From contig MPDC01000004.1 in the NCBI GenBank assembly GCA_001874255.1, forward strand, positions 62,001-126,000: a DNA stretch of 64,000 nt, given 5' to 3'. Positions 1 through 64,000 of this stretch are shown here, piece after piece (position 1 is the stretch's first letter; every line of letters starts with the position of its first letter). Source of the DNA: Alphaproteobacteria bacterium MedPE-SWcel. Lineage in GTDB: Bacteria; Pseudomonadota; Alphaproteobacteria; Rhodobacterales; Rhodobacteraceae. The notes beneath the pieces were generated by a model. The model saw nothing but the letters and a program-made list of their open reading frames with translations. It was not told the DNA's origin and searched no databases. The position numbers were made by a program, and so were the translations under genes.

Positions 1-382
1 GTTCAATCGCCGCGACGTAGCCGAGAATGGCCTCGTCCGGCTTCACGATGCCGCCGGTCATGAAGACGTGACCGTCATGAGATTTCTGCATGAAACCGTG
101 GAATTGCGGCGACACAGGCGTGTCATCCAGACGCACGCGGAATGAAAAGCTGCCCTCGCCCGAAGCCGTGGCCTGAACGTCGCGAAGCAGGTGTTCCTGA
201 TCGACGACCAGATCGGTCAGCGTCGTGTCCTCCGAGGTCTTGAGACGGGCAAATGCCTCATGCGCGGGATCGCTGGCGGCCACCACGGTGAGGGTCTCCG
301 GCTCCAATTTGAGAATCACCGAATGACTCATCAATGCTTCGCCTGCGCCTTTGAGGTCTATCTCGACAAATTTCTTGACCAT
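1..382 (-). CDS. Partial protein, PAS-like sensor N-terminus
   Basis: Reading the minus strand from an ATG at 382 gives an open frame that runs off the left edge of the window, so only the first 127 residues are visible. A weak AGGG ribosome site lies about 10 nt upstream; an internal ATG at 331 is an alternative start. The visible part (a short amphipathic start, then alternating strands ending near FMTGGIV) has the look of a PAS-type sensor fold as found at the front of histidine kinases, but there is no diagnostic motif. It is transcribed away from the sugar operon at 924. The coding call is moderately safe; the PAS call is a guess. Confidence 0.45.
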   Translation of the reverse strand, partial: MVKKFVEIDLKGAGEALMSHSVILKLEPETLTVVAASDPAHEAFARLKTSEDTTLTDLVVDQEHLLRDVQATASGEGSFSFRVRLDDTPVSPQFHGFMQKSHDGHVFMTGGIVKPDEAILGYVAAIE

Positions 383-788
383 GAGCACGTTTCCCTATTG
401 CCGACCTGCACAACCAAGACAGGCGTTTTCAAAAGACTGGCTGGAAATTTGCACAGGGCGCTTAACATGGCGTAAAGGACGCCCGAACTTCTTCGTCGCC
501 TTTTCCTCAGGCGGCATCCCGAAATTCAAACCCATCGCCACCGTGACGCGCGATTTCCGGAGGCGATTCGGCACAGGAAGCCGGTCGAGCCTGCGGACAG
601 CACCGCGACCGAGGGTGCCGACAGCGGCGCCATCGCCGGTCCGGCGCAGGCCATCGCCAATGGCCCCAAGCTTACATCCGGACGCCACACTCCCATTTGA
701 GGCGTCATTTCAAACAGATGACCGGTCCGCTCCGGATCCGAGAAACCGGGCGGGACGGCGGCATCAGACGGGAACAGGCGCTGCCGCA
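383..788. other. Intergenic stretch without a recognised gene
   Basis: About 400 bases between the divergent partial gene and the sugar-operon operators. Short open frames occur on both strands, but none has a convincing ribosome site or recognisable protein. It probably holds the promoter of the leftward gene and upstream sequence of the rightward operon. Confidence 0.5.
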
Positions 789-844
789 TGTAAACGTTTA
801 CGTGAAAGAAAAACTTTGCTTAACTACCCATGTAAACGTTTTCA
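789..844 (+). promoter_or_regulatory. Two LacI-family operators before sugar operon
   Basis: GTAAACGTTTAC at 790-801 is a perfect 12-bp palindrome with the central CG typical of LacI-family operators. A near copy, GTAAACGTTTTC, lies at 832-843. Their centres are 42 bp apart, four helical turns, which suits looping or cooperative binding. The downstream gene starts at 924. No LacI gene lies next to them, so the regulator may be encoded to the left of the window or elsewhere. Confidence 0.75.
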
Positions 845-923
845 ACGGCGGCATGTGCTCAGAAAACAGGCTGCTGACGGAAGGAGGGGCTCGGTAGGAG
901 GAGCCTGTTAGGGAGGACGACAC

Positions 924-2159
924 ATGACGACACTTCGCACATTGCTGACCGCGACCAGCGCCTTGTGCTGCCTGAGTGCAGCCCAGGCCACAGAGCTGGA
1001 GGTCACCCATTGGTGGACCTCCGGTGGGGAGGCCGCCGCGGTGGCTGAACTGGCGAAAGCCTTTGACAGCAAGACCGAGCACAGATGGAAAGACGGCGCC
1101 ATCGCAGGCAGCGGAAATACCGCCCGTCCGGTGATGATCTCGCGCATAACCGGCGGCGACCCGATGGCCGCCACCCAGTTCAACCACGGGCGTCAGGCGG
1201 AGGAGCTGGTGGAGGCAGGTCTGATGCGTGACCTGACCGAAATAGCCGCCGCCGAGGGCTGGGCGGACATCGTGAACCCGCCCTCGCTGCTGGAGGCCTG
1301 CACCCTGGATGGCAAGATCTACTGCGCCCCGATCAACATCCATTCCTGGCAATGGCTGTGGCTGTCAGACGCCGCCTACAAGACCGCGGGCGTGCCTGTT
1401 CCCACCAACTGGAGCGAATTTGTCGCCGCTGCCCCCGCACTCACCGAGGCAGGCCTTGTTCCACTGGCGATGGGCCAGCAGGGCTGGCAACAAAAGGGCG
1501 CCTTTGACGTGCTGATGATCGCGCTCCTGCCCAATGACGTCTACCTGAAGGTCTATGGGGACAAGGACGCCGAGGTCGCTGCAGGGCCGGATGTGGCCAA
1601 GATCTTTGAGGCGGTGGATCAGGCGCGCAGCATGGCGGCCAAGTCCAACGTGCAGGACTGGAATCAGGCCACCAACCTGCTGATCACCGGCAAGGCCGGC
1701 GGCCAGATCATGGGCGACTGGGCGCAGGGGGAATTCGCCGTCGCCGGCAAGGTCGCCGGGACCGACTACCATTGCCTGCCCGGTCTGGGCGAGAAGAACG
1801 TGCTGACCACCGGTGGCGACGCCTTCTATTTCCCGGTGCTCGATGATCCGGACCAGACCGCCGCGCAGGGCGAGCTGGCGGCCTTGATGCTCTCTCCCGA
1901 AGTGCAGGTTGCCTTCAACCTCAAGAAGGGCTCGCTGCCGGTTCGGGGCGATGTGGATCTGTCTTCGGCCAATGACTGCATGCAAAAGGGTCTCGCGGTG
2001 CTGAAATCGGCAGAGCCGCTGCCCGGCGGCGACCAGCTGATCACGCAGGACACCACCCGGCAGATCGAGGATCTGATGGTCGAGTTCTTTGCCGACACCT
2101 CGCTGACCGCCGAGGCCGCGCAGGAGCGCTTTGCCGAGATCATCGGCGACGCGGACTGA
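924..2159 (+). CDS. Sugar ABC transporter, periplasmic binding protein
   Basis: A 411-residue extracellular solute-binding protein (family 1, COG1653). The first 23 residues form a Sec signal peptide ending in AQA, and the mature part opens with the EVTHWWTSGGE pattern common to glucose/mannose-type binding proteins. GGGAGGA at 911-917 is a strong ribosome site. It is the first gene of an eight-gene run with two permeases, an ATPase, two TIM-barrel enzymes and two dehydrogenases, so the ligand is probably the sugar or glycoside processed by those enzymes. The exact ligand cannot be read from sequence. The two palindromic operators at 789-844 imply LacI-type repression. Confidence 0.9.
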   Translation: MTTLRTLLTATSALCCLSAAQATELEVTHWWTSGGEAAAVAELAKAFDSKTEHRWKDGAIAGSGNTARPVMISRITGGDPMAATQFNHGRQAEELVEAGLMRDLTEIAAAEGWADIVNPPSLLEACTLDGKIYCAPINIHSWQWLWLSDAAYKTAGVPVPTNWSEFVAAAPALTEAGLVPLAMGQQGWQQKGAFDVLMIALLPNDVYLKVYGDKDAEVAAGPDVAKIFEAVDQARSMAAKSNVQDWNQATNLLITGKAGGQIMGDWAQGEFAVAGKVAGTDYHCLPGLGEKNVLTTGGDAFYFPVLDDPDQTAAQGELAALMLSPEVQVAFNLKKGSLPVRGDVDLSSANDCMQKGLAVLKSAEPLPGGDQLITQDTTRQIEDLMVEFFADTSLTAEAAQERFAEIIGDAD

Positions 2160-2173
2160 CCTGAGCAGCCTGT

Positions 2174-2210
2174 CCGACCTGCCTCATTGACCCCTGTCGG
2201 GGCGGGTCGG
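2174..2210 (+). other. Intercistronic stem-loop after binding-protein gene
   Basis: CCGACCTGCC at 2174-2183 can pair with GGCGGGTCGG at 2201-2210 (one G-U pair); a smaller CCCC/GGGG hairpin lies inside the loop. There is no T tract. Such structures often protect the 3' end of the abundant binding-protein mRNA from decay. Confidence 0.45.
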
Positions 2211-2252
2211 GCCCACCTTCACACCCTGCATGCAACGCACGGGAGGCGCCGG

Positions 2253-3143
2253 ATGGCTGCTTCACGACCCAACCGCCTGTTTCGCAACCTCACCGCCAAG
2301 ATCGCGGCGATTCCGATGATCCTGACGGCGCTGGTGATTTTTGTCGGCGGCACCCTCTGGACGGTTCTCTACAGTTTCACCGGCTCGCGCATGCTGCCGA
2401 AGCTGAAATTTGTCGGCCTCGACCAATACGAACGGCTTTGGGAGACGCGCCGCTGGGTGGTGTCGATCGAGAACCTGATGATCTACGGCATCTGCATGCT
2501 GGTCATCAGCTTCGTGATCGGCTTTATCCTCGCCGCCCTGATGGACCAGAAGATCCGCTTTGAGAGCACGTTTCGCACCATCATCCTCTACCCCTATGCG
2601 CTCAGTTTCATTGTCACCGGGCTGGTCTGGCAATGGGTCCTGAACCCCGAGTTCGGCATCCAGCATATTCTGCGCAGCCTCGGATGGGAGAGCTTCACCT
2701 TCGACCCGCTCTACAATGCCGATATCGCCATTTATGGCGTGCTGATCGCGGGTCTGTGGCAGGGCACCGGGCTGATCATGGTGCTGATGCTGGCGGGATT
2801 GCGCGGGATCGATCAGGAGATCTGGAAAGCCAGCCGCGTCGACGGCATCCCGGCGTGGAAAACCTATGTCTTCATCGTCATCCCGATGATGCGGCCGGTC
2901 TTCATCACCACGCTGGTCCTTGTCGCGGCCGGGATCGTCAAGGTCTACGACCTGATTGTGGCCCAGACCGGCGGCGGCCCCGGCATCGCGACCGAAATGC
3001 CCGCGAAATACGTCTATGACTACATGTTCGGCGGTCAGAACCTGGGCCAGGGCTTTGCGGCGTCGTCGATGATGCTGCTGGCGGTGCTGATCGTGGTGAT
3101 CCCCTGGGCCTATATGGAATTCGGGAGCAAGAACCGTGGCTGA
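2253..3143 (+). CDS. Sugar ABC transporter permease 1
   Basis: A 296-residue inner-membrane permease of the MalF/UgpA type with about six membrane helices. The EAA loop that docks on the ATPase is visible around residues 187-205 (EIWKASRVDGIPAW). The ATG at 2253 is chosen because GGGAGG lies at 2241-2246; an upstream TTG at 2187 would add a non-membrane extension without a ribosome site. It follows the binding-protein gene after a stem-loop and overlaps the second permease gene by 8 bp. It should form the membrane channel with the product of the gene at 3136. Confidence 0.92.
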   Translation: MAASRPNRLFRNLTAKIAAIPMILTALVIFVGGTLWTVLYSFTGSRMLPKLKFVGLDQYERLWETRRWVVSIENLMIYGICMLVISFVIGFILAALMDQKIRFESTFRTIILYPYALSFIVTGLVWQWVLNPEFGIQHILRSLGWESFTFDPLYNADIAIYGVLIAGLWQGTGLIMVLMLAGLRGIDQEIWKASRVDGIPAWKTYVFIVIPMMRPVFITTLVLVAAGIVKVYDLIVAQTGGGPGIATEMPAKYVYDYMFGGQNLGQGFAASSMMLLAVLIVVIPWAYMEFGSKNRG

Positions 3144-4038
3144 TATGACCTCAACCCTGAGCGGCCCGCGCGGCCCCAAACCGCGCAAAATCCTGAGCCG
3201 CACCAATATCATGATCTATGGCACCCTGATCATGGTGTCCCTCTACTACCTGCTGCCGCTCTGGGTGATGGTGATGACATCGCTGAAGGGCATGCCGGAA
3301 ATCCGCATGGGCAACATCTTTGCCCCGCCGGTAGAGATCACCTTTGAACCCTGGGTGAAGGCCTGGTCCGAGGCCTGCACCGGCCTCAACTGCGATGGCC
3401 TGTCGCGGGGGTTCTGGAATTCGGTCCGCATCACGCTGCCCTCGGTGGTGGTCTCCATCGCGATCGCCAGCGTCAACGGCTATGCGCTGGCGAACTGGCG
3501 GTTCCGGGGGGCGGATGTGTTCTTCACCATCCTGATCTTCGGCGCCTTCATCCCCTATCAGGTGATGCTCTACCCGATTGTGATCCTGCTGCGGGAAATG
3601 GGGCTCTATGGCTCTTTGACCGGGTTGGTGATCGTGCATTCCGTCTTTGGCATGCCGATCCTGACGCTGCTGTTTCGCAACTATTTCACCTCGCTGCCGG
3701 AAGAGCTGTTCAAGGCCGCGCGCGTCGATGGAGCCGGGTTCTGGCGGATCTATTTCCAGATCATGCTGCCGATGTCGCTGCCGATCTTCGTGGTGGCGAT
3801 GATCCTGCAGGTCACCGGCATCTGGAACGATTTCCTGTTCGGGGTGATCTACACGAAACCGGATCTCTACCCGATGACCGTGCAGCTCAACAATATCGTC
3901 AATTCGGTACAGGGGGTCAAAGAATACAACGTCAACATGGCCGCCACGCTGCTGACCGGGCTGGTGCCGCTGACCATCTATTTCATCTCCGGAAAACTCT
4001 TCGTGCGGGGCATTGCCGCCGGCGCGGTCAAAGGCTGA
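3136..4038 (+). CDS. Sugar ABC transporter permease 2
   Basis: A 300-residue permease of the MalG/UgpE type, partner of the gene at 2253, with about six membrane helices and an EAA loop near residue 190 (EELFKAARVDGAGFW). The likely start is GTG at 3136, overlapping the end of the preceding gene by 8 bp, which suggests translational coupling; an ATG three codons later is possible. It is followed closely by the ATPase gene. Confidence 0.92.
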   Translation: MADMTSTLSGPRGPKPRKILSRTNIMIYGTLIMVSLYYLLPLWVMVMTSLKGMPEIRMGNIFAPPVEITFEPWVKAWSEACTGLNCDGLSRGFWNSVRITLPSVVVSIAIASVNGYALANWRFRGADVFFTILIFGAFIPYQVMLYPIVILLREMGLYGSLTGLVIVHSVFGMPILTLLFRNYFTSLPEELFKAARVDGAGFWRIYFQIMLPMSLPIFVVAMILQVTGIWNDFLFGVIYTKPDLYPMTVQLNNIVNSVQGVKEYNVNMAATLLTGLVPLTIYFISGKLFVRGIAAGAVKG

Positions 4039-4049
4039 GGACGCAGCAA

Positions 4050-5141
4050 ATGGACCCGAGTATCTCAATCAAGGACCTCCACCTCAGCTTTGGCGCCGTG
4101 GAAGTCATCAACGCCCTCAATCTGGATGTGGGACAGGGAGAGTTCCTGGTCCTGCTCGGCTCCTCGGGCTGTGGCAAGTCGACGCTTTTGAACTGTATTG
4201 CCGGGCTTTTGGACGTGTCGGACGGGCAGATCTTCATTCAGGGCAACAATGTCACCTGGGAGGAACCCTCCAGGCGCGGCATCGGCATGGTGTTCCAGAG
4301 CTACGCGCTCTACCCGCAGATGACGGTCGAAGGCAACCTGAGCTTCGGGCTGAAGAATGCGGGCTGTTCCAAGGCGGAGGTGGCCGAACGGGTCGCCAAT
4401 GCGGCGCGAATTCTGCAGATAGAGCCGCTGCTGAAACGCAAACCCGCCGCCCTGTCGGGCGGGCAACGCCAACGGGTTGCCATTGGCCGGGCCTTGGTGC
4501 GCGACGTCGATGTGTTCCTCTTTGACGAGCCGCTGTCGAATCTGGATGCCAAGTTGCGTACCGAGCTGCGGGCGGAAATCAAGGAGTTGCACCAGACCCT
4601 GCGCAACACCATGATCTACGTCACCCACGACCAGATCGAAGCGATGACGCTGGCCGACCGGATCGCCATCATGCGGGGGGGACAGATCCTGCAACTGGCC
4701 TCCCCGAAAGAGATCTACAACCGCCCGAACTGCAAATATGTGGCGGATTTCATCGGCTCGCCATCGATGAATTTCCTGGCCGGAATGCTCTCGGCCGAGG
4801 CGGACGGCACCGCGCGCTTCACCTGCCCCAGCGGTTCATTTTCGCTGGACGGCTACGCCTTTGACGCACCGGTTCGCGGCGGCGAGGGCTGGCTCGGCAT
4901 TCGCCCGGAACATATCGCCTCGGGCGCGGAGGCCGCCAGCCGGGCAATCCGGCTCGATGCGACGGTGCGGCTGGTGGAGCCGCTCGGATCTGACACGCTG
5001 GTGCGGGTGATGGTGGGCGACCAGAGCTTTTGGGTGCGCATGGACGGGCGCACGGACATTGGCGAAGGCGACCCGCTGCCGATCGGCTTCAACCCGGCGC
5101 GCTGCAATATTTTCGACAAAACGACCGAGGCCCGCCTCTGA
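4050..5141 (+). CDS. Sugar ABC transporter ATPase
   Basis: A 363-residue ATP-binding subunit of the MalK/UgpC type that powers the importer encoded upstream. Walker A (GSSGCGKST) lies near residues 36-44, the LSGGQ signature near 136, Walker B (VFLFDEP) near 155 and the switch histidine (THDQ) near 192. A C-terminal TOBE-like domain follows, as is usual for sugar importers. The gene begins 11 bp after the second permease. All motifs are intact. Confidence 0.94.
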   Translation: MDPSISIKDLHLSFGAVEVINALNLDVGQGEFLVLLGSSGCGKSTLLNCIAGLLDVSDGQIFIQGNNVTWEEPSRRGIGMVFQSYALYPQMTVEGNLSFGLKNAGCSKAEVAERVANAARILQIEPLLKRKPAALSGGQRQRVAIGRALVRDVDVFLFDEPLSNLDAKLRTELRAEIKELHQTLRNTMIYVTHDQIEAMTLADRIAIMRGGQILQLASPKEIYNRPNCKYVADFIGSPSMNFLAGMLSAEADGTARFTCPSGSFSLDGYAFDAPVRGGEGWLGIRPEHIASGAEAASRAIRLDATVRLVEPLGSDTLVRVMVGDQSFWVRMDGRTDIGEGDPLPIGFNPARCNIFDKTTEARL

Positions 5142-5181
5142 CCGGCCGCGCGATCATATCTCAAACCACAGGATCAGGATT

Positions 5182-5931
5182 ATGGATGTTTCATTTCAAC
5201 TCTATTCCGCCCGCAATCACAGCTCATGGGCCGACACATTCGAACTTTTGGGCAAGCTGGGCTACACGCAGGTCGAAGGCTTCGCCGGGGTCTATGACGA
5301 TCCGGACGAAACCCGCCGCCTGATGGAGGCCAACGGGCTCACCATGCCGTCGGGACATTTTTTCCCGATCACCCAATTCGAGGACAATCTTGACGATACG
5401 CTCGCGATGGCCCGGACGCTGGGCATCACGCAGCTGTTCTGCCCCGCCCCCGAGGAGGCGCTGCGCGACAGCGGCGACCTCGCCGCCTGGACGGATCTCG
5501 CCACGCGGCTGGAGCAGGCGGCACAGCGGGTTCAGGACGCGGGTCTGCGCTTTGGCTGGCACAACCACCATTGGGAATTCCGCCCCCTGCCCGGCGGCGA
5601 GATCCCGATGCAGGTGATCCTCGAGACCGCACCCTCCATCGAATGGGAGATGGACGTGGCCTGGATCCTGCGCGGCGGCGCCGACCCCATGGCGTGGATC
5701 GACCGCCACAGGGACCGGATCACCGCCGCCCATGTCAAGGACATCGCCCCCGAAGGCGCCTGCGCGGACGAGGATGGCTGGGCCGATGTGGGCCACGGCA
5801 CCATGGACTGGGCCGGGCTGACCGCAGCCCTTCGCGGCGCCGGGGTGTCCCTGTTTGTGATGGAGCACGACAAACCCTCTGACACGGAGCGGTTTGCCCG
5901 CCGCTCCATCACCACTTTCAACTCTTTCTGA
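5182..5931 (+). CDS. Sugar isomerase/epimerase-like TIM barrel
   Basis: A 249-residue protein of the xylose-isomerase-like TIM-barrel family (AP endonuclease 2 / IolE-like). GWHNHHWEF, WEMDVAWILRGG, AAHVKD and a terminal VMEHDKP carry the usual metal-ligand and substrate residues. The start at 5182 has an AGGAT ribosome site; longer in-frame starts would run into the ATPase gene. Members of this family act as isomerases, epimerases, or as lyases/hydratases on 3-keto sugars. Its place between a sugar importer and two dehydrogenases favours one of the last roles, but the reaction is inferred. Confidence 0.88.
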   Translation: MDVSFQLYSARNHSSWADTFELLGKLGYTQVEGFAGVYDDPDETRRLMEANGLTMPSGHFFPITQFEDNLDDTLAMARTLGITQLFCPAPEEALRDSGDLAAWTDLATRLEQAAQRVQDAGLRFGWHNHHWEFRPLPGGEIPMQVILETAPSIEWEMDVAWILRGGADPMAWIDRHRDRITAAHVKDIAPEGACADEDGWADVGHGTMDWAGLTAALRGAGVSLFVMEHDKPSDTERFARRSITTFNSF

Positions 5932-5942
5932 CGAGGCCTGAC

Positions 5943-7064
5943 ATGAGCAAACCACTCGGTATCGGCGTCATTGGCTGCGGCAATATCTCTGCCGCCTATA
6001 TGCGCCTTGCCCCGATGTTTTCGGGGATTGAAATGCGCGCCTGTGCGGATCTGGCCGCCGAGGCCGCCCACGCCCGCGCCACGGAATTCGGCCTGCGGGC
6101 GGATACGATCGACGGGCTCCTGGCCGCCGATGACATCGATATTGTCGTCAACCTGACCATTCCGGCGGCGCATTTCAAAGTCTCGCGGCAGATCCTGGAC
6201 GCGGGCAAGCATGTCTATTCCGAAAAACCATTTGTGCTGAGCCGCGAAGAGGGGGCGGAACTGGCCCGGATCGCGGCGGAAAAATCGCGGCGGGTCGGCT
6301 CTGCGCCCGACACGTTTCTCGGCGGCGCGCATCAGCTGGCCCGGCATCTGGTCGACAGCGCGGCCGTGGGGCGGATCACCTCCGGCACCTGTTTCGTGCA
6401 AAGCCCCGGCATGGAGATGTGGCATCCGAACCCGGATTTCTTCTTTCAGCCCGGAGGCGGGCCGATCCTCGATCTCGGCCCCTATTACCTGTCAAATCTC
6501 GTGCAGCTGCTGGGACCGGTGAAACGGGTCTGCGCCATGTCCTCCTCCGCCTCGGAATATCGCACCATCACTTCGCAGCCGCGCGCGGGCGAGAGGGTGA
6601 AGGTCAAGACGCCCACCACCATCCACGCGGTGATGCAGTTTCATTCCGGCGCCCAGATCACCTATTGCGCCAGCTGGGATGTCTGGCAGCATGGCCATTC
6701 CAACATGGAACTCTACGGCACCTCGGGCACGCTGCATGTGCCGGATCCGAACTTTTTCGGCGGCGAGGTGCGGATGACGCAGAAGGACAGTTTTACAAAT
6801 GGAACACCGGCCTGGCCGCATCCGTTCGGCCGCATCAACGAGGGCGCGCGTGCCAATTACAGGGCCGCAGGCCTTGCCGATATGGCACAGGCGATCCTCA
6901 ATGACCGCCCGCATCGCTGCGCGCTTGAATTTGCATTGCATGTTGTCGATGTGATGACCTCGATCCTCGCCTCCGGCGAAACCGGGCAATTTGTGGAGAT
7001 CGAGACCACCTGCGACCGGCCCGCCGCGCTTGGCATTGACGACGCGCATCGGCTTCTGGCCTGA
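5943..7064 (+). CDS. Gfo/Idh/MocA-family dehydrogenase
   Basis: A 373-residue NAD(P)-dependent oxidoreductase. The Rossmann motif GVIGCGNI is at residues 8-15 and the family EKPF motif with the catalytic lysine is near residue 93; the C-terminal sheet domain contains GGGPILDLGPYYL. Such enzymes oxidise or reduce a sugar hydroxyl, often at C3. It lies 11 bp after the TIM-barrel gene and is the first of two different family members in this operon, which suggests one oxidises and the other reduces in the same pathway. Confidence 0.9.
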   Translation: MSKPLGIGVIGCGNISAAYMRLAPMFSGIEMRACADLAAEAAHARATEFGLRADTIDGLLAADDIDIVVNLTIPAAHFKVSRQILDAGKHVYSEKPFVLSREEGAELARIAAEKSRRVGSAPDTFLGGAHQLARHLVDSAAVGRITSGTCFVQSPGMEMWHPNPDFFFQPGGGPILDLGPYYLSNLVQLLGPVKRVCAMSSSASEYRTITSQPRAGERVKVKTPTTIHAVMQFHSGAQITYCASWDVWQHGHSNMELYGTSGTLHVPDPNFFGGEVRMTQKDSFTNGTPAWPHPFGRINEGARANYRAAGLADMAQAILNDRPHRCALEFALHVVDVMTSILASGETGQFVEIETTCDRPAALGIDDAHRLLA

Positions 7065-7074
7065 GAGCAGGCCG

Positions 7075-7155
7075 GACTGAGACCGGGCCTGACTGAGACT
7101 GGGCCTGACTGAAACTGAGCGAGGCTGACCGGGCTTGACTGAGACTGACGGAGCC
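7075..7155. repeat. Degenerate short tandem repeat after dehydrogenase gene
   Basis: Just after the stop codon at 7064, the unit GACTGAGACYGGGCCT is repeated (7075-7090, 7091-7106) and then decays into imperfect copies around the word GACTGA. It fills part of the 246-bp gap before the next gene. No gene or terminator is visible in it. Confidence 0.7.
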
Positions 7156-7310
7156 CGCCCGCCTCTACACGCCGGCCTGAGCCTACCAGCCTTTGCCCGC
7201 CCGCCTGAGACTGCCCACCTGTGCCCGCTCTGCAATGAAAGGCGCCGGCAGATACCGCCCCTGACGCAGGGCGCGCCGGTCCGGGCGCCCCGAGGATATG
7301 GAGACCAAAG

Positions 7311-8366
7311 ATGACTGCACCAATCAAAGGGCCCGCCTTGTTTCTGGCCCAGTTCGCCGGCGACAGCGCGCCGTTCAATTCGCTCGAGGGGATCTGCAAA
7401 TGGGCTGCGGGGCTGGGCTACAAAGGGGTCCAGATCCCGACCTTTGACAACCGCCTGTTCGATCTGGACAAAGCCGCCGAGAGCCAGACCTATTGCGACG
7501 AGATCAAGGGGATCTGCACCGAGGCCGGCGTCGAGATCACCGAGCTTTCGACCCATCTTCAGGGGCAATTGGTGGCGGTCAATCCCGCCTATGATCTGGC
7601 CTTTGACGCCTTTGCCCCGGAGGCCCTGCGCGGCAACCCCGCCGCCCGACAGGCCTGGGCGGTGGATCAGGTCAAGAAGGCCGCCTCCGCCTCGCAGAGG
7701 CTGGGGCTGTCGCATACGGTCAGCTTCACCGGATCGCTTGCCTTTCCCTATCTCTACCCCTGGCCACAACGGCCCGACGGCCTGATCGAAGAAGCCTTTG
7801 CCGAGCTGGCCCGCCGCTGGCGGCCGATCCTCGACCACTATGCGGACCTCGGGCAGGACATCGGCTATGAAATCCACCCCGGCGAGGATGTGTTCGACGG
7901 CGCCACCTGGGAGATGTTCCTGGATGCCCTGGGCGGTCACGAGGCCGCAATGATCAACTATGACCCCAGCCATTTCCTGCTGCAGCAGATGGATTATCTG
8001 GCCTTCATCGATCTCTATCACGACCGCATCAGCGCCTTTCACGTGAAGGATGCGGAGTTCAACCCGGATGGCCGGCAGGGCGTCTATTCCGGCTATCAGA
8101 GCTGGGCGAACCGGGCCGGACGGTTCCGCTCGCTCGGGGACGGGCAGGTTGATTTCGGGGCCATTTTCTCGAAACTCACGCAATATGGCTATGACAGCTG
8201 GGCGGTTCTGGAATGGGAATGCTGCATCAAATCACCCGAGCAGGGCGCAGCAGAGGGCGCACCCTTCATCGCCCGGCATCTGATCGACGTGACGGGCAAG
8301 GCGTTTGACGATTTTGCCGGTGGCGCGCGCGACGAGACAACATTGCAGAGGATGCTGGGCCTATGA
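7311..8366 (+). CDS. Sugar isomerase/lyase-like TIM barrel
   Basis: A 351-residue xylose-isomerase-like TIM barrel, about 100 residues longer than the one at 5182 and only distantly related. Likely metal ligands are in YEIHPGE (about residue 185), NYDPSH (217), FHVKD (243) and LEWE (300). A GGAG ribosome site lies about 8 nt before the ATG. Its stop overlaps the next start (ATGA), so it is coupled to the second dehydrogenase. Relatives are typical partners of Gfo/Idh/MocA enzymes in 3-keto-glycoside pathways; the exact reaction is unknown. Confidence 0.9.
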   Translation: MTAPIKGPALFLAQFAGDSAPFNSLEGICKWAAGLGYKGVQIPTFDNRLFDLDKAAESQTYCDEIKGICTEAGVEITELSTHLQGQLVAVNPAYDLAFDAFAPEALRGNPAARQAWAVDQVKKAASASQRLGLSHTVSFTGSLAFPYLYPWPQRPDGLIEEAFAELARRWRPILDHYADLGQDIGYEIHPGEDVFDGATWEMFLDALGGHEAAMINYDPSHFLLQQMDYLAFIDLYHDRISAFHVKDAEFNPDGRQGVYSGYQSWANRAGRFRSLGDGQVDFGAIFSKLTQYGYDSWAVLEWECCIKSPEQGAAEGAPFIARHLIDVTGKAFDDFAGGARDETTLQRMLGL

Positions 8367-9463
8367 CACGATTGAAACTTGGCATGGTCGGCGGCGGTCA
8401 GGGGGCGTTCATCGGCGGCGTTCACCGCATCGCGTCGCGGCTGGACGACAAATGGGAGCTGGTGGCCGGGGCGCTGTCGTCGGATCCGGACCGGGCGCAG
8501 GCCTCGGCGGCGGAGCTCGGCATTGCCGCCGACCGCAGCTATACCTCCTTTGCGGAGATGGCGCAGGCAGAGGCAAGCCGGCCGGACGGTATTGATGCCG
8601 TGGCCATCGTGACGCCGAACCACCTGCATGCCGCCCCCGCGATTGCCTTTCTCGAGGCGGGCATTCACGTGATCTGCGACAAGCCACTGGCGGCAACGCC
8701 GGATCAGGCGCAGGAACTGGCAGCAGCCGCCAACCGGTCGACGGCGCATTTCATTCTGACCCACAACTACACCGGCTACCCGTTGATCCGCCTCGCCCGG
8801 AAAATGGTGTCGCGCGGTGATCTCGGCCAGCTGCGGGTGATCCAGGCGGAATATGCGCAGGATTGGCTGACCGAGGACACCCGGTCCAAACAGGCCGACT
8901 GGCGCACCGATCCGGCCCGGGCCGGCGCCGGGGCCATCGGCGATATCGGCACCCATGCGTTCAACCTTGTGTCCTTTGTCAGCGGCTTGCGGACCGAGGC
9001 GCTTTCGGCCGAGCTGCATAGTTTTGTCGCGGGCCGCAGCGTGGATGACAACGCCCATATCCTGCTGCGCCTGTCGCAGGGGGCGCGGGGCATGATTTGG
9101 GCCAGCCAGGTCGCCGTGGGCAATGAAAACGGCCTGCGGCTGCGCCTCTACGGTGCCAAAGGCGGTCTGGAGTGGTCGCAGGAAGACCCGAACCGGATGT
9201 GGTTCACCCGCTTTGGCGAGGCGCCGCGCCTGCTGACCCGGGGCCAGGGCGAAGCGACCGAGGGCACCCGCATTCCGCCCGGCCATCCCGAGGGCTATCT
9301 GGAGGGGTTCGCCACGCTCTATTGCGAAGCCGCCGACCTGATTTCGGGCACCGCGCCGTCGTCGGTGCTTCCCGGGATCGACGCGGGCCTTGACGGGATG
9401 TGGTTCATCGCATCATGCTTGGAGAGTTCCGGCAATGCAGGCGCCTGGGTCGCACGGGGCTAG
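8363..9463 (+). CDS. Gfo/Idh/MocA-family dehydrogenase, second copy
   Basis: A 366-residue NAD(P)-dependent oxidoreductase with the Rossmann motif GMVGGGQG at residues 7-14 and a CDKPL variant of the EKP motif near residue 103. GAIGDIGTHAFNL carries the conserved histidine of the substrate domain. It overlaps the TIM-barrel stop by 4 bp and is the last gene of the sugar operon. It is clearly a different subgroup from the enzyme at 5943, fitting a pathway with one oxidation and one reduction at the same carbon. Confidence 0.9.
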   Translation: MTRLKLGMVGGGQGAFIGGVHRIASRLDDKWELVAGALSSDPDRAQASAAELGIAADRSYTSFAEMAQAEASRPDGIDAVAIVTPNHLHAAPAIAFLEAGIHVICDKPLAATPDQAQELAAAANRSTAHFILTHNYTGYPLIRLARKMVSRGDLGQLRVIQAEYAQDWLTEDTRSKQADWRTDPARAGAGAIGDIGTHAFNLVSFVSGLRTEALSAELHSFVAGRSVDDNAHILLRLSQGARGMIWASQVAVGNENGLRLRLYGAKGGLEWSQEDPNRMWFTRFGEAPRLLTRGQGEATEGTRIPPGHPEGYLEGFATLYCEAADLISGTAPSSVLPGIDAGLDGMWFIASCLESSGNAGAWVARG

Positions 9464-9551
9464 AACCGCCCCCTGCCCCCCGCAGGCTGCAATAATGCGG
9501 GACCATATGATCCACAATCGTTGCGTTGCGGACGGTCGGCCGCGCCCCACG

Positions 9552-9615
9552 GGTCTGGCAAGCTGCAGGTTTGGCAAGCTGCAGGTCTGGCAAGGCGCAG
9601 GTCTGGCAAGGCGCG
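9552..9615. repeat. Four direct 16-bp tandem repeats
   Basis: Four adjacent copies of GGTCTGGCAAGCTGCA at 9552-9567, 9568-9583, 9584-9599 and 9600-9615, with few changes between copies. The array ends 4 bp before the candidate PHO box, so copy number sets what lies directly upstream of the plcP promoter. Confidence 0.92.
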
Positions 9616-9618
9616 CGG

Positions 9619-9652
9619 GTGTTACAGTCCTGTGATCCTTCCGCGCTACCGT
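9619..9652 (+). promoter_or_regulatory. Candidate PHO box and -10 before plcP
   Basis: GTGTTAC (9619-9625), 4 bp, then CTGTGAT (9630-9636) fits the PhoB box of two 7-bp direct repeats (consensus CTGTCAT) with the correct 11-bp period; the second half matches 6 of 7. TACCGT at 9647-9652 is a possible -10, 10 bp after the box, as in PhoB-activated promoters. The downstream genes are the phosphate-starvation lipid genes. Confidence 0.6.
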
Positions 9653-9685
9653 TCGCCATGACGCAGGGGAGCCCGGCAGAGACGC

Positions 9686-10546
9686 ATGAAATACCGAACC
9701 ATCTTCCTGTCCGACATCCACCTCGGCACCCCCGGCTGCCAAGCCGAATTCCTCCTGGATTTCCTCGATAAACACGAGGCCGAAAACTACTATCTTGTCG
9801 GCGACATCGTCGACGCCTGGCGGATCCGGCGGCGCGGTTTCCTGTGGCCTCAGGCCCATAACGACGTGGTGCAGGCGCTGCTGGCAAAGGCTCATGACGG
9901 CGCCGCCATCTACCTGATCCCCGGCAACCATGATGAATTCCTGCGCTCCTACATGGGCACCCATTTCGGCGGCATCGAGGTGGTCCATTCCGCCGATTTC
10001 ATCGCCGCCGACGGCAAGCGCTATCTGGTGACCCATGGCGATCAGTTCGATTCCGTGGTGGTGCATGCCAAATGGCTCGCGCATCTCGGAGACCGGGCCT
10101 ACAGTTTCATTCTCTGGCTCAACACCCGCATCAACCGGATGCGGCACCTCTGGGGCGGGCAGTACTGGTCCCTGTCGAAATGGGCCAAGCATCAGGTCAA
10201 ACAAGCCGTCAACTTCATCAGCGAATATGAAAACGTCCTGACAGCCGAGGCGCGGCGGGGCGGATACGACGGGGTGATCTGTGGCCATATTCACAGTGCA
10301 GCCATTCGTGATCTGGATGGCGTGGCCTATGTCAACACCGGCGACTGGGTCGAAAGCTGCACCGCGGTCGTCGAACTGGAGGACGGCCGTCTGGCCCTGA
10401 TCGACTGGGAACGCTCTGCCCGACGGCCCAGTCGGCCCAGTCGGTCGGGACGCGCGGGTCGCCTTGGACGCTCCGGTCGCCCCGGACGCATTGCCCGCCG
10501 CAAACGGCTGGCGCGGCGCAAAGACAACCACACCGAAAACGTATGA
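9686..10546 (+). CDS. plcP: PlcP-like metallophosphoesterase, lipid remodelling
   Basis: A 286-residue calcineurin-fold phosphoesterase of the LpxH-like family. Metal motifs are complete: D10/H12 (SDIHLG), GDIVD near 38, GNHDEF near 79, VTHGD near 114 and CGHIH near 198. Although the family is often named UDP-2,3-diacylglucosamine hydrolase, this one lies directly before btaA and btaB. In that setting the known member is PlcP, a phospholipase C that releases diacylglycerol from phosphatidylcholine or -ethanolamine under phosphate limitation. The last 45 or so residues are an odd arginine/serine-rich low-complexity tail built from DNA repeats near 10425-10500. A candidate PHO box is at 9619. 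Confidence 0.85.
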   Translation: MKYRTIFLSDIHLGTPGCQAEFLLDFLDKHEAENYYLVGDIVDAWRIRRRGFLWPQAHNDVVQALLAKAHDGAAIYLIPGNHDEFLRSYMGTHFGGIEVVHSADFIAADGKRYLVTHGDQFDSVVVHAKWLAHLGDRAYSFILWLNTRINRMRHLWGGQYWSLSKWAKHQVKQAVNFISEYENVLTAEARRGGYDGVICGHIHSAAIRDLDGVAYVNTGDWVESCTAVVELEDGRLALIDWERSARRPSRPSRSGRAGRLGRSGRPGRIARRKRLARRKDNHTENV

Positions 10547-10560
10547 AAGAGGCCATCGCG

Positions 10561-11778
10561 ATGAGCATTTCCACCCAAGCCCAACTGGATGCTGCCGTTC
10601 TGCAGGAGGGAGATGTTACGACCGGTCGGCTGGAGCGTCTGTTCTCGCGCCTGTTTCTGGGGCTGGTCTATCCGCAGATCTGGGAGGACCCGGTCGTGGA
10701 CATGAAAGCTCTGGCCATCGCGCCCGGCGACAACCTGATTTGCATCGCCTCCGGCAGCTGCAACCTGATGTCCTATCTGACAGCGGGGCCTGCGTCGGTC
10801 ACCGCCGTCGACTTGTCGCCTGCCCATGTGGCGCTGGGGCGGCTGAAACTGACGGCGGCGCGCGCGCTGCCGGATTATGCCGCCTTCTACCAGTTCTTTG
10901 CGCGGGCCGACATGGCCAGCAATATGGCGCTGTATGACCGATACCTGCGGCCCGAGCTTGACGCCGCATCCCGGACATATTGGGACACACGCCAGCCCTT
11001 CCGCCGCAGGATTTCCCTGTTCCGGCGTGGCTTCTACCGCCATGGTCTGCTGGGGCGTTTTCTGGGCGTGGTCCATCTGATCGCGCGTCTGGGGCGGGTC
11101 GATTTCTCGCCGCTGCTGATTGCCCGCACGACCGAGGAACAGACAGCGTTCTTTGACACGAAGATTGCACCGTTGTTTGACATGTGGCTGGTGCGCAGAC
11201 TGTCCGGGTTTCGCGCCGCGCTCTTTGGCCTTGGCATCCCACCCGCGCAATATGACAAGCTCGCGGCGGATGGGGATGGCGATGTCCTGCCCGTGCTGCG
11301 CGAGCGCGTGCGCAAGCTGATGTGCGATTTTCCGATCCGTGACAACTACTTCGCCTGGCAGGCCTTTGCCCGCGGCTACGACCCCGCGCCCGATGGCGCC
11401 CTGCCCCCCTATCTGCAGCCGGACGCCTACGCCGCCCTGCGGGACAACGCAGACAGAGGGCGCATCGTCAACCGCTCGCTGACCGACCATCTCGGCGACC
11501 AGCCGGACAGCTGCACCCACGGATATGTCCTGCTGGATGCGCAGGACTGGATGAATGATACGCAACTGAACGCGCTGTGGCGCGAAATCACGCGGACGGC
11601 GGCACCGGGCGCGCGGGTGATCTTTCGCACCGGCGGCACGGCCGACATCCTGCCGGGGCGGGTGGCGCCCCGGATCCTCGACCGCTGGTCCTATGACAGC
11701 GAGGCCTCGGCCGAGGGAACGGCACAGGACCGTTCGGCAATTTACGGCGCTTTCCATCTCTATCGTTTTCAGGGCTAG
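10561..11778 (+). CDS. btaA: BtaA, diacylglycerol aminocarboxypropyl transferase
   Basis: A 405-residue DUF3419-family protein. BtaA moves the 3-amino-3-carboxypropyl group of S-adenosylmethionine to diacylglycerol, making diacylglycerylhomoserine, the first step to the betaine lipid DGTS. Visible family features are LVYPQIWEDP near the N-terminus, the SAM loop IASGSCNLMSYL and AVDLSPAH. An ATG at 10543 overlaps the plcP stop (ATGA), but AAGAGG before the ATG at 10561 makes the latter the better start. It receives the diacylglycerol released by PlcP, and BtaB follows. Confidence 0.9.
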   Translation: MSISTQAQLDAAVLQEGDVTTGRLERLFSRLFLGLVYPQIWEDPVVDMKALAIAPGDNLICIASGSCNLMSYLTAGPASVTAVDLSPAHVALGRLKLTAARALPDYAAFYQFFARADMASNMALYDRYLRPELDAASRTYWDTRQPFRRRISLFRRGFYRHGLLGRFLGVVHLIARLGRVDFSPLLIARTTEEQTAFFDTKIAPLFDMWLVRRLSGFRAALFGLGIPPAQYDKLAADGDGDVLPVLRERVRKLMCDFPIRDNYFAWQAFARGYDPAPDGALPPYLQPDAYAALRDNADRGRIVNRSLTDHLGDQPDSCTHGYVLLDAQDWMNDTQLNALWREITRTAAPGARVIFRTGGTADILPGRVAPRILDRWSYDSEASAEGTAQDRSAIYGAFHLYRFQG

Positions 11779-11795
11779 AAGCAGGGTTAGAACCG

Positions 11796-12446
11796 ATGCC
11801 ACATTCCGCGACCCCACCCCATGCCGAGCTGATGGACCAGACCTATCGCCATCAGCGCCTGTTCTACGATCTGACCCGCAAATACTATCTCTTCGGCCGG
11901 GACCGGCTGATCGCAGAGCTGGCCCCGCCGCAGGGCGCACATGTTCTGGAAATCGCCTGCGGCACCGGGCGCAATCTGCAGGTCGCCGCCAAACGCTACC
12001 CGCAGGCGGCCTTTTACGGGCTCGACATTTCGGACCAGATGCTGATTTCGGCCCGCGCAAAGCTGGGCGGGCGGGCGCAACTGGCGCAAGCGGATGCCTG
12101 CGGCTTTGACGCCCTTTCGCTGTTTCAGCGGGCGCGGTTCGACCGGATCTTCATCTCATACGGGATCTCAATGATCCCCGATTGGGAAACCGCCCTGCAG
12201 GTGGCCTGCGCGCATCTGGCGCCGGGGGGCGAATTGCATGTGGTGGATTTCTCGGACCAGAACGGCTGGCCTGAATGGTTCGGCACGGCGCTGGGACGCT
12301 GGCTGGACAAGTTCCACGTCTCGCCGCGCCTTGGCTTGGGCCCGGCTCTGGACCGGCTCGCGGGGTCTGTCGGGGGCACGGCGCAGCATCGCCAGCTCTA
12401 TCGTGGCTATGCGCAATACGGGGTTCTGCGCACCCCCCCGACCTAG
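11796..12446 (+). CDS. btaB: BtaB, betaine-lipid N-methyltransferase
   Basis: A 216-residue SAM-dependent methyltransferase. BtaB adds three methyl groups to diacylglycerylhomoserine to complete DGTS. The opening MDQTYRHQRLFYDLTRKYYL is characteristic of BtaB, followed by the SAM motif LEIACGTGRNL. It begins 17 bp after btaA in the same operon. The stop codon lies inside a short tandem repeat, so its last residues are probably variable. Confidence 0.9.
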   Translation: MPHSATPPHAELMDQTYRHQRLFYDLTRKYYLFGRDRLIAELAPPQGAHVLEIACGTGRNLQVAAKRYPQAAFYGLDISDQMLISARAKLGGRAQLAQADACGFDALSLFQRARFDRIFISYGISMIPDWETALQVACAHLAPGGELHVVDFSDQNGWPEWFGTALGRWLDKFHVSPRLGLGPALDRLAGSVGGTAQHRQLYRGYAQYGVLRTPPT

Positions 12447-12515
12447 CCGCCGACCTAGCCGCCGACCTAGCCACCGAGCCAGCCGCCGCCCCAGACGCCG
12501 CCCCAGACGCCGAGG
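12438..12515. repeat. 12-bp tandem repeats across btaB stop
   Basis: Three copies of CCGACCTAGCCG at 12438-12473 span the btaB stop codon, followed by two copies of a second 12-bp unit, GCCGCCCCAGAC. They fill most of the 88-bp gap between the convergent btaB and acr3 genes. No typical terminator is seen. Confidence 0.85.
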
Positions 12516-12534
12516 CGGCCGCCCGCCGCCGCGC

Positions 12535-13545
12535 CTAGCCTGCAAAACGGGCGCGGGTTCGGTTGGCAAAGGCCACCAGCGTCAGCATCACCGGGACCTC
12601 GACCAACACGCCGACCACGGTCGCCAGCGCCGCCCCGGAGTTCAGACCGAACAGGCTGATGGCGACGGCAACCGCGAGTTCGAAGAAATTCGAGGTCCCG
12701 ATCAGCGCGCAGGGCGCGGCAATGCGATGCGGCACCTTCATCGCAAACGCCGCTGCATAGGCGATGGCAAAGATACTGTAGCTCTGGACAATGATCGGCA
12801 CCGCGATCAGCAGGATGATCAACGGCCGCGACACGATGACCTGCCCCTGCAACCCGAACAGGATCATCACTGTCACGATCAACCCGACCACGGAATAGGG
12901 TTTGACCCGCGCCTGGAACCGCTCGATCGCCGCCTCCGAACCAAGGCGGTTGCGGGTGACCAGACCCGCCGCCAGTGGCAGCGCAATGAACAGAAGCACC
13001 GACAGGATCAGCGTGGACCACGGCACCGTGATATCGGTGACTCCCAGCAACAGGGCGACGATGGGCGCAAAGGCGACGACCATGATCAGATCGTTCACCG
13101 AGACCTGCAGCAGCGTATAGGCTTCGTCGCCGCGGGTCAGTTGCGACCAGACAAACACCATCGCGGTGCAGGGCGCCGCCCCCAGCAGGATCAGGCCCGC
13201 GATATATTGCAGCGCGTCCTCGGCCGGGATCCAGGGGGCAAAGACATATTGGAAGAACAGCACCGCCAGCGCCGCCATGGTGAAGGGTTTGACCAGCCAG
13301 TTCACCACAAGCGTAATCAGCAGGCCCTGCGGCTGTCTGGCGACCTCGGTCAGGGATCGCGGATCGACGCCGACCATCATCGGATAGACCATCGCCCAGA
13401 TCAGCACCGCCACCACCAGATTGACGCTGGCCAGCTCTGCGGCGGCGACCGCATTGACCAGTCCCGGCGCGATATTGCCCAGCAGGATGCCGCCCGCCAT
13501 CGCCAATGCGACCCAGACAGAGAGGTAACGTTCAAAAATGCTCAT
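12535..13545 (-). CDS. acr3: Acr3-type arsenite efflux pump
   Basis: A 336-residue membrane protein of the Acr3 / bile-acid-sodium symporter-like family with about ten helices. It exports arsenite after ArsC reduces arsenate. The conserved [13 protein letters not shown] segment contains the cysteine needed for arsenite transport. The ATG at 13545 overlaps the arsJ stop by 4 bp, and it is the last gene of the arsenic operon. Longer in-frame starts would lie within arsJ and are unlikely. Confidence 0.92.
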
Positions 13546-14807
13546 GCGGGTATCCCGTGGTTTTCTGGTGTTCTCAGCCGGGTCGTAGCCGCCCAACTCA
13601 ACAGTATCATAACAGCCGCGGTGCCCAGGCACAGGGCCAGCCCGCCAAGCTGATAGGTGACCCCGGACAACACCGTCCCCACAAGCCGCCCGGCGGCGTT
13701 GGACATGTAGTAGAACCCGACATCCATCGTGACCCGTCTGGCATCGGTAAAGCTGAGGATCAGAAAGGAATGCAGGGAGGAGTTGACGGCAAAGATCCCG
13801 CCAAACGCCAGCAGCCCGCCGATGATCGTCCCCGTCAGTGCCGCTGAGGGCTCGGGTGTCAGCCATACGAGGCTGGCCAAGGCTGCGGGCACAATGGCCA
13901 GCATCGCCGCCCAGCGCCTTGCCCGTATGAGGATTTCGGCATCCGTCAGCATCGAGGCGCGCAGAATGCGGGGCGCATTGCCCTGAACCACACCGTAGAG
14001 GATGGTCCAGACCGCCATGAAGGTTCCGATCACAAAGAAGGCCGCGCGATTTCCGTCGTGGCTGCCATCCGACAGCACAGCGTAGAAATAGATCGGAATG
14101 CCGACGACGAACCAGACGTCACGCGCGCCGAACAGGAACAGGCGGGCACCGCTCAGCCAGTTGATATTGCGGTTCTTTGAGAAGACCTCGGAGAATTTTG
14201 CATCCTTCCGACCGACCGGCAGCCCCGAGGGCATCCCGATCACCACCGCCACCAGGATGACGAAGAGGATCGCCGCCATCGCCAGGACCGACGGGACAAA
14301 TCCAAACACCGCCAGCAGCGCCGCGCCCAACAGGAACCCGGCGCCCTTGACCGCATTCTTGGACCCGGTCAGCACCGCGACCCAGCGAAACAGCCCCCCG
14401 CCCTCGGCCGGGGCAAGGATCTTGACCGCGCTCTTGGAGCTCATCTTGGCCAGATCCTTGGCCACGCCCGACAGGCCCTGCACCAGCATGACAAACGCGA
14501 CCGAGGCCGGGATGCTCCAACCCGGGTCGAGTTGCGCCAGCGCCAGCAGCGCCGCGACCTGCAGCGACAGCCCGGCATAGAGTGTGGCGGTCAGGCCGAA
14601 CCGCGCCGCGATCCACCCCGCCGAGAGATTGGTGACCACGCCCGCGATTTCATAGAGCACAAACAGATAGGCCAGCTGCACCGGCGAAAAGCCCAGCGTG
14701 TGGAAATGCAGCAGAACCAGCATCCGGAGCGCGCCGTCGGTCAGCATGAAGGCCCAATATGCGGCCGTCACGGTCATATAGGCGGCAAAGCCTGCGGGAC
14801 GTGTCAC
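13542..14807 (-). CDS. arsJ: ArsJ, organoarsenical efflux MFS transporter
   Basis: A 421-residue major facilitator protein with about twelve helices. The segment [19 protein letters not shown] is typical of ArsJ, which exports 1-arseno-3-phosphoglycerate. That compound is made when glyceraldehyde-3-phosphate dehydrogenase uses arsenate in place of phosphate; the GAPDH gene lies directly upstream and overlaps arsJ by 4 bp. Together they give arsenate resistance without reduction. Confidence 0.92.
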
Positions 14808-15802
14808 AGGCTTGCACCCACCATCAGCGCCACATCGACAAGACGGTTGGCATAGCCGAATTCATTGTCATACCACGCATAGATTTTGACCTGCGTGCCG
14901 TTCACCACCATCGTCGAGAGCGCATCAATGACGCTGCTGCGCGGGTCGTTGGTGTAGTCCGAGGACACAAGCGGCCGGGTCTCATAGCCGAGGATCCCGC
15001 TCAAAGGGCCCTCGGCTGCGGCCTTGAACAATGCATTGACCTCTTCAACCGTGGTTTCCCGGGTCATTTCGAAGACGCAATCGGTGATCGAGGCGTTCAG
15101 CAAAGGCACCCGCACCGCGTGACCGTTCAGCTTGCCTGCCAGCTCGGGGTAGATCAGCGTGATCGCCGTGGCAGAGCCGGTGGTGGTCGGGATCAGATTG
15201 GTCAGCGCAGACCGCGCCCGCCGCATGTCCTTGGCCGGGCGGTCGACGATGGTCTGGGTGTTGGTCACGTCGTGGATTGTCGTGATTGACCCATGTCTGA
15301 TGCCGATCCCCTCCAGCAGGACCTTGACCACCGGCGCCAGACAATTCGTCGTGCAACTGGCCGCCGTGATGATCCGATGCGTCTCCGGGTCGTAGGCATC
15401 GTTGTTGATGCCATAGACAATATTCGCGGTCGGCCCGTCCTTGACCGGCGCCGACACCACAACCTTTTTGACGCCCGCCTCGAAATACGGGGCCAGTTTG
15501 GCCTCGGTCTTGAAGACCCCGGTGCAATCGATCACCACATCCACACCGTCCAGCGGCAGCGCGCCGATGTCACGGGTGCAGGTCACCGGAATGCGGGTGC
15601 CGTCGATCACGATGCCGTCCTCATCCGACGCAAACTGCGCAGGCCAGCGCCCGTGGATGGAATCGAATTCCAGCAGATGCGCGTGCATCGCAGGGTCGCC
15701 CGCCGCATCATTCACAAAGGCGATCTTCGCACCGCGTTCGATCAGCGGCCGCAGGGCGAGTTTGCCCATGCGGCCGAGCCCGTTGAGAGCATAAGTTGTC
15801 AT
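14804..15802 (-). CDS. Arsenic-linked glyceraldehyde-3-phosphate dehydrogenase
   Basis: A 332-residue GAPDH with the catalytic motif SCTTNCLAP, an N-terminal NAD-binding domain ([12 protein letters not shown]) and the closing [11 protein letters not shown]. Its position between arsRC and arsJ, overlapping arsJ by 4 bp, marks it as the arsenate-using GAPDH of the ArsJ pathway rather than the housekeeping glycolytic copy. It should form 1-arseno-3-phosphoglycerate for export. The ribosome site is weak (AACAGG). Confidence 0.93.
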
Positions 15803-15808
15803 GATTTT

Positions 15809-16651
15809 TTATACCTGTTCCTGCTCGCGTTTGCCGATCTCATCCACACGCCTTTGCAGGGATTCCTGATCGAGTGTCTCGAACGGCAGCGCGGTGAAGG
15901 CCATGATCCGATTGCGCAAGGCGCCGTAGGTCTGCTGAAAGGCCAATCGCTTTTGCGCATCCGTGCCCTCTGCTTTGACCGGGTCGGGCATGCCCCAATG
16001 ACCGGAGATCGGCTGCCCGGGCCACATCGGACATTCCTCGTTTGCGGCGCGGTCACAGACGGTAAAGACGAAATCCATCCGCGGCGCATCCGCGCCCTGA
16101 AATTCCGAGACGTTTTTCGACCGAAGCGGCGCAATGTCGTGTTTCTTCGACTTCAGCATCTCGACCGCAAACGGGTTCAGTTCCGACCGGTGGGTTGTGC
16201 CCGCCGAATAGGCCGTGAACCGATCCCCGCCGAGGTCGCGCAACAGGGTTTCGGCAAAAATGGACCGGGCCGAATTGCCGGTACAGACAAAAAGCACGTT
16301 GAATTTGGTATCGCTCATGGGGGACACGCTCCTGACAAGCTGAGAAAGATGTGGCGGGCAAAGATCCGGCCTGCCACGACAACAATCGACAAAGAGACCG
16401 GCAACGACATCGCGCGCGACCTCGAGATTAATCGCATAGAGCAACCGCGCCCCGTCCCGGCGCTGTGCAATCAGACCCACCCGCGTGAGCGCGGCCAGAT
16501 AGGCCGAAGCCGTGCTGGCCTTCAGCCCGAGGACATCCGCAATCTCGCCCGCAGGCAGCTCATCAGGACAGCGCCGCATGAGCAGCCGAAACACCGCAAG
16601 GCGCTGCGGGTGACTGAGGACGGCGAGTCGGTCTGTGAGTGTATTTTCCAT
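15809..16651 (-). CDS. ArsR-ArsC fusion: arsenic sensor plus arsenate reductase
   Basis: A 280-residue two-domain protein. Residues 1-105 are an ArsR/SmtB winged helix (helix-turn-helix near 33-60) ending in C90, C91 and C98, a vicinal pair plus third cysteine suited to bind arsenite. Residues 113-270 are a low-molecular-weight phosphatase-type arsenate reductase with the P-loop CTGNSARS (C123 to R129) and the redox cysteines C199 and C207 of the thioredoxin-coupled type. A MSDTKFNVLF junction marks where a separate arsC would start. The fusion heads a four-gene operon with GAPDH, arsJ and acr3. There is no clear ribosome site, and a candidate operator touches the start codon, so the mRNA may be leaderless. 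Confidence 0.93.
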   Translation of the reverse strand: MENTLTDRLAVLSHPQRLAVFRLLMRRCPDELPAGEIADVLGLKASTASAYLAALTRVGLIAQRRDGARLLYAINLEVARDVVAGLFVDCCRGRPDLCPPHLSQLVRSVSPMSDTKFNVLFVCTGNSARSIFAETLLRDLGGDRFTAYSAGTTHRSELNPFAVEMLKSKKHDIAPLRSKNVSEFQGADAPRMDFVFTVCDRAANEECPMWPGQPISGHWGMPDPVKAEGTDAQKRLAFQQTYGALRNRIMAFTALPFETLDQESLQRRVDEIGKREQEQV

Positions 16652-16672
16652 ATTTCACGAATATGCGAAATA
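16651..16672 (-). promoter_or_regulatory. Candidate ArsR operator at arsRC start
   Basis: TATTTC (16651-16656) and GAAATA (16667-16672) form an inverted repeat with an AT-rich middle, of the kind bound by ArsR dimers. It adjoins the arsRC start codon, so a bound repressor would block the start region of the operon. Confidence 0.5.
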
Positions 16673-16897
16673 CTGGCCCCGATCAACCCCCCAATATGCC
16701 ACTTGACCTCTTTCATCGGCGCTTTGACCGGGGCATGTATCGCCATGTATCGCCAATGCGCGGGCGCAGATGAAAGAGCCGACCGGAAGAGCCGACCGGC
16801 GGTCAGGTCGGCTGGCGATCAAGCTGGTGGGAGGCCGGCCGGCTGGCGGTCGGGCTGACGGAAAGGTGCGGAGACGGGCCGCAGCCGGCTGCGCTGT

Positions 16898-17623
16898 TTA
16901 TCCGGCCAGCTCGGCCTGATGGGCCCTGACCATGTCCATCATGCTGTTGAACCGAAAGTCATAGCGCGGCATGTCGCCGGGGTTCATCGTGGCGCCGAAC
17001 CCGTCCTTGTCATGACGCCGGTAGATCCAGCAATTGGCAAGCCCGTGTTTATTGGCCGGCGCGTGATCGTGAAACATGCTCTCGGCGGTATGCAGGATGT
17101 CCTGTTTCCCGATCCCGCGGCGCGCCAATGTGTCCAGCATGTAGTCGAAATTGCGATCCGCCGGTTTGTAGCTGCCAATGTCCTCGGCCGTATAGACCCC
17201 GTCAAAGGTCACCCCCAGGCGGGCGTTGGAACCGGAGAACGACTGGTTGTCGGTGTTTGTCAGCACGATCAGCTTGAAATGCTGCTGCAGATAGGCGAGG
17301 GCCGCGCGGCTGTCGTCAAAGGCGGGCCATTGGCGCACCGAATGGCCATAGGCCACGCAGTCCTCCCAGGTGACCTCGACGCCCCATTCCTCGGCCATCC
17401 GGCGATAGACGACGGGCAACAGGTCATAATACTTCTTGGCCGGTGTCCATTTCTGGGTGGTCGACTCGTAATATGCGTGCGCCTCAAGGATGTCGTCCCG
17501 GCTCAGAGTGCGGCTGACCTTGTCCGTCAACGGCTTCAGCCCGGCAATCATGCCGCTTTCCCAATCGATCAGCGTGCCATAGACATCGAAGGTCAGCGCC
17601 TTGAAATCGCTCAGTTTCATCAT
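16898..17623 (-). CDS. HAD-superfamily hydrolase, haloacid dehalogenase type II-like
   Basis: A 241-residue HAD hydrolase. Motif I is FDVYGTLIDWE (nucleophile D near residue 13), motif II LTNTDN, the motif III lysine lies in YKPADRNF, and the motif IV acid is in ESMFHDHAPA. The layout matches (S)-2-haloacid dehalogenases and related phosphatases. AGGAGAGGATGA precedes two adjacent ATG codons at 17623 and 17620. It stands alone between the arsenic operon and a sugar operon, and its substrate is not known. Confidence 0.88.
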   Translation of the reverse strand: MMKLSDFKALTFDVYGTLIDWESGMIAGLKPLTDKVSRTLSRDDILEAHAYYESTTQKWTPAKKYYDLLPVVYRRMAEEWGVEVTWEDCVAYGHSVRQWPAFDDSRAALAYLQQHFKLIVLTNTDNQSFSGSNARLGVTFDGVYTAEDIGSYKPADRNFDYMLDTLARRGIGKQDILHTAESMFHDHAPANKHGLANCWIYRRHDKDGFGATMNPGDMPRYDFRFNSMMDMVRAHQAELAG

Positions 17624-17771
17624 TCATCCTCTCCTGTCGACAAGAGCCACCGCCGCGCCGCAGATCGCGGCCGGACAGGTGCCTCTGTCACGCATGTTCC
17701 GTCAGGCCGCAAAGGATCCGACCACAGGCTTTCTTGTGACAGGCGCAGAGATTATGGCAAGCCATCCGGCA

Positions 17772-17813
17772 GAAAAAAGAAAGACCGGCGACCCGCAGCG
17801 GGGCTCGCCAGTC
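17772..17813 (-). terminator. Rho-independent terminator of the minus-strand sugar operon
   Basis: On the minus strand an imperfect GC-rich hairpin (arms about 17800-17813 and 17783-17796) is followed by TCTTTCTTTTTT. It lies about 90 bp after the lyxose-isomerase-like gene and should end that operon. Confidence 0.75.
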
Positions 17814-17898
17814 TGATCGGCGCCCGGATCGCGCCCGCCTCGCGGGAGCGCCGCCTGGATGATCCGCCGTCATCACCCACAGCGATCACCCGCCGCGA

Positions 17899-18585
17899 TC
17901 ACACCAGCCAGCGGCCGTAATCGCTCACCAGCAGATGCGTTGGCGCCACATCCTCTTCGATCTCGGCAAAGCGACCGATCGGGTCGCGGAACAGATTGTC
18001 GGTCTCGTCGTCATTGACGGTGGAGACCTCGCCGATCAGAACGTCCCCGCCCTCGCCCCAGAAGGCATGCCAGTCGCCGGGCATCAGGGTCACGCTCTCG
18101 CCGGGGGCCAGCGCCAGCTTTTCGCCGGGCGCATAGTCCCGCCGAATGCCGTCACACCAGACCGATCCGCCGCGATCTGCAGCAAAGGCGCCCTGATCGT
18201 CGGAACCGAAGAGCTCGATCACCAGGGTGGCGCCGCCGCGGTTGATGATGTCCTCGGCCTTGATCACATGGGTGTGCATCGGGCTCAGCTGGTCCTGCCG
18301 GGAAATCAGCAGCTTTTCCGCGTAGCACATGCCCCGGCCCTGCTGCAGGTCCGCCAGCCGGCCATTGCGCAGCGTGAACAGGAACAGCCCCATCTCGTCA
18401 AATCTTCCGGCACCATAGTCGGTAATGTCCCAGCCACAGCGGGCGTCGACCAGATGCCGGGCCTCGTCCTTGCGAGCGGCAAAGGTCTCGGGCGACCAGG
18501 AGGCAAAGGGCGGCAGGACGAAGCCGTAGCTCCGGATCATCTCATCCGCGTTTGCCATGATCTCGTTGATGCGCGAGCGTTTCAT
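17899..18585 (-). CDS. D-lyxose/mannose isomerase-like cupin
   Basis: A 228-residue cupin-fold protein resembling D-lyxose ketol-isomerase (EC 5.3.1.15), enzymes that also convert D-mannose to D-fructose. Metal-site residues are visible in SPMHTHVIKAEDI and later PGDWHAFWGEG. GGGAGGGG lies just before the ATG at 18585, and the gene overlaps the hydrolase stop by 4 bp. After a GH63-type hydrolase that may release mannose or glucose, an isomerase feeding fructose to central metabolism makes sense. The precise sugar is inferred. Confidence 0.82.
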   Translation of the reverse strand: MKRSRINEIMANADEMIRSYGFVLPPFASWSPETFAARKDEARHLVDARCGWDITDYGAGRFDEMGLFLFTLRNGRLADLQQGRGMCYAEKLLISRQDQLSPMHTHVIKAEDIINRGGATLVIELFGSDDQGAFAADRGGSVWCDGIRRDYAPGEKLALAPGESVTLMPGDWHAFWGEGGDVLIGEVSTVNDDETDNLFRDPIGRFAEIEEDVAPTHLLVSDYGRWLV

Positions 18586-19859
18586 TCCACCCCTCCCGTT
18601 TGCTTGAGAAACTCGATCACCATTGCCGCGGTCCAGGTGAAATGCGGACCACCGCATGGGGCACCGGTCATGGGGTCGTAATATTCCGAGAAGCCGCTTT
18701 CGACAATCAGCTTCATCGAGTCGCCGACGATCCGGGCCGCGATCTCTGTGTGACCATCCCGGTGCAGCCCGTCCGCGATCATGTAGTTCACGATCAGCCA
18801 GGCGGGGCCGAGCCAGTATCGCTCGCCATCATACTCCGGCGTATGGGGGTCATGGCTCGGGATCATATAGGTGGTGCGCCGGGCCAGATCCTCGAGCCGC
18901 GCCGCAATCCGGGCGGATCTGTCCGGGGTGATGGCCGTGAACACAGGCAACAGGCCGCCCACGGTCAGGCACTCGATCGGCGCGTCGATGGCGCGGTCAT
19001 AGCAGAGATACTGCTGATGGGTATCGCTCCACAGGTGCTCCATCGCGGCCAGCCCCGTGTCGGACTGCGCTTTGGCCCGCGCCGCGATCTCGGGGGCGTC
19101 GAGCTGCTCGGCCAACCAGGCCAGATCGGCGCAGGACCGCAGCAGGATCGCGTTGAAGCCCGGATCCACCACCCGAAACGGCGAGGCATCATGGAGTTTC
19201 GCGCCGTCCCAGCCCTGCGCGCGGAAATGTTTCACCAGCCAGATATAGCGCTGGTACTGCTCTGTTGTGGGCCTATGCGCGGCGGCGGCATGCTGGATGT
19301 CGCGGCGCTGAAAGCTGCCCACACCTTCGGTCGGCACCCGCGACAGGGCCGCGTTCCAGTCGGCAGAATTGTCCCGCCCCGACTCCCAGGGGTGAATGAT
19401 CGCAACCAACCCCGTGCCCTGGGGATCGCGGGTGGCAAAGAACCAGTCGTGCCAGGCCTGGATCCGGGGCAACAAGGCCTTTGCCCGGGCGCGGGCCGAT
19501 GGCAGGTCCCTGGCCCGTTCAAACAGCTTGCGCGCGGCGAAACCGGTGACGGCGGGCTGGCTGATCCCGGAGGTCGGCACCGGCCGCTCCGTGCCCCAGA
19601 CGGCAGGACCGGGAAAATAGCCTTCGTCTTCCTTGTGAAAGATGATGTGCGGCACCATGCCGTCCGGCCATTGGTGATCGAACAGCGTTTCGATTTCGGT
19701 CCAGGCCCGGGATTCATTCACATGGGATTGGCCCAATGCGGACAGGGCGCTGTCCCAGTTCCATTGGAACGGATAGAGCCCGTGAGTAGGCACCGTGTAG
19801 TGGCCGAGATCGTTGCGGGCAAGGATCTCGACCGCCCCGTCATAAAGCGGGTGGCTCAT
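18582..19859 (-). CDS. GH63-type glycoside hydrolase, glucosyl/mannosylglycerate-like
   Basis: A 425-residue (alpha/alpha)6-barrel hydrolase similar to bacterial GH63 enzymes that split mannosylglycerate or glucosylglycerate. WNWDSA near residue 34 carries the presumed general acid, and SGFSEYYDPMTG followed by FTWTAAM near the C-terminus carries the presumed base. There is no signal peptide, so it acts in the cytoplasm on imported substrate. GGAGA precedes the start. It sits between the ABC ATPase and the isomerase in one operon. Trehalase-like or other alpha-glucoside activity is possible. Confidence 0.85.
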   Translation of the reverse strand: MSHPLYDGAVEILARNDLGHYTVPTHGLYPFQWNWDSALSALGQSHVNESRAWTEIETLFDHQWPDGMVPHIIFHKEDEGYFPGPAVWGTERPVPTSGISQPAVTGFAARKLFERARDLPSARARAKALLPRIQAWHDWFFATRDPQGTGLVAIIHPWESGRDNSADWNAALSRVPTEGVGSFQRRDIQHAAAAHRPTTEQYQRYIWLVKHFRAQGWDGAKLHDASPFRVVDPGFNAILLRSCADLAWLAEQLDAPEIAARAKAQSDTGLAAMEHLWSDTHQQYLCYDRAIDAPIECLTVGGLLPVFTAITPDRSARIAARLEDLARRTTYMIPSHDPHTPEYDGERYWLGPAWLIVNYMIADGLHRDGHTEIAARIVGDSMKLIVESGFSEYYDPMTGAPCGGPHFTWTAAMVIEFLKQTGGVE

Positions 19860-19879
19860 CGTGTGTTCTCCAGACGTAA

Positions 19880-20932
19880 TCAGGCGGCGGTAGGGACAGA
19901 AAGGGAGGTGTCAGGATCGAACCAGCGGATGCGGTCCGGCATCGCTGCCAGCTTCAGCTGATCGCCCGCACGGACGGTCATGTCACTGTCCAGAATGGCC
20001 CGGAACATGGTGCCCGCCACATCGCAGGTCAAAAGCAAATGCGCCCCGAGCGGCTCGACCAGACGCACCCGGGCCTCCAGCCCGTCGTCGGCGGGGCGCA
20101 GGTCCTCGGGCCGGATTGCAAATTCCAACGCCGCAGCCGACACGTCCGGTCCGGCAAAGACCTGATCCGCCACCGCCCAGCGCCCGTTGCCGTGGTTGCT
20201 GGCAGGCAGGAAATTCATCGGCGGATTGCCGATGAACCCCGCCACGAACCGTTCCGCCGGGTCGCGGTAGACCTCTACCGGCGAGGCCGCCTGAACGATG
20301 CGCCCCTGATGCATGACGGAAATCCGGTCCGCGAGGCTCATCGCTTCGACCTGATCATGGGTGACATAGATCGCGGTGGTATTGCTCTCGGCCAGAACGC
20401 CTTTCAGCTCCGCCCGCATCTCCAGCCGCAGCAGCGCATCGAGGTTCGACAAGGGTTCGTCCATCAGGATCACGTCCGGCTCCATGGCGAGGGCGCGCGC
20501 CACCGCGACGCGCTGGCGCTGGCCGCCGGACAATTCGCCGGAATACCGCGTCAGCAACTGTTCGATATGCATCAGTTCGGCCGTGCGGGTGACCCGTCGC
20601 GTCACCTCGTCATTGCGCAGTTTCTGCATCCTCAGGCCAAAGCCGATGTTTTCAAACACCGTCAGATGCGGAAAGACCGCGTAGTTCTGAAACACCATGG
20701 CAATGCCGCGATCCTTGGGCGGCAGATGGTCAATGCGCCGCCCGCCGATCCAGACCTCGCCGGTGGTCTGGGTTTCAAGCCCTGCGATGATCCGCAGCAG
20801 GGTGGATTTGCCACAGCCCGAGGCCCCGAGCAGCACCATGAATTCCTGATCGGCAATGGTGAGGTTGATGTCATGGAGCGCCTGATAGCTGCCAAAGCGT
20901 TTGGCGACATTCCTGATCTGAATTTCAGCCAT
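19880..20932 (-). CDS. Sugar ABC transporter ATPase
   Basis: A 350-residue MalK/UgpC-type ATPase with Walker A GASGCGKST, signature LSGGQ, Walker B VILMDEP and switch THDQ, plus a C-terminal TOBE region. The start at 20932 has GAAGGA upstream; extending the frame leftward would overlap the permease gene. It serves the importer formed by the genes at 20962, 21801 and 22767, and precedes the hydrolase gene. Confidence 0.94.
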   Translation of the reverse strand: MAEIQIRNVAKRFGSYQALHDINLTIADQEFMVLLGASGCGKSTLLRIIAGLETQTTGEVWIGGRRIDHLPPKDRGIAMVFQNYAVFPHLTVFENIGFGLRMQKLRNDEVTRRVTRTAELMHIEQLLTRYSGELSGGQRQRVAVARALAMEPDVILMDEPLSNLDALLRLEMRAELKGVLAESNTTAIYVTHDQVEAMSLADRISVMHQGRIVQAASPVEVYRDPAERFVAGFIGNPPMNFLPASNHGNGRWAVADQVFAGPDVSAAALEFAIRPEDLRPADDGLEARVRLVEPLGAHLLLTCDVAGTMFRAILDSDMTVRAGDQLKLAAMPDRIRWFDPDTSLSVPTAA

Positions 20933-20961
20933 TTTCGTGTCCTTCTTGTCTGTCGCGCGCC

Positions 20962-21804
20962 CTAGCGGTTCGCGATGCCCCACATGGCAAACAGGTATTT
21001 GCGTACTGCAAAGATGAAGATCAGCGCCGGCACCACGAGGATGAAGCCGCCTGCGAATTTCAGGTGCAGCGGCGCCTCGCCCAGTGTCTGCAGCAGGAAC
21101 GCGGTCAGGGTCCGGTTCTCGATGGTCAGGACGGCGGCGGCGAAGACCTCGTTCCAGGAGATGACAAAGGCAAAGATCGCGCTTGCGGTGATGCCCGGCA
21201 GGATCAAGGGCAGCACCACTTTGGTAAAGGCCGTGAGCCGCGTGCAGCCCAGCGTCCATGCCGCCTCTTCCAGTTCCACCGGGATGCCGGAAAACAGGGA
21301 AAAGGTGATCAGAACCGCAAAGGGGATGGCCAATGTCGTATGCACCAGCGCCAGCCCGAAGGCCGTGTCATCCAGCCCGGTGCGGATGAACATGACCGCC
21401 AGAGGCAGCGCCAGCAAAGGCAGCGGAAACGCGCGAGTCAAAAGGATCAGCAGGCGGAACGCCTCCTTGCCGCGGAACTCGAACCGCGACAGCGCATAGC
21501 CGGCGGGCGCCCCGATCAGGATCGACATCACCATCGTCAGGAATGCCACCACGATGGAGTTCTTCAGCGCCGTCAGCATGCCCTGAAACCCCGCAAAGAA
21601 GGTCAGGCTGCCAAGGTCGAATTCCGGCACGAAGGATTTCGGAAAGCTGTTCACCGTCTCCGGCGAAGACAGCGTGTTGATCAGCAGGAAGTAGAGCGGC
21701 ACGATCACCCAGGCACACAGCAGTGTCACCGAGGCCGCATAGAGCCAGCGACCGGTTTTGCGGGTCTGCCCCTGATCGGGCAGAAGCACGGCGGTATCGG
21801 TCAT
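20962..21804 (-). CDS. Sugar ABC transporter permease 2
   Basis: A 280-residue MalG-type permease with about six helices and the EAA loop ELEEAAWTLGCTRLTAF. It overlaps the upstream permease by 4 bp (ATGA), so the pair is translationally coupled. It forms the channel with the product of the gene at 21801. Confidence 0.92.
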   Translation of the reverse strand: MTDTAVLLPDQGQTRKTGRWLYAASVTLLCAWVIVPLYFLLINTLSSPETVNSFPKSFVPEFDLGSLTFFAGFQGMLTALKNSIVVAFLTMVMSILIGAPAGYALSRFEFRGKEAFRLLILLTRAFPLPLLALPLAVMFIRTGLDDTAFGLALVHTTLAIPFAVLITFSLFSGIPVELEEAAWTLGCTRLTAFTKVVLPLILPGITASAIFAFVISWNEVFAAAVLTIENRTLTAFLLQTLGEAPLHLKFAGGFILVVPALIFIFAVRKYLFAMWGIANR

Positions 21805-22646
21805 ATCGTTGCTCCTTTCGGGACGCGCAGAACGCGCAGGATGATCAGCGTAAAGACGATGGAAATCCCCAGTACGATCAAGGCCATGGCCGCGGCCGCG
21901 CCGCCGTTTTGCAGGTCAAACTGATAGGCATAGATTTCGCCCATCAACACCGGCAGCAGGGTCCCTCCGAGGGCTGCGACGACGGCAAAGACCTCGAAGG
22001 CCAGCACCACCCGCAGGATCAATGCCGTCTGCAGCGAGGGCCGCAGCATCGGCAATGTGACCCGCAGGAACCTCTGCCAGGGCGAGGCGCCAAAGACCTC
22101 GGCCGCCTCGTAGTATTCTTTCGGGATCAGACCGATCCCGGCCACCAGAATCACCAGCATGATGGCCGTCGCACGCCAGATTTCAGCCAGGGCGATGGCA
22201 AGGAACACCAGACCCGGGTTTTGATAGGACAGGAAATTCACCGGCCCCTCCGCCAGTCCAAGCCCCGTCATCATCGAATTGAGAAACCCCGATTGCTCGA
22301 AGATCGCGAGCCAGATGATCCCCGCCGCAAGATCGGAAATCCCCAGCGGGATGGTCCAGATATAGAGGACAAGATCGCGGCCCTTCTTCATGCGGTTCAC
22401 CATCGTCGCCATCAAGAGCGCAAGCGCCAGCTGGACCGGCACCACGAGCGCCGCGAGCAACATGGTATTCTTCAGCGAAATCGGGAACTTCCAATAGCTG
22501 ACCACGTCGCGGAAGTTGTCCAGCGACAGGCCGTCAGAGCCGCCGAACGCCTGCGCTGCCACCAGCACGAACGGGTAGAGAAAGAACAGGCACAGGAAGA
22601 GTGTGACCGGCAGGATCAACACATAGGGGAGCAATCGGGCGTTCAT
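21801..22646 (-). CDS. Sugar ABC transporter permease 1
   Basis: A 281-residue MalF-type permease with about six helices and an EAA loop around YYEAAEVFGASPWQRF. The start at 22646 has AGGAGCG 6 bp upstream; an earlier in-frame start would add a proline-rich leader encoded by a short DNA repeat (GGTCTGGGGGCAGCA, twice near 22660-22690) and is unlikely. Confidence 0.9.
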   Translation of the reverse strand: MNARLLPYVLILPVTLFLCLFFLYPFVLVAAQAFGGSDGLSLDNFRDVVSYWKFPISLKNTMLLAALVVPVQLALALLMATMVNRMKKGRDLVLYIWTIPLGISDLAAGIIWLAIFEQSGFLNSMMTGLGLAEGPVNFLSYQNPGLVFLAIALAEIWRATAIMLVILVAGIGLIPKEYYEAAEVFGASPWQRFLRVTLPMLRPSLQTALILRVVLAFEVFAVVAALGGTLLPVLMGEIYAYQFDLQNGGAAAAMALIVLGISIVFTLIILRVLRVPKGATI

Positions 22647-22766
22647 GAGCGCGCTCCTGTCTGGGGGCAGCAGGTCTGGGGGCAGCAGGCCCCGAAAATG
22701 GCGAAAAGGGCTTTCGGGCAAAGCGGTTCGGGCGAGCGGGCGCCCGAACCATCGGCGTGGTGGCGA

Positions 22767-24035
22767 TCACTCCACCGGGCAGGCGCCGTCAGATGGCGCA
22801 TCCGGCGCCCAGCAGGGCGCACCGGTTTCTTCCATGATGGCCGCCAGCCGGCCCTTCTGATCGTCGAGCACACGGCGGATATCCTGCCCGCCCAGAATGA
22901 TGCGCTCAAAGCTGTCGACGAAGACACGGTTGAAATCGCCGCCCTTGTCTCCCAGCCCGGCAGGCAACAGCCCCGGATTGGCATCCGGTGCCGCGCTCAT
23001 TTTGGCGACGGCTGCGCCCGATGCCTTGACCGACGGGGGCAGATCATCCGGCAGCTCCGCATCGACCACCGGGAAGAAATTCGTCGCCCGCAGGGTCGCG
23101 ATCTGGGTTTCCGGCTTCAGCATATAGGCCACCAGCGCCTTGGCGGCCTCCGGGTCCGGCGCGGTGGAGGGGATGGCAAGCCCCGCCAGAACCGGCATGA
23201 AGCCGCGTCCGGTCGGACCTGCAGGGGCCGGGAAGGCGACAAAATCATCGGGCCGTTCATTGAAGGCCTGAGCCAGACGCGAGGTGTGGTCAAACACGAT
23301 CCAGGCATCCCCGTTCAGCAACTGTTCCTGCATGAAGGAGAAATTGGTCGAGGCCGGGTTGGTGTGCTGCCACAGTTCACGAAATTTTTCCCAGGCCACC
23401 ACGGCCTCGTCCGAGGCAAAGGTCCGCACCACGCCATTGGTGTAGGACGGATAGAGATAGCCCTGGAAAAACCGGTGCTTCAGCCCCTTGGGACCGGCGG
23501 GAAAGCCGAATTTGGCATCGCCGGTTTCCTCGTGAACGGCCTTTGCCCATGCGATCAGCTGGTCATAGCTCAAGGCGTTGATATCGGCGCCCTCGGGCAG
23601 ATATTGCAGCGCCTCCTTGCTGGCCGCCATGATATAGCTGGCCTGCATCCAGGGCACATATTGCAGCGTATCGGTGCCGAGCTTGGCCAGGCCGTTGAAG
23701 GTCTCGCTGCTGGAGGACACCCCGAGCCCGCCGAGATCGGTCAGCGCATCCGGGTTCATCGCCGAGAAATTGCCATGCAGCGCGCCGAGGACGTCGATCG
23801 ACCCGGATCCCGCCTCCAGTTCCGCGTTCAACCGGGTGAGCCAGGGCCCGTCCTCGTTGGGCTGATAGTCCACGCCTCCCTCAAAACCGGACAGAACCTG
23901 CTCCCGCATGGCCTGCGCCTCTTCGACGGGGCGGGCCTGCGTGGACCAGAACAAGACATCAGCGCTCAGCGGTGCCGACGATGCCACAAAGGCAGCCGCA
24001 GCCACTGCACTGGCCAGTGCATTCAATGATTTCAT
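22767..24035 (-). CDS. Sugar ABC transporter, periplasmic binding protein
   Basis: A 422-residue family 1 solute-binding protein with a signal peptide of about 24 residues ending in SAPLSA before DVLFWSTQ. GGGAGGAAG precedes the ATG at 24035. It is the first gene of the minus-strand operon (binding protein, permease, permease, ATPase, hydrolase, isomerase) and is divergent from the LacI gene at 24306. The ligand is probably the glycoside cleaved by the GH63-type enzyme. Confidence 0.92.
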   Translation of the reverse strand: MKSLNALASAVAAAAFVASSAPLSADVLFWSTQARPVEEAQAMREQVLSGFEGGVDYQPNEDGPWLTRLNAELEAGSGSIDVLGALHGNFSAMNPDALTDLGGLGVSSSSETFNGLAKLGTDTLQYVPWMQASYIMAASKEALQYLPEGADINALSYDQLIAWAKAVHEETGDAKFGFPAGPKGLKHRFFQGYLYPSYTNGVVRTFASDEAVVAWEKFRELWQHTNPASTNFSFMQEQLLNGDAWIVFDHTSRLAQAFNERPDDFVAFPAPAGPTGRGFMPVLAGLAIPSTAPDPEAAKALVAYMLKPETQIATLRATNFFPVVDAELPDDLPPSVKASGAAVAKMSAAPDANPGLLPAGLGDKGGDFNRVFVDSFERIILGGQDIRRVLDDQKGRLAAIMEETGAPCWAPDAPSDGACPVE

Positions 24036-24108
24036 ATCTTCCTCCCTAGTCGGACGTAGCCTCTCCCTCTCCTGGGAACTTGCGACTCGCCGCGATGTCC
24101 TCAACTGT

Positions 24109-24124
24109 GATATAACGATATACC
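24109..24124. promoter_or_regulatory. Candidate LacI operator in divergent promoter
   Basis: GATATAACGATATACC at 24109-24124 is an imperfect palindrome around a central CG (6 of 8 positions match), as in LacI-family operators. It lies 74 bp before the binding-protein start and between the divergent LacI gene and its likely target operon. Confidence 0.5.
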
Positions 24125-24161
24125 AAGGTCAACGAAAAATATCCGGACCGGTGATTCTGTG

Positions 24162-24226
24162 CCCGCCTGCCCCGCCTGCGCCAGCCTGCCCGGCCTGCCC
24201 CAGCGTTCCCCAGCGTTCCCCAGCGT
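24162..24226. repeat. Short tandem repeats in divergent intergenic region
   Basis: CCTGCC-type words at 24162-24197 are followed by almost three exact copies of CCCCAGCGTT at 24198-24226. They lie between the candidate operator and the LacI start. Confidence 0.8.
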
Positions 24227-24305
24227 GCCGAGGGGTTCGGGATAGTTTTCGCTTGAAGACCGGCGGGCCATCCCGCATCCCTGTTCAAATTCAACTTCCA
24301 GCCGG

Positions 24306-25361
24306 ATGTCTTCGAACGTGTCAGAAAAACCCACCCTCAGCACTGTCGCCCGCGAGGCAGGTGTCTCCGTTCCAACCGTCAGCCAGGTGCTGCGCGGGAC
24401 CGGCAGGATCTCGGAGAAAACCCGGCAAAAGGTGCTGGAGACGGCCCGGCGGCTGCAATATGTCCCCGATTATCGCGCCGCCGCCATGCGGTCCGGGGAA
24501 AACCGCGAGATCGGCTTCATCATCAACCAGCTCTCGAACCCGTTCAACGCCGAGGTCGTCAGCGGCGCCCTCGACCTGCTGGAGGACGAAGGATATCTGG
24601 TGTCGATCCTCGATGCGCGCGACGATGCCGACCGTCAGGGCCGCCACGTCCAGTCCTTCATCAGCCATGGTCGTGGAGGGTTGCTCTGGGTTCCTGCGGT
24701 GGACACCCCGGACGAGACCTACGATCTGCTGGCCTCGCGCGGCCTGCCCACCGTCACCTTCCTGCGGCAGGGGCGGGCGGATTTCGACCACCTCGGGATC
24801 TGCAACGCCCAGGCCACGGAACAGGCAACGGATCATCTCGCGGATCTGGGGCATCACCGCATTGCCTATTTCGGCGGCACCCTGAACACCACCGTGCGAC
24901 AGGACCGGATCTCCGGCTACAGCCGCGCCCTGTCCCGGCGGGGCCTCGCCGATCCGCTGGTCTGGCCCTGTGGGGACGGCAAGCTCGCAGGCCTCGATGC
25001 GATGCAGGACCTGCTGGCGCAGCACCCCGATGTGACGGCCATCGTCTGCAATGGCGATATGGTTGCGCTCGGGGCCTGTCTGGCGATGATCCGGACCGGC
25101 CGGACGCCGGGCCGCGAGGTCTCGGTCATCGGCTTTGACGGCATTCAGGACGCGGCGGTTGCGACCCCGCCTTTGACAACCCTCGCCGTCGAACCACAGA
25201 TGCTCGGACGGGAGCTCGCGCGGATGCTGCTGCACCGTATCGAGGCGCCGAACACGCCGGTGACAATCTCGGAGGCGCCGGTCGAGCTGCGTCTGGGCGA
25301 GACCACCGGCCCGGCGCCGACGCAGACCTCTGCCGCCGACGCCGGGCACCCGCCCCGCTAG
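24306..25361 (+). CDS. LacI-family transcriptional regulator
   Basis: A 351-residue repressor. The helix-turn-helix (TLSTVAREAGVSVPTVSQVL) and hinge occupy about residues 9-60; a periplasmic-binding-protein-like sugar domain follows, with FIINQLSNPFNAEVVSG and VIGFDGIQDA. It is divergent from the ABC/GH63 operon and should control it in response to the imported sugar. The ribosome site is weak. Its stop codon overlaps the stop of the convergent gene at 25358. Confidence 0.92.
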   Translation: MSSNVSEKPTLSTVAREAGVSVPTVSQVLRGTGRISEKTRQKVLETARRLQYVPDYRAAAMRSGENREIGFIINQLSNPFNAEVVSGALDLLEDEGYLVSILDARDDADRQGRHVQSFISHGRGGLLWVPAVDTPDETYDLLASRGLPTVTFLRQGRADFDHLGICNAQATEQATDHLADLGHHRIAYFGGTLNTTVRQDRISGYSRALSRRGLADPLVWPCGDGKLAGLDAMQDLLAQHPDVTAIVCNGDMVALGACLAMIRTGRTPGREVSVIGFDGIQDAAVATPPLTTLAVEPQMLGRELARMLLHRIEAPNTPVTISEAPVELRLGETTGPAPTQTSAADAGHPPR

Positions 25362-27361
25362 ACGTCGATCCGCACCCCTCCGGCCCCGGTCCGCGAGACG
25401 TCATCGCCCCCCTTCAGATGAAACGGCGCGTGTTCCACGGCCCAGCGGCTCCAGTCTGCGGTCTCACCGTGCCAGTCGCGGATCTGTTCCGCGGCGTAGC
25501 GCGCGACCCGCGGGGCGGCGACACTGGTGCCGGACATGCGGGCCGACGATCCGCTGCGCGATCCCGCGCCGCGCACGCCGCGCATCAGGTGGCTGTCATC
25601 CCCCAGCGCGGCAAGGTCGGGACCTGACCGTGCGGCGGCGGAGCCCGGCGCCCGGGCCGCCAGTGGACCGGCTGCGGAATAGCCGGACAGGCGCGCTTCG
25701 CGTTCCGAAAACGCCGCCACCACCAGGGGCGAGGCGCCGCATGCAAACCCGCTCAGGGACCCGGATCGGCGGATCGGGCAATCGGTCAGCGGTGGATCAA
25801 CCGCCAGCGGCAGGCCAAAGGGATCAAAGCGTTCATAATCGGAATTGCTGAACCAGGCCTGCCGCCCGCCAGAGCGCGTTCCCGGCAGGGTCTCGTCCCT
25901 GCGGATCCAGACATGCACCTGTTGGTCATGGGCAATATTCGCCGTTGAAATCTCCAGCGACCAATTGCCGGCGGGGGCCAGAGGGGGCTGCCCTGCCAGA
26001 TGTGCGGTCGGGCTGAGCGACAGGGTCATCAGCGCCCGCTGCGTCGCGCCGCCCTGATACTGGCAGGCCAGACGCGCGATCTCCACCCCCTCGTCATCGA
26101 CCAGAGACGTGCTCTGGCCCGGTTTCGAGGTGATTGACCCGCTCTGGCCCGCAGGCGTCGTGACCTGAACGCTCACCAGACCGGGGTGGGTCTGTGATGG
26201 ATCGCTGGGCATCCAGATCTGGACCAGCGACGGCGTGCGGTCGTCAGGTTGCACCGACAGGGACAATTGCGTCGGCTTGCGCCCCCGCGCGACCGCATGC
26301 AGCCGGGCCAGGTTGATATTCCCTGCCGGCAGCGTCAGCCAGGCTTTCTGCTGATCCCGCGCCAGCGCGCCCTGCGGACCGAAATAATGTTCGAACAGGG
26401 TCGAGAACAGGCCCGTGCCATCATGGGGGCCTCCGGTATTTCCGAAAGAAAAATTGAAAATCACCGGCGCGCAATTGCCATCCGGCAGCTGAAACCGGCG
26501 CGCCTGTTTCAGCAGGATATGAAAGGCGAGGTAGAGCAGCGGCAGCGAGTCGAGCCCGGTTGTGTCCTCGACCAGCCGCGCAGGCAGCGCCGCGCAGATC
26601 ACCGGCCGGATGTCACAGCCCGCCTGCATGTCATGCCCGGCGGCGAGCCCCGCGACCAGGGTCCCATGCGAGGCCTGCCGCGCCACCGGTGACACCGACC
26701 GGGCCCTCCAGTCCACCACCCCGGTATCGCGGTAAAACACGTCCTCATCGAGCAATGCATTGAAGGTGGACCGGGTCAGGATCTCGTCGATTTCGGCCTT
26801 CCCGAGGGCCCGCCCCACCGAACACGGCCCCCCGGCGACCGGCAGCGCCTCGAACACAGTGGCATGCTCCACCCGGCTGTGCTCGGGGTCCTTGCGCAGC
26901 AGGTCGTGGGCGATCGCGATGCCATCGTCGACCACCGCCATGACCACCGTGTCCGCCGACACGGCAATCGCACTCAGATCCGGCCCCACGGCGGCGTGGT
27001 CGAGATATTTCGCAGGCGTTATTGCGCCAAGCTGCAGCGCCACCACGTGATAGCCATTCGATCGTTTGTTCAGGGCCTCGATCAACGGCAGCCGCGCATA
27101 GATGGCCACCGGCTGGCGCGCGAAGACCCGGGCCCGATCTGCTGGATCATAGGCCACGGGGATCAGCAAATCCGCGGAAAATGTCCGCGCGGCCGTCTCG
27201 AACATGTCGATTGAGGCATCGGCCAGCTCGATCAGCACCGACCACCAGGCCTGATCGGCGCCGTCCGGCTGCTGCGTTACCGCCAGCGACAAGCGGAAAT
27301 CACTGGTGTGATCCAGTATATCCGCCGCATTTGGGTCTGGAGTTTCGGTCCACCTGTTCAT
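25358..27361 (-). CDS. Subtilisin-like (S8) serine peptidase
   Basis: A 667-residue protein with an S8 catalytic triad: aspartate in VVDDGIAIAH (about residue 143), histidine in SHGTLVAGLAAG (about 231) and serine in MSGTSVAAPRVA (about 611), with an oxyanion asparagine candidate in FNFSFGNTGG. The His-Ser spacing is long because of a beta-rich insertion of about 250 residues. There is no N-terminal signal peptide or transmembrane segment. It lies 12 bp after the PAP2-like gene and is probably co-transcribed with it. Substrate unknown; it may process a product of the same block. Confidence 0.82.
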   Translation of the reverse strand: MNRWTETPDPNAADILDHTSDFRLSLAVTQQPDGADQAWWSVLIELADASIDMFETAARTFSADLLIPVAYDPADRARVFARQPVAIYARLPLIEALNKRSNGYHVVALQLGAITPAKYLDHAAVGPDLSAIAVSADTVVMAVVDDGIAIAHDLLRKDPEHSRVEHATVFEALPVAGGPCSVGRALGKAEIDEILTRSTFNALLDEDVFYRDTGVVDWRARSVSPVARQASHGTLVAGLAAGHDMQAGCDIRPVICAALPARLVEDTTGLDSLPLLYLAFHILLKQARRFQLPDGNCAPVIFNFSFGNTGGPHDGTGLFSTLFEHYFGPQGALARDQQKAWLTLPAGNINLARLHAVARGRKPTQLSLSVQPDDRTPSLVQIWMPSDPSQTHPGLVSVQVTTPAGQSGSITSKPGQSTSLVDDEGVEIARLACQYQGGATQRALMTLSLSPTAHLAGQPPLAPAGNWSLEISTANIAHDQQVHVWIRRDETLPGTRSGGRQAWFSNSDYERFDPFGLPLAVDPPLTDCPIRRSGSLSGFACGASPLVVAAFSEREARLSGYSAAGPLAARAPGSAAARSGPDLAALGDDSHLMRGVRGAGSRSGSSARMSGTSVAAPRVARYAAEQIRDWHGETADWSRWAVEHAPFHLKGGDDVSRTGAGGVRIDV

Positions 27362-27372
27362 GGTTCCGCCCC

Positions 27373-28548
27373 TCACCCGGCATCCAGGGAAATATCCTGC
27401 CATTCGTCCAGCGCCTTGCCCCACAGCCATGACAGGACCGCAGGGGTTTCGAAATCCGGGGCGCAGCGCTGCTGGGCCGATTGCATCCAGATGCCACGCC
27501 CGGACCGGGCCTGCGATTCCATCCGGTCCTCCTTGACGCGATAGATCTGGTGCCAGTCGAAATCGTGATGCGCATCGAAATTGGTCCCCTCAAAGGAGGC
27601 GCTGCTCCACTCCCCGCCACAGCATTGCGAGGCAACATGTTCGGCCAGCGTGCAGCCGAGGATCGCGCCCGCGACGCTGTCGACCGGGAAATGCACGCCC
27701 GCAACCGTGCGGTTGGTGGCAATGCGCGCCGCCAGACGCATCAGCATCTCGCCCCAGTATTCATTCTCGGTGTATTGCCGCACGCCGCTGGCCTTCAGCA
27801 GCTTCCAGATCAGCCGCGCCATCAGGAAGGCTTCGGTGGCGTGGCCGCTCGGCAGGGAGCCATGCGTGGGGGTGGCAATCATCGGCTGGATCTGCGGCGA
27901 AAACAAAACCGGGCGCTTGGCCGCGAGCGCGTATTTCATCCGCTGCGTCACAGCCGTCGCAAAGCCCAGCGCCGCGTGGATCAGCTCGATTGTATAGGGC
28001 GTGCGGGCCGGGTCGATAAAGCCGATGGTCGTATAGAACGGCAATGGCGCCGACACCTGCGTCAGGATCTCGGCCGAGCGGTCGGGCCGGATCTGCGCGT
28101 AGCCGGACACCAGCGCCATCTGGGTCTGGAACTGATCCACGGTGGGCGCGCTCATCTCGACCATTCGGTCAAACACAAAGGCGCGGCGGCGGCCGCTCTC
28201 TGTGGCGCGCCGCCACAGCACCGCCTGCGGCTGGAGGCCATCTGTTTCAAAGGTGATATCGACAGTGGGGCCGAGTTCCGCCTGATAGAGCGCCGCGCGC
28301 ACCCCGGCCGCAAGACGCGGCAGGTTGCGGACATCATTTGCCGCACCGGGACAGACCTGCCCGACGGGATCCAGTTGCGCCCCGGTGATCCCGTCATGCG
28401 TGCTCAGGAAGGCGCCCGACAGCAGCGCGCTCTGATTGCCCGGTGCCCCATAGGCGTTATATGCGTTGTAGGCATTATAGGCGTTATACGCGTTATATGC
28501 GTTGTAGGCATTATAGGCGTTGTACGCGTTCTCCGGAAAAATGCTCAT
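27373..28548 (-). CDS. PAP2/haloperoxidase-like protein with NAY repeats
   Basis: A 391-residue protein whose centre has the three motifs of the PAP2 / vanadium haloperoxidase superfamily: KYALAAKRP (about residue 206), PSGHA (about 231) and RTVAGVHFPVD (about 281). It lacks membrane helices, so it resembles the soluble haloperoxidase-like and acid-phosphatase branches rather than lipid phosphatases. Residues 7-33 are nine perfect NAY tripeptides coded by a 9-bp DNA repeat. There is no signal peptide. It precedes the S8 peptidase gene in the same direction. Confidence 0.82.
   Translation of the reverse strand: MSIFPENAYNAYNAYNAYNAYNAYNAYNAYNAYGAPGNQSALLSGAFLSTHDGITGAQLDPVGQVCPGAANDVRNLPRLAAGVRAALYQAELGPTVDITFETDGLQPQAVLWRRATESGRRRAFVFDRMVEMSAPTVDQFQTQMALVSGYAQIRPDRSAEILTQVSAPLPFYTTIGFIDPARTPYTIELIHAALGFATAVTQRMKYALAAKRPVLFSPQIQPMIATPTHGSLPSGHATEAFLMARLIWKLLKASGVRQYTENEYWGEMLMRLAARIATNRTVAGVHFPVDSVAGAILGCTLAEHVASQCCGGEWSSASFEGTNFDAHHDFDWHQIYRVKEDRMESQARSGRGIWMQSAQQRCAPDFETPAVLSWLWGKALDEWQDISLDAG
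28451..28531. repeat. Nine in-frame 9-bp repeats coding NAY
   Basis: Nine contiguous units such as TAGGCGTTA, TATGCGTTG and TAGGCATTA, read on the minus strand as Asn-Ala-Tyr. Synonymous differences recur with a 36-bp period, so the array has grown by copying blocks of four. Changes in copy number keep the reading frame. Confidence 0.95.
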
Positions 28549-28581
28549 GCTGAATGTCCCTTATTTCAAGCTATGTCGAAT

Positions 28582-30378
28582 TCAGTCAGGGACGCCTGCC
28601 TCACGTAACATATCGGCAAAGCGTCGTCCGTTTTGGTACTGCGCGCTGGGTGACGATTGCAGCCAGCCGCTGACCCTCAGGTCGGGCTGCAGCTTCAACA
28701 GATCCTGCGCGGTCTTGCGGGCCTTGTCGCCGTGCCCCATGCCAACCTGCGCCACGGCCAGCGTCCGCAGGGTCGAGACATGGGTCCGGTTCAGCCGCAG
28801 GGATTCCTTTGCGAGGGTCTCGGCGCGTTCAAAGTCATTCGCCGCCAGATTGGCCGCAGCAGCAAACACCAGATAGAAAAAACGATGTGGATCAAGCGGC
28901 GTCAGATGCAGCGCCCGTTCGGTGTCGCGCTTGCCCAGGGCCGCATTGTCACGAAAGGTCTCCAGCATCCCCCGCAGCGCGCGCCCCTGCGCATCGTTGG
29001 GATTGCCCGAAAGCGCCATCTCATAGCGCTCTGCCGCCGCATCGAGCTGATGGGCCATATGGGTCAGCACCTGCCCCTCGCACACCAGCGCCAGCGTGTG
29101 GCCCGGGTCGATATCCAAGGCACGCGAGGTAAACCCAAGCGCCACCTCGGCCTCGTGTTTGGGATCATCGGTCCATCCCTGCACGGTCCGCAAAAGATGC
29201 CAGCGGGCCAGCCAGGCCAGGGGGGCCGGGTTTCGCGGCGCCCGCTCCGCCACATAGAGCAGATGGTCGCGCGCCTCGTTGAACTCTGTCGGCGACAACC
29301 TGTGCATCAGACCGACCGCGCCGTGCAGCAGGCTGAACAGCTTCAGATCGCTCAGCGGCCGTGTCCGGACCCGGCGCACCTCGTTCACCATGATTGCGTT
29401 TCGCACCAGCGATACGATCCGGTCGACCCAATCCGTATCCGTCAGGATCGTGGGAATACGCAGGCGCACCCGGTCGGACCAGAGCACAAAACCGCTCTCG
29501 GTTTCCGCGAATTCGACCGACAGCGTGGCGGTGTCGGCCTCGCTGATCAGCACGCCTGAAATCACGAAATCGGCGTTGAGCATCTGACGCAGGTTTGCAA
29601 AGGACCCCTGGACATCCTGAAACTGCTCGGTCGAGAGGCGCGAAATGATATTGACGTCCTGAGACCGCGCCAAAGCGCCGGAAATTTCATCCGCGACAAA
29701 AACCCCCAGTGGGTCGAGGCCGGTGCCGATCAGGTTCCGCAGGGGCAGAACGGCCAGCGTCGGCAGGACGTCCCGCGGATCGAGATCGGCCAACAGAACC
29801 TGTGCGCCGGGCGCGGCTGGCGCCTGATCCGGCGTGACCGGCACCGCCGCCGGTGGCCGCAGCGCTTCGCCGTGCAGGAGATAGCCGCGCTTGCGCAGGG
29901 TCTTCAACAGCGCATGGTCGCGATCGCCCAGCGCCTTTCTGATATCGGCAATACATTGCGTCAGACTGTCGTCGGTGACCGAAATCTCGCCCCAGACCTG
30001 CAGGATCAGCGCGTCGCGGGACACCACCGCATTCAGATGTTCGACCAGGATGCGCAGGACCTGCGCGGACTGCCAGCGCAGGAGCACCTCTTCGCCGGTC
30101 GCGGAAATCAGCCGGTCCGTCTCAGCACAATAGGTCGCATCGCCCAGTTGGATGGGCTTTGCGATCTGGTGCCCGTATGCAGGGCTATGATGCTCCCGAC
30201 CAGTCGACAAGAAGTCCTTCTCCACACCAATTTCTGCCCGCCCCCGCGCACGGGATACGGCATACCAGAACCCCTCTCTCTGGTACACCTTGGGCGAACT
30301 CGTCCTAGGTCGGTATTGTGAAAGAACCGGCGCCGGAGGACGGTAGCAGTGATTGTGCTGGAGATATAGCCCAGCCAT
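28582..30378 (-). CDS. wHTH-TolB-TPR regulator (CadC-like)
   Basis: A 598-residue cytoplasmic regulator. An OmpR/CadC-type winged helix lies at about residues 75-155 (SRDALILQVWGE, KTLRKRGYLL). A TolB-N/FlgO-like domain follows at about 195-330 (LAVLPLRNLI, FVLWSDRVRL), then tetratricopeptide-like helices to the C-terminus. No membrane segment is apparent. The ATG at 30378 overlaps the preceding stop as TGATG, with AAGGG upstream, so translation is coupled to the small gene before it. It probably controls the surrounding block. Confidence 0.82.
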   Translation of the reverse strand: MAGLYLQHNHCYRPPAPVLSQYRPRTSSPKVYQREGFWYAVSRARGRAEIGVEKDFLSTGREHHSPAYGHQIAKPIQLGDATYCAETDRLISATGEEVLLRWQSAQVLRILVEHLNAVVSRDALILQVWGEISVTDDSLTQCIADIRKALGDRDHALLKTLRKRGYLLHGEALRPPAAVPVTPDQAPAAPGAQVLLADLDPRDVLPTLAVLPLRNLIGTGLDPLGVFVADEISGALARSQDVNIISRLSTEQFQDVQGSFANLRQMLNADFVISGVLISEADTATLSVEFAETESGFVLWSDRVRLRIPTILTDTDWVDRIVSLVRNAIMVNEVRRVRTRPLSDLKLFSLLHGAVGLMHRLSPTEFNEARDHLLYVAERAPRNPAPLAWLARWHLLRTVQGWTDDPKHEAEVALGFTSRALDIDPGHTLALVCEGQVLTHMAHQLDAAAERYEMALSGNPNDAQGRALRGMLETFRDNAALGKRDTERALHLTPLDPHRFFYLVFAAAANLAANDFERAETLAKESLRLNRTHVSTLRTLAVAQVGMGHGDKARKTAQDLLKLQPDLRVSGWLQSSPSAQYQNGRRFADMLREAGVPD

Positions 30379-31043
30379 CACCCTTGCTCCCGCAGAAACA
30401 GGGCCGAGCCCTGCGCCGCAACGCAGGTCAGACCGTCCACGCCGATGGATTGCATCGTGCGGGAGCACCGGGCCGATATGGTGACATTCTCCACCCCTTC
30501 GGAGAGAGCCGGGGGCAGGGCCGGGTCGTCGATCTGCACGCCCATCATATGCGGCACGGTCAGACAGGTCATCACCAGCCAGCCATGATGCCCGATCTGT
30601 GCCTGCGACAGGCCGACGGCCGGCGGCAGGGCGGGAAAGACCGTGACAATATCCGTCAGCTCTTCCAGCTTGACCAGTGGCGCGGAGGCGTCGGCCAGAA
30701 GCGGTGCAAAACCCGCCGGGCGGCACCAGTCACGCGCGATCCCGAACGTGCAGCGCGGCCCCGTCGAGGTGCAATACAGCCAATGGGTCTGCACCGGCAG
30801 CCCCGCGTCGTTCACGCCCGAGCAGGAATAGGGCGCCCCCATCCGCAGCATGTCGCCATCAACCTCCGCATCAAGGATCAATTCGCAAAACTGATGGTTC
30901 ATGATACGCCCGTTGGTGTAGCGCCCCGAGGCGGCGGTCAGCACTGGGGCCACCTCGATCGGAAGATTGCTGTAAAACGGAAAGATGCTGATTTCGCGCA
31001 GTCTCGTCACTTCTGTCTGCACGCGCCGGCGCTCCCTCGTCAT
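30378..31043 (-). CDS. Protein of unknown function
   Basis: A 221-residue protein I do not recognise. It is rich in cysteine for this window (eight or so, in YSCSGV, YCTSTGPRCTF, RDWCRP, TISARCS and LTCVAA) and has no signal peptide or membrane helix. The ATG at 31043 is the most plausible start; a longer frame reaches 31205. It is translationally coupled (TGATG) to the wHTH-TolB-TPR regulator and divergent from the gene at 31293, so it may act as a sensor partner of the regulator. Confidence 0.65.
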   Translation of the reverse strand: MTRERRRVQTEVTRLREISIFPFYSNLPIEVAPVLTAASGRYTNGRIMNHQFCELILDAEVDGDMLRMGAPYSCSGVNDAGLPVQTHWLYCTSTGPRCTFGIARDWCRPAGFAPLLADASAPLVKLEELTDIVTVFPALPPAVGLSQAQIGHHGWLVMTCLTVPHMMGVQIDDPALPPALSEGVENVTISARCSRTMQSIGVDGLTCVAAQGSALFLREQG

Positions 31044-31292
31044 TTCATCTGTCTCGGCGACGCGGTGGTCGCCTCTCGCCCAGCATTGCGGGATCGGGCA
31101 GCGTAATGCCTGAAAACAATACGAAATTAACCTGAAATCTGAAATCAGCCCGCCGGTCTGGTTTCGGACAGCTTTCGGCGAGGCATCAGGATCTGTCCCC
31201 GGCAAGCGGTCAGACTGAGGCGGCAGACGATCATCACGATCCCATCACGATCGCTGCGATCAGACTGTCAAACCCACCTGGAGGAAGTAACA

Positions 31293-32621
31293 ATGACCGA
31301 TCTCGCCACCGCAAAATCCGCCGTCCTCGAACAGTTCAAATCGAGCCTGCCCCCCGGCGTCCCCTCGCCGCAGCAATTTACGATCCCGGAGCTGATCACC
31401 CGTCCGGTGCTGAACGTGGGCGTTCTGGAACACGGCGCCCACGACATCATCGCAGGCACCTTTGTGCCGGGCACCAACGGCAAACTGAACACCTGGTCCA
31501 CTGCCGACACCTTCACCACGACCTATCTTCAGATGGTGCAGGATATGGCCTATGGCCTGTCGGTGTCCGATCAGAACACGATCACCAACCTGGAGACCAA
31601 GAACGCCACCGTGCTGGGCAATCTGGTCGCCACCTGGGAAAAGACCTTTGCCCCGATTAGCGCGGCCCAATTGTCCGAAGCGGGCTTTGCGAATGACAAG
31701 GTGGGCTATGTCATTTCCCACTTCACGCCGGCGTTCCAGAAATCCTTCAACTGGCCCAAATTCGCCGCCGACTACAATTCCGCCAAGGCCGATATCGACA
31801 TCATGTCGAATATCAACTCCGCCAAGCTGGAATTCGCCAGCCAGATCAATGCGATCAAGGCCAATATCGCGTCTCCGTCGCAGACGAACGGGGGCATCCA
31901 GTCCTATGATCGCAACAACAACAAGGTCTGGTTCCCCGGCTACAATGTCGATCCGAATTTCCCGACCAAATTCAGCAACGGCCAGACTGTGAAGATCACC
32001 ATCGAGCTGACCGACGTGGGCCAGAACTCGTCCAGCTTTTCAATCGATGGCAAGGTCGGCGGATCCTTCTCGATCGATTTCCTGAACATCGCCGGGGCGT
32101 CCAGCGCGCAATACAACGAAAGCCACTTCCACAGCCTGATGTCGAAGGCCAAGATCGAGCTGGAATATGACAACGTCAGCTACCTGACCGCCGCGCCGTC
32201 GAACCTGACGGCCAACAATTCCATCGGCTGGTATCTGGCGATGATCCTCCAGCAGGCGGCGGCCAATACCTCTGCCGATACCGGACCGTTCTTTGCGTCC
32301 AACGAAGCGGACCACAAGGCGGTGCTTCAGAGCGGGGGTCTGCAGTCGCTGCGCGGCCTGCTGGTCTCGACCATGCCAAAAGGCAAGATGTTCTTTGCCT
32401 CGGACGACTTCACCTCGTTCCAGAAGTACTTCCACACCGAGGCCCATGCCTCGGTCAGCCTCTTCGGCTTCATTCCGATCGGCTCGGTGAACACCTCCTA
32501 CACGAAGGCCTCCAGCGGCTCTTCGGACAAGAACTACGCCATGGAAGTCGCCGTGAACCCGGCCGCCGACAAGAACAACATGGTGGTGCACGGTGCGGTT
32601 CTGGAGGATCCGCTGTCCTGA
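31293..32621 (+). CDS. Protein of unknown function, Asn/Ser-rich
   Basis: A 442-residue cysteine-free protein rich in Asn, Ser and Thr, with no signal peptide. GGAGGAAG lies 8 bp before the ATG, suggesting strong expression. The C-terminal half has alternating beta-type segments (FSIDGKVGGSFSIDF, ASVSLFGFIPIGSVNTSY). A segment around residue 290-315 (AKIELEYDNVSYL then SIGWYLAM) resembles one in the next protein, so the two seem to be diverged relatives. No function can be assigned. A terminator follows at 32635. Confidence 0.7.
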   Translation: MTDLATAKSAVLEQFKSSLPPGVPSPQQFTIPELITRPVLNVGVLEHGAHDIIAGTFVPGTNGKLNTWSTADTFTTTYLQMVQDMAYGLSVSDQNTITNLETKNATVLGNLVATWEKTFAPISAAQLSEAGFANDKVGYVISHFTPAFQKSFNWPKFAADYNSAKADIDIMSNINSAKLEFASQINAIKANIASPSQTNGGIQSYDRNNNKVWFPGYNVDPNFPTKFSNGQTVKITIELTDVGQNSSSFSIDGKVGGSFSIDFLNIAGASSAQYNESHFHSLMSKAKIELEYDNVSYLTAAPSNLTANNSIGWYLAMILQQAAANTSADTGPFFASNEADHKAVLQSGGLQSLRGLLVSTMPKGKMFFASDDFTSFQKYFHTEAHASVSLFGFIPIGSVNTSYTKASSGSSDKNYAMEVAVNPAADKNNMVVHGAVLEDPLS

Positions 32622-32634
32622 TCCCCGCTCCCGG

Positions 32635-32660
32635 ACCGGCCCCTCACGGGGCCGGTTTCC
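32635..32660 (+). terminator. Rho-independent terminator
   Basis: A perfect 9-bp stem (ACCGGCCCC, loop TCAC, GGGGCCGGT) at 32635-32656 followed by TTTCC, directly after the gene ending at 32621. The short T tract suggests partial read-through into the next gene. Confidence 0.7.
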
Positions 32661-32702
32661 GCTCGTTTCCCTATGACACAGACCACCGCAAGGATGGATC
32701 CC

Positions 32703-33752
32703 ATGGGTGACTATCTCGAAGACCTGGTGGCCGGCCGCGTCACGGCCCATGTCAGCGACGCCTGCAGCCGCCTTGGACTGGCCGCGCCGGAATTTGCCAG
32801 TGTCCTGTCCTATTTTCCGCTGTCCCCCATTGCTGGCGGGCGCATGCGCTATGCCGCCTGGCCGTTGGTGGACGGTCAAGTGACCGACACGCAGCCCCTC
32901 CGGGTCACCACGACCGGATTTTCCACCTCATATGCGAGGTTTCTCGGCACCACCCTGTTGCAAGGGGGCAGCAGCCAGACGCGGCTTGATCTGGCCCACC
33001 AGCAGGTCACCGCCCGCAAACATGTGATCGCCAGCGATCCTGCGAATGGCGGCCTCTGCCTCAAACCGCACGACCGGACCGCCGCGCCCTGCGGCTATGT
33101 TCCCGGCTACAGCGCCCTCTGGCACACGGACCCCGGCATTGCCGGCTTGTCGATCGACATCGACGTCTGGCGGCGCAATCGCACCGCGCCCTGGCAGCCG
33201 ACCAAGGGGCTCGGCACCGGGCAACGACTGTCTGCGAAACTCACCTACAGCGGATTTCGCCTCGTGATCCTGACGCCCGCGCCGCTGGCCAATGGCATCG
33301 GGTGGTATAGTGCGGCCATGATGGATGGGGTCCGGAAGGGCCATCTGCACGGCGTTTCCTTTCTGCGACAAGGCGGCTTTGGCGGCACCGCAGGTTTTCA
33401 GCGCGCCAAGGCCTATATTCTGGTCGGCCGCGTGCAGTTTCAAAAGCATTCCGCCAGCTCGGTCTCCTTCCCGGATCTGGCCGAGCCCGCGCCGCCCCGC
33501 CCGCTGTTGCGCAGCGGGCCAGAGACCCGCCCGCTGTTGCGCAGTGGCCCGAAGACCCGCGCCAGCCCCACCGCCGAGAGGCTGAAGCTGGCAGAGGGGC
33601 TGGTGCTGCCCTTTGGCCGGGTGCTCCGGCCAAAGGGGTTGCGGGGCAGTCACGCCATGGACACGTCCTGGGACAGCGGCGATCTATATGCGCTGACAAA
33701 GGCGGGGTTCATCGTCTCCGCGGTCCGGGACGCTCCGCTGGCAGCGGATTGA
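32703..33752 (+). CDS. Protein of unknown function, relative of previous gene
   Basis: A 349-residue protein. The start at 32703 has AAGGA 8 bp upstream; ATG codons at 32673 and 32694 are alternatives. Around residues 185-205 (AKLTYSGFRLVIL then GIGWYSAAM) it resembles the protein encoded at 31293, and both have a PGY segment earlier. From about residue 267 a 10-residue unit, RPLLRSGPET, is repeated through a 30-bp DNA duplication at 33501-33560. No signal peptide and no known domain were seen. Confidence 0.65.
   Translation: MGDYLEDLVAGRVTAHVSDACSRLGLAAPEFASVLSYFPLSPIAGGRMRYAAWPLVDGQVTDTQPLRVTTTGFSTSYARFLGTTLLQGGSSQTRLDLAHQQVTARKHVIASDPANGGLCLKPHDRTAAPCGYVPGYSALWHTDPGIAGLSIDIDVWRRNRTAPWQPTKGLGTGQRLSAKLTYSGFRLVILTPAPLANGIGWYSAAMMDGVRKGHLHGVSFLRQGGFGGTAGFQRAKAYILVGRVQFQKHSASSVSFPDLAEPAPPRPLLRSGPETRPLLRSGPKTRASPTAERLKLAEGLVLPFGRVLRPKGLRGSHAMDTSWDSGDLYALTKAGFIVSAVRDAPLAAD
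33501..33560. repeat. 30-bp in-frame direct duplication
   Basis: Two adjacent 30-bp units (33501-33530 and 33531-33560) differ at a few bases and code for RPLLRSGPET and RPLLRSGPKT inside the unknown protein. Confidence 0.9.
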
Positions 33753-33825
33753 TCGCCAGGCCCGCGCATAGCCCGCGCGCCACCGGTGCAGGCCCTTGGG
33801 GCCGCCGGGATCTGCCCGCCCCTGC

Positions 33826-33864
33826 CCGCCCTGTCTGTCCGCCGTGTCTGTCCGCCCTGTCTGT
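33826..33864. repeat. Three 13-bp tandem repeats
   Basis: Three copies of CCGCCCTGTCTGT (one base different in the middle copy) in the 283-bp gap between 33752 and 34036. No gene is seen in this gap. Confidence 0.9.
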
Positions 33865-34035
33865 CCCCTCCCGTCTTCCCCCTTCTGCCCGCGTCTTCCC
33901 GCTTGTGCCGCACGGGGCGGGGCGTGAGGCTGCGCCTGAAAATGAAATGGGCCTATGGCTGAGATTTCTTCAGTCCTCTTTGCTACGGTGCCTCTCTAGG
34001 CTCGCCAGCGACAGAACAATCGAAAGGATGCTCCG

Positions 34036-34689
34036 ATGGGCGAAGATCTCGCAAGCAACTACAAACGCGCATTCGACAATGCGATCGGGTTTGGTGCCAG
34101 GCCTGCCTTGATCTTGGTCGATTTTGCCAAGGCCTATTATGATCCCGACTGCCCGCTGTTTGGCGGCGAAGGCTGCCGGACCGCGCTCGCCTCGGCGCTC
34201 CGCATTCGCGAGGCCGCCCATGCCGCAAACCTGCCGGTGATCCTGACCGAAATGGGTCTGCATCCCACCGGCGTGAACGCGGGCCGGTTCTTCGAAAAAT
34301 CGAAACCGCTGGCCTCCTTCCTGCCCGGTCGAAGCACGGCGGAATTTGCAGAGGGGCTGATCCCGCAGGACGATGAGGTCGTGATCCCGAAACAATATCC
34401 TTCGGCATTCTTCGGCACATCGCTGGCGCCCATGCTCACCTCGCTCGGGGTCGACACGGTCATTTTGACCGGGCTGTCCACCTCCGGCTGTGTGCGGGCC
34501 ACCTGTGTCGACGCGATGTCCTACGGGTTCAGAACCGCCGTCGTCGCCGATGCCTGCGGGGATCGCCATCCCGCTCCGCATGAGGCAAACCTCTTTGATA
34601 TGAATGCCAAATATGCCGATGTCGTCGATGAAGCCACCATCCTGGCCTATATCGCGTCCCGCGCAGAGGCGAATGCCACCCCCGCCTGA
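34036..34689 (+). CDS. Isochorismatase-like cysteine hydrolase
   Basis: A 217-residue member of the isochorismatase-like hydrolases, closest in look to N-carbamoylsarcosine amidases. The triad is visible: aspartate in LVDFAKAYYD, lysine in VIPKQYPSAFFG and cysteine in STSGCVRATCVD. It should hydrolyse an amide or carbamoyl group. It is followed by a terminator and convergent with an AbrB-type membrane gene. As the nearby island includes a RutA-like monooxygenase and an amidase, it may serve the same N-rich substrate, although its sequence differs from RutB. Confidence 0.85.
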   Translation: MGEDLASNYKRAFDNAIGFGARPALILVDFAKAYYDPDCPLFGGEGCRTALASALRIREAAHAANLPVILTEMGLHPTGVNAGRFFEKSKPLASFLPGRSTAEFAEGLIPQDDEVVIPKQYPSAFFGTSLAPMLTSLGVDTVILTGLSTSGCVRATCVDAMSYGFRTAVVADACGDRHPAPHEANLFDMNAKYADVVDEATILAYIASRAEANATPA

Positions 34690-34715
34690 CAACACGGCAG
34701 GCCGGATCACAGGGA

Positions 34716-34742
34716 GCGCCCGTCTCGACGGGCGTTCTTTTT
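34716..34742 (+). terminator. Rho-independent terminator
   Basis: CGCCCGTC (34717-34724), loop TC, GACGGGCG (34727-34734), followed by TTCTTTTT. It lies 27 bp after the isochorismatase-like gene and just before the convergent gene end at 34752. Confidence 0.85.
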
Positions 34743-34751
34743 GCCTGCCCG

Positions 34752-35822
34752 CTAGGGCTGTGGGGGATGTGGCGTCCTGCGCATGACCCATCGCACCGCA
34801 AGCCGCGCCATCACCGGGCCGACCAGGATGACCACGAACAACCGCATGATCTGCAGGGTCATCACCACCGAGATATCCGCCCCCTCGCTGAATGCGATTG
34901 CGGCGATGGCATCGATCGATCCCGGCACGGTGGACAATAGCGCCGTCAGCGGATCGACCCCCCCGACAATCGCCAGAACGAGGCTGAGCAGCGCGCCAAC
35001 CGCATAGAGCGCACAGGCCGCCGCAAGAACCACCGGAAGGCTGCGCGCGGCATCGCTCAGGAAGGCGCGGTCGAACCCAAGCCCGACATTCGCCCCGATC
35101 ACCAGATAGGCGCAGACCAGTACCGCCTGTGGCAAATAGATCGACAGACCCGACAGGTCGAGCACCGACCCCACGGTCAATGGCACCAGCAGTGCCGCAG
35201 CGGGAATGACCCGCAGAAACCTGTCCGCAACCGGCCCGAGCGCAACCAGTGCCACAAGCAGAAACACATCGCCCGACGGCTCGGTCTGCGTCATGCCGGC
35301 TGCAGGCTGGCTGCCGAAGACCCCGACGAGCCCCGCCGTCAGGAAGATCACGACAACGATCCGGACCATCTGGATAACGGCGACCACCCGGGCGTCGAGA
35401 CCGCGGTCATCGCTCATCGCGATCACGGCGCTGGCCATTCCCGGCAGGAACCCCCAGATCGCCGCTTCCCGTTCGATCCGTGCCAGGCGCCCGGTCACGA
35501 CCCCGGCTGCAATGGCGCTGGCCATGACGATCAACAACAGACCGAGGGCCAGCGGCCAGATCCGCTGAACCGTCTCGATCGTATCTGCGCGCAGCGAGGT
35601 CGCCACCAACACGCCGGTCACCGCCTGAGCCGCCGACAGCGCCCAGCGTGGATATCTGAGCCTTGCCCCCGCCAGACCTGCGGCGGCCCCTGCCATCAGG
35701 GGCCCGATCAACAGGGCAGCCGGGACGCCGAGATGCTCCAGCAGCAGCGAGACCGCCAGCGCGCTGAGCACATGGGGGACCCATATGATCAGGCGAGTCC
35801 GCAGGCAAAAGGCAAAGATCAC
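34752..35822 (-). CDS. AbrB-family integral membrane protein
   Basis: A 356-residue hydrophobic protein of the membrane AbrB-duplication family (COG3180), with about ten helices in two similar halves; GPLMAGAAAGLAGAR and QAVTGVLVATSL are typical. Function in the family is poorly known, with transport suggested. The GTG at 35822 is preferred because AGGGGA lies 9 bp upstream; TTG at 35873 and ATG at 35864 are longer options. It follows the MFS gene in the same direction. Confidence 0.82.
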   Translation of the reverse strand: MIFAFCLRTRLIIWVPHVLSALAVSLLLEHLGVPAALLIGPLMAGAAAGLAGARLRYPRWALSAAQAVTGVLVATSLRADTIETVQRIWPLALGLLLIVMASAIAAGVVTGRLARIEREAAIWGFLPGMASAVIAMSDDRGLDARVVAVIQMVRIVVVIFLTAGLVGVFGSQPAAGMTQTEPSGDVFLLVALVALGPVADRFLRVIPAAALLVPLTVGSVLDLSGLSIYLPQAVLVCAYLVIGANVGLGFDRAFLSDAARSLPVVLAAACALYAVGALLSLVLAIVGGVDPLTALLSTVPGSIDAIAAIAFSEGADISVVMTLQIMRLFVVILVGPVMARLAVRWVMRRTPHPPQP

Positions 35823-35931
35823 GCTGGCAATTCCCCTATCGCAACGGTTTGATATAACGTGCATTTCAGGCAATGACCCTGAACACTCCGTGGCGGTATC
35901 GCAGGTCGCGGTTCAGGTCGGAGTCCATGGC

Positions 35932-37170
35932 TCAGGAATGGGACCGCAGCCGGCCAACCGGCCGCTGTCCGCGTTCCCGCAGGAAAAGAGCCAGCGCCAG
36001 CGCCGCGCCCAGCAGGCCCTGAACCGAAAAGACCGCGAAGGTCACGGTAAAACTGCTGAGGAACGGGTAGAGCGTGGCGAAAAGCGACGGGCAGACCATG
36101 ACTCCGAGGAACGTATAGGTCAGGACATCTCCGGTCATCGTGCCCTGCCCGGTACTGGCTTTGGCCACCTCGGCCAGCAACACGCCATTCCAGCCGGATC
36201 CGGTCATCCCGCCAAGGGCGGCCGCAAGGATGCCGATCCAGGGCACGGTCTCCAGGAACTGAAAGGACAGCAGGCTCACGAAGGACAGAAACCCGACAAA
36301 CGCCAGCACCAGAAAGCCGCTTTGAAGCCAGTCGGCCACCAGGCCCCAGAAGATGCGGCCAAAGGCGCCCGCGGCCTGAACCAGAGCGGCAACCAGTGCG
36401 GCCCCGGCGAGCGTCCAGCCGAATTGCTCGACCAGCATGACCACCACGAAGGTCGAGATCATCAGCTGCACCCCCGAAAACAGGAACCCCATGATCGACA
36501 GCGCCCGCAGCGCCGGGCTGGACCAGATTTCCCGCTGCCGGTTCAGGACACCGGCAAAGGGGCGGCTGCCCTGCTGGCGGTCATTGTCCCAGTCGCTGCG
36601 GACCCTTTGATAGGCCAGCGCCAGAAGCAATGGCACCACACCGAGCCACAGCAGCGCCACTTGCCAGCCGAGGCGCGCGGCGAGAAACGGCATCAGCAGC
36701 GCGATCAGGCCACCGCCGACCGGAACCCCTGCCTGTTTGATCGAAAAGATCAGATTGCGCCGCCGGGCCGGGGCCAGCCTGGCCAGAATATGCGAGGATG
36801 ACGGGTTGTTGAGCGCATAGCCGATGCCGATCACGCAGGAGGCAAGCGCGATCATCGCGGTCGATCCGGTCGCCATCACAAAGAGACCGACGGCGCTGCA
36901 GATCAATGCGATCTGCCCGACACGCGCGGCCCCGATCCGGGTGACCCAGCCGCCTGCGAGCATCGAGAAAACCACCCCCGCCGCATAGATCAGCGAGACC
37001 TGATAGCCGATCAGATGGGGCGCGACACCGAGCGCGGTCGCGACCAGTGTCGGGATCGTCGTCAGGGCCAAAACGGACGCTGTCGCAATGACTTGAGACG
37101 CAGAGGTCAGTCCAAGCGCCGTATAGAGCTGCGGCGAAATCCGGGCGGGCGGGCGGTCGTCTTGGGTCAT
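35932..37170 (-). CDS. MFS transporter
   Basis: A 412-residue major facilitator protein with about twelve helices. GGWVTRIGAARVG between helices 2 and 3 matches the family loop motif. The start at 37170 (MTQDDRPPARISP) leaves a short soluble leader before helix 1; the longer frame to 37365 would add a basic non-membrane stretch. It is divergent from the ABC importer at 37471 across a 300-bp gap in which I see no clear operator. Substrate unknown; a role in the RutA-like island is plausible. Confidence 0.85.
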   Translation of the reverse strand: MTQDDRPPARISPQLYTALGLTSASQVIATASVLALTTIPTLVATALGVAPHLIGYQVSLIYAAGVVFSMLAGGWVTRIGAARVGQIALICSAVGLFVMATGSTAMIALASCVIGIGYALNNPSSSHILARLAPARRRNLIFSIKQAGVPVGGGLIALLMPFLAARLGWQVALLWLGVVPLLLALAYQRVRSDWDNDRQQGSRPFAGVLNRQREIWSSPALRALSIMGFLFSGVQLMISTFVVVMLVEQFGWTLAGAALVAALVQAAGAFGRIFWGLVADWLQSGFLVLAFVGFLSFVSLLSFQFLETVPWIGILAAALGGMTGSGWNGVLLAEVAKASTGQGTMTGDVLTYTFLGVMVCPSLFATLYPFLSSFTVTFAVFSVQGLLGAALALALFLRERGQRPVGRLRSHS

Positions 37171-37470
37171 GTGGACACGTTCATTCCTGTGCGCGGCGCA
37201 GACGGCCAGATGGTCGCCCTCGCCCCGCAGTTGCGTCCCTACAGGCATCATCTCTGGGCCATGCGAAGTCAATTCGCGGCCCACCAAGTTTTTCTCAGCG
37301 CTGATGTCAACAATCTTGCGTTTGACGAAACGGGGGGCGCGAGGCGCAGGATTGTGCCATGGCACGGGCCTGGCACCCGGCGGAAATGTCCTTGTCCTTT
37401 CTGCCCAGCGTGTCCCGGCCCCATCACAAATTCCGCCGGCCTGAACCGGTCAAAAACCAATGGGGAAACG

Positions 37471-38616
37471 ATGACAACATCTTCGATCACACGCCGCAGC
37501 ACGCGCGCCTTCCGCGGGGGGACCGCGCTCGCCCTGACCCTCTCCACCGCCCTTGCATCCGTCTTTGCATCTGCGGCTCAGGCCGCCGATCTGGATGCGG
37601 CCCAGGCCATGGTCGACGAATATTCGGCCCTGCCCGTCTTTGAAGCGCCCGGAAAACCCTTTGATGCCGCCGCCTGCATGGCGGGCAAAAAGGTGCTGGT
37701 GGTGCCGGTCACTTCCGCTATTCCGTTCATTTCCGCTATTGCGGAGGAAATGGACAGTGTTGCGGATGAGGTCGGCTTTGACGTCGAGATCTGGAAAAAC
37801 CAGGGCCAGCCGACGCAATGGGTGCAGGGGATCGAATATGCCATCGCCAACGGGTTTGACGCTGTCGATCTGATGGGCGGCATCATCCCGGCCGCGCTTG
37901 CCCCGCAGCTGGCTGCCGCGCATGAGGCAGGGCTGCGCGTTTTCGCGACCCACCACACTGACGTCTCTTACGAGCCGGATCCGAATGCGGATGTGCGCCT
38001 GCCGCTGTCCTTCTCGAAAGTCGGAGAGATCCTCGCCGCCTGGGTGACCACACAAACCGAAGGCAATGCAAATGTGCTCGTGATCGGCACCGATGACGTG
38101 CCCCCGTCCCAGCCCTACTGGAAGAGTTTCGAGGCCAAGCTGGCCGAACTAAGCCCCGAGAGCAAAGCCACCTATGTCAATGTGCCGCTGGCGGATTGGG
38201 CCACCAAGATCCAGACCTCGGTGCAGTCGAACCTGCTGCAGGATCCCGGCATCAACTATATCGTGCCGATCTATGACTCGATGAGCCAGTTCGTCATGCC
38301 GGCCCTCGCCATCACCGGCAAGACCGGCCAGATTCCGATCGCGACCTTCAACGGCACGCCTTTTGTGCTGGATATGATCCGCGAGGGCGACGATGTGGTG
38401 ATGGATATCGGCGAGAGCATGGGCTGGATCGCCCGGTCTGCGGTGGATGCCCATATGCGCGACCTGTGCGACATCGGCGACACCCCCGAGGAGCTCTATG
38501 TCCCGCTCTATATTTTCACCGATGCCAATATCGAAAGCGCTGGCGACCCGGCCGATTTCAACATGGGCTATGGGGACAGTTTCATCTCGGGCTACAAAGA
38601 GCTTTGGGGGCTGTAG
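37471..38616 (+). CDS. ABC transporter, periplasmic binding protein (RbsB-like)
   Basis: A 381-residue type I periplasmic binding protein related to ribose/autoinducer-type binding proteins. A long signal peptide of about 39 residues (twin arginine-like RRSTR near the start, ending ASAAQA) precedes the mature protein. VLVVPVTSAIPFISAIAEEM matches the first strand-helix of the fold. GGGGAA precedes the ATG. It leads an operon with an Rbs-type ATPase, a permease and a flavin reductase, so its ligand may be a nucleoside- or base-like compound rather than a plain sugar. Confidence 0.88.
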   Translation: MTTSSITRRSTRAFRGGTALALTLSTALASVFASAAQAADLDAAQAMVDEYSALPVFEAPGKPFDAAACMAGKKVLVVPVTSAIPFISAIAEEMDSVADEVGFDVEIWKNQGQPTQWVQGIEYAIANGFDAVDLMGGIIPAALAPQLAAAHEAGLRVFATHHTDVSYEPDPNADVRLPLSFSKVGEILAAWVTTQTEGNANVLVIGTDDVPPSQPYWKSFEAKLAELSPESKATYVNVPLADWATKIQTSVQSNLLQDPGINYIVPIYDSMSQFVMPALAITGKTGQIPIATFNGTPFVLDMIREGDDVVMDIGESMGWIARSAVDAHMRDLCDIGDTPEELYVPLYIFTDANIESAGDPADFNMGYGDSFISGYKELWGL

Positions 38617-38620
38617 GCAT

Positions 38621-40225
38621 ATGACCCAGGGGCCGCTTCATGACGGGCTACCGCGACGCACGCCGGGGGAGGCCCCGGCGTTGCTGGCCAGGAATTTCTC
38701 CAAGGTGTTTGGCACATCCAAGGTTCTTGATGCGGTTGATCTGGCCGTGATGCCCGGAGAAATACACGGATTGCTCGGCTCCAACGGGTCGGGCAAATCC
38801 ACATTGATCAAGACCATCGCAGGGCTGCATGCGCCGGAAAAGGGAGCCGAACTGATCCTCTACGGACGCGACATGCCCTTGCCGACGCCCTCGGGCAGTG
38901 CGCGCGCCTCCGGCATTTCCTTTGTTCATCAGCACCTTGCCCTGATCCCTTCGCTGTCGGTTCTGGAGAACATGATGCTCAACGATCTGGCCAGCTCTCA
39001 CAATTGGGCGATCAACTGGGCCAGGATGCGGCGTCACACGCGCGAGGTTTTTGACCGCTTTGATCTGGATCTGGATCTGGACCGGCGCGTGGCGGACCTG
39101 CCGCAGGCCGACCGCGCCCTGCTTGCCATCACACGCGCCTTCGATGAGGTCCAGACCCATGCGACCGGCGGTCAGGGCATCCTCATCCTCGACGAGCCGA
39201 CGCCGTTTCTGCCCCAGGCCGGTGTCGACAAGCTGTTTTCCCTGATGCGCTCTGTCGCGGCAGACGGCGCGGCGGTGATTTTCGTCGCCCATGACATCGA
39301 TGAAATCCGCGAAATCACCGATCGCGCAACCATTCTGCGCGATGGCAAGCTGGCCGGGTCGCTGGTGTCCAAGGAGGCCGATCGCGAGGACTTCATTTCC
39401 CATATCGTCGGCGAAAAAGTCTCGCTGTTTCAGACCAGCCATGACGCGCCCGAGGGCGGCAAACGCGCCGCCGCCATCCGGGGTCTGGACTGCGGGTCGG
39501 TCTCGCAGGTGAGCTTTGACATCACCGAAGGCGAGATCGTCGGGCTGACCGGTCTGATCGGATCCGGGTTCGACGTGGTCCCGGAGGCCCTGTTCGGGGC
39601 GCAAAAAGCCGAGCGCGGATCGCTGACGCTGGGCGATGGCCGCGTCCTCGATCTGGCGGCGGTGCGGCCCGAGAACCTGCTGGCGCAGGGGGTGGCCTTT
39701 CTGCCGTCTGACCGGCTGGGGCGGGCGGGGATCGGCAGCCTGCCGATCTATGAGAACATGGCCCTGCCGGTGCTGAAGCGGTTCCGCTCGCCCCTTGGCA
39801 TTGACTGGCCCGCGGTCAAATCCCACTGCGCCGAACTTGGGCAGGCGTTTGACCTCAGACCGGCGCGGGTGGATCTGAACCTTGGCGCATTGTCCGGTGG
39901 CAACGCCCAGAAGGCGCTGCTGGCGAAATGGCTGCAGACCCGTCCCAAACTGCTGATGCTGGACGAGCCGACCCAGGGCATCGACGTCGGCGCGCGGCAA
40001 AAGATCTTCAAGGAAGTGCACAAGGCAGCGCGGCAGGGGACGGCGGTCATCGTGGCCTCGACCGATGCCGAGCAGCTGGCGCAGATTTGCCACCGCATCC
40101 TCGTCTTTTCAAAGGGTTGCATCGTGTCCGAGTTGATCGGCGACCAGATCACCAAAGACTCCATCACTCAGGAAACACTGCGCGCCAGCTCTCTGCCGCG
40201 CCAAAAGACACTGGAGGTCGCATAG
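38621..40225 (+). CDS. ABC transporter ATPase with two nucleotide domains (RbsA-like)
   Basis: A 534-residue tandem ATPase. The first domain has Walker A GSNGSGKST and Walker B ILILDEPT, but its signature motif is LPQAD in place of LSGGQ. The second domain has a degenerate Walker A region (GLIGSGFDV), as is common in RbsA proteins, with an intact signature LSGGN and LLMLDEPTQG. It begins 4 bp after the binding-protein stop and abuts the permease start. One composite ATP site should still be functional. Confidence 0.9.
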   Translation: MTQGPLHDGLPRRTPGEAPALLARNFSKVFGTSKVLDAVDLAVMPGEIHGLLGSNGSGKSTLIKTIAGLHAPEKGAELILYGRDMPLPTPSGSARASGISFVHQHLALIPSLSVLENMMLNDLASSHNWAINWARMRRHTREVFDRFDLDLDLDRRVADLPQADRALLAITRAFDEVQTHATGGQGILILDEPTPFLPQAGVDKLFSLMRSVAADGAAVIFVAHDIDEIREITDRATILRDGKLAGSLVSKEADREDFISHIVGEKVSLFQTSHDAPEGGKRAAAIRGLDCGSVSQVSFDITEGEIVGLTGLIGSGFDVVPEALFGAQKAERGSLTLGDGRVLDLAAVRPENLLAQGVAFLPSDRLGRAGIGSLPIYENMALPVLKRFRSPLGIDWPAVKSHCAELGQAFDLRPARVDLNLGALSGGNAQKALLAKWLQTRPKLLMLDEPTQGIDVGARQKIFKEVHKAARQGTAVIVASTDAEQLAQICHRILVFSKGCIVSELIGDQITKDSITQETLRASSLPRQKTLEVA

Positions 40226-41224
40226 ATGCCCCACCCCACCGACACGCCCGCGCTGGCACCTCGCAGACACCTGAACTGGGCGCAGCTGGGCGAGAGCTAT
40301 GCGCTTGTGATCGTGATGATCGCGCTGTTTGGCGTCTTTTCCCTGCTGTTGCCCACCACGTTTTTCTCCTGGGCCAATGTGTCGACCATGCTCGGGTCGC
40401 AGGCGATCCTGGTGTTTCTGACGCTGTCGCTGATCCTGACGCTCACGGCGGGGGATTTCGATCTCTCGGTGGCGGCGACGCTGACGATTTCCGCGATGAC
40501 CGTTGCCGTGCTCAATGCGCAGCTGGAGGTGCCGCTGGTCCTGGCCATTTCCGCCGCGCTGCTGGTCGGGGCCTTCATCGGCCTGGTCAACGGGTTCTTC
40601 ATCCTCTACTTCCGCATTCCCAGCCTGATCGTCACGCTTGGAACAGGGACCTTCATCAACGGGATCGTGCTGTGGATGTCCGGCTCCACCACGATCGGAG
40701 GCATCGACTTCACCCTGATAAAATTCGTTGTGGGCACGCGGTTTCTAGGGATTCCACTGTTGTTTTACTACGCGCTGATCATGTGCCTGATCGTCTGGTA
40801 TGTCTTCGGCTTCACCACCCTGGGGCGGCGGCTTCTGTTCGTTGGCCGCGGTCGGGAGGTGGCCTTGCTGTCCGGCATCAACGTTGAAAAGGTCCGCCTG
40901 GGGGCGCTGATCCTGTCGTCGATGATGGCTGCGCTGGCCGGAGTGTTCTACGCCGGGACACTGGGCGCGGCTGATCCCAATTCGGGAAACAGCTTTCTGT
41001 TGCCTGCCTTTGCGGCTGCCTTTCTCGGGGCGACGGCGATCACGCCGGGCCGCTTCAACCCCATCGGGTCCTTTGTGGCGGTGTATTTCCTCGTGATCGG
41101 CATCACCGGGCTGACCATGCTCGGTATTCAATCCTACGTGCAGAACCTGTTTTACGGCGGCGCCCTGGTGCTGGCGGTGGCGCTGTCGCAACTGGTGCGC
41201 AAACGCGAAGCACAGGAACTCTGA
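40226..41224 (+). CDS. ABC transporter permease (RbsC-like)
   Basis: A 332-residue permease of the BPD_transp_2 type with about ten helices; LTLTAGDFDLSVAATL is the typical LTAGGIDLSVG-like segment, and LGATAITPGRFNPIGS the conserved late motif. It starts directly after the ATPase stop and completes the importer. A stem-loop follows before the flavin reductase gene. Confidence 0.92.
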   Translation: MPHPTDTPALAPRRHLNWAQLGESYALVIVMIALFGVFSLLLPTTFFSWANVSTMLGSQAILVFLTLSLILTLTAGDFDLSVAATLTISAMTVAVLNAQLEVPLVLAISAALLVGAFIGLVNGFFILYFRIPSLIVTLGTGTFINGIVLWMSGSTTIGGIDFTLIKFVVGTRFLGIPLLFYYALIMCLIVWYVFGFTTLGRRLLFVGRGREVALLSGINVEKVRLGALILSSMMAALAGVFYAGTLGAADPNSGNSFLLPAFAAAFLGATAITPGRFNPIGSFVAVYFLVIGITGLTMLGIQSYVQNLFYGGALVLAVALSQLVRKREAQEL

Positions 41225-41234
41225 TCCCGAAACC

Positions 41235-41257
41235 GGGCCGCCAACAGTCGGCGGCCC
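41235..41257 (+). other. Intercistronic stem-loop
   Basis: GGGCCGCC (41235-41242) and GGCGGCCC (41250-41257) form a perfect 8-bp stem with a 7-nt loop. No T tract follows, so it is more likely a processing or attenuation element between the permease and flavin reductase genes than a full terminator. Confidence 0.55.
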
Positions 41258-41286
41258 GCCCAAAGACCCTCTTGAAAGGAAGATAA

Positions 41287-41778
41287 ATGCCCTTTGAAAC
41301 CACCGGCGCCGACGTCGACATCGGAGCATTCTGGAAAACCCTCGGCGAGCGCGCCATCGGGGCAACCCTTGTCACCACCGACAGCAGCCAGGGCCCTATG
41401 GGGTTTCTCGGGCTGTCGGCGGCACATGTCACCGCCAGCCCGCCGACCATGATCGTATCGATCGACAAGAAGACATCCGCCCTGGAGGGGGTTCGCGAGA
41501 ACCAGCATTTCGCGGTGAACTTTCTGCCCGCGGGCTGTGCGGATCTGGCCAATGCCTTTGGCGGCAAAGGCGAAAAGACATTCGAGGACGGGAAATGGGC
41601 GCCGCTCGCCACTGGTGCGCCCTGCTATGGCGAGGCGCTCGGGGTGTTTGACTGTGCCGTCGAAAGGATCATCGAGCATGGCGACATTTTCATCGTGATC
41701 GGCGCGGTCAAGGCCGTGCGCGCCTCGGGCGAGGGCAAGCCGCTGATCTTCTTTCGCGGCAAATGGCTCGAAGACTGA
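41287..41778 (+). CDS. Flavin reductase-like protein
   Basis: A 163-residue flavin reductase-domain protein (RutF/HpaC fold). GLSAAHVTASPPTMIVSID and NFLPAGCADLANAFGG hold the flavin-binding positions. It should supply reduced FMN to a two-component monooxygenase, and the RutA-like enzyme is convergent with it at 41954. AAGGAAG precedes the start. It is the first of two flavin reductases in the island; a terminator follows. Confidence 0.85.
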   Translation: MPFETTGADVDIGAFWKTLGERAIGATLVTTDSSQGPMGFLGLSAAHVTASPPTMIVSIDKKTSALEGVRENQHFAVNFLPAGCADLANAFGGKGEKTFEDGKWAPLATGAPCYGEALGVFDCAVERIIEHGDIFIVIGAVKAVRASGEGKPLIFFRGKWLED

Positions 41779-41811
41779 GCTCAGCCCGCGATTTTACCGA
41801 TCCTGACTCTG

Positions 41812-41837
41812 CCCCTTCCCACCGGAAGGGGTTTTTT
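41812..41837 (+). terminator. Rho-independent terminator
   Basis: CCCCTTCC (41812-41819), loop CACC, GGAAGGGG (41824-41831) and TTTTTT. It ends the ABC importer/flavin reductase operon. Confidence 0.92.
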
Positions 41838-41895
41838 CATGGCGCGCGCGCCGGCAGGTTTGCGCCATGCGCCAGCACCGCAGGAGCAATGGAAA

Positions 41896-41930
41896 ACGAA
41901 AAAGGCGCGATCCGGAGACCGCGCCTTTTG
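41896..41930 (-). terminator. Rho-independent terminator of the RutA-like gene
   Basis: AAAAGGCGCG (41900-41909) and CGCGCCTTTT (41920-41929) form a 10-bp stem; on the minus strand it ends in a T run. It lies 24 bp after the stop of the RutA-like gene. Confidence 0.88.
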
Positions 41931-41953
41931 ATGCAGATCCTGACGATAGAGAC

Positions 41954-43036
41954 CTATTCGGCCGCCACCGCGAGATGTTCACGGGTTTTCATCAGCGGCT
42001 GGATCTTCTCACCGAAATCATCCAGCCCTTTGTGGAAGTCGTCAAATGTCAGCATGATGCCTTTGACGCCGGCCACCGATGCCGCCTCGTCAAGCAACCT
42101 GGCGCAGGTTTCATAGGAGCCCACGATCGTCCCCATATTGAAGTTGACCGCGCCCTCCGGCAGGTTGATATGCGCCGCCGTCGAGTTCTCGGAGGCCTGC
42201 GCATCCTGCGCGCCCTGTACGCCCATATAGGCCAGCGCGTCGATATCGGCGCCTTCGCGATACATGTTCCATTTGGCCATCGCCGCCTCGTCGGTTTCAT
42301 CCGAGATGCACATCATCAGAACATAGGCGCCGACATCGCGTCCCGTCGCCTTGGCCGCCTCCATCAGGCGCTCGCAGGTCGGAGCGAAGGCCGTCGGCGT
42401 GTTGACGCCAAGACCGTTGACGAAGGCGTAGTCGGAATATTTCGAGGAGAACGCCATGCCGTTTTCCGACTGGCCTGCGGCCACGATCTCGATCTTGTCG
42501 ACCGGCGGCGGGGAGAGCTTGCAGTCCTCCATGGTGAAATGCTCGCCTTTCAGGTCAGAGGAGCCCGTTTCCCACAGATCTTTCATCACCTGAACATATT
42601 CAGACGCGTAATCATAGCGATAGCCGAAATACTCATTCCCGGGCCAGACGCCCATCTGGGTATATTCATTGGGGGCCCAGCCGGTCACGATATTCACCCC
42701 GATCCGTCCGGGGGCGACATTGTCGATGGTCGAGATCATCCGCGCCGTCAGCGCCGGTGGCAGGGTCAGGATCGCCGAGGAGGCAAACAGCTTGATCCGT
42801 TTCGTGCGCGCCGCCAGGGCCGACATCAGCGTGAAACTCTCAAAGCCGTGATCCCAGAACTCCGATGCGCCGCCAAATCCACGCAGCTTGATCATCGACA
42901 AGGCGAAGTCGAAGCCGAACGCTTCTGCGCGGGTCACGATGTCCAGATTCAGGTCAAAGCTCGGCATGAACTGCGGCGATGTCTTTGAAATCAGCCAGCC
43001 ATTATTGTTGATCGGGATGAAAACACCGATGTCCAT
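41954..43036 (-). CDS. rutA: RutA-like FMN-dependent monooxygenase
   Basis: A 360-residue luciferase-like flavin monooxygenase. It closely matches what I know of pyrimidine monooxygenase RutA along its length: [68 protein letters not shown] and LLTFDDF-like ILTFDDF near the end (here IMLTFDDF). RutA opens the uracil ring with oxygen and reduced FMN from RutF. AGGAGAG precedes the ATG. Other rut genes (rutB, C, D, E, G) are not seen nearby, so this may be a paralogue acting on a different cyclic amide. It is divergent from the LysR gene at 43349. Confidence 0.88.
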
Positions 43037-43209
43037 TTGTCTCTCCTGTCGCGAATGTCAGTCTTGTTCTGGCCTCAGAGTGACAAAGCCGCGTGATTTT
43101 GCCTAAGGCATATATCTTTGGGCCGGACCTCAAAAAAACTCATGCAGTTTGCCCGCCCCCCCGGGGGCTTCGGCCGGAAGGGCACAGCAACTGCGCTGCG
43201 ATTGTGCAG

Positions 43210-43229
43210 TTGCAGCATAGGTGCTGCAA
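43210..43229. promoter_or_regulatory. Perfect inverted repeat, candidate LysR operator
   Basis: TTGCAGCATAGGTGCTGCAA is an 8-bp perfect inverted repeat with a 4-bp spacer, in the 312-bp divergent gap between the RutA-like gene and the LysR gene. A second, smaller palindrome (TGCCTAAGGCA, 43100-43110) lies nearer the RutA-like start. Apart from these I see nothing else in the gap. Confidence 0.6.
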
Positions 43230-43348
43230 ATTGCGCCACAGCGCTCATCCGGCCCTACGTCAAAGGCGAAAACCGCTTTCGTGCCGGCGGCAACCTGTCA
43301 CGCTTTGGCACGACAGGACGCGGCCACATCCATGAAGGAGGGCAGAGC

Positions 43349-44266
43349 ATGCGCAAACGAGTACCCCTAAACGCGATTCGCGCGTTCGAGGCGGTTGCAC
43401 GCCATCAATCGGTGGCCAAGGCCGCGGACGAGCTGTGCGTGACGCCGACCGCCGTCAGCCACCAGATCCGCCTGCTTGAGGATTTCCTGCAGGTCGATCT
43501 CTTCACCCGCAAGAACAGCCGGATTTACATGACGCCGGAATCGGGCACCATTCTGGAACGGATCAGCACAGCCCTTGATCTGATCGAGGATTCCGTGATC
43601 TCGCTGCAGAATGTGCAGGACGAAAAGGATCGTCGCCTGGCGGTTGGCGCATCCAGTTCGGTGGCCTCGCATTTCCTCATGCCCCGCATTGGCGCGTTTC
43701 TGAACGACGTGCCGGATATCGACCTGAGCCTGCATACCTATCTGACCCTCCGGGAGGCGGAAACACAGCAAATCGACATCACCATCTGCAACTGGGACAG
43801 CAAGCGCGACTGGAAGAAGGAACCGCTTGTTGAGGAGGAAATCATCCCCGTCTGCACGCCGGAGCTGGCGCAGACCTATGGCAATGACCCGTCCAGAATT
43901 CTCAGCGAAGCGCCGCTGATCCATTCGGATCGCATCGGGTTCGACGGCACCCTGCCCGATTGGAGCAAGTATATGGCGAAATACGGAATTTCCCGCGCCG
44001 ACCTGCTGCATGGCCCGAGGTTCAATCAGGCGGGCTCCGCGACAGAGGCGGCGCGCTCCGGGGTCGGGGTGTTGCTGGGGCGGTCGTTGCTGGTGCAGTC
44101 CTGTATCGAAAAGGGAGATCTGGTCCCTGTTGCCGAGAGCTACCCTGAGCGCAGTGTCTACTACATGTTGACGCCCTGGGAATCCGAACGCGGGCCACTG
44201 CTGCAGCGGTTCAAGGACTGGCTGTTGAAGAATGTCGAGGGCAACGGGTTTGTTCATGCCGCCTGA
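43349..44266 (+). CDS. LysR-family regulator (GcvA-like)
   Basis: A 305-residue regulator with an N-terminal winged helix (AIRAFEAVARHQSVAKAADE, then TPTAVSHQIRLLE) and a substrate-binding domain. GGAGG lies about 8 bp before the ATG at 43349; a longer in-frame start at 43118 would read through the operator region. Divergent from the RutA-like gene and upstream of the amidase genes, it probably regulates both. The inverted repeat at 43210-43229 is a good candidate site. Confidence 0.9.
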   Translation: MRKRVPLNAIRAFEAVARHQSVAKAADELCVTPTAVSHQIRLLEDFLQVDLFTRKNSRIYMTPESGTILERISTALDLIEDSVISLQNVQDEKDRRLAVGASSSVASHFLMPRIGAFLNDVPDIDLSLHTYLTLREAETQQIDITICNWDSKRDWKKEPLVEEEIIPVCTPELAQTYGNDPSRILSEAPLIHSDRIGFDGTLPDWSKYMAKYGISRADLLHGPRFNQAGSATEAARSGVGVLLGRSLLVQSCIEKGDLVPVAESYPERSVYYMLTPWESERGPLLQRFKDWLLKNVEGNGFVHAA

Positions 44267-44369
44267 TGGCCGCAAAGGCGCTGAGGAAAATTCAATAGTG
44301 CCCTGAGAATTTGCGGCGTGGCAGATTGTGCGGGGCGTGTTTCACTGAACGCAACTTCAGGAGAAACAC

Positions 44370-45671
44370 ATGAAACCACATGAGTTCCCATCGGCCACCA
44401 ACATTGCCGAGGCTGTTCAGAGCGGACAGCAAACGGCCGCCGAGATCGCCGGCGCGGCTCTGGGCCGGGTCGAGGCATACGATCATATGGTGCGGGCCTT
44501 TGCCTGTGTGGACCCGGCGCTGGTAGAGGCGCAGGCACAGGCGGTTGATGGCATGGCGACGAAGGGCAAGCTGGCCGGTGTCACCGTCGGGGTGAAGGAT
44601 GTGATCGCGACCAAGGATTTGCCCACCAGCCAGAACAACAGCCGGTATCAAGGCCGGCGCACCGGGGTTGATGCCGCCTGTATCGACACGCTGCGCCATC
44701 ACGGGGCCGTCCTCCTCGGCAAGACCGTCACCACCGAATTTGCCGCGACCCAGCGCGGCAGCGTGACCTGCAATCCGCATGACTTCACCCGGACGCCGGG
44801 CGGGTCCTCTTCGGGGTCGGCGGCAGCGGTTGCGGCGGGGCTCTGTGCGCTTGCGCTTGGCACGCAAACGGGCGGATCGGTCATCCGGCCTGCGGCGTTC
44901 TGCGGGGTCTGGGGGTGGAAGCCGACCTGGAACACGATCTCGCGGGAGGGTCTGAAGCTCTACTCGCTGACCTGCGACACGGTCGGCTTCTACGCCAATG
45001 ACCCCGCCGATTTCACCCTGCTTGCCGATGTGTTCGATCTCGATCCGGCGCCGCAGCGCCTGCCGACGTCCCTGCGGGGGCAGCGGATTGGCCTCTGCAA
45101 GGGGCCAAACTGGCACCGGGTGGCCCCGGCCATGCGAACCGCATTCGAGGATGCGGCAAAGCGGCTCCGGCTGGAAGGCGCGGATGTGGTCAATATCCAT
45201 TTGCCGGATCTTTTCAACGATCTGGACGCCGCGCATGGCACCATTCTGGCCCGCGAGGGACGCACCGCCTTTCACAATGAGCTGAGCGTCCAGGGCGGCG
45301 ATCTGCATCCCGAGTTCCATGAGATGACGGACCGGGCCAAGCGCTTTGCCCCGATGGATGTCCGTATGGCCTATACGCTGGCCGACACCTGCCGCAGCGA
45401 ATTCGAGGAGCTGATCTCGGGGTTTGACGCGATCATCACGCCCTCTGCCACCGACGAGGCCCCGGTGGGGCTGGCGAACACAGGCGATCCCTCGATGAAT
45501 TCGATCTGGACGCTTTTGCATGTGCCGGTGGTGTCCGTGCCCGGCCTGTTGGGTCCGCATGATCTGCCGCTGGGGATCTCTGTGATCACCCCGCGCTACA
45601 CCGACCGCATGACCATCGCCCTCGCCACTCTGGTGGGGGACGTGCTCTCGCTTGAAGCGGTCATGAGCTGA
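44370..45671 (+). CDS. Amidase-signature family amidase
   Basis: A 433-residue amidase with the Ser-cisSer-Lys triad: lysine in GVTVGVKDV (near 74), serine in TPGGSSSGSAAAVAAG (near 150) and the nucleophile in TQTGGSVIRPAAFCG (near 173). It is cytoplasmic, with no signal peptide. TCAGGAG precedes the start. It follows the LysR gene and precedes a flavin reductase, so it may hydrolyse the amide left after ring opening by the RutA-like enzyme. Allophanate-hydrolase-like or other amidase roles cannot be separated by sequence alone. Confidence 0.9.
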   Translation: MKPHEFPSATNIAEAVQSGQQTAAEIAGAALGRVEAYDHMVRAFACVDPALVEAQAQAVDGMATKGKLAGVTVGVKDVIATKDLPTSQNNSRYQGRRTGVDAACIDTLRHHGAVLLGKTVTTEFAATQRGSVTCNPHDFTRTPGGSSSGSAAAVAAGLCALALGTQTGGSVIRPAAFCGVWGWKPTWNTISREGLKLYSLTCDTVGFYANDPADFTLLADVFDLDPAPQRLPTSLRGQRIGLCKGPNWHRVAPAMRTAFEDAAKRLRLEGADVVNIHLPDLFNDLDAAHGTILAREGRTAFHNELSVQGGDLHPEFHEMTDRAKRFAPMDVRMAYTLADTCRSEFEELISGFDAIITPSATDEAPVGLANTGDPSMNSIWTLLHVPVVSVPGLLGPHDLPLGISVITPRYTDRMTIALATLVGDVLSLEAVMS

Positions 45672-45711
45672 CCGCAGATGACATCGGTTTCGAACTCAAA
45701 GGCTGCCTGAA

Positions 45712-46263
45712 ATGGAAGATACAGTGACACTTTCCCCTCCCCGTCCCTCGCACACGCACACGCCCCCGGCAACAGACCGTCAGCCCGCCAGCCGCGAGGC
45801 CTTTCGCGATGGCATGGCGCATCTGGCGGCTGCCGTGAACATCATCACCACGGACGGGCCCGGAGGCCGCGCGGGCTTCACCGCCACGGCGGTCTGCTCG
45901 GTCACGGACAGCCCGCCGACGCTGCTGGTCTGCCTGAATGCCACCAGTTCGGCGGCCGAGATCTTTGGCCGCAATTCGGCGCTTTGCGTCAACACGATCG
46001 CCGCCAGCCAGACGGAGATCGCCATGGCCTTCGGCGGCAAGACCCCGATGCCAGAGCGCTTTGCCGGGGCCCAATGGCACAGGGATGTTTCGGGCGCGCC
46101 GGTGCTGACCGGGGCAAGCGTCGCGTTTGATTGCCGGATCACCGATCGCAAGGAAATCGGCACGCATATCGTGCTGTTTTGCGAGGTTCTGGCCGTGGCT
46201 CAGGCCGGAACCGCCTCGGCCTCGGTCTATTTCGCCCGCAAATTCCACCACCTGGAGGCATGA
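45712..46263 (+). CDS. Flavin reductase, RutF/HpaC-like
   Basis: A 183-residue flavin reductase with a proline-rich leader of about 25 residues, then FRDGMAHLAAAVNIITTDG, GFTATAVCSVTDSPPTLLVC and ERFAGAQWHRDVSGAPVL, closely matching RutF-type reductases. It should supply reduced FMN, most likely to the RutA-like monooxygenase. Its stop overlaps the next start (ATGA). Confidence 0.88.
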   Translation: MEDTVTLSPPRPSHTHTPPATDRQPASREAFRDGMAHLAAAVNIITTDGPGGRAGFTATAVCSVTDSPPTLLVCLNATSSAAEIFGRNSALCVNTIAASQTEIAMAFGGKTPMPERFAGAQWHRDVSGAPVLTGASVAFDCRITDRKEIGTHIVLFCEVLAVAQAGTASASVYFARKFHHLEA

Positions 46264-46892
46264 CAGTGTCCCCGTTTGACGCCCCGACACGGAACCCGCA
46301 GGCCGAGCCCCGGGATGCCCCGAAGCCCCCGGCCATCAGGAGCCTACAGGACGGCCAGCCCATTGTGGTCCGGAGCGCGGCACGGGGGGCTTTCATGATG
46401 ATGTCGTCGCGGTTTTCGTCGCCGGATTGGGTCAACTACATGGCGACCCACGCGCGCGGTCTTTTGGGGCTGACGCTGACGCCCTCGCGCGCGCTGGAGC
46501 TGGGCCTCAGCCTGCAACCCAGACGCGGCCGCAGTGATCGCCCTCTCTACACGCAATCCATCGAGGCCCGTCACAGGGTGACCAGCGGCATCTCCGCCTA
46601 TGATCGCTGGCTGACGGTGCAGGCCGCCACCCGGGGCGAAGCCAGCGATATCGTGACGCCCGGCCATGTCTTTCCCCAGCTGCCCGAGGGAAAGCCGGAG
46701 GCGCATGCCGATCGTGCCGAGGCGCTTCTGGCTGCGGCGGGGCTGCCGTCCGGCGCGATGATCTGTTCGGTCCTGGACGAGACGGGGGGCACGCCTGACG
46801 CGGCCTATCTCCTCTCGCTTGCGGCGCGACTTGGGATCGCAATTGCAGAGCCTGCGCCGCCGCGCCCCGCCACGGCAGACGCTGGCCAATAG
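46260..46892 (+). CDS. RibB-like protein lacking the acidic loop
   Basis: A 210-residue protein whose middle matches 3,4-dihydroxy-2-butanone-4-phosphate synthase (VTSGISAYDRWLTVQAA, then VTPGHVFPQ). The usual metal-binding loop (DDEDRENEGD in E. coli RibB) is replaced by a stretch without acids (RSAARGAFMMMSSRFSS), and the RGGHTEA segment reads EAHADRA. It may therefore lack normal RibB activity. Coupled by a 4-bp overlap to a flavin reductase, it could relate to flavin supply or act as a regulatory or repurposed protein. Confidence 0.78.
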   Translation: MTVSPFDAPTRNPQAEPRDAPKPPAIRSLQDGQPIVVRSAARGAFMMMSSRFSSPDWVNYMATHARGLLGLTLTPSRALELGLSLQPRRGRSDRPLYTQSIEARHRVTSGISAYDRWLTVQAATRGEASDIVTPGHVFPQLPEGKPEAHADRAEALLAAAGLPSGAMICSVLDETGGTPDAAYLLSLAARLGIAIAEPAPPRPATADAGQ

Positions 46893-46935
46893 CCTGCCCG
46901 CCCGAGGGTGACGCATCGCGCGCCGTCCTTCGATA

Positions 46936-46988
46936 CGGGGCGTTCTCGGGCATTACGGGGCGTTGCGGGGCATTACTGGGCGTTGCGG
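46936..46988. repeat. 20-bp tandem repeats between convergent genes
   Basis: CGGGGCGTTCTCGGGCATTA (46936-46955) and a near copy (46956-46975), then a partial third copy to 46988, directly next to the LysR stop at 46989. Confidence 0.9.
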
Positions 46989-47897
46989 TCAGATGTCGGC
47001 GTTGCGAAATATGTCGTCCACCCAGTCCACAAAGACGCGGACCCGGGGCGAAAGCTGTCGGTTCTGCGGGTAGAAGACCGCCAGCGGCAGGGGCGGCGGC
47101 GGCATCTCGGGGAACAGCTCGATCAGGCGGCCCGCGGCGAGGTCGGCGCGAAACCGGTAGCGGGGGGCCTGAACAATCCCGAAGCCCAGCCGCGCCAGAT
47201 CATGGACCGTTTCCGCATCATTGGCGACAATCCGGCTGGGCAGATCAATGTCGCGCAGCCCTTCGGGCGTGGCAAACTCCAATGGCAGAACGCGGCCCGT
47301 GCGCGACGAGACGAAGCCGACCATCTGATGGCCGGCCCTGTCATCAAGCAGGTCGTCCAGCCCCTGTGGCGTTCCATGTGTCGCGAGATACGCCGGGCTG
47401 GCGCAGGTGATTTCACGCAGCGGCGGCAGCCTGTGCATGATCATGCCACTGTCATCCGGATCCCCCGCCCGGATCACGCAGTCCACCCCTTCCCGGACCA
47501 GATCAACCAGTCGATCGCCCTGTCCCAGCTGCAAAGTGATCCTGGGATAGCGCGCCATGAGGTCCGGCAGCCTTGGCACCAGAAAGGCCCGGCTGAGCGC
47601 GCCATGGGCATCGACACGCAACAGGCCGGCGGGCTCGCTGCCACGCAGGGCGCCTTCGGCCTCCTCCACATCCGCGAGGATCGCCAGACACCGCGTATAG
47701 TAGGCCGCGCCCTCCGGGGTTGGCGCCACATGCCGGGTGGTGCGGTCCAGCAAGCGGGCCCCCAGATCCCGTTCGAGCCGTTGAATGACATCCGTCGCCG
47801 TCGAGCGCGGAATACGCATGTCTGTGGCCGCCGCCGTGAAGCTGCGCCGTTCGACCACCCGCACAAACAGGCGCATTGCGTTCAATCTATCCGCCAT
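46989..47897 (-). CDS. LysR-family regulator
   Basis: A 302-residue LysR protein with the N-terminal winged helix (AMRLFVRVVERRSFTAAATD, then IPRSTATDVIQRLE) and a C-terminal effector domain (GFGIVQAPRYR). It is divergent from the SDR gene at 47992 with 94 bp between them, so it probably regulates that gene. An inverted repeat lies in the gap. Confidence 0.92.
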   Translation of the reverse strand: MADRLNAMRLFVRVVERRSFTAAATDMRIPRSTATDVIQRLERDLGARLLDRTTRHVAPTPEGAAYYTRCLAILADVEEAEGALRGSEPAGLLRVDAHGALSRAFLVPRLPDLMARYPRITLQLGQGDRLVDLVREGVDCVIRAGDPDDSGMIMHRLPPLREITCASPAYLATHGTPQGLDDLLDDRAGHQMVGFVSSRTGRVLPLEFATPEGLRDIDLPSRIVANDAETVHDLARLGFGIVQAPRYRFRADLAAGRLIELFPEMPPPPLPLAVFYPQNRQLSPRVRVFVDWVDDIFRNADI

Positions 47898-47911
47898 CTG
47901 TTCGCTATATC

Positions 47912-47945
47912 CGGATTATCTTTCCAACAATAGAGTGATTATCCG
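47912..47945. promoter_or_regulatory. Imperfect inverted repeat between LysR and SDR genes
   Basis: CGGATTATC (47912-47920) and GATTATCCG (47937-47945) are inverted with one mismatch and a 16-bp spacer, in the divergent LysR/SDR promoter. It is a candidate LysR binding site. Confidence 0.45.
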
Positions 47946-47991
47946 CACCAGAGGTTTCCCTATCTTCCGCCCATGAGAATTGGAGACGGAA

Positions 47992-48729
47992 ATGAAACAC
48001 ATACAGAAGACCGCAATCGTGACAGGCGCATCCCGGGGGATTGGCGCGGCAATCGCGCTTCGGCTGGCAGAAGACGGGCATGCCGTGGTTGTGAATTTCG
48101 CCAGCAATGCGGCGGCCGCACAGGCCGTGGTAGAGCAGATCGAGGCGCAGGGGGGCACAGCCACGGCCCTGCAGGCCGATATCTCCGACCCCAAGGCCGC
48201 AAGGGCGTTGTTTGATGCGGCCGAGGACCGTTTCGGCCCGGCCGATATTCTGGTCAACAACGCGGGCATCATGCGCAATGCGGCGATTGCCACGGCGACC
48301 GATGCCGATTTTGACCAGCAGTGCGCGATCAATATCGGCGGCCCGTTTCGCTGCATGCGCGAGGCGGCCAGCCGCCTGCGGGACGGCGGGCGGATCATCA
48401 GCATTTCGTCGAGTGTCGTCGGGCTCTATCAGCCGAGCTACGGGCTCTATGCGGCGACCAAGGCCGCGACCGAAGCCCTGAGCCACGTCCTGGCAAAGGA
48501 GCTCGGTTCGCGCGGCATCACCGTCAACTCCGTGGCTCCGGGGCCGGTCGCAACGGAGTTGTTCCTGGAGGGAAAGCCGGATGAGTTGATCCGGGCCATC
48601 ACCGGATCGATCCCCCTCGGCCGACTCGGGACCGTCGACGACATTGCCGCTGTTGTGTCATTTCTGGCGGGTCCCGATGGCCGTTGGGTCAACGGGCAAA
48701 CCATCCGGGCCAATGGCGGTGTGATCTAG
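47992..48729 (+). CDS. SDR-family oxidoreductase (FabG-like)
   Basis: A 245-residue classical short-chain dehydrogenase. TGASRGIG near residue 12 binds NAD(P), NNAG near 87 is structural, and the catalytic serine and YAATK (Tyr-x3-Lys) are present. GGAGA lies 6 bp before the ATG at 47992. The substrate is unknown; genes of this kind beside a divergent LysR are common in xenobiotic or secondary redox metabolism. Confidence 0.92.
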   Translation: MKHIQKTAIVTGASRGIGAAIALRLAEDGHAVVVNFASNAAAAQAVVEQIEAQGGTATALQADISDPKAARALFDAAEDRFGPADILVNNAGIMRNAAIATATDADFDQQCAINIGGPFRCMREAASRLRDGGRIISISSSVVGLYQPSYGLYAATKAATEALSHVLAKELGSRGITVNSVAPGPVATELFLEGKPDELIRAITGSIPLGRLGTVDDIAAVVSFLAGPDGRWVNGQTIRANGGVI

Positions 48730-48956
48730 GACGCGGCCTCCCCGACGCCACAGAGCAGCCGGACATCAGAGCCGGGCGTATGATGTGCCGCCGCTTCGGG
48801 CGCGCATTGCGCAATCGGATGCAAAAGGCTGCGTCCGGGCGGAGATGGTGCTAGCAATGGCTACGCCAGTCGCATCGCGCGGGTCTCTTTTGCCGGTCCC
48901 TGCGCCGTCCAAACGCCGGTCCCTGCAGCGGTGCGACAGCCAGAAGGGGATCTGAC

Positions 48957-50825
48957 ATGATCAGAGGCTACATCAAGACCGTCTTGTTGCTGCTCGCCGT
49001 CTCGGGCCTTGTTGCCGGGCTGACGATCGATCTTCTGGGTCTGGGCCATATCGCCAAGGTGCTCTGGACATTGGGCGTCGCCCCGGTGCTGATCTCGCTG
49101 TCTCTGGAGATCCTGCGCAGCCTCAGCCGTGGCGAGGTCGGGCTGGATATCGTGGCCGCCCTGTCGATGAGTGCCGCGCTGGTCTTTGGAGAGACGCTGG
49201 CGGCGGCGGTCATTGCCGTCATGTATGCGGGCGGCACCTTTCTGGAGAGCTTTGCCGAGGGGCGTGCGCGGCGCGAAATGCGGGCTCTGTTGTCCCGCGT
49301 CCCGCGCCGGGCGATGCGATATACAAAGGGCAAGCTTGAGGAGGTCGCGCTGGACGACATCAGACCGGATGATCTGCTGCTGATCCGTCAGGGCGACGTG
49401 GTGCCGGTGGATGGCCAGATCGCCACCGAGGCGGCCTTTGTCGATGCTTCCGCGCTGACCGGGGAATCGCTGCCGGTCAGACTGTCCCGTGGCGCGGCCG
49501 CAATGAGCGGGTCGACAAACGCGGGGGAACCCTTTGACCTGCTTGCGACCCACCGCGCCCGCGAAAGCACCTATGCAGGCATCGTCCGCCTGGTGGAGGC
49601 CGCCCAGCGGTCCAAGGCCCCCATGGCGCGGCTGGCGGATCGCTGGTCGCTGGGGTTTCTCGCCGTCACCCTCGCGATTGCGGGCGCCGCCTGGGGGGCG
49701 ACCGGGGACCCGATACGGGCGGTGGCGGTTCTGGTTGTTGCCACCCCCTGCCCGCTGATCCTCGCCGTCCCGGTGGCGCTGGTCGCCGGGCTGTCGCGGG
49801 CCGCCCATTTCGGGATCCTGATCAAGGGCGCAAGGCCCTTGGAGGCCATGGCCCGCGTGCAGACGCTGATCCTCGACAAGACGGGCACATTGACCGACGG
49901 GCGGCCTCGGATCGTGTCCATCCAATGCCACAACGGCTTTGCCGAGGAGGACGTCCTGCGGTTGGCGGCCTCCCTTGATCAGGCCTCCAAACACCCGGTT
50001 GCACAGGCGGTTGTCGACGCCGCAAGAGCCCGTGACCTCGCCCTGTCAGCCCCCACGGACGTGTCGGAAATCCCCGGCGAAGGCGTCTGCGGGCGGGTCG
50101 CTGGCCGCAACGTCGCCCTTGGCGGGGATGGTTTCATCGCCCGCCGCCTCGGGCTGGAGCCCCGGGGCGGCACGGGTGGCACGGCGGGGTCTGTGCTGGT
50201 GGCTGTTTCCATCGATCGTCAGCTGGCCGGCCATCTGGTGATGGCGGATCCGCTGAGAAAAGGTACCAATGCCTTGCTGGATCGCCTGCGCAGCAATGGT
50301 CTGTCGCGCATTCTGCTGGCAACGGGGGACCGGTTTGACGTTGCCAGCAAGGTCACCGAGGGGCTGCGCCTCGATGGGATACACGCCGATCTGACGCCCG
50401 ATCAAAAAGTGTTGCTGGTGCTCACCGAGCGCCAGAACAGCCCGGTGATGATGGTGGGCGACGGTGTCAATGACGCGCCCGCGCTGGCGGCGGCAAACGT
50501 CGGGGTCGCCATGGGCGCGCGTGGTGCGGCCGCCTCCTCCGAGGCTGCCGGTGTCGTCTTGCTTGTTGACCGGATTGACCGGCTCGGGACCGGTATCGAG
50601 ATCGCCAAGGGCGCCCAGCGGATCGCGCTGCAAAGCGTGGTGGCCGGGATCGGGCTGTCGGTTGCGGGCATGATCGCTGCGGCCTTTGGCTACCTCTCGC
50701 CCGTGCAAGGCGCGATCCTGCAGGAGGTCATTGACGTGGCCGTCATCCTCAATGCCCTGCGCGCCCTGCGCATTGTGCCGCATGAAGTTTCACCTCAGCT
50801 CCCGGCCAAGCCGCTGCGCGCCTGA
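48957..50825 (+). CDS. P1B-type heavy-metal ATPase without metal-binding domain
   Basis: A 622-residue P-type ATPase. TGES lies near residue 168, the membrane metal motif TPCPL near 263, the phosphorylation site DKTGTLT near 306, the HP motif SKHPVAQ near 346 and GDGVNDAP near 500. The usual N-terminal HMA metal-binding domain is missing: the protein starts directly with membrane helices. TPCP rather than CPC or SPC suggests the P1B-5 group (nickel/iron/cobalt in the few studied cases). AGAAGGGG precedes the start. It is convergent with the N-ATPase operon. Confidence 0.9.
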   Translation: MIRGYIKTVLLLLAVSGLVAGLTIDLLGLGHIAKVLWTLGVAPVLISLSLEILRSLSRGEVGLDIVAALSMSAALVFGETLAAAVIAVMYAGGTFLESFAEGRARREMRALLSRVPRRAMRYTKGKLEEVALDDIRPDDLLLIRQGDVVPVDGQIATEAAFVDASALTGESLPVRLSRGAAAMSGSTNAGEPFDLLATHRARESTYAGIVRLVEAAQRSKAPMARLADRWSLGFLAVTLAIAGAAWGATGDPIRAVAVLVVATPCPLILAVPVALVAGLSRAAHFGILIKGARPLEAMARVQTLILDKTGTLTDGRPRIVSIQCHNGFAEEDVLRLAASLDQASKHPVAQAVVDAARARDLALSAPTDVSEIPGEGVCGRVAGRNVALGGDGFIARRLGLEPRGGTGGTAGSVLVAVSIDRQLAGHLVMADPLRKGTNALLDRLRSNGLSRILLATGDRFDVASKVTEGLRLDGIHADLTPDQKVLLVLTERQNSPVMMVGDGVNDAPALAAANVGVAMGARGAAASSEAAGVVLLVDRIDRLGTGIEIAKGAQRIALQSVVAGIGLSVAGMIAAAFGYLSPVQGAILQEVIDVAVILNALRALRIVPHEVSPQLPAKPLRA

Positions 50826-50928
50826 GAAGTGTCTGTTGGGTCGCAAAAGATGGATCTGACGGAGGATTGCCTGCGCGCAACTTTCACAGGCCCGAAGGCG
50901 CTTCCGCGTCGGGTTCGACCGGACGCCG

Positions 50929-51834
50929 TCATCCGGTCCGTTTCCTGTTCAGGGCCTCGAAGCCGATGATCACATCCAAAAGCTCCGTGGTGATCTCGCT
51001 CTGTCGCATCGCGCGGGTGTCCGATCTGAGCCCCTCCAGCCGATCGTCCACGGATTGTTCGGCCTGTTGCATCAGCGCCAGCCGAGCCGCATTCTCTGTC
51101 ACCAGCGCTTCTGCCGCGGCCCGGAACAGGCTGGCAAAAAGATGCTCCCGGATCAGCGCCTTCAGCAGGTCGTCCTGCGCCATCGAGAAATGGGGCAGGC
51201 TGCGGGAGGTCCAGGGGCGGGCCTGAAGATCCGCCAGAAGCCCGGCCTCGAGCGGCAGCAGCGAGGCGATGACGGGGCTTTGTGTGGCGCCCTCGCTGCG
51301 GGCGAAATAGGCCAGCGAGATCGCCACATCCCGTGGCCTGTGTCTGGCCCGGATGTCTTCCAGCTTTTGGGTCAGAAGGTTCGACAGGCGCCCGATCCCA
51401 TCCACAGATGCCGGCGGGAAAAACGTCGTCTCGACGCAAAGCCCCTGATCCGCCAGCGCATCGGCCTGCTGGGCGCCGATGCAGATGACCGATGTCATCG
51501 CAGCCGCGCCTGCCGCCTCAATCCGCTGCCTCACATGGGCGGCAAGTGCATCATTGTAGTTGCCGCAGAGCCCGTGGTCAGAGCCGAAAACGACCATGAC
51601 CTCTGTTGCGCCCACAGATGCGCCCCCTGCGGCCCCTAGGCGGAGCGGCCCGGCCCGGGACAGGACCGCCTGCAGCCCGAGGAGAACCGTATCGTGATAG
51701 GCTTCGATGGCGCGGGCGGCGTGTTCATAGGGGGCGGCATTGATCACCGAGAGCGTCTTCATCGTGTGCACCACGCTGCGAATGCCCTGCATGCTGGTGG
51801 TGCGCCGGGTCAGCGTTTCAAGCGTCTGTGCCAT
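50929..51834 (-). CDS. atpG: N-ATPase gamma subunit
   Basis: A 301-residue gamma-type subunit, the central stalk of the rotary ATPase. The N-terminal coiled-coil begins [31 protein letters not shown] is the conserved middle motif, and [11 protein letters not shown] near the C-terminus matches the final helix. It overlaps the alpha gene by 17 bp and is the last of nine genes. Confidence 0.92.
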
Positions 51835-53356
51835 GCCGCTCCCCCAATGTGGTCCGCACCGTCTCGCCCAGCGCCGACAACCGGCGGCGGGCGCCTTCGT
51901 CAAACGGGGCATCCTGGGCCATCTGCTCTGCCATATCACCCAGATCGCGCGCCGCCGCCGTTCTGATCGCGGCCATGACGGTGGCGGTCTCTGCCTCGCT
52001 CAGCCCGTCGAGCTGACCGTCCATGGCCGCCACCATCACCGCCAGCTGTTCAATCGCGGGCATGGGATCGCGTTCGGCCTGTCGCAGGGAGGCGCGCACA
52101 GCCGCGCCCCGTCTGAGCCGCGCCCGCGTGGCATCGTCAAGGCGGGTGCCAAACCGGGCAAAGTCTTCCAGTTCCTCGAATTGCGACAAGGTCACGCGCA
52201 GGTTCCCGGCCACCGACCGGAACGCCTTGCTCTGCGCCTTGCCGCCGACACGGCTGACCGACACCCCCAGATCGATGGCCGGGAATTGATTTTTCCGCAC
52301 CAGACGCGGCGACAGGTAGATCTGCCCGTCCGTGATCGAGATGAGGTTTGTCGGAATATAGGCAGAGAGGTTCTCGGCCTGGGTTTCAACCACCGGCAGG
52401 ACGGTGATCGACCCGCCCCCCGCCGCTTTGGTGAATTGCCCGGCCCGTTCCAGCAGACGGGCATGGATGTAGAAGATATCTCCGGGAAAGGCCTCGCGGC
52501 CGGGCGGGCGGCGCAGCAGCAGCGACAATTCCCGATAGGATCGCGCATGATGGGTCAGATCGTCCAGAACGACCAGAACGTCCCGCCCGCGCCCCGAGAA
52601 ATACTCGGCCATGGTCAGGGCGGCGTAGGGCGCAATATAGGCGAGGCCCGCGGCATCTTCGTCTCCGGCGGCGAGGATGGTGGTGCGTTCCATCATGCCG
52701 CCGTCGCGAATGGCGCCGATCACCTTGGCCACCGCGTCGCCGCGTTGTCCGATCGCGCAGTAGATGCAGACCAGATCGGTGTTTTTCTGGTTGAGGATCG
52801 CATCCACCGCCAGCGAGGTCTTGCCGGTCTGGCGGTCGCCGATCACCAGCTGCCGTTGCCCCAGCCCGATGGGAACAGCCGCATCCACGGCCTTGATGCC
52901 TGTCGCCAGCGGCCGCGCGATCCCTTGCCGCTCGAGGATCTGACGTGCCTCGGCCTCGACCGGGCGTATTGCCGCCGCCTTGACCGCGCCCTGCCCGTCC
53001 TGCGGTTCGCCAAGGGCATCCACCACCCGGCCCAGCAGCGCCTCTCCGACTTTGGTGCCGACAACGGTGCGGGTCCGCATCACGCTTTCGCCGACACTCA
53101 CCTGCTGCGATGGTCCCAGCAGCACCACGCCGAGCCGCCCCGGTTCAAGGTCGAGCACAATGCCACGGACGCCACTGTCAAAGGTCAGCACCTCGTCCGA
53201 CAGAGCCCGGTCCAGCCCGGTGACCACGGCGATGCCGTCGGCCACTTCTGCGACTTGTCCGATCTCGCTGAGATGCGGCAGGGGTGCGGGGCTCTCCAGC
53301 AGCATCTGCACGACCCCGGCCGGATCGGCCGTCCGTCTGGCGCGGTCATTGCCCAT
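51818..53356 (-). CDS. atpA: N-ATPase alpha subunit
   Basis: A 512-residue alpha-type subunit, non-catalytic nucleotide-binding part of F1. GDRQTGKTS is the P-loop, and [15 protein letters not shown] is the typical conserved segment. The start at 53356 overlaps the b-subunit gene by 11 bp. It belongs to the nine-gene N-ATPase operon, separate from any housekeeping F-ATPase elsewhere in the genome. Confidence 0.94.
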
Positions 53357-54116
53357 GGTCCGGCCCTCCCGGCTCGGGCGCGGCGGTGAGCCTGTCGGCC
53401 ACGCGCGCCTCCAGGCCATCAATGTAGGAGTCCAGCGTCCAGGCCACCTGAGCGCCACCGATGCGCAGGACAAGGCCGGGGGCCTGTTCAGGATCCGTTC
53501 TGAACTCCAGTGCAACCTCGGGAAACAGCGGGGCCAGCCCGGACGTCAGACGGTCCGTCACCCCGGGCGGCAAGGGCGCGTGGCTGTAGATCACGGCGCC
53601 GGCGGCCGCCCCGGCGGCGGTTCTGAGATCGGCGGCCATGGGACCGATTTTGCGGATCAGCTGCGCGGCCATCCGCGCCTCCAGCGTGTCATCCGCCAGA
53701 TCGCCGAGCGCCTTGCGGGTCAGCGACAAAAGCGCCTCCGCCCCGACGTGATGCAGCTTCTGCGCGTATTCTCTGGCCTCATCGTCGCGCTGGGTCAGCC
53801 AGAGCGCGCGTTCACGCTCCTGCTGTTCGCGGGCGTCGGCGAGAATGGCGTCCCGCTTGTCTTCGGCGGCCTTGCGGATGGCCTCGGACAGATCCGCGTC
53901 CTGCGACTGCTGGCTGCGCAGCTTCTGGCGATATTCGGCTTCGGCCTGTTCGGCCTTGTGCCGTGCCTGCACGGCCTCTTGCATGCGGCTGGCGATCTCC
54001 GCCTCGCGGGCGTCGATGCCATCGAGGATGGGACGGTAGAGAAACCGCTTCAACAGCCAGACCAGCACCAGAAAATTGGCGATCTGGGCCGCAACAGTGA
54101 TCCAGTCGATGGACAT
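53346..54116 (-). CDS. atpF: N-ATPase b subunit with delta-like extension
   Basis: A 256-residue b-type stalk subunit with one N-terminal membrane helix and a long charged coiled coil. It is about 100 residues longer than ordinary b subunits; the C-terminal part probably replaces the delta subunit, which is missing in N-ATPase operons and absent here too. It lies 3 bp after atpE. Confidence 0.92.
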
Positions 54117-54119
54117 CCC

Positions 54120-54407
54120 TCAGCCACCTGCCGCCTGTGCGGCCTCTGTCGCGGCGATCCAGAACGGGTTCGCAAAGATCAGGATCATCGCCACGACGAA
54201 ACAATAGATTGCCGTGGATTCGATCATCGCAAGGCTGACGAACAAGGTCCGCGATATGGTCGAGCCGGCGTCGGGCTGTTGCGCAATCGCGCTGAGCGCG
54301 GTTGAGGCGGCGCGCCCCTCTCCCAGCGCCGGGCCGATTGCACCGAATGACACGGTGAGCCCGGCCGTGAAGATGGAAATGGCGGCAATGATACCAAGGT
54401 CTGTCAT
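54120..54407 (-). CDS. atpE: N-ATPase c subunit with Na+-type ligands
   Basis: A 95-residue rotor subunit with two helices. Helix 2 holds E63, S64, T65 and Y68 (MIESTAIY), matching the sodium ligands of Ilyobacter tartaricus (E65, S66, T67, Y70). Helix 1 holds E30 (GPALGEG) where the sodium type has Q32, giving two glutamates per hairpin, a known N-ATPase trait. It overlaps atpB by 4 bp. Sodium coupling is likely but must be tested. Confidence 0.94.
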   Translation of the reverse strand: MTDLGIIAAISIFTAGLTVSFGAIGPALGEGRAASTALSAIAQQPDAGSTISRTLFVSLAMIESTAIYCFVVAMILIFANPFWIAATEAAQAAGG

Positions 54408-55099
54408 TGACTGTCCTTTTGAGTCTGGGTGGGGCGCGACGGCGTGGTCGCGGTGGAGATGTAGACGGTCGCCAGGATGGCAAAGATATAGGCCTGGATC
54501 ATCCCGGTCAGGAGGCCGAGAAGATCCAGCACGACCGGAAAGAAAAAGGGCGCGACGCCGAGCAGGATCACCGCGATCACCGCGCCGCTCATGATGTTGC
54601 CGTAGAGGCGTATGGCGAGCGAAATCCCGCGGGAGAATTCCGAGATGATGTTGAAGGGGAGCATGATGACCGAGGGCTCCAGATAGGTCTTCAGGTAGCC
54701 CCCGACCCCGCGGCTGTTCACGCCGAACATCGGCACCGCGATCAGCACCGAGAGCGCCAGCGCGGTTGTGGTCGACAGGGAGGAGGTCGGCGGTTCGAAC
54801 CCCGGCACCACCAGCAACAGATTGGACGTGGCAACAAACAGAAACAGCGTTCCCACATAGTACAAAAGGTGGCGCGAGGGGCGGCGGGAGATCTCCTCGA
54901 TCTGGCTCTGGATGCCCTGAACGATGACTTCGAGCGTTGTCCGCCACCGGTTTGGCGGAACATCGGGGCGCAGATTCCGGGTGATCAGCAGCGAGACGAT
55001 GGTCAAGAAGGCCATCACGACCCAAGTGTAGAAGAGGGTCGCGTTCAGCGGTATTCCCCACAGCTCGAACAGGATGGTCTGATCCGGCGAGAGGGTCAT
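54404..55099 (-). CDS. atpB: N-ATPase a subunit
   Basis: A 231-residue a-type membrane subunit with about five helices forming the ion half-channels. SLAIRLYGNIMSG contains the essential arginine. The ATG at 55099 overlaps the atpR stop by 4 bp. The gene is in the standard N-ATPase position between atpR and atpE. Confidence 0.94.
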   Translation of the reverse strand: MTLSPDQTILFELWGIPLNATLFYTWVVMAFLTIVSLLITRNLRPDVPPNRWRTTLEVIVQGIQSQIEEISRRPSRHLLYYVGTLFLFVATSNLLLVVPGFEPPTSSLSTTTALALSVLIAVPMFGVNSRGVGGYLKTYLEPSVIMLPFNIISEFSRGISLAIRLYGNIMSGAVIAVILLGVAPFFFPVVLDLLGLLTGMIQAYIFAILATVYISTATTPSRPTQTQKDSQ

Positions 55100-55443
55100 G
55101 CCGCCTCCCCGGTCGGCGCGCCCGCGCGGGCAACCGTTGTCGCGATGAGGCGCGTCATCAGGAACGCAAGGGCATATCCGCCCCCCGCCCAGGCCCCGAG
55201 CAGCGCAAGCACGCCCCATCCCACGCCCAGCAGCGCCGTCATCCGGACAAGGGCGCTGAGCGTCAGGAGTGGGACCGCCGACGGGCTGCGCAATGCCCGC
55301 CGCATGCCGACCGCCAGCCCCGCAAAGAACAGCGCGCCCATGACGAGGCCGATTGCCCCGCCGGCCAGTGCAGCGGCCCAATCTACGGCCAGTACAGCGG
55401 CCCGATCTGCGGCCAGTGCAGCGGCCCGATCTACAGCTATCAT
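55096..55443 (-). CDS. atpR: N-ATPase subunit AtpR
   Basis: A 115-residue small membrane protein with about three helices, the AtpR of N-ATPase operons, thought to help assemble or select ions for the c-ring. Its N-terminal residues are built from a three-copy 24-bp DNA repeat that codes for an eight-residue motif (AADRAAVL and variants), an unusual extension. It overlaps both neighbours by 4 bp. Confidence 0.88.
   Translation of the reverse strand: MIAVDRAAALAADRAAVLAVDWAAALAGGAIGLVMGALFFAGLAVGMRRALRSPSAVPLLTLSALVRMTALLGVGWGVLALLGAWAGGGYALAFLMTRLIATTVARAGAPTGEAA
55363..55434. repeat. Three 24-bp in-frame repeats in atpR
   Basis: Units of 24 bp at 55363-55386, 55387-55410 and 55411-55434, nearly identical, lie inside the atpR reading frame and code for its alanine-rich N-terminus. 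Confidence 0.92.
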
Positions 55444-55723
55444 TTGTCGCCTCCTTCCTTGTTGATCCATGACGCGGCAATGAAGGCCCCCAGAACCACG
55501 CCCCCGAGGATCAGCGCGATGGTCCAGGAAAAGACCTGCGGGACCACGCGGTCGAGCCAGAGTCCGAGGGCCGCCCCGCCGACGGTGGGCACGGCGATCG
55601 ACCAGCCGACCATGCCGAAGGTCCCGAGCCCCCGCAGCGGGCTGGCGCCGGGGGTGTCGCGCGTCGATTTCATGCGCCGGGCCTGACGGGCAATGTCATC
55701 GATGGATTTGTCGGGCTTGCGCG

Positions 55724-55727
<4 letters not shown>
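55440..55727 (-). CDS. atpQ: N-ATPase subunit AtpQ (AtpI-like)
   Basis: A 95-residue AtpI-like protein with a charged leader and two membrane helices (WSIAVPTVGGAALGLWLD, then a Leu/Ile/Val-rich helix ending AASWINKE). AtpQ is a marker of N-ATPase operons and probably aids assembly. It overlaps atpC and atpR by 4 bp each. Confidence 0.9.
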
Positions 55728-57610
<1,883 letters not shown>

Positions 57611-57637
57611 TCGAATGCCCGCAGCCGGATCGGAACA

Positions 57638-57693
57638 CGGGGCCAGAAACACAGGGCCAAAAACACGGGGCAAGAAACATGGGGCAAGAAACG
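57638..57693. repeat. Four 14-bp tandem repeats between two FNR-like boxes
   Basis: CGGGGCCAGAAACA, CAGGGCCAAAAACA, CGGGGCAAGAAACA and TGGGGCAAGAAACG lie end to end at 57638-57693. The array separates the atpD box from the phaC box, so copy number sets their distance. Confidence 0.93.
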
Positions 57694-57712
57694 CCCGCAA
57701 ACGGCGCGATAA

Positions 57713-57726
57713 TTGACGCAGGTCAA
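57713..57726 (+). promoter_or_regulatory. FNR-like box before phaC
   Basis: TTGACGCAGGTCAA, centred at 57719.5. An activator at -41.5 puts the transcript start near 57761, before the phaC ATG at 57792 and after the alternative ATG at 57750. Confidence 0.75.
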
Positions 57727-57791
57727 GCGACTCGGGGCGCGCGGCGGATATGGCTGGCTTGAGTTTCCTGGCAACAGCAAAGGGTCCGGCA

Positions 57792-59639
57792 ATGGTCCAT
57801 GTCACTTCACTCCATGGCGAACGGCCCCGGGCCGAAGGGTTCGCGGCCCCACCTGATCCAGCAAACCGGCCGCGCAGGTCCTCCGGCCGGGATATGGATC
57901 GCCTGACGCATACCCATGCCACCATGGAGCAGGCGCTGGACAAGGGGGTGCGGGCGGCTCAGGCGCGGTTCACGGCCGGGCTGTCCCCCATCGCGCTGGC
58001 CGCCGCCTTTTCCGATTGGGCCCTGCATCTGTCCACCGCCCCCGGCAAGCAACTGGAGCTGGTCGAAAAGGCGGGCAAGAAGGCCTGGCGGTTTGCCAAT
58101 TACGCGGCGCTTTGCGCCCGCGACCCCGATACCGAAGAGAGCTGTATAACGCCATTGCCGCAGGACAGGCGCTTTCGGGGGGAGGCCTGGCAGAAATGGC
58201 CCTTCAACGCGATGTCACAGGCCTTCCTGCTCAATCAGCAATGGTGGCACAACGCGACCACCGGGATTGAGGGCGTCACCGAGCAACATGAAAAGGTGGT
58301 GGAATTCGCCACGCGTCAGATGCTGGATATCTTCTCGCCGTCCAATTCTGCGCTGACCAACCCGGACGTGCTGACCGCGACATTCAATCAGGGCGGCATG
58401 AACCTCTGGCGCGGCTGGCAGAATTTCATCGAGGATGTGTCGCGCGCCAATACCGGCCGCAAACCGGTCGGTGCGGAGGCGTTCAAGGTCGGGCGCGATA
58501 TGGCAACGGCCCCCGGCAAGGTGGTCTATCGCAACCACTTGATCGAATTGATCCAATACGCCCCGACCACGGAAAAGGTCCGCCCCGAACCCATCCTGAT
58601 CGTGCCCGCATGGATCATGAAATACTACATTCTGGACCTCAGCGAACACAATTCACTGGTCCGCTACCTGACCAGTCAGGGCTATACGGTCTTCATGATA
58701 TCCTGGAAGAACCCCGATGCCGATGACCGGGATCTGGGAATGGACGACTATCTCTCGCTTGGCATCAAGAGCGCGATCGACGCCGCCTCTGCCATCACCG
58801 ACGACCAGAAAATCCACGCCATGGGATATTGTCTCGGCGGCACGCTCCTGTCCATCGCCGCCGCCGCGATGGCGCGCGATCACGACACACGCCTGAAAAG
58901 CCTGACACTTCTTGCGGCGCAGGTTGATTTTACCGAGGCGGGGGAACTCACCCTGTTCATCAACGACAGCCAACTGGCCTTTCTCGAGGATATGATGTGG
59001 GACAAGGGCTATCTGGATACCACACAGATGGCGGGGGCCTTCCAGCTTTTGCGCTCGAACGACCTGATATGGTCGCGCGTCATCCATGACTACCTGATGG
59101 GGGAACGCTCCGAGATGAACGATCTCATGGCGTGGAATGCCGACGCCACGCGGATGCCCTACCGGATGCATTCCCAATACCTGCGTCGGCTGTTCCTGAA
59201 GAACGATCTGGCCGAGGGCCGCTATGAGGTGGCAGGTCGGCCGGTCGCGATTTCCGACATCCGGACGCCGGTGTTCATGGTCGGCACCGAACGGGACCAT
59301 GTGGCGCCGTGGCGCTCGGCCTACAAGTTCAACCTGCTGTCGGACACCGATGTCACCTTTGTGCTGACCAACGGTGGCCATAACGCGGGGATTGTCTCGG
59401 AACCGGGGCACCCGCATCGCCACTACCGGCTGCGCCGGAAGGCAAAGGATGATCCCTACACCGACCCGGACACCTGGATGGCCGGGACGGAGGCGGTCGC
59501 AGGGTCGTGGTGGCCGGTGATGGTCGACTGGCTCGGCGAGATCTCGGGGGAGCCTGTCAGCCCGCCCCCGCTCGGGTCCGGGACCAGGGGCTATCCGGCG
59601 GTGTGTGACGCGCCCGGCACCTATGTCTTTCAGGAGTGA
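57792..59639 (+). CDS. phaC: Poly(3-hydroxyalkanoate) synthase
   Basis: A 615-residue PHA synthase of the class I size. The lipase-like box GYCLGG holds the nucleophile cysteine near residue 347; GTERDHVAPW (near 498) and GGHNAG (near 529) hold the partner aspartate and histidine. It polymerises (R)-3-hydroxyacyl-CoA into PHB granules. AAAGGG at 57779-57784 supports the start at 57792. It leads an operon with fabI-like, maoC-pta and ackA genes, downstream of an FNR-like box, so it is likely a low-oxygen copy. Confidence 0.93.
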   Translation: MVHVTSLHGERPRAEGFAAPPDPANRPRRSSGRDMDRLTHTHATMEQALDKGVRAAQARFTAGLSPIALAAAFSDWALHLSTAPGKQLELVEKAGKKAWRFANYAALCARDPDTEESCITPLPQDRRFRGEAWQKWPFNAMSQAFLLNQQWWHNATTGIEGVTEQHEKVVEFATRQMLDIFSPSNSALTNPDVLTATFNQGGMNLWRGWQNFIEDVSRANTGRKPVGAEAFKVGRDMATAPGKVVYRNHLIELIQYAPTTEKVRPEPILIVPAWIMKYYILDLSEHNSLVRYLTSQGYTVFMISWKNPDADDRDLGMDDYLSLGIKSAIDAASAITDDQKIHAMGYCLGGTLLSIAAAAMARDHDTRLKSLTLLAAQVDFTEAGELTLFINDSQLAFLEDMMWDKGYLDTTQMAGAFQLLRSNDLIWSRVIHDYLMGERSEMNDLMAWNADATRMPYRMHSQYLRRLFLKNDLAEGRYEVAGRPVAISDIRTPVFMVGTERDHVAPWRSAYKFNLLSDTDVTFVLTNGGHNAGIVSEPGHPHRHYRLRRKAKDDPYTDPDTWMAGTEAVAGSWWPVMVDWLGEISGEPVSPPPLGSGTRGYPAVCDAPGTYVFQE

Positions 59640-59645
59640 ACGCCG

Positions 59646-60416
59646 ATGCTTGCAACCCTGCTGAACGGCAAACGCGGGCTGGTCGTCGGGATCGCCAACG
59701 AACACTCCATTGCGGCCGGATGTGCCATGGCCTTTCGGGCCGCGGGGGCGGATCTCGCGGTCACCTATGCCAACGCCAAGTCGAAACCCTATGTGGCGCC
59801 AGTGGCAGAGGCTCTGGAGGCACCACTGTTCCTGCCGCTCGACGTCGAGGCCGACGGAGAAATGGAGGCCGTTTTCGACGCCATCGGTCGGGACTGGGGG
59901 CACCTGGATTTCTTGCTGCACTCCATTGCCTTCTGCCCGCGGGAGGATCTTCATGGCCCGGTGAGCGCATGTTCGAAAGCGGGCTTTGCCCGGGCCATGG
60001 ATGTCTCTGTCCATTCGCTGATCCGCATGACGCGGCTGGCGGTGCCGTTGATGCCGGCCGGGGGCAGCATTCTGACCATGAGCTACTACGGCGCCGAAAA
60101 GGTCGTGGACCACTACAACATCATGGGGCCGGTCAAATCGGCGCTGGAGGGGACCGTGCGCTATCTCGCAGCCGAGCTTGGCCCGCAGCAGATCCGGGTC
60201 AACGCCATTTCGCCGGGGCCTCTGCGCACCCGGGCGGGATCCGGGATCGATCATTTTGACGAGCTGATTGACGCTGCGCAAAGGCGGGCCCCCGAACGCA
60301 CTCTCGTCAGCATCGAGGATGTCGGCCATATGGCCGCCGGGCTGGTCAGCGATCTCTCCTGCAAGGTGACGGGCAATACGGCCTATGTGGACGGAGGCTA
60401 TCACATTCGGGCCTAG
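59646..60416 (+). CDS. fabI: Enoyl-ACP reductase FabI-like
   Basis: A 256-residue atypical SDR of the FabI type. GIANEHSIAAG is the FabI cofactor motif and YNIMGPVK supplies the Tyr-x6-Lys pair; SIAFCPREDL is also typical. It reduces trans-2-enoyl thioesters. Six bases after phaC and away from fatty-acid genes, it may work on crotonyl-CoA or -ACP in a PHB-to-butyrate route rather than, or in addition to, lipid synthesis. Confidence 0.9.
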   Translation: MLATLLNGKRGLVVGIANEHSIAAGCAMAFRAAGADLAVTYANAKSKPYVAPVAEALEAPLFLPLDVEADGEMEAVFDAIGRDWGHLDFLLHSIAFCPREDLHGPVSACSKAGFARAMDVSVHSLIRMTRLAVPLMPAGGSILTMSYYGAEKVVDHYNIMGPVKSALEGTVRYLAAELGPQQIRVNAISPGPLRTRAGSGIDHFDELIDAAQRRAPERTLVSIEDVGHMAAGLVSDLSCKVTGNTAYVDGGYHIRA

Positions 60417-60486
60417 GGGGCGTGATATGATCGAGGCCCCGCCCTCCTCCTCCGGATTTCATCGCCGCGTTTCATTTGTCCGGTCC

Positions 60487-60528
60487 TCATCGCCAGACCA
60501 TCATAGCCAGACCTTCATCGCCAGAGCC
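60487..60528. repeat. Three 14-bp tandem repeats
   Basis: TCATCGCCAGACCA, TCATAGCCAGACCT and TCATCGCCAGAGCC at 60487-60528, in the 145-bp gap between the FabI-like gene and the next start. Confidence 0.92.
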
Positions 60529-60561
60529 TCTCCCCTCCCCCGGAATTCAGGTAGTTCACCC

Positions 60562-61959
60562 ATGCAGTTCATCGAAAACAGAACCTTTGACGAAATCGAA
60601 GTCGGCGAAACAGCCGAGCTGACACGGACGCTGAAGCCGGAGGACATTGAATTATTCGCCGTGATGTCCGGCGATGTGAACCCGGCCCATGTCGATGCCG
60701 ACTACGCCAGTTCAGACATGTTCCACAAGGTGATCGCCCATGGCATGTGGGGCGGCGCGTTGATCTCGGCGGTGCTTGGCACCGAACTGCCGGGACCGGG
60801 GACGGTCTATCTGCATCAGAGCCTCGACTTCCGGCGCGCCGTCGGCATCGGGGATACCGTGACCATCCGCGTCACCGTCACCGACAAGAGCGAAACGCAC
60901 AATCATGTCACGCTGGATTGCCTGTGCCTGAACCAAAGCGGTGACACCGTGATCGAGGGGCAGGCGCTGGTCGTGGCGCCGAGCGAAAAGGTGCGCAGGC
61001 CGCGGGTCTCCCTGCCGGAGGTGCATCTGCACGAACGCGGGGCGCGGTTCAACGAGCTGCTGCGGGCGACCTCCAGCCTCGATCCGGTGCGGACGGCGGT
61101 GGTTCACCCCTGTGATACGCTGTCGCTGAAAGGTGCGCTGGAGGCCGGGGCGAAGGGGATGATTGTCCCGGTTCTGATCGGGCCGCGCGCCAGGATCGAA
61201 GCAGCGGCGGCAGAGTTCGAAGGGGATCTGAGCGGGATCGAGATCCTTGATGTGCCCCATAGCCACGCGGCGGCGGAAACGGCCGTCTCACTGGCCCGCA
61301 GCGGCGCGGTCGACATGCTGATGAAGGGAAAGATTCACACCGATGAATTGCTGGAGCCCGTTGTCAAGAAGGACACCGGACTGCGCACGGAACGCCGGAT
61401 GAGCCATGTCTTTGCGCTGGATGTCCCGAATTATCCGAAACCGCTGCTGATCAGCGATGCGGCGATCAACATCTTTCCGGATCTGCAGACCAAACGGGAC
61501 ATCGTGCAGAACGCCATTGATCTGGCGCTTGCGCTGGACATCGAACGGCCCAAGGTCGCGCTGCTGTCGGCAGTGGAAACCGTGACGCCCAGCATCCCGT
61601 CGACCCTCGATGCGGCGGGTCTTTGCAAGATGGCCGATCGGGGCCAGATCACCGGCGGGCTGCTCGACGGGCCTTTGGCCTTTGACAATGCCGTCTCCCG
61701 GTCCGCAGCCGACGCCAAAGGCATTCTGTCCGAGGTCGCGGGGCAGGCAGACATCCTCATCGTGCCGGACCTTGAGGCAGGCAACATGCTCGCCAAGCAG
61801 CTGATCTATCTGGCCGGGGCCGACGCTGCTGGCCTTGTGCTGGGGGCGCGCGTGCCGATCATTCTGACCAGCCGTGCGGATGGCGTCTTGTCCCGTCTGG
61901 CCTCCGCCGCCATGGCGCAGATCTTCGTGCATCACAACATCGCCCGCGCGCCGTCATGA
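60562..61959 (+). CDS. MaoC hydratase-phosphotransacylase fusion
   Basis: A 465-residue bifunctional enzyme. Residues 1-145 are a MaoC-like (R)-specific enoyl hydratase with FAVMSGDVNPAHVDADYA and IAHGMWGGAL; residues 165-460 are a phosphate acetyl/butyryltransferase (KGKIHTDELL, GLLDGPLAFDNA). The first would interconvert (R)-3-hydroxybutyryl-CoA and crotonyl-CoA, the second would make acyl-phosphate from acyl-CoA. It overlaps ackA by 4 bp, so acyl-phosphate passes to the kinase for ATP. Such fusions are known in many proteobacteria. Confidence 0.92.
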   Translation: MQFIENRTFDEIEVGETAELTRTLKPEDIELFAVMSGDVNPAHVDADYASSDMFHKVIAHGMWGGALISAVLGTELPGPGTVYLHQSLDFRRAVGIGDTVTIRVTVTDKSETHNHVTLDCLCLNQSGDTVIEGQALVVAPSEKVRRPRVSLPEVHLHERGARFNELLRATSSLDPVRTAVVHPCDTLSLKGALEAGAKGMIVPVLIGPRARIEAAAAEFEGDLSGIEILDVPHSHAAAETAVSLARSGAVDMLMKGKIHTDELLEPVVKKDTGLRTERRMSHVFALDVPNYPKPLLISDAAINIFPDLQTKRDIVQNAIDLALALDIERPKVALLSAVETVTPSIPSTLDAAGLCKMADRGQITGGLLDGPLAFDNAVSRSAADAKGILSEVAGQADILIVPDLEAGNMLAKQLIYLAGADAAGLVLGARVPIILTSRADGVLSRLASAAMAQIFVHHNIARAPS

Positions 61960-63137
61960 CGGGCGTCTTTCTGATCCTGAACGCAGGCTCCTCCAGCCTG
62001 AAGTTCGCGGTCCACGAGGCCCGCGCCCCCTCGGCGCCGCCATTGCTGCGCGGCAAGATTTCAGGGCTCGGCACAAGGCCGGTCTTTTCGGCGCAAGACC
62101 GCACCGGAGCGGATATCGACGCGGGCGCCCTGACCGCGCTGGAGCCGCACGCGCGCCATGAGACCTTGATTGCAGACCTGTTGCCCTGGCTGGCCTGCGC
62201 GACGCGGGATCGGCCGCTGCTGGCGGTCGGGCACCGGGTTGTCCATGGCGGCCGGCTGTTTGAGGCTCCGGTGCTGATATCGCCGGATGTCCTGCGTCAG
62301 CTTGAGACTCTGGCGCCGTTGGCGCCGCTGCATCAGCCGCATAATCTGGCCGCGATCCATGCGGTCACGACGTGGCGGCCCGAGATCCCGCAGGTTGCCT
62401 GTTTCGACACCAGCTTCCACCGCAGTCAGGCCCGGTTGGCAGAGCTGTTTGCCCTGCCCCGCGACCTCACGGAGGAGGGCGTGCTGCGCTATGGGTTTCA
62501 TGGCCTGTCCTATGAGTATATTGCCAGCATCCTGCCGGATCACCTCGGGGAGCGCGCGTCCGGGCGGGTGCTGGTGGCGCATCTGGGCAACGGATCGAGC
62601 ATCTGCGCCCTCAAGGGCCGGAAGAGCGCCGCCACCAGCATGGGGTTTACCGCCCTTGACGGTCTGATGATGGGGTGCCGGTGCGGGACGCTCGACCCCG
62701 GTGTCATTCTCTATCTGATGCAGGCCAGGGGCATGGCCGCCGCGGACATCGAAAAGCTGCTCTATACGCAATCCGGCCTACTGGGGGTGTCGGGCATCAG
62801 CAACGACATGCAAGTTCTGCAAGCCAGCGACGACCCCCACGCCAAGGAGGCCATCGACCTCTATTGCTATCGCGCGGCCTGCAGCCTCGCGGGGCTTCTG
62901 CCATCCGTTGGCGGGCTCGACGCGATCGTGTTCACGGCTGGCATCGGGGAGAAGTCGGCCCTCGTGCGTCGGCTCATCTGCGGTCATTTGTCCTGGCTCG
63001 GCGTTGCGCTGGATGAGACGGCCAATGCCCGCAACGCGACCTCCGTCAGTGCCGCAGGGTCAAAGGTCCCCGTGCTGGTGCTGCCCACCAACGAGGAGGC
63101 CATCGTGGCCCGCGCCTGCGACAGCCTCCTGTTGTAG
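61956..63137 (+). CDS. ackA: Acetate kinase (acyl kinase)
   Basis: A 393-residue acetate kinase: NAGSSSLKF near the start, GHRVVHGG near residue 90, ACFDTSFH with the catalytic aspartate near 147, HLGNGSS near 208 and FTAGIGE near 327. It makes ATP from acetyl- (or butyryl-) phosphate. The tight overlap with the maoC-phosphotransacylase gene suggests coupled synthesis. Confidence 0.94.
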   Translation: MTGVFLILNAGSSSLKFAVHEARAPSAPPLLRGKISGLGTRPVFSAQDRTGADIDAGALTALEPHARHETLIADLLPWLACATRDRPLLAVGHRVVHGGRLFEAPVLISPDVLRQLETLAPLAPLHQPHNLAAIHAVTTWRPEIPQVACFDTSFHRSQARLAELFALPRDLTEEGVLRYGFHGLSYEYIASILPDHLGERASGRVLVAHLGNGSSICALKGRKSAATSMGFTALDGLMMGCRCGTLDPGVILYLMQARGMAAADIEKLLYTQSGLLGVSGISNDMQVLQASDDPHAKEAIDLYCYRAACSLAGLLPSVGGLDAIVFTAGIGEKSALVRRLICGHLSWLGVALDETANARNATSVSAAGSKVPVLVLPTNEEAIVARACDSLLL

Positions 63138-63183
63138 GTGGCGACCCGGCCGTCACAGCCGCGTATCGGAAACATGGCGCCAA

Positions 63184-63237
63184 TTGATACACGTCAATGA
63201 GCCACCGCCGATCCGGTGCTAGGTTGACCCGTGTCAA
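63184..63237 (+). promoter_or_regulatory. Two FNR-like boxes before the phasin gene
   Basis: TTGATACACGTCAA (63184-63197) and TTGACCCGTGTCAA (63224-63237), centres 40 bp apart. The first, at -41.5, would place the transcript start near 63232, inside the second box. This pairing could give activation followed by repression. Confidence 0.75.
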
Positions 63238-63259
63238 TCAATCCCGAAAGGAACCCGTC

Positions 63260-63559
63260 ATGCCCAAGACCAAGGAGACCTCTGAGGAGGCCGGAATCGA
63301 GTCGATCGCAAGCTTTGGAACGGATTGGTTTGAGGCCATGGCCGAAATCGGCAGTGAGATGATGAATTTCACGGCCGAGCGGATAAAGCAGGATCTGGAA
63401 ACCCAGCACGAACTTCTGAGTGCAAAAGGGCTCGCCGATATTCAGAGAATCCAATTGCAGTTCTTCCAGAAAGCCATCAACGACTACGCGGAAGAGACGG
63501 CCAAGCTGCTGGAGATGAGCAAATCGCGCCCCCCCAACCACTCCAGCGTCCCGCTATAG
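63260..63559 (+). CDS. Phasin-like protein
   Basis: A 99-residue, mostly helical protein (FGTDWFEAMAEIGSEMMNFT, then IQRIQLQFFQKAINDY) resembling small phasins that coat PHB granules. It is short for the family. AAAGGA precedes the ATG at 63260. Its position after phaC, ackA and two FNR-like boxes supports a role in PHB storage under low oxygen. Confidence 0.8.
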   Translation: MPKTKETSEEAGIESIASFGTDWFEAMAEIGSEMMNFTAERIKQDLETQHELLSAKGLADIQRIQLQFFQKAINDYAEETAKLLEMSKSRPPNHSSVPL

Positions 63560-63647
63560 CGCAGCAGGCGACCGCGCCGGACCGGCAATGCAGGCGCCAG
63601 GGATCAGGCGGCGCAGCGGACCGGGGCGGTCCTCGTCTTCGGGTGGA

Positions 63648-64000
63648 TCACAGTGACCCCGCTTTGGCCACATCCCAGATCTTTTGCATGAGCGAAGAGC
63701 CGGAGACGGGCTTGCGGACCAACACGACGTCCAGCTCAAGCACCGGGGTGTTTTCGGTCAGGATCTGCAGCGTCTCTCGCTGCAACTCATCGCGGATCAC
63801 GCTTCTGGGCAGCCAGCCGATCCCCTGCCCGACAAGGATCATTTTCTTGACCGCCTCTGACATGGAGTTTTCGAACACCGTGTGAAATCCGATATGGTTC
63901 GTGTGGTAATGCGTCGTCAGGATGTCCTGCATCTTGCCCAGAAAACACCCCGGTGAGTAGGACACCAGCGGGAGCGTCTCGCCATCTGTCAGCCGGTGCA
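63648..64000 (-). CDS. LysR-family regulator, C-terminal part
   Basis: The frame continues past the right edge; 117 residues of the effector-binding domain are visible (VKKMILVGQGIGWLPRSVI, a typical LysR segment). The DNA-binding domain lies outside the window. It is convergent with the phasin gene. Confidence 0.85.
   Translation of the reverse strand, partial: HRLTDGETLPLVSYSPGCFLGKMQDILTTHYHTNHIGFHTVFENSMSEAVKKMILVGQGIGWLPRSVIRDELQRETLQILTENTPVLELDVVLVRKPVSGSSLMQKIWDVAKAGSL

What the first reader, a model, noticed from the sequence alone, without database searches (positions are those of the whole stretch)
34036..46892. RutA-like catabolic island without the rest of rut
A close RutA relative is accompanied by two flavin reductases, an amidase, a carbamoyl-type hydrolase, an Rbs-type importer, two further membrane proteins and a LysR regulator, but no rutB, C, D, E or G. 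The set suggests uptake and opening of a cyclic amide or uracil-like compound by flavin-peroxide chemistry followed by amidase steps, possibly a new pathway.
Basis: partly seen in the sequence, partly recalled or inferred. Interest (0 to 1): 0.75.

Follow-up and report, generated by a model that had tools for sequence, protein, structure and literature searches.

The report
RutA-sister enzyme in amide-degrading island
A bacterium carries a self-contained set of genes, resembling but distinct from the known uracil-breaking pathway, that probably imports and breaks open some other small ring-shaped amide, so the automatic label "pyrimidine utilization protein A" is probably misleading.

Summary
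A RutA relative (585 bits, RutA cut-off 498) lies with two flavin reductases, an amidase, an isochorismatase-fold hydrolase, a CUT2 (Rbs-type) importer, MFS and AbrB-type membrane proteins and a LysR regulator, with no RutB, C, D, E or G nearby. The 99.68%-complete genome has no second RutA and no RutB, C or D over cut-off, but it has the gene set of the reductive uracil route (PreA, dihydropyrimidinase, an M20 carbamoylase-family hydrolase, a PreT-like subunit). The enzyme is not a displaced rut-operon RutA: those sampled form one clade, and placing this protein in it is rejected (p-AU 5e-6). Similar clusters were found in nine other records: amidase 10 of 10 (window included), CUT2 permease 6, ISO-type hydrolase 5, RutB/C/D 0. 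Active-site residues are mostly kept; the O2-pocket Thr is Ser, and a stretch at 304-310 differs consistently. Most likely: an inducible island that imports a cyclic imide or ureide other than uracil, opens it by RutA-like flavin chemistry and hydrolyses off the remaining amide or carbamoyl nitrogen. The substrate is unknown and uracil is not excluded. A RibB relative lacking its catalytic loop ends one operon. Six literature searches of an open-licence library listed no description.

The parts
34036..34689 (+). ISO: isochorismatase-superfamily hydrolase nearest to N-carbamoylsarcosine amidohydrolase
   Evidence: PF00857 120 bits; PDB 26st N-carbamoylsarcosine amidohydrolase 138 bits, RutB 46 bits; 69% identical homologue in the Rhizobium rhododendri cluster L147
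34752..35873 (-). AbrB-duplication membrane protein (start uncertain)
   Evidence: TIGR03082 219 bits, cut-off 94.7, PF05145; also beside RutA in Allosediminivita L012; 2 of 10 island loci
35932..37170 (-). MFS transporter (start by codon-use score)
   Evidence: weak MFS models, none over cut-off; homologues in 6 of 10 island loci within 12 kb
37471..38616 (+). SBP: periplasmic binding protein of the CUT2/Rbs-type importer
   Evidence: PF13407 74 bits; homologues in 5 of 10 island loci
38621..40225 (+). CUT2 importer ATPase (start uncertain)
   Evidence: YtfR/XylG/RbsA-type models up to 319 bits; none of the 25 shown of 191 is over its cut-off
40226..41224 (+). CUT2 importer permease
   Evidence: AraH and D-allose permease models up to 146 bits, none of 10 over cut-off; in 6 of 10 island loci
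41287..41778 (+). FRED1: flavin reductase
   Evidence: PF01613 99 bits; HsaB 98, RutF 89 bits, under cut-off
41954..43036 (-). RutA-sister flavin monooxygenase
   Evidence: TIGR03612 585 bits; outside the rut-operon clade; active-site residues mostly kept
43349..44266 (+). LysR regulator (GcvA-like), divergent from rutA
   Evidence: GcvA model 231 bits, under its cut-off of 288; 60-76% homologues in L012, L013, G059 and L145
44370..45671 (+). AMID: amidase-signature amidase
   Evidence: PF01425 226 bits; malonamidase E2 about 204 bits; amidase in 10 of 10 island loci
45712..46263 (+). FRED2: RutF/HpaC-like flavin reductase
   Evidence: RutF model 231 bits, cut-off 254.75
46260..46892 (+). RIBBL: RibB (DHBP synthase) relative without the DRENEGD loop; with this start it overlaps FRED2 by 4 bases
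   Evidence: PF00926 92 bits; loop absent in 3 of 3 members, present in 10 of 10 RibB sequences compared
46989..47897 (-). second LysR regulator; membership in the pathway uncertain
   Evidence: PF00126/PF03466; a matching LysR-SDR pair in congener G008, which has no RutA match at E <= 1e-60
47980..48729 (+). short-chain dehydrogenase; membership uncertain
   Evidence: PF13561; paired with LysR2 in G008

Best explanation
A regulated catabolic island for a small cyclic imide or ureide (a ring with CO-NH-CO, for example a hydantoin-type or modified pyrimidine compound) other than uracil. Inferred steps: the CUT2 ABC importer brings the compound in; FRED1 and FRED2 supply reduced FMN; the RutA-sister enzyme makes a flavin-N5 peroxide in its oxygen pocket and cleaves the ring C-N amide bond, giving an open-chain acid that still bears a ureido or carboxamide group; the RutF-like reductase may also reset the flavin N5-oxide; the amidase and the N-carbamoylsarcosine-amidase-like hydrolase remove the remaining nitrogen as ammonia (and CO2 if ureido); LysR controls the divergent rutA and lysR-amidase-FRED2-RIBBL genes. 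Shown: gene content, conserved clustering, placement outside the rut clade, conserved active-site residues, a separate reductive uracil gene set. Inferred: substrate class, reaction, order of steps, regulation.
For: Ten loci compared, window included: amidase 10 of 10, CUT2 permease 6, ISO-type hydrolase 5, AguB-like hydrolase 3, M20 carbamoylase-family hydrolase 1, RutB/C/D/G 0; of 11 rut-type loci 0 have the amidase, the ISO-type hydrolase or the CUT2 permease. L65, N134, V136, W139, E143 and F224 kept in 10 of 10 island proteins. The window protein inside the rut clade is rejected, p-AU 5e-6. The genome has PreA 714 bits and dihydropyrimidinase 600 bits, both over cut-off, with an M20 hydrolase (TIGR01879 384 bits, cut-off 204) and a PreT-like subunit in one locus; PreA in 4 of 6 island genomes searched. 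Ureide/amide-type partners in relatives: hydantoin/allantoin-racemase-like protein in Thioclava, M20 hydantoinase/carbamoylase in Acuticoccus, hydantoinase A/B plus a 58% ISO homologue near a distant RutA-like gene in G084.
Against: The RutA passes the curated RutA cut-off. Cluster content varies between loci, so they may not share one substrate. Palleronia L148 has a malonic semialdehyde reductase (PRK05365 299 bits, cut-off 152) and a Rid protein nearby, and G294 a RutE-like gene beside its RutA-like gene, as in uracil breakdown. PreA was not found in 2 of 6 island genomes. ISO sequence does not tell carbamoyl from half-amide substrates. E292, named as lining the si-side cavity, is not kept, though it varies among rut proteins too. 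Structure models were too poor to use. The 10 main island RutA were not recovered as one clade in the second tree, although one clade was not rejected (p-AU 0.17).
Confidence: 0.5

Rival explanations
1. A variant uracil/thymine pathway: the enzyme is a true uracil monooxygenase, the isochorismatase-fold hydrolase or the amidase replaces RutB, and the later Rut steps are done by unlinked enzymes or run spontaneously.
For: RutA cut-off passed; six of seven tested active-site positions identical; RutF-like reductase; malonic semialdehyde reductase and Rid protein in the Palleronia cluster; RutE-like gene beside the RutA-like gene of G294; PreA not found in G059 and Acuticoccus; rut-type loci themselves vary, with RutE in 0, RutG in 1 and a flavin reductase in 3 of 11.
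Against: A separate reductive uracil gene set in the window's own genome; RutB, RutC and RutD not over cut-off anywhere in it; placement outside the rut clade; consistent changes at T105 and 304-310; importer and two amide hydrolases besides RutA.
Confidence: 0.22
2. A cyclic-imide pathway without any ureido group: a maleimide- or succinimide-like ring is opened to a half-amide, which ISO and the malonamidase-like amidase hydrolyse to a dicarboxylic acid.
For: ISO matches the isochorismatase-family hydrolases 4l07 and 3ot4 at 138 and 119 bits (that these are maleamate amidases is recalled, not from a call); amidase nearest to malonamidase E2; a maleate-isomerase-like gene beside a RutA-like gene in G228; aconitase-type and PEP-mutase/isocitrate-lyase-type genes with an ISO homologue in G084.
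Against: Carbamoylase-type hydrolases in L013, L014 and G059 and a hydantoin-racemase-like protein in Thioclava; the G228 and G084 loci carry much more distant RutA-like proteins.
Confidence: 0.15
3. The monooxygenase does another group C reaction (C-S, C-halogen or ester cleavage) and the amidases act on an unrelated amide of the same compound.
For: Group C enzymes said to use N5-oxygenated flavin cleave C-Cl and C-S as well as amide bonds (PMC7662398 and PMC8283759, passages); sulfone and sulfonate enzymes share the family.
Against: Far closer to RutA (496 bits) than to any other solved structure listed (111 bits or less); oxygen-pocket positions kept or conservatively changed.
Confidence: 0.08

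Closest known systems
Rut pathway (E. coli rutABCDEFG)
   Same: RutA-family FMN monooxygenase with a RutF-like reductase; ISO is of the same superfamily as RutB (PF00857)
   Different: RutA outside the rut-operon clade; RutB, C and D not over cut-off in the genome, RutE and RutG not nearby; adds CUT2 importer, amidase, MFS, AbrB-type protein, LysR and RIBBL
Reductive pyrimidine catabolism (PreTA, dihydropyrimidinase, carbamoylase)
   Same: ends in hydrolysis of an N-carbamoyl compound (pathway knowledge recalled)
   Different: ring opened by hydrolysis after reduction; its gene set lies separately at G000:C53
N-carbamoylsarcosine amidohydrolase and related isochorismatase-family hydrolases
   Same: closest solved structures to ISO
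   Different: here beside a RutA-type gene; substrate not known
Lumichrome catabolism (PMC12746152; first part and passages)
   Same: pyrimidine ring opened and the urea group removed by amidases
   Different: ring opening there is hydrolytic (LumH); RutA does not occur in its text
RibB (DHBP synthase)
   Same: RIBBL matches the family (PF00926)
   Different: RIBBL lacks the DRENEGD loop

Membership tests
Rut pathway / rut operon | RutA over the NCBIfam equivalog cut-off | tested here: met
   584.9 bits, cut-off 498.3
Rut pathway / rut operon | RutA groups with RutA of rut operons | tested here: not met
   rut clade 100/99 without it; p-AU 5e-6 against the window protein inside
Rut pathway / rut operon | RutB in the genome | tested here: not met
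   best 56.6 bits, cut-off 377.95, genome 99.68% complete
Rut pathway / rut operon | RutC and RutD in the genome | tested here: not met
   best 56.9 (cut-off 169.1) and 90.6 bits (cut-off 238.5); none within 12 kb of RutA
Rut pathway / rut operon | RutE and RutG | tested here: inconclusive
   none within 12 kb of RutA, but also 0 and 1 of 11 rut-type loci; not searched genome-wide
Rut pathway / rut operon | RutF | tested here: inconclusive
   FRED2 231 bits, cut-off 254.75
Rut pathway / rut operon | turnover of uracil/thymine | not testable with these tools
   needs an enzyme assay
RutA-type flavin N5-peroxide monooxygenase (mechanism) | oxygen-pocket and active-site residues L65, T105, N134, V136, W139, E143, F224 | tested here: met
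   six identical in 10 of 10 island proteins, T105 is Ser in 10 of 10. Positions from passages of PMC10005588 and PMC7662398, E143 recalled; the numbering offset of 19 is my own matching. E292 varies in both groups
N-carbamoylsarcosine amidohydrolase | closest family by sequence; substrate | tested here: inconclusive
   138 bits, equal to 4l07; substrate not testable
RibB (DHBP synthase) | DRENEGD loop (catalytic role recalled) | tested here: not met
   absent in 3 of 3, present in 10 of 10 compared RibB; 62 bits against TIGR00506 cut-off 177

The most novel reading that the evidence does not exclude
An undescribed oxidative pathway for cyclic ureides or imides, driven by a RutA-sister family of flavin-N5 amide-cleaving monooxygenases that outnumbers rut-operon RutA in the class sample (9 of the 12 proteins over the RutA cut-off that were placed on the tree lie outside the rut clade) and within which the uracil enzyme is one derived branch; the island also recruits a RibB relative without its catalytic loop as a dedicated partner.
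Probability: 0.4. Interest if true: 0.72.

Novelty: new variant of a known kind. Interest (0 to 1): 0.55.

Why it matters
RutA is a hallmark enzyme of flavin-N5 chemistry, known for uracil and thymine (PMC7662398, passages). If its sisters open other cyclic amides, that chemistry has a natural substrate range still to be found, and many genes named 'pyrimidine utilization protein A' are misannotated: in a sample of 385 genomes of the window's class (Alphaproteobacteria by inference from named matches), 8 have a RutA over its cut-off, the window's included, but only 3 a RutB. The clusters name testable partners (importer, reductases, hydrolases) and named strains for growth tests.

Tried and rejected
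Riboflavin or lumichrome catabolism was considered because of the flavin reductases and the RibB relative: the lumichrome paper (PMC12746152, first of six parts and passages) describes another gene set with hydrolytic ring opening and does not mention RutA; rejected. A displaced complete rut operon was rejected. A LysR operator: no T-N11-A dyad passed my simple test in four intergenic stretches; the window and L012 share the word CTCATGCAG in the rutA-lysR gap, not tested further. AlphaFold models of SBP and RIBBL were poor (mean pLDDT 44.9 and 37.6), so no fold search was made. Literature: six searches, of which searches listed 25 of 88 and 25 of 113 papers; no listed title or abstract start describes RutA relatives in amidase clusters. 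The library holds open-licence papers only; two RutA papers sought by id were not held.

Limits of the counts. One search kept the best 80 of 129 relatives. One search matched 68 plasmid records and listed 40, of which I fetched seven. One search counts tblastn matches at E <= 1e-15 covering 40% of the query within 12 kb, with extra bit thresholds for RutB, RutC, RutD and RutG; 19 of 79 orphan loci and 1 of 12 rut loci were dropped for being under 12 kb, and L123-L130 were not given. In G059 the amidase/FRED2/RIBBL block lies 14-16 kb from RutA, so its RIBBL is not counted there. Rut-type loci were defined by their neighbouring rut genes. In one search L115 was dropped by name, and a spurious 14-residue frame and one protein under 300 residues (L126) by rule, leaving 106 of 109. 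In one search, 44 rows of 113 were used: 11 of 12 rut, 10 island, 3 second copies, 17 hand-picked orphans, 3 outgroup. Island loci were found through close RutA relatives, so their likeness is partly by selection.
Full report
Observation. The central enzyme is an unmistakable RutA relative: 585 bits against the RutA equivalog model, cut-off 498, and 496 bits to the RutA of PDB 6sgg. Its companions are two flavin reductases (one RutF-like at 231 bits, cut-off 254.75), an amidase-signature amidase whose nearest solved structures are malonamidase E2, an isochorismatase-fold hydrolase whose nearest solved structures include N-carbamoylsarcosine amidohydrolase, a CUT2 importer, an MFS and an AbrB-type protein, and a GcvA-like LysR gene divergent from rutA.

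The genome. The window lies in G000:C34, in a 4.08 Mb genome 99.68% complete. It has one RutA over cut-off and no RutB, RutC or RutD over cut-off (best 56.6, 56.9 and 90.6 bits). RutE and RutG were not searched genome-wide. At G000:C53 lies the gene set of reductive uracil breakdown: dihydropyrimidinase 600 bits (cut-off 393) and PreA 714 bits (cut-off 335), an M20 hydrolase (TIGR01879 384 bits, cut-off 204; its best-scoring model is named allantoate amidohydrolase), and, by inspection of the translations, a PreT-like subunit, a TetR-like regulator and an ABC importer. PreA was found in 4 of 6 island-bearing genomes searched, not in G059 or Acuticoccus.

Distribution and history. Among 148 genomes (own and relatives) a RutA homologue at E <= 1e-60 was found in 4, the own genome included, and in none of the 17 other congeners listed, one of them only 67% complete. 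Congener G010 is collinear on both sides of the island (83-91% identity) and lacks about 16.2 kb, window 32612 to 48820. In the 333 bases that G010 has at that place, 61 bases at 85% match window 38408-38468 and 33 bases at 94% match 39226-39258, each E 1.8e-8; these lie in the importer genes. I read this as loss of the island in G010, leaving a scar, so that the common ancestor had it. GC content is 0.636 in the island and 0.644 in the flanks compared.

Related clusters. A scan of the species genomes found 129 relatives and kept 80 loci. The nearest were Allosediminivita pacifica (86%), Gemmobacter nectariphilus (76%), Kaistia dalseonensis (68%) and Acuticoccus mangrovi (67%). A plasmid search added Thioclava (78%), Novosphingobium resinovorum (70%), Rhizobium rhododendri (69%) and Palleronia (68%). 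With G059 (74%) and the window there are 10 island-type loci. Within 12 kb of RutA: amidase 10 of 10, flavin reductase 6, MFS 6, CUT2 permease 6, CUT2 binding protein 5, ISO-type hydrolase 5, AguB-like hydrolase 3, RIBBL 2, AbrB-type 2, M20 hydrolase 1, RutE-type reductase 1, RutB, RutC, RutD and RutG 0. In 11 rut-type loci of at least 12 kb: RutC and RutD 11, RutB 10, flavin reductase 3, RutG 1, RutE 0, amidase, ISO-type hydrolase, MFS and CUT2 permease 0. So missing RutE and RutG do not set the island apart, while missing RutB, C and D and the extra genes do. In 60 further RutA loci of at least 12 kb, mostly Acetobacteraceae by record title: amidase 28, ISO-type 6, hydantoinase A/B 4, RutB/C/D/E/G 0, flavin reductase 0, CUT2 permease 0. 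RutA relatives outside rut operons are thus of at least two kinds.

The enzyme. In a tree of 106 RutA-like proteins the 10 rut-type sequences form one group (100/99); 7 of 9 island proteins, one second copy included, form another (96/91), and two second copies lie elsewhere. In a second tree of 44 rows with three distant proteins as outgroup, the rut group (11 rows) is again one clade (100/99), nested among the non-rut sequences; holding the window protein inside it lowers the log-likelihood by 111 (p-AU 5e-6). The 10 main island proteins were not recovered as one clade there, but one clade is not rejected (p-AU 0.17). The outgroup branch is long, so the rooting is unsure. Residues named for the oxygen pocket and active site (T105, N134, W139: PMC10005588, passages; L65, V136, F224: PMC7662398, passages; E143 recalled) are kept in 10 of 10 island proteins, except that Thr105 is Ser in 10 of 10, in 3 of 3 second copies and in 75 of 82 other non-rut proteins, against Thr in 12 of 12 rut proteins. 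E292, which PMC10005588 places beside the si-side cavity, varies in both groups. T304, N305, Q308 and A310, invariant in 12 rut proteins, are Ser, Thr, mostly His (8 of 10) and Asn in the island set, the first, second and last in 10 of 10. Whether that stretch touches the substrate could not be tested.

What it probably does. Three observations argue against plain uracil use: a separate uracil gene set, a place outside the rut clade with consistent changes, and an importer plus two amide hydrolases that the Rut operon lacks. Partners point to ureide or amide chemistry, with different hydrolase superfamilies in different loci: an ISO similar to N-carbamoylsarcosine amidohydrolase (window, and 69% identical in R. 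rhododendri), an AguB-like hydrolase (149 bits, under its cut-off, in Gemmobacter; homologues in G059 and Acuticoccus), a hydantoinase/carbamoylase-family protein (419 bits, cut-off 204, Acuticoccus) and a hydantoin/allantoin-racemase-like protein in Thioclava (40 bits). In G084 a 58% ISO homologue lies near a distant RutA-like gene, with hydantoinase A and B, aconitase-type and PEP-mutase-type genes. I therefore commit to a cyclic imide or ureide as substrate, opened by RutA-type chemistry, with later hydrolysis of the remaining nitrogen. Results on the other side: Palleronia has a malonic semialdehyde reductase over its cut-off and a Rid protein near its cluster, G294 a RutE-like gene beside its contig-end RutA-like gene, and two island genomes lack a PreA match; for those, uracil use is possible. 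Both of these genomes carry a second RutA of one subclade (L092_15907, L014_4728), an idea to test, on very few genomes.

The RibB relative. RIBBL occurs with the amidase and FRED2 in the window, G059 and Thioclava. In all three the DRENEGD loop is absent, while 10 of 10 RibB sequences from relatives have it; the three share an LQP(R/Q)R motif. It is unlikely to make dihydroxybutanone phosphate. Its role is unknown; a part in flavin or substrate handling is a guess from its place beside a flavin reductase.

Novelty. Six literature searches over open-licence papers listed nothing on such clusters; subscription papers were not searched. PMC8283759 (passages) and PMC7662398 (passages) name RutA, DszA and HcbA1 as the N5-peroxide or N5-oxide group C enzymes. 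I rate the island a new variant of a known kind: RutA-type chemistry in a different pathway setting. Of four island proteins scanned, three pass the RutA cut-off and one second copy (478 bits) does not, and the Thioclava and Palleronia records name theirs rutA, so routine annotation presents them as uracil enzymes. In a class sample of 385 genomes 8 had RutA over cut-off and 3 RutB.

Noticed in passing
L169 (G010:C44) about 7165-7499; window 32612-48820: Congener G010 lacks the island but keeps short matches to the importer genes at the site, which suggests loss in G010 rather than recent gain in the window's genome.
   Followed up: yes
G185, G369, G447, G170; L016-L084 and L086: RutA relatives outside rut operons are common; G185 has four over the RutA cut-off and no RutB over its cut-off. 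In 28 of 60 longer non-rut, non-island loci an amidase lies nearby.
   Followed up: partly
G369:C2 about 107429-108094: G369 has a RutB over cut-off on a contig where no RutA at E <= 1e-100 was listed; its two RutA lie on other contigs.
   Followed up: no
L114 (G183): A locus in the rut clade with RutA, RutC and RutD adjacent but no RutB match at E <= 1e-60 in the genome.
   Followed up: no
L130 (G084:C47) 9561-19426: A distant RutA-like gene (41% to E. coli RutA) near a 58% ISO homologue, aconitase-type pair, PEP-mutase/isocitrate-lyase-type protein and hydantoinase A/B: possibly another ring-opening pathway.
   Followed up: partly
L124 (G228:C5) 8746-10630: A RutA-like gene (43%) next to a maleate-isomerase/arylmalonate-decarboxylase-like gene that is 61% identical to the one beside rutA in Roseomonas haemaphysalidis L149.
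   Followed up: partly
window 27373-28548(-): Predicted protein with an N-terminal run of repeated Asn-Ala-Tyr units.
   Followed up: no
window 50929-57456(-): A compact ATP-synthase-like gene group to the right of the island, conserved in G010 (naming by eye from the translations).
   Followed up: no
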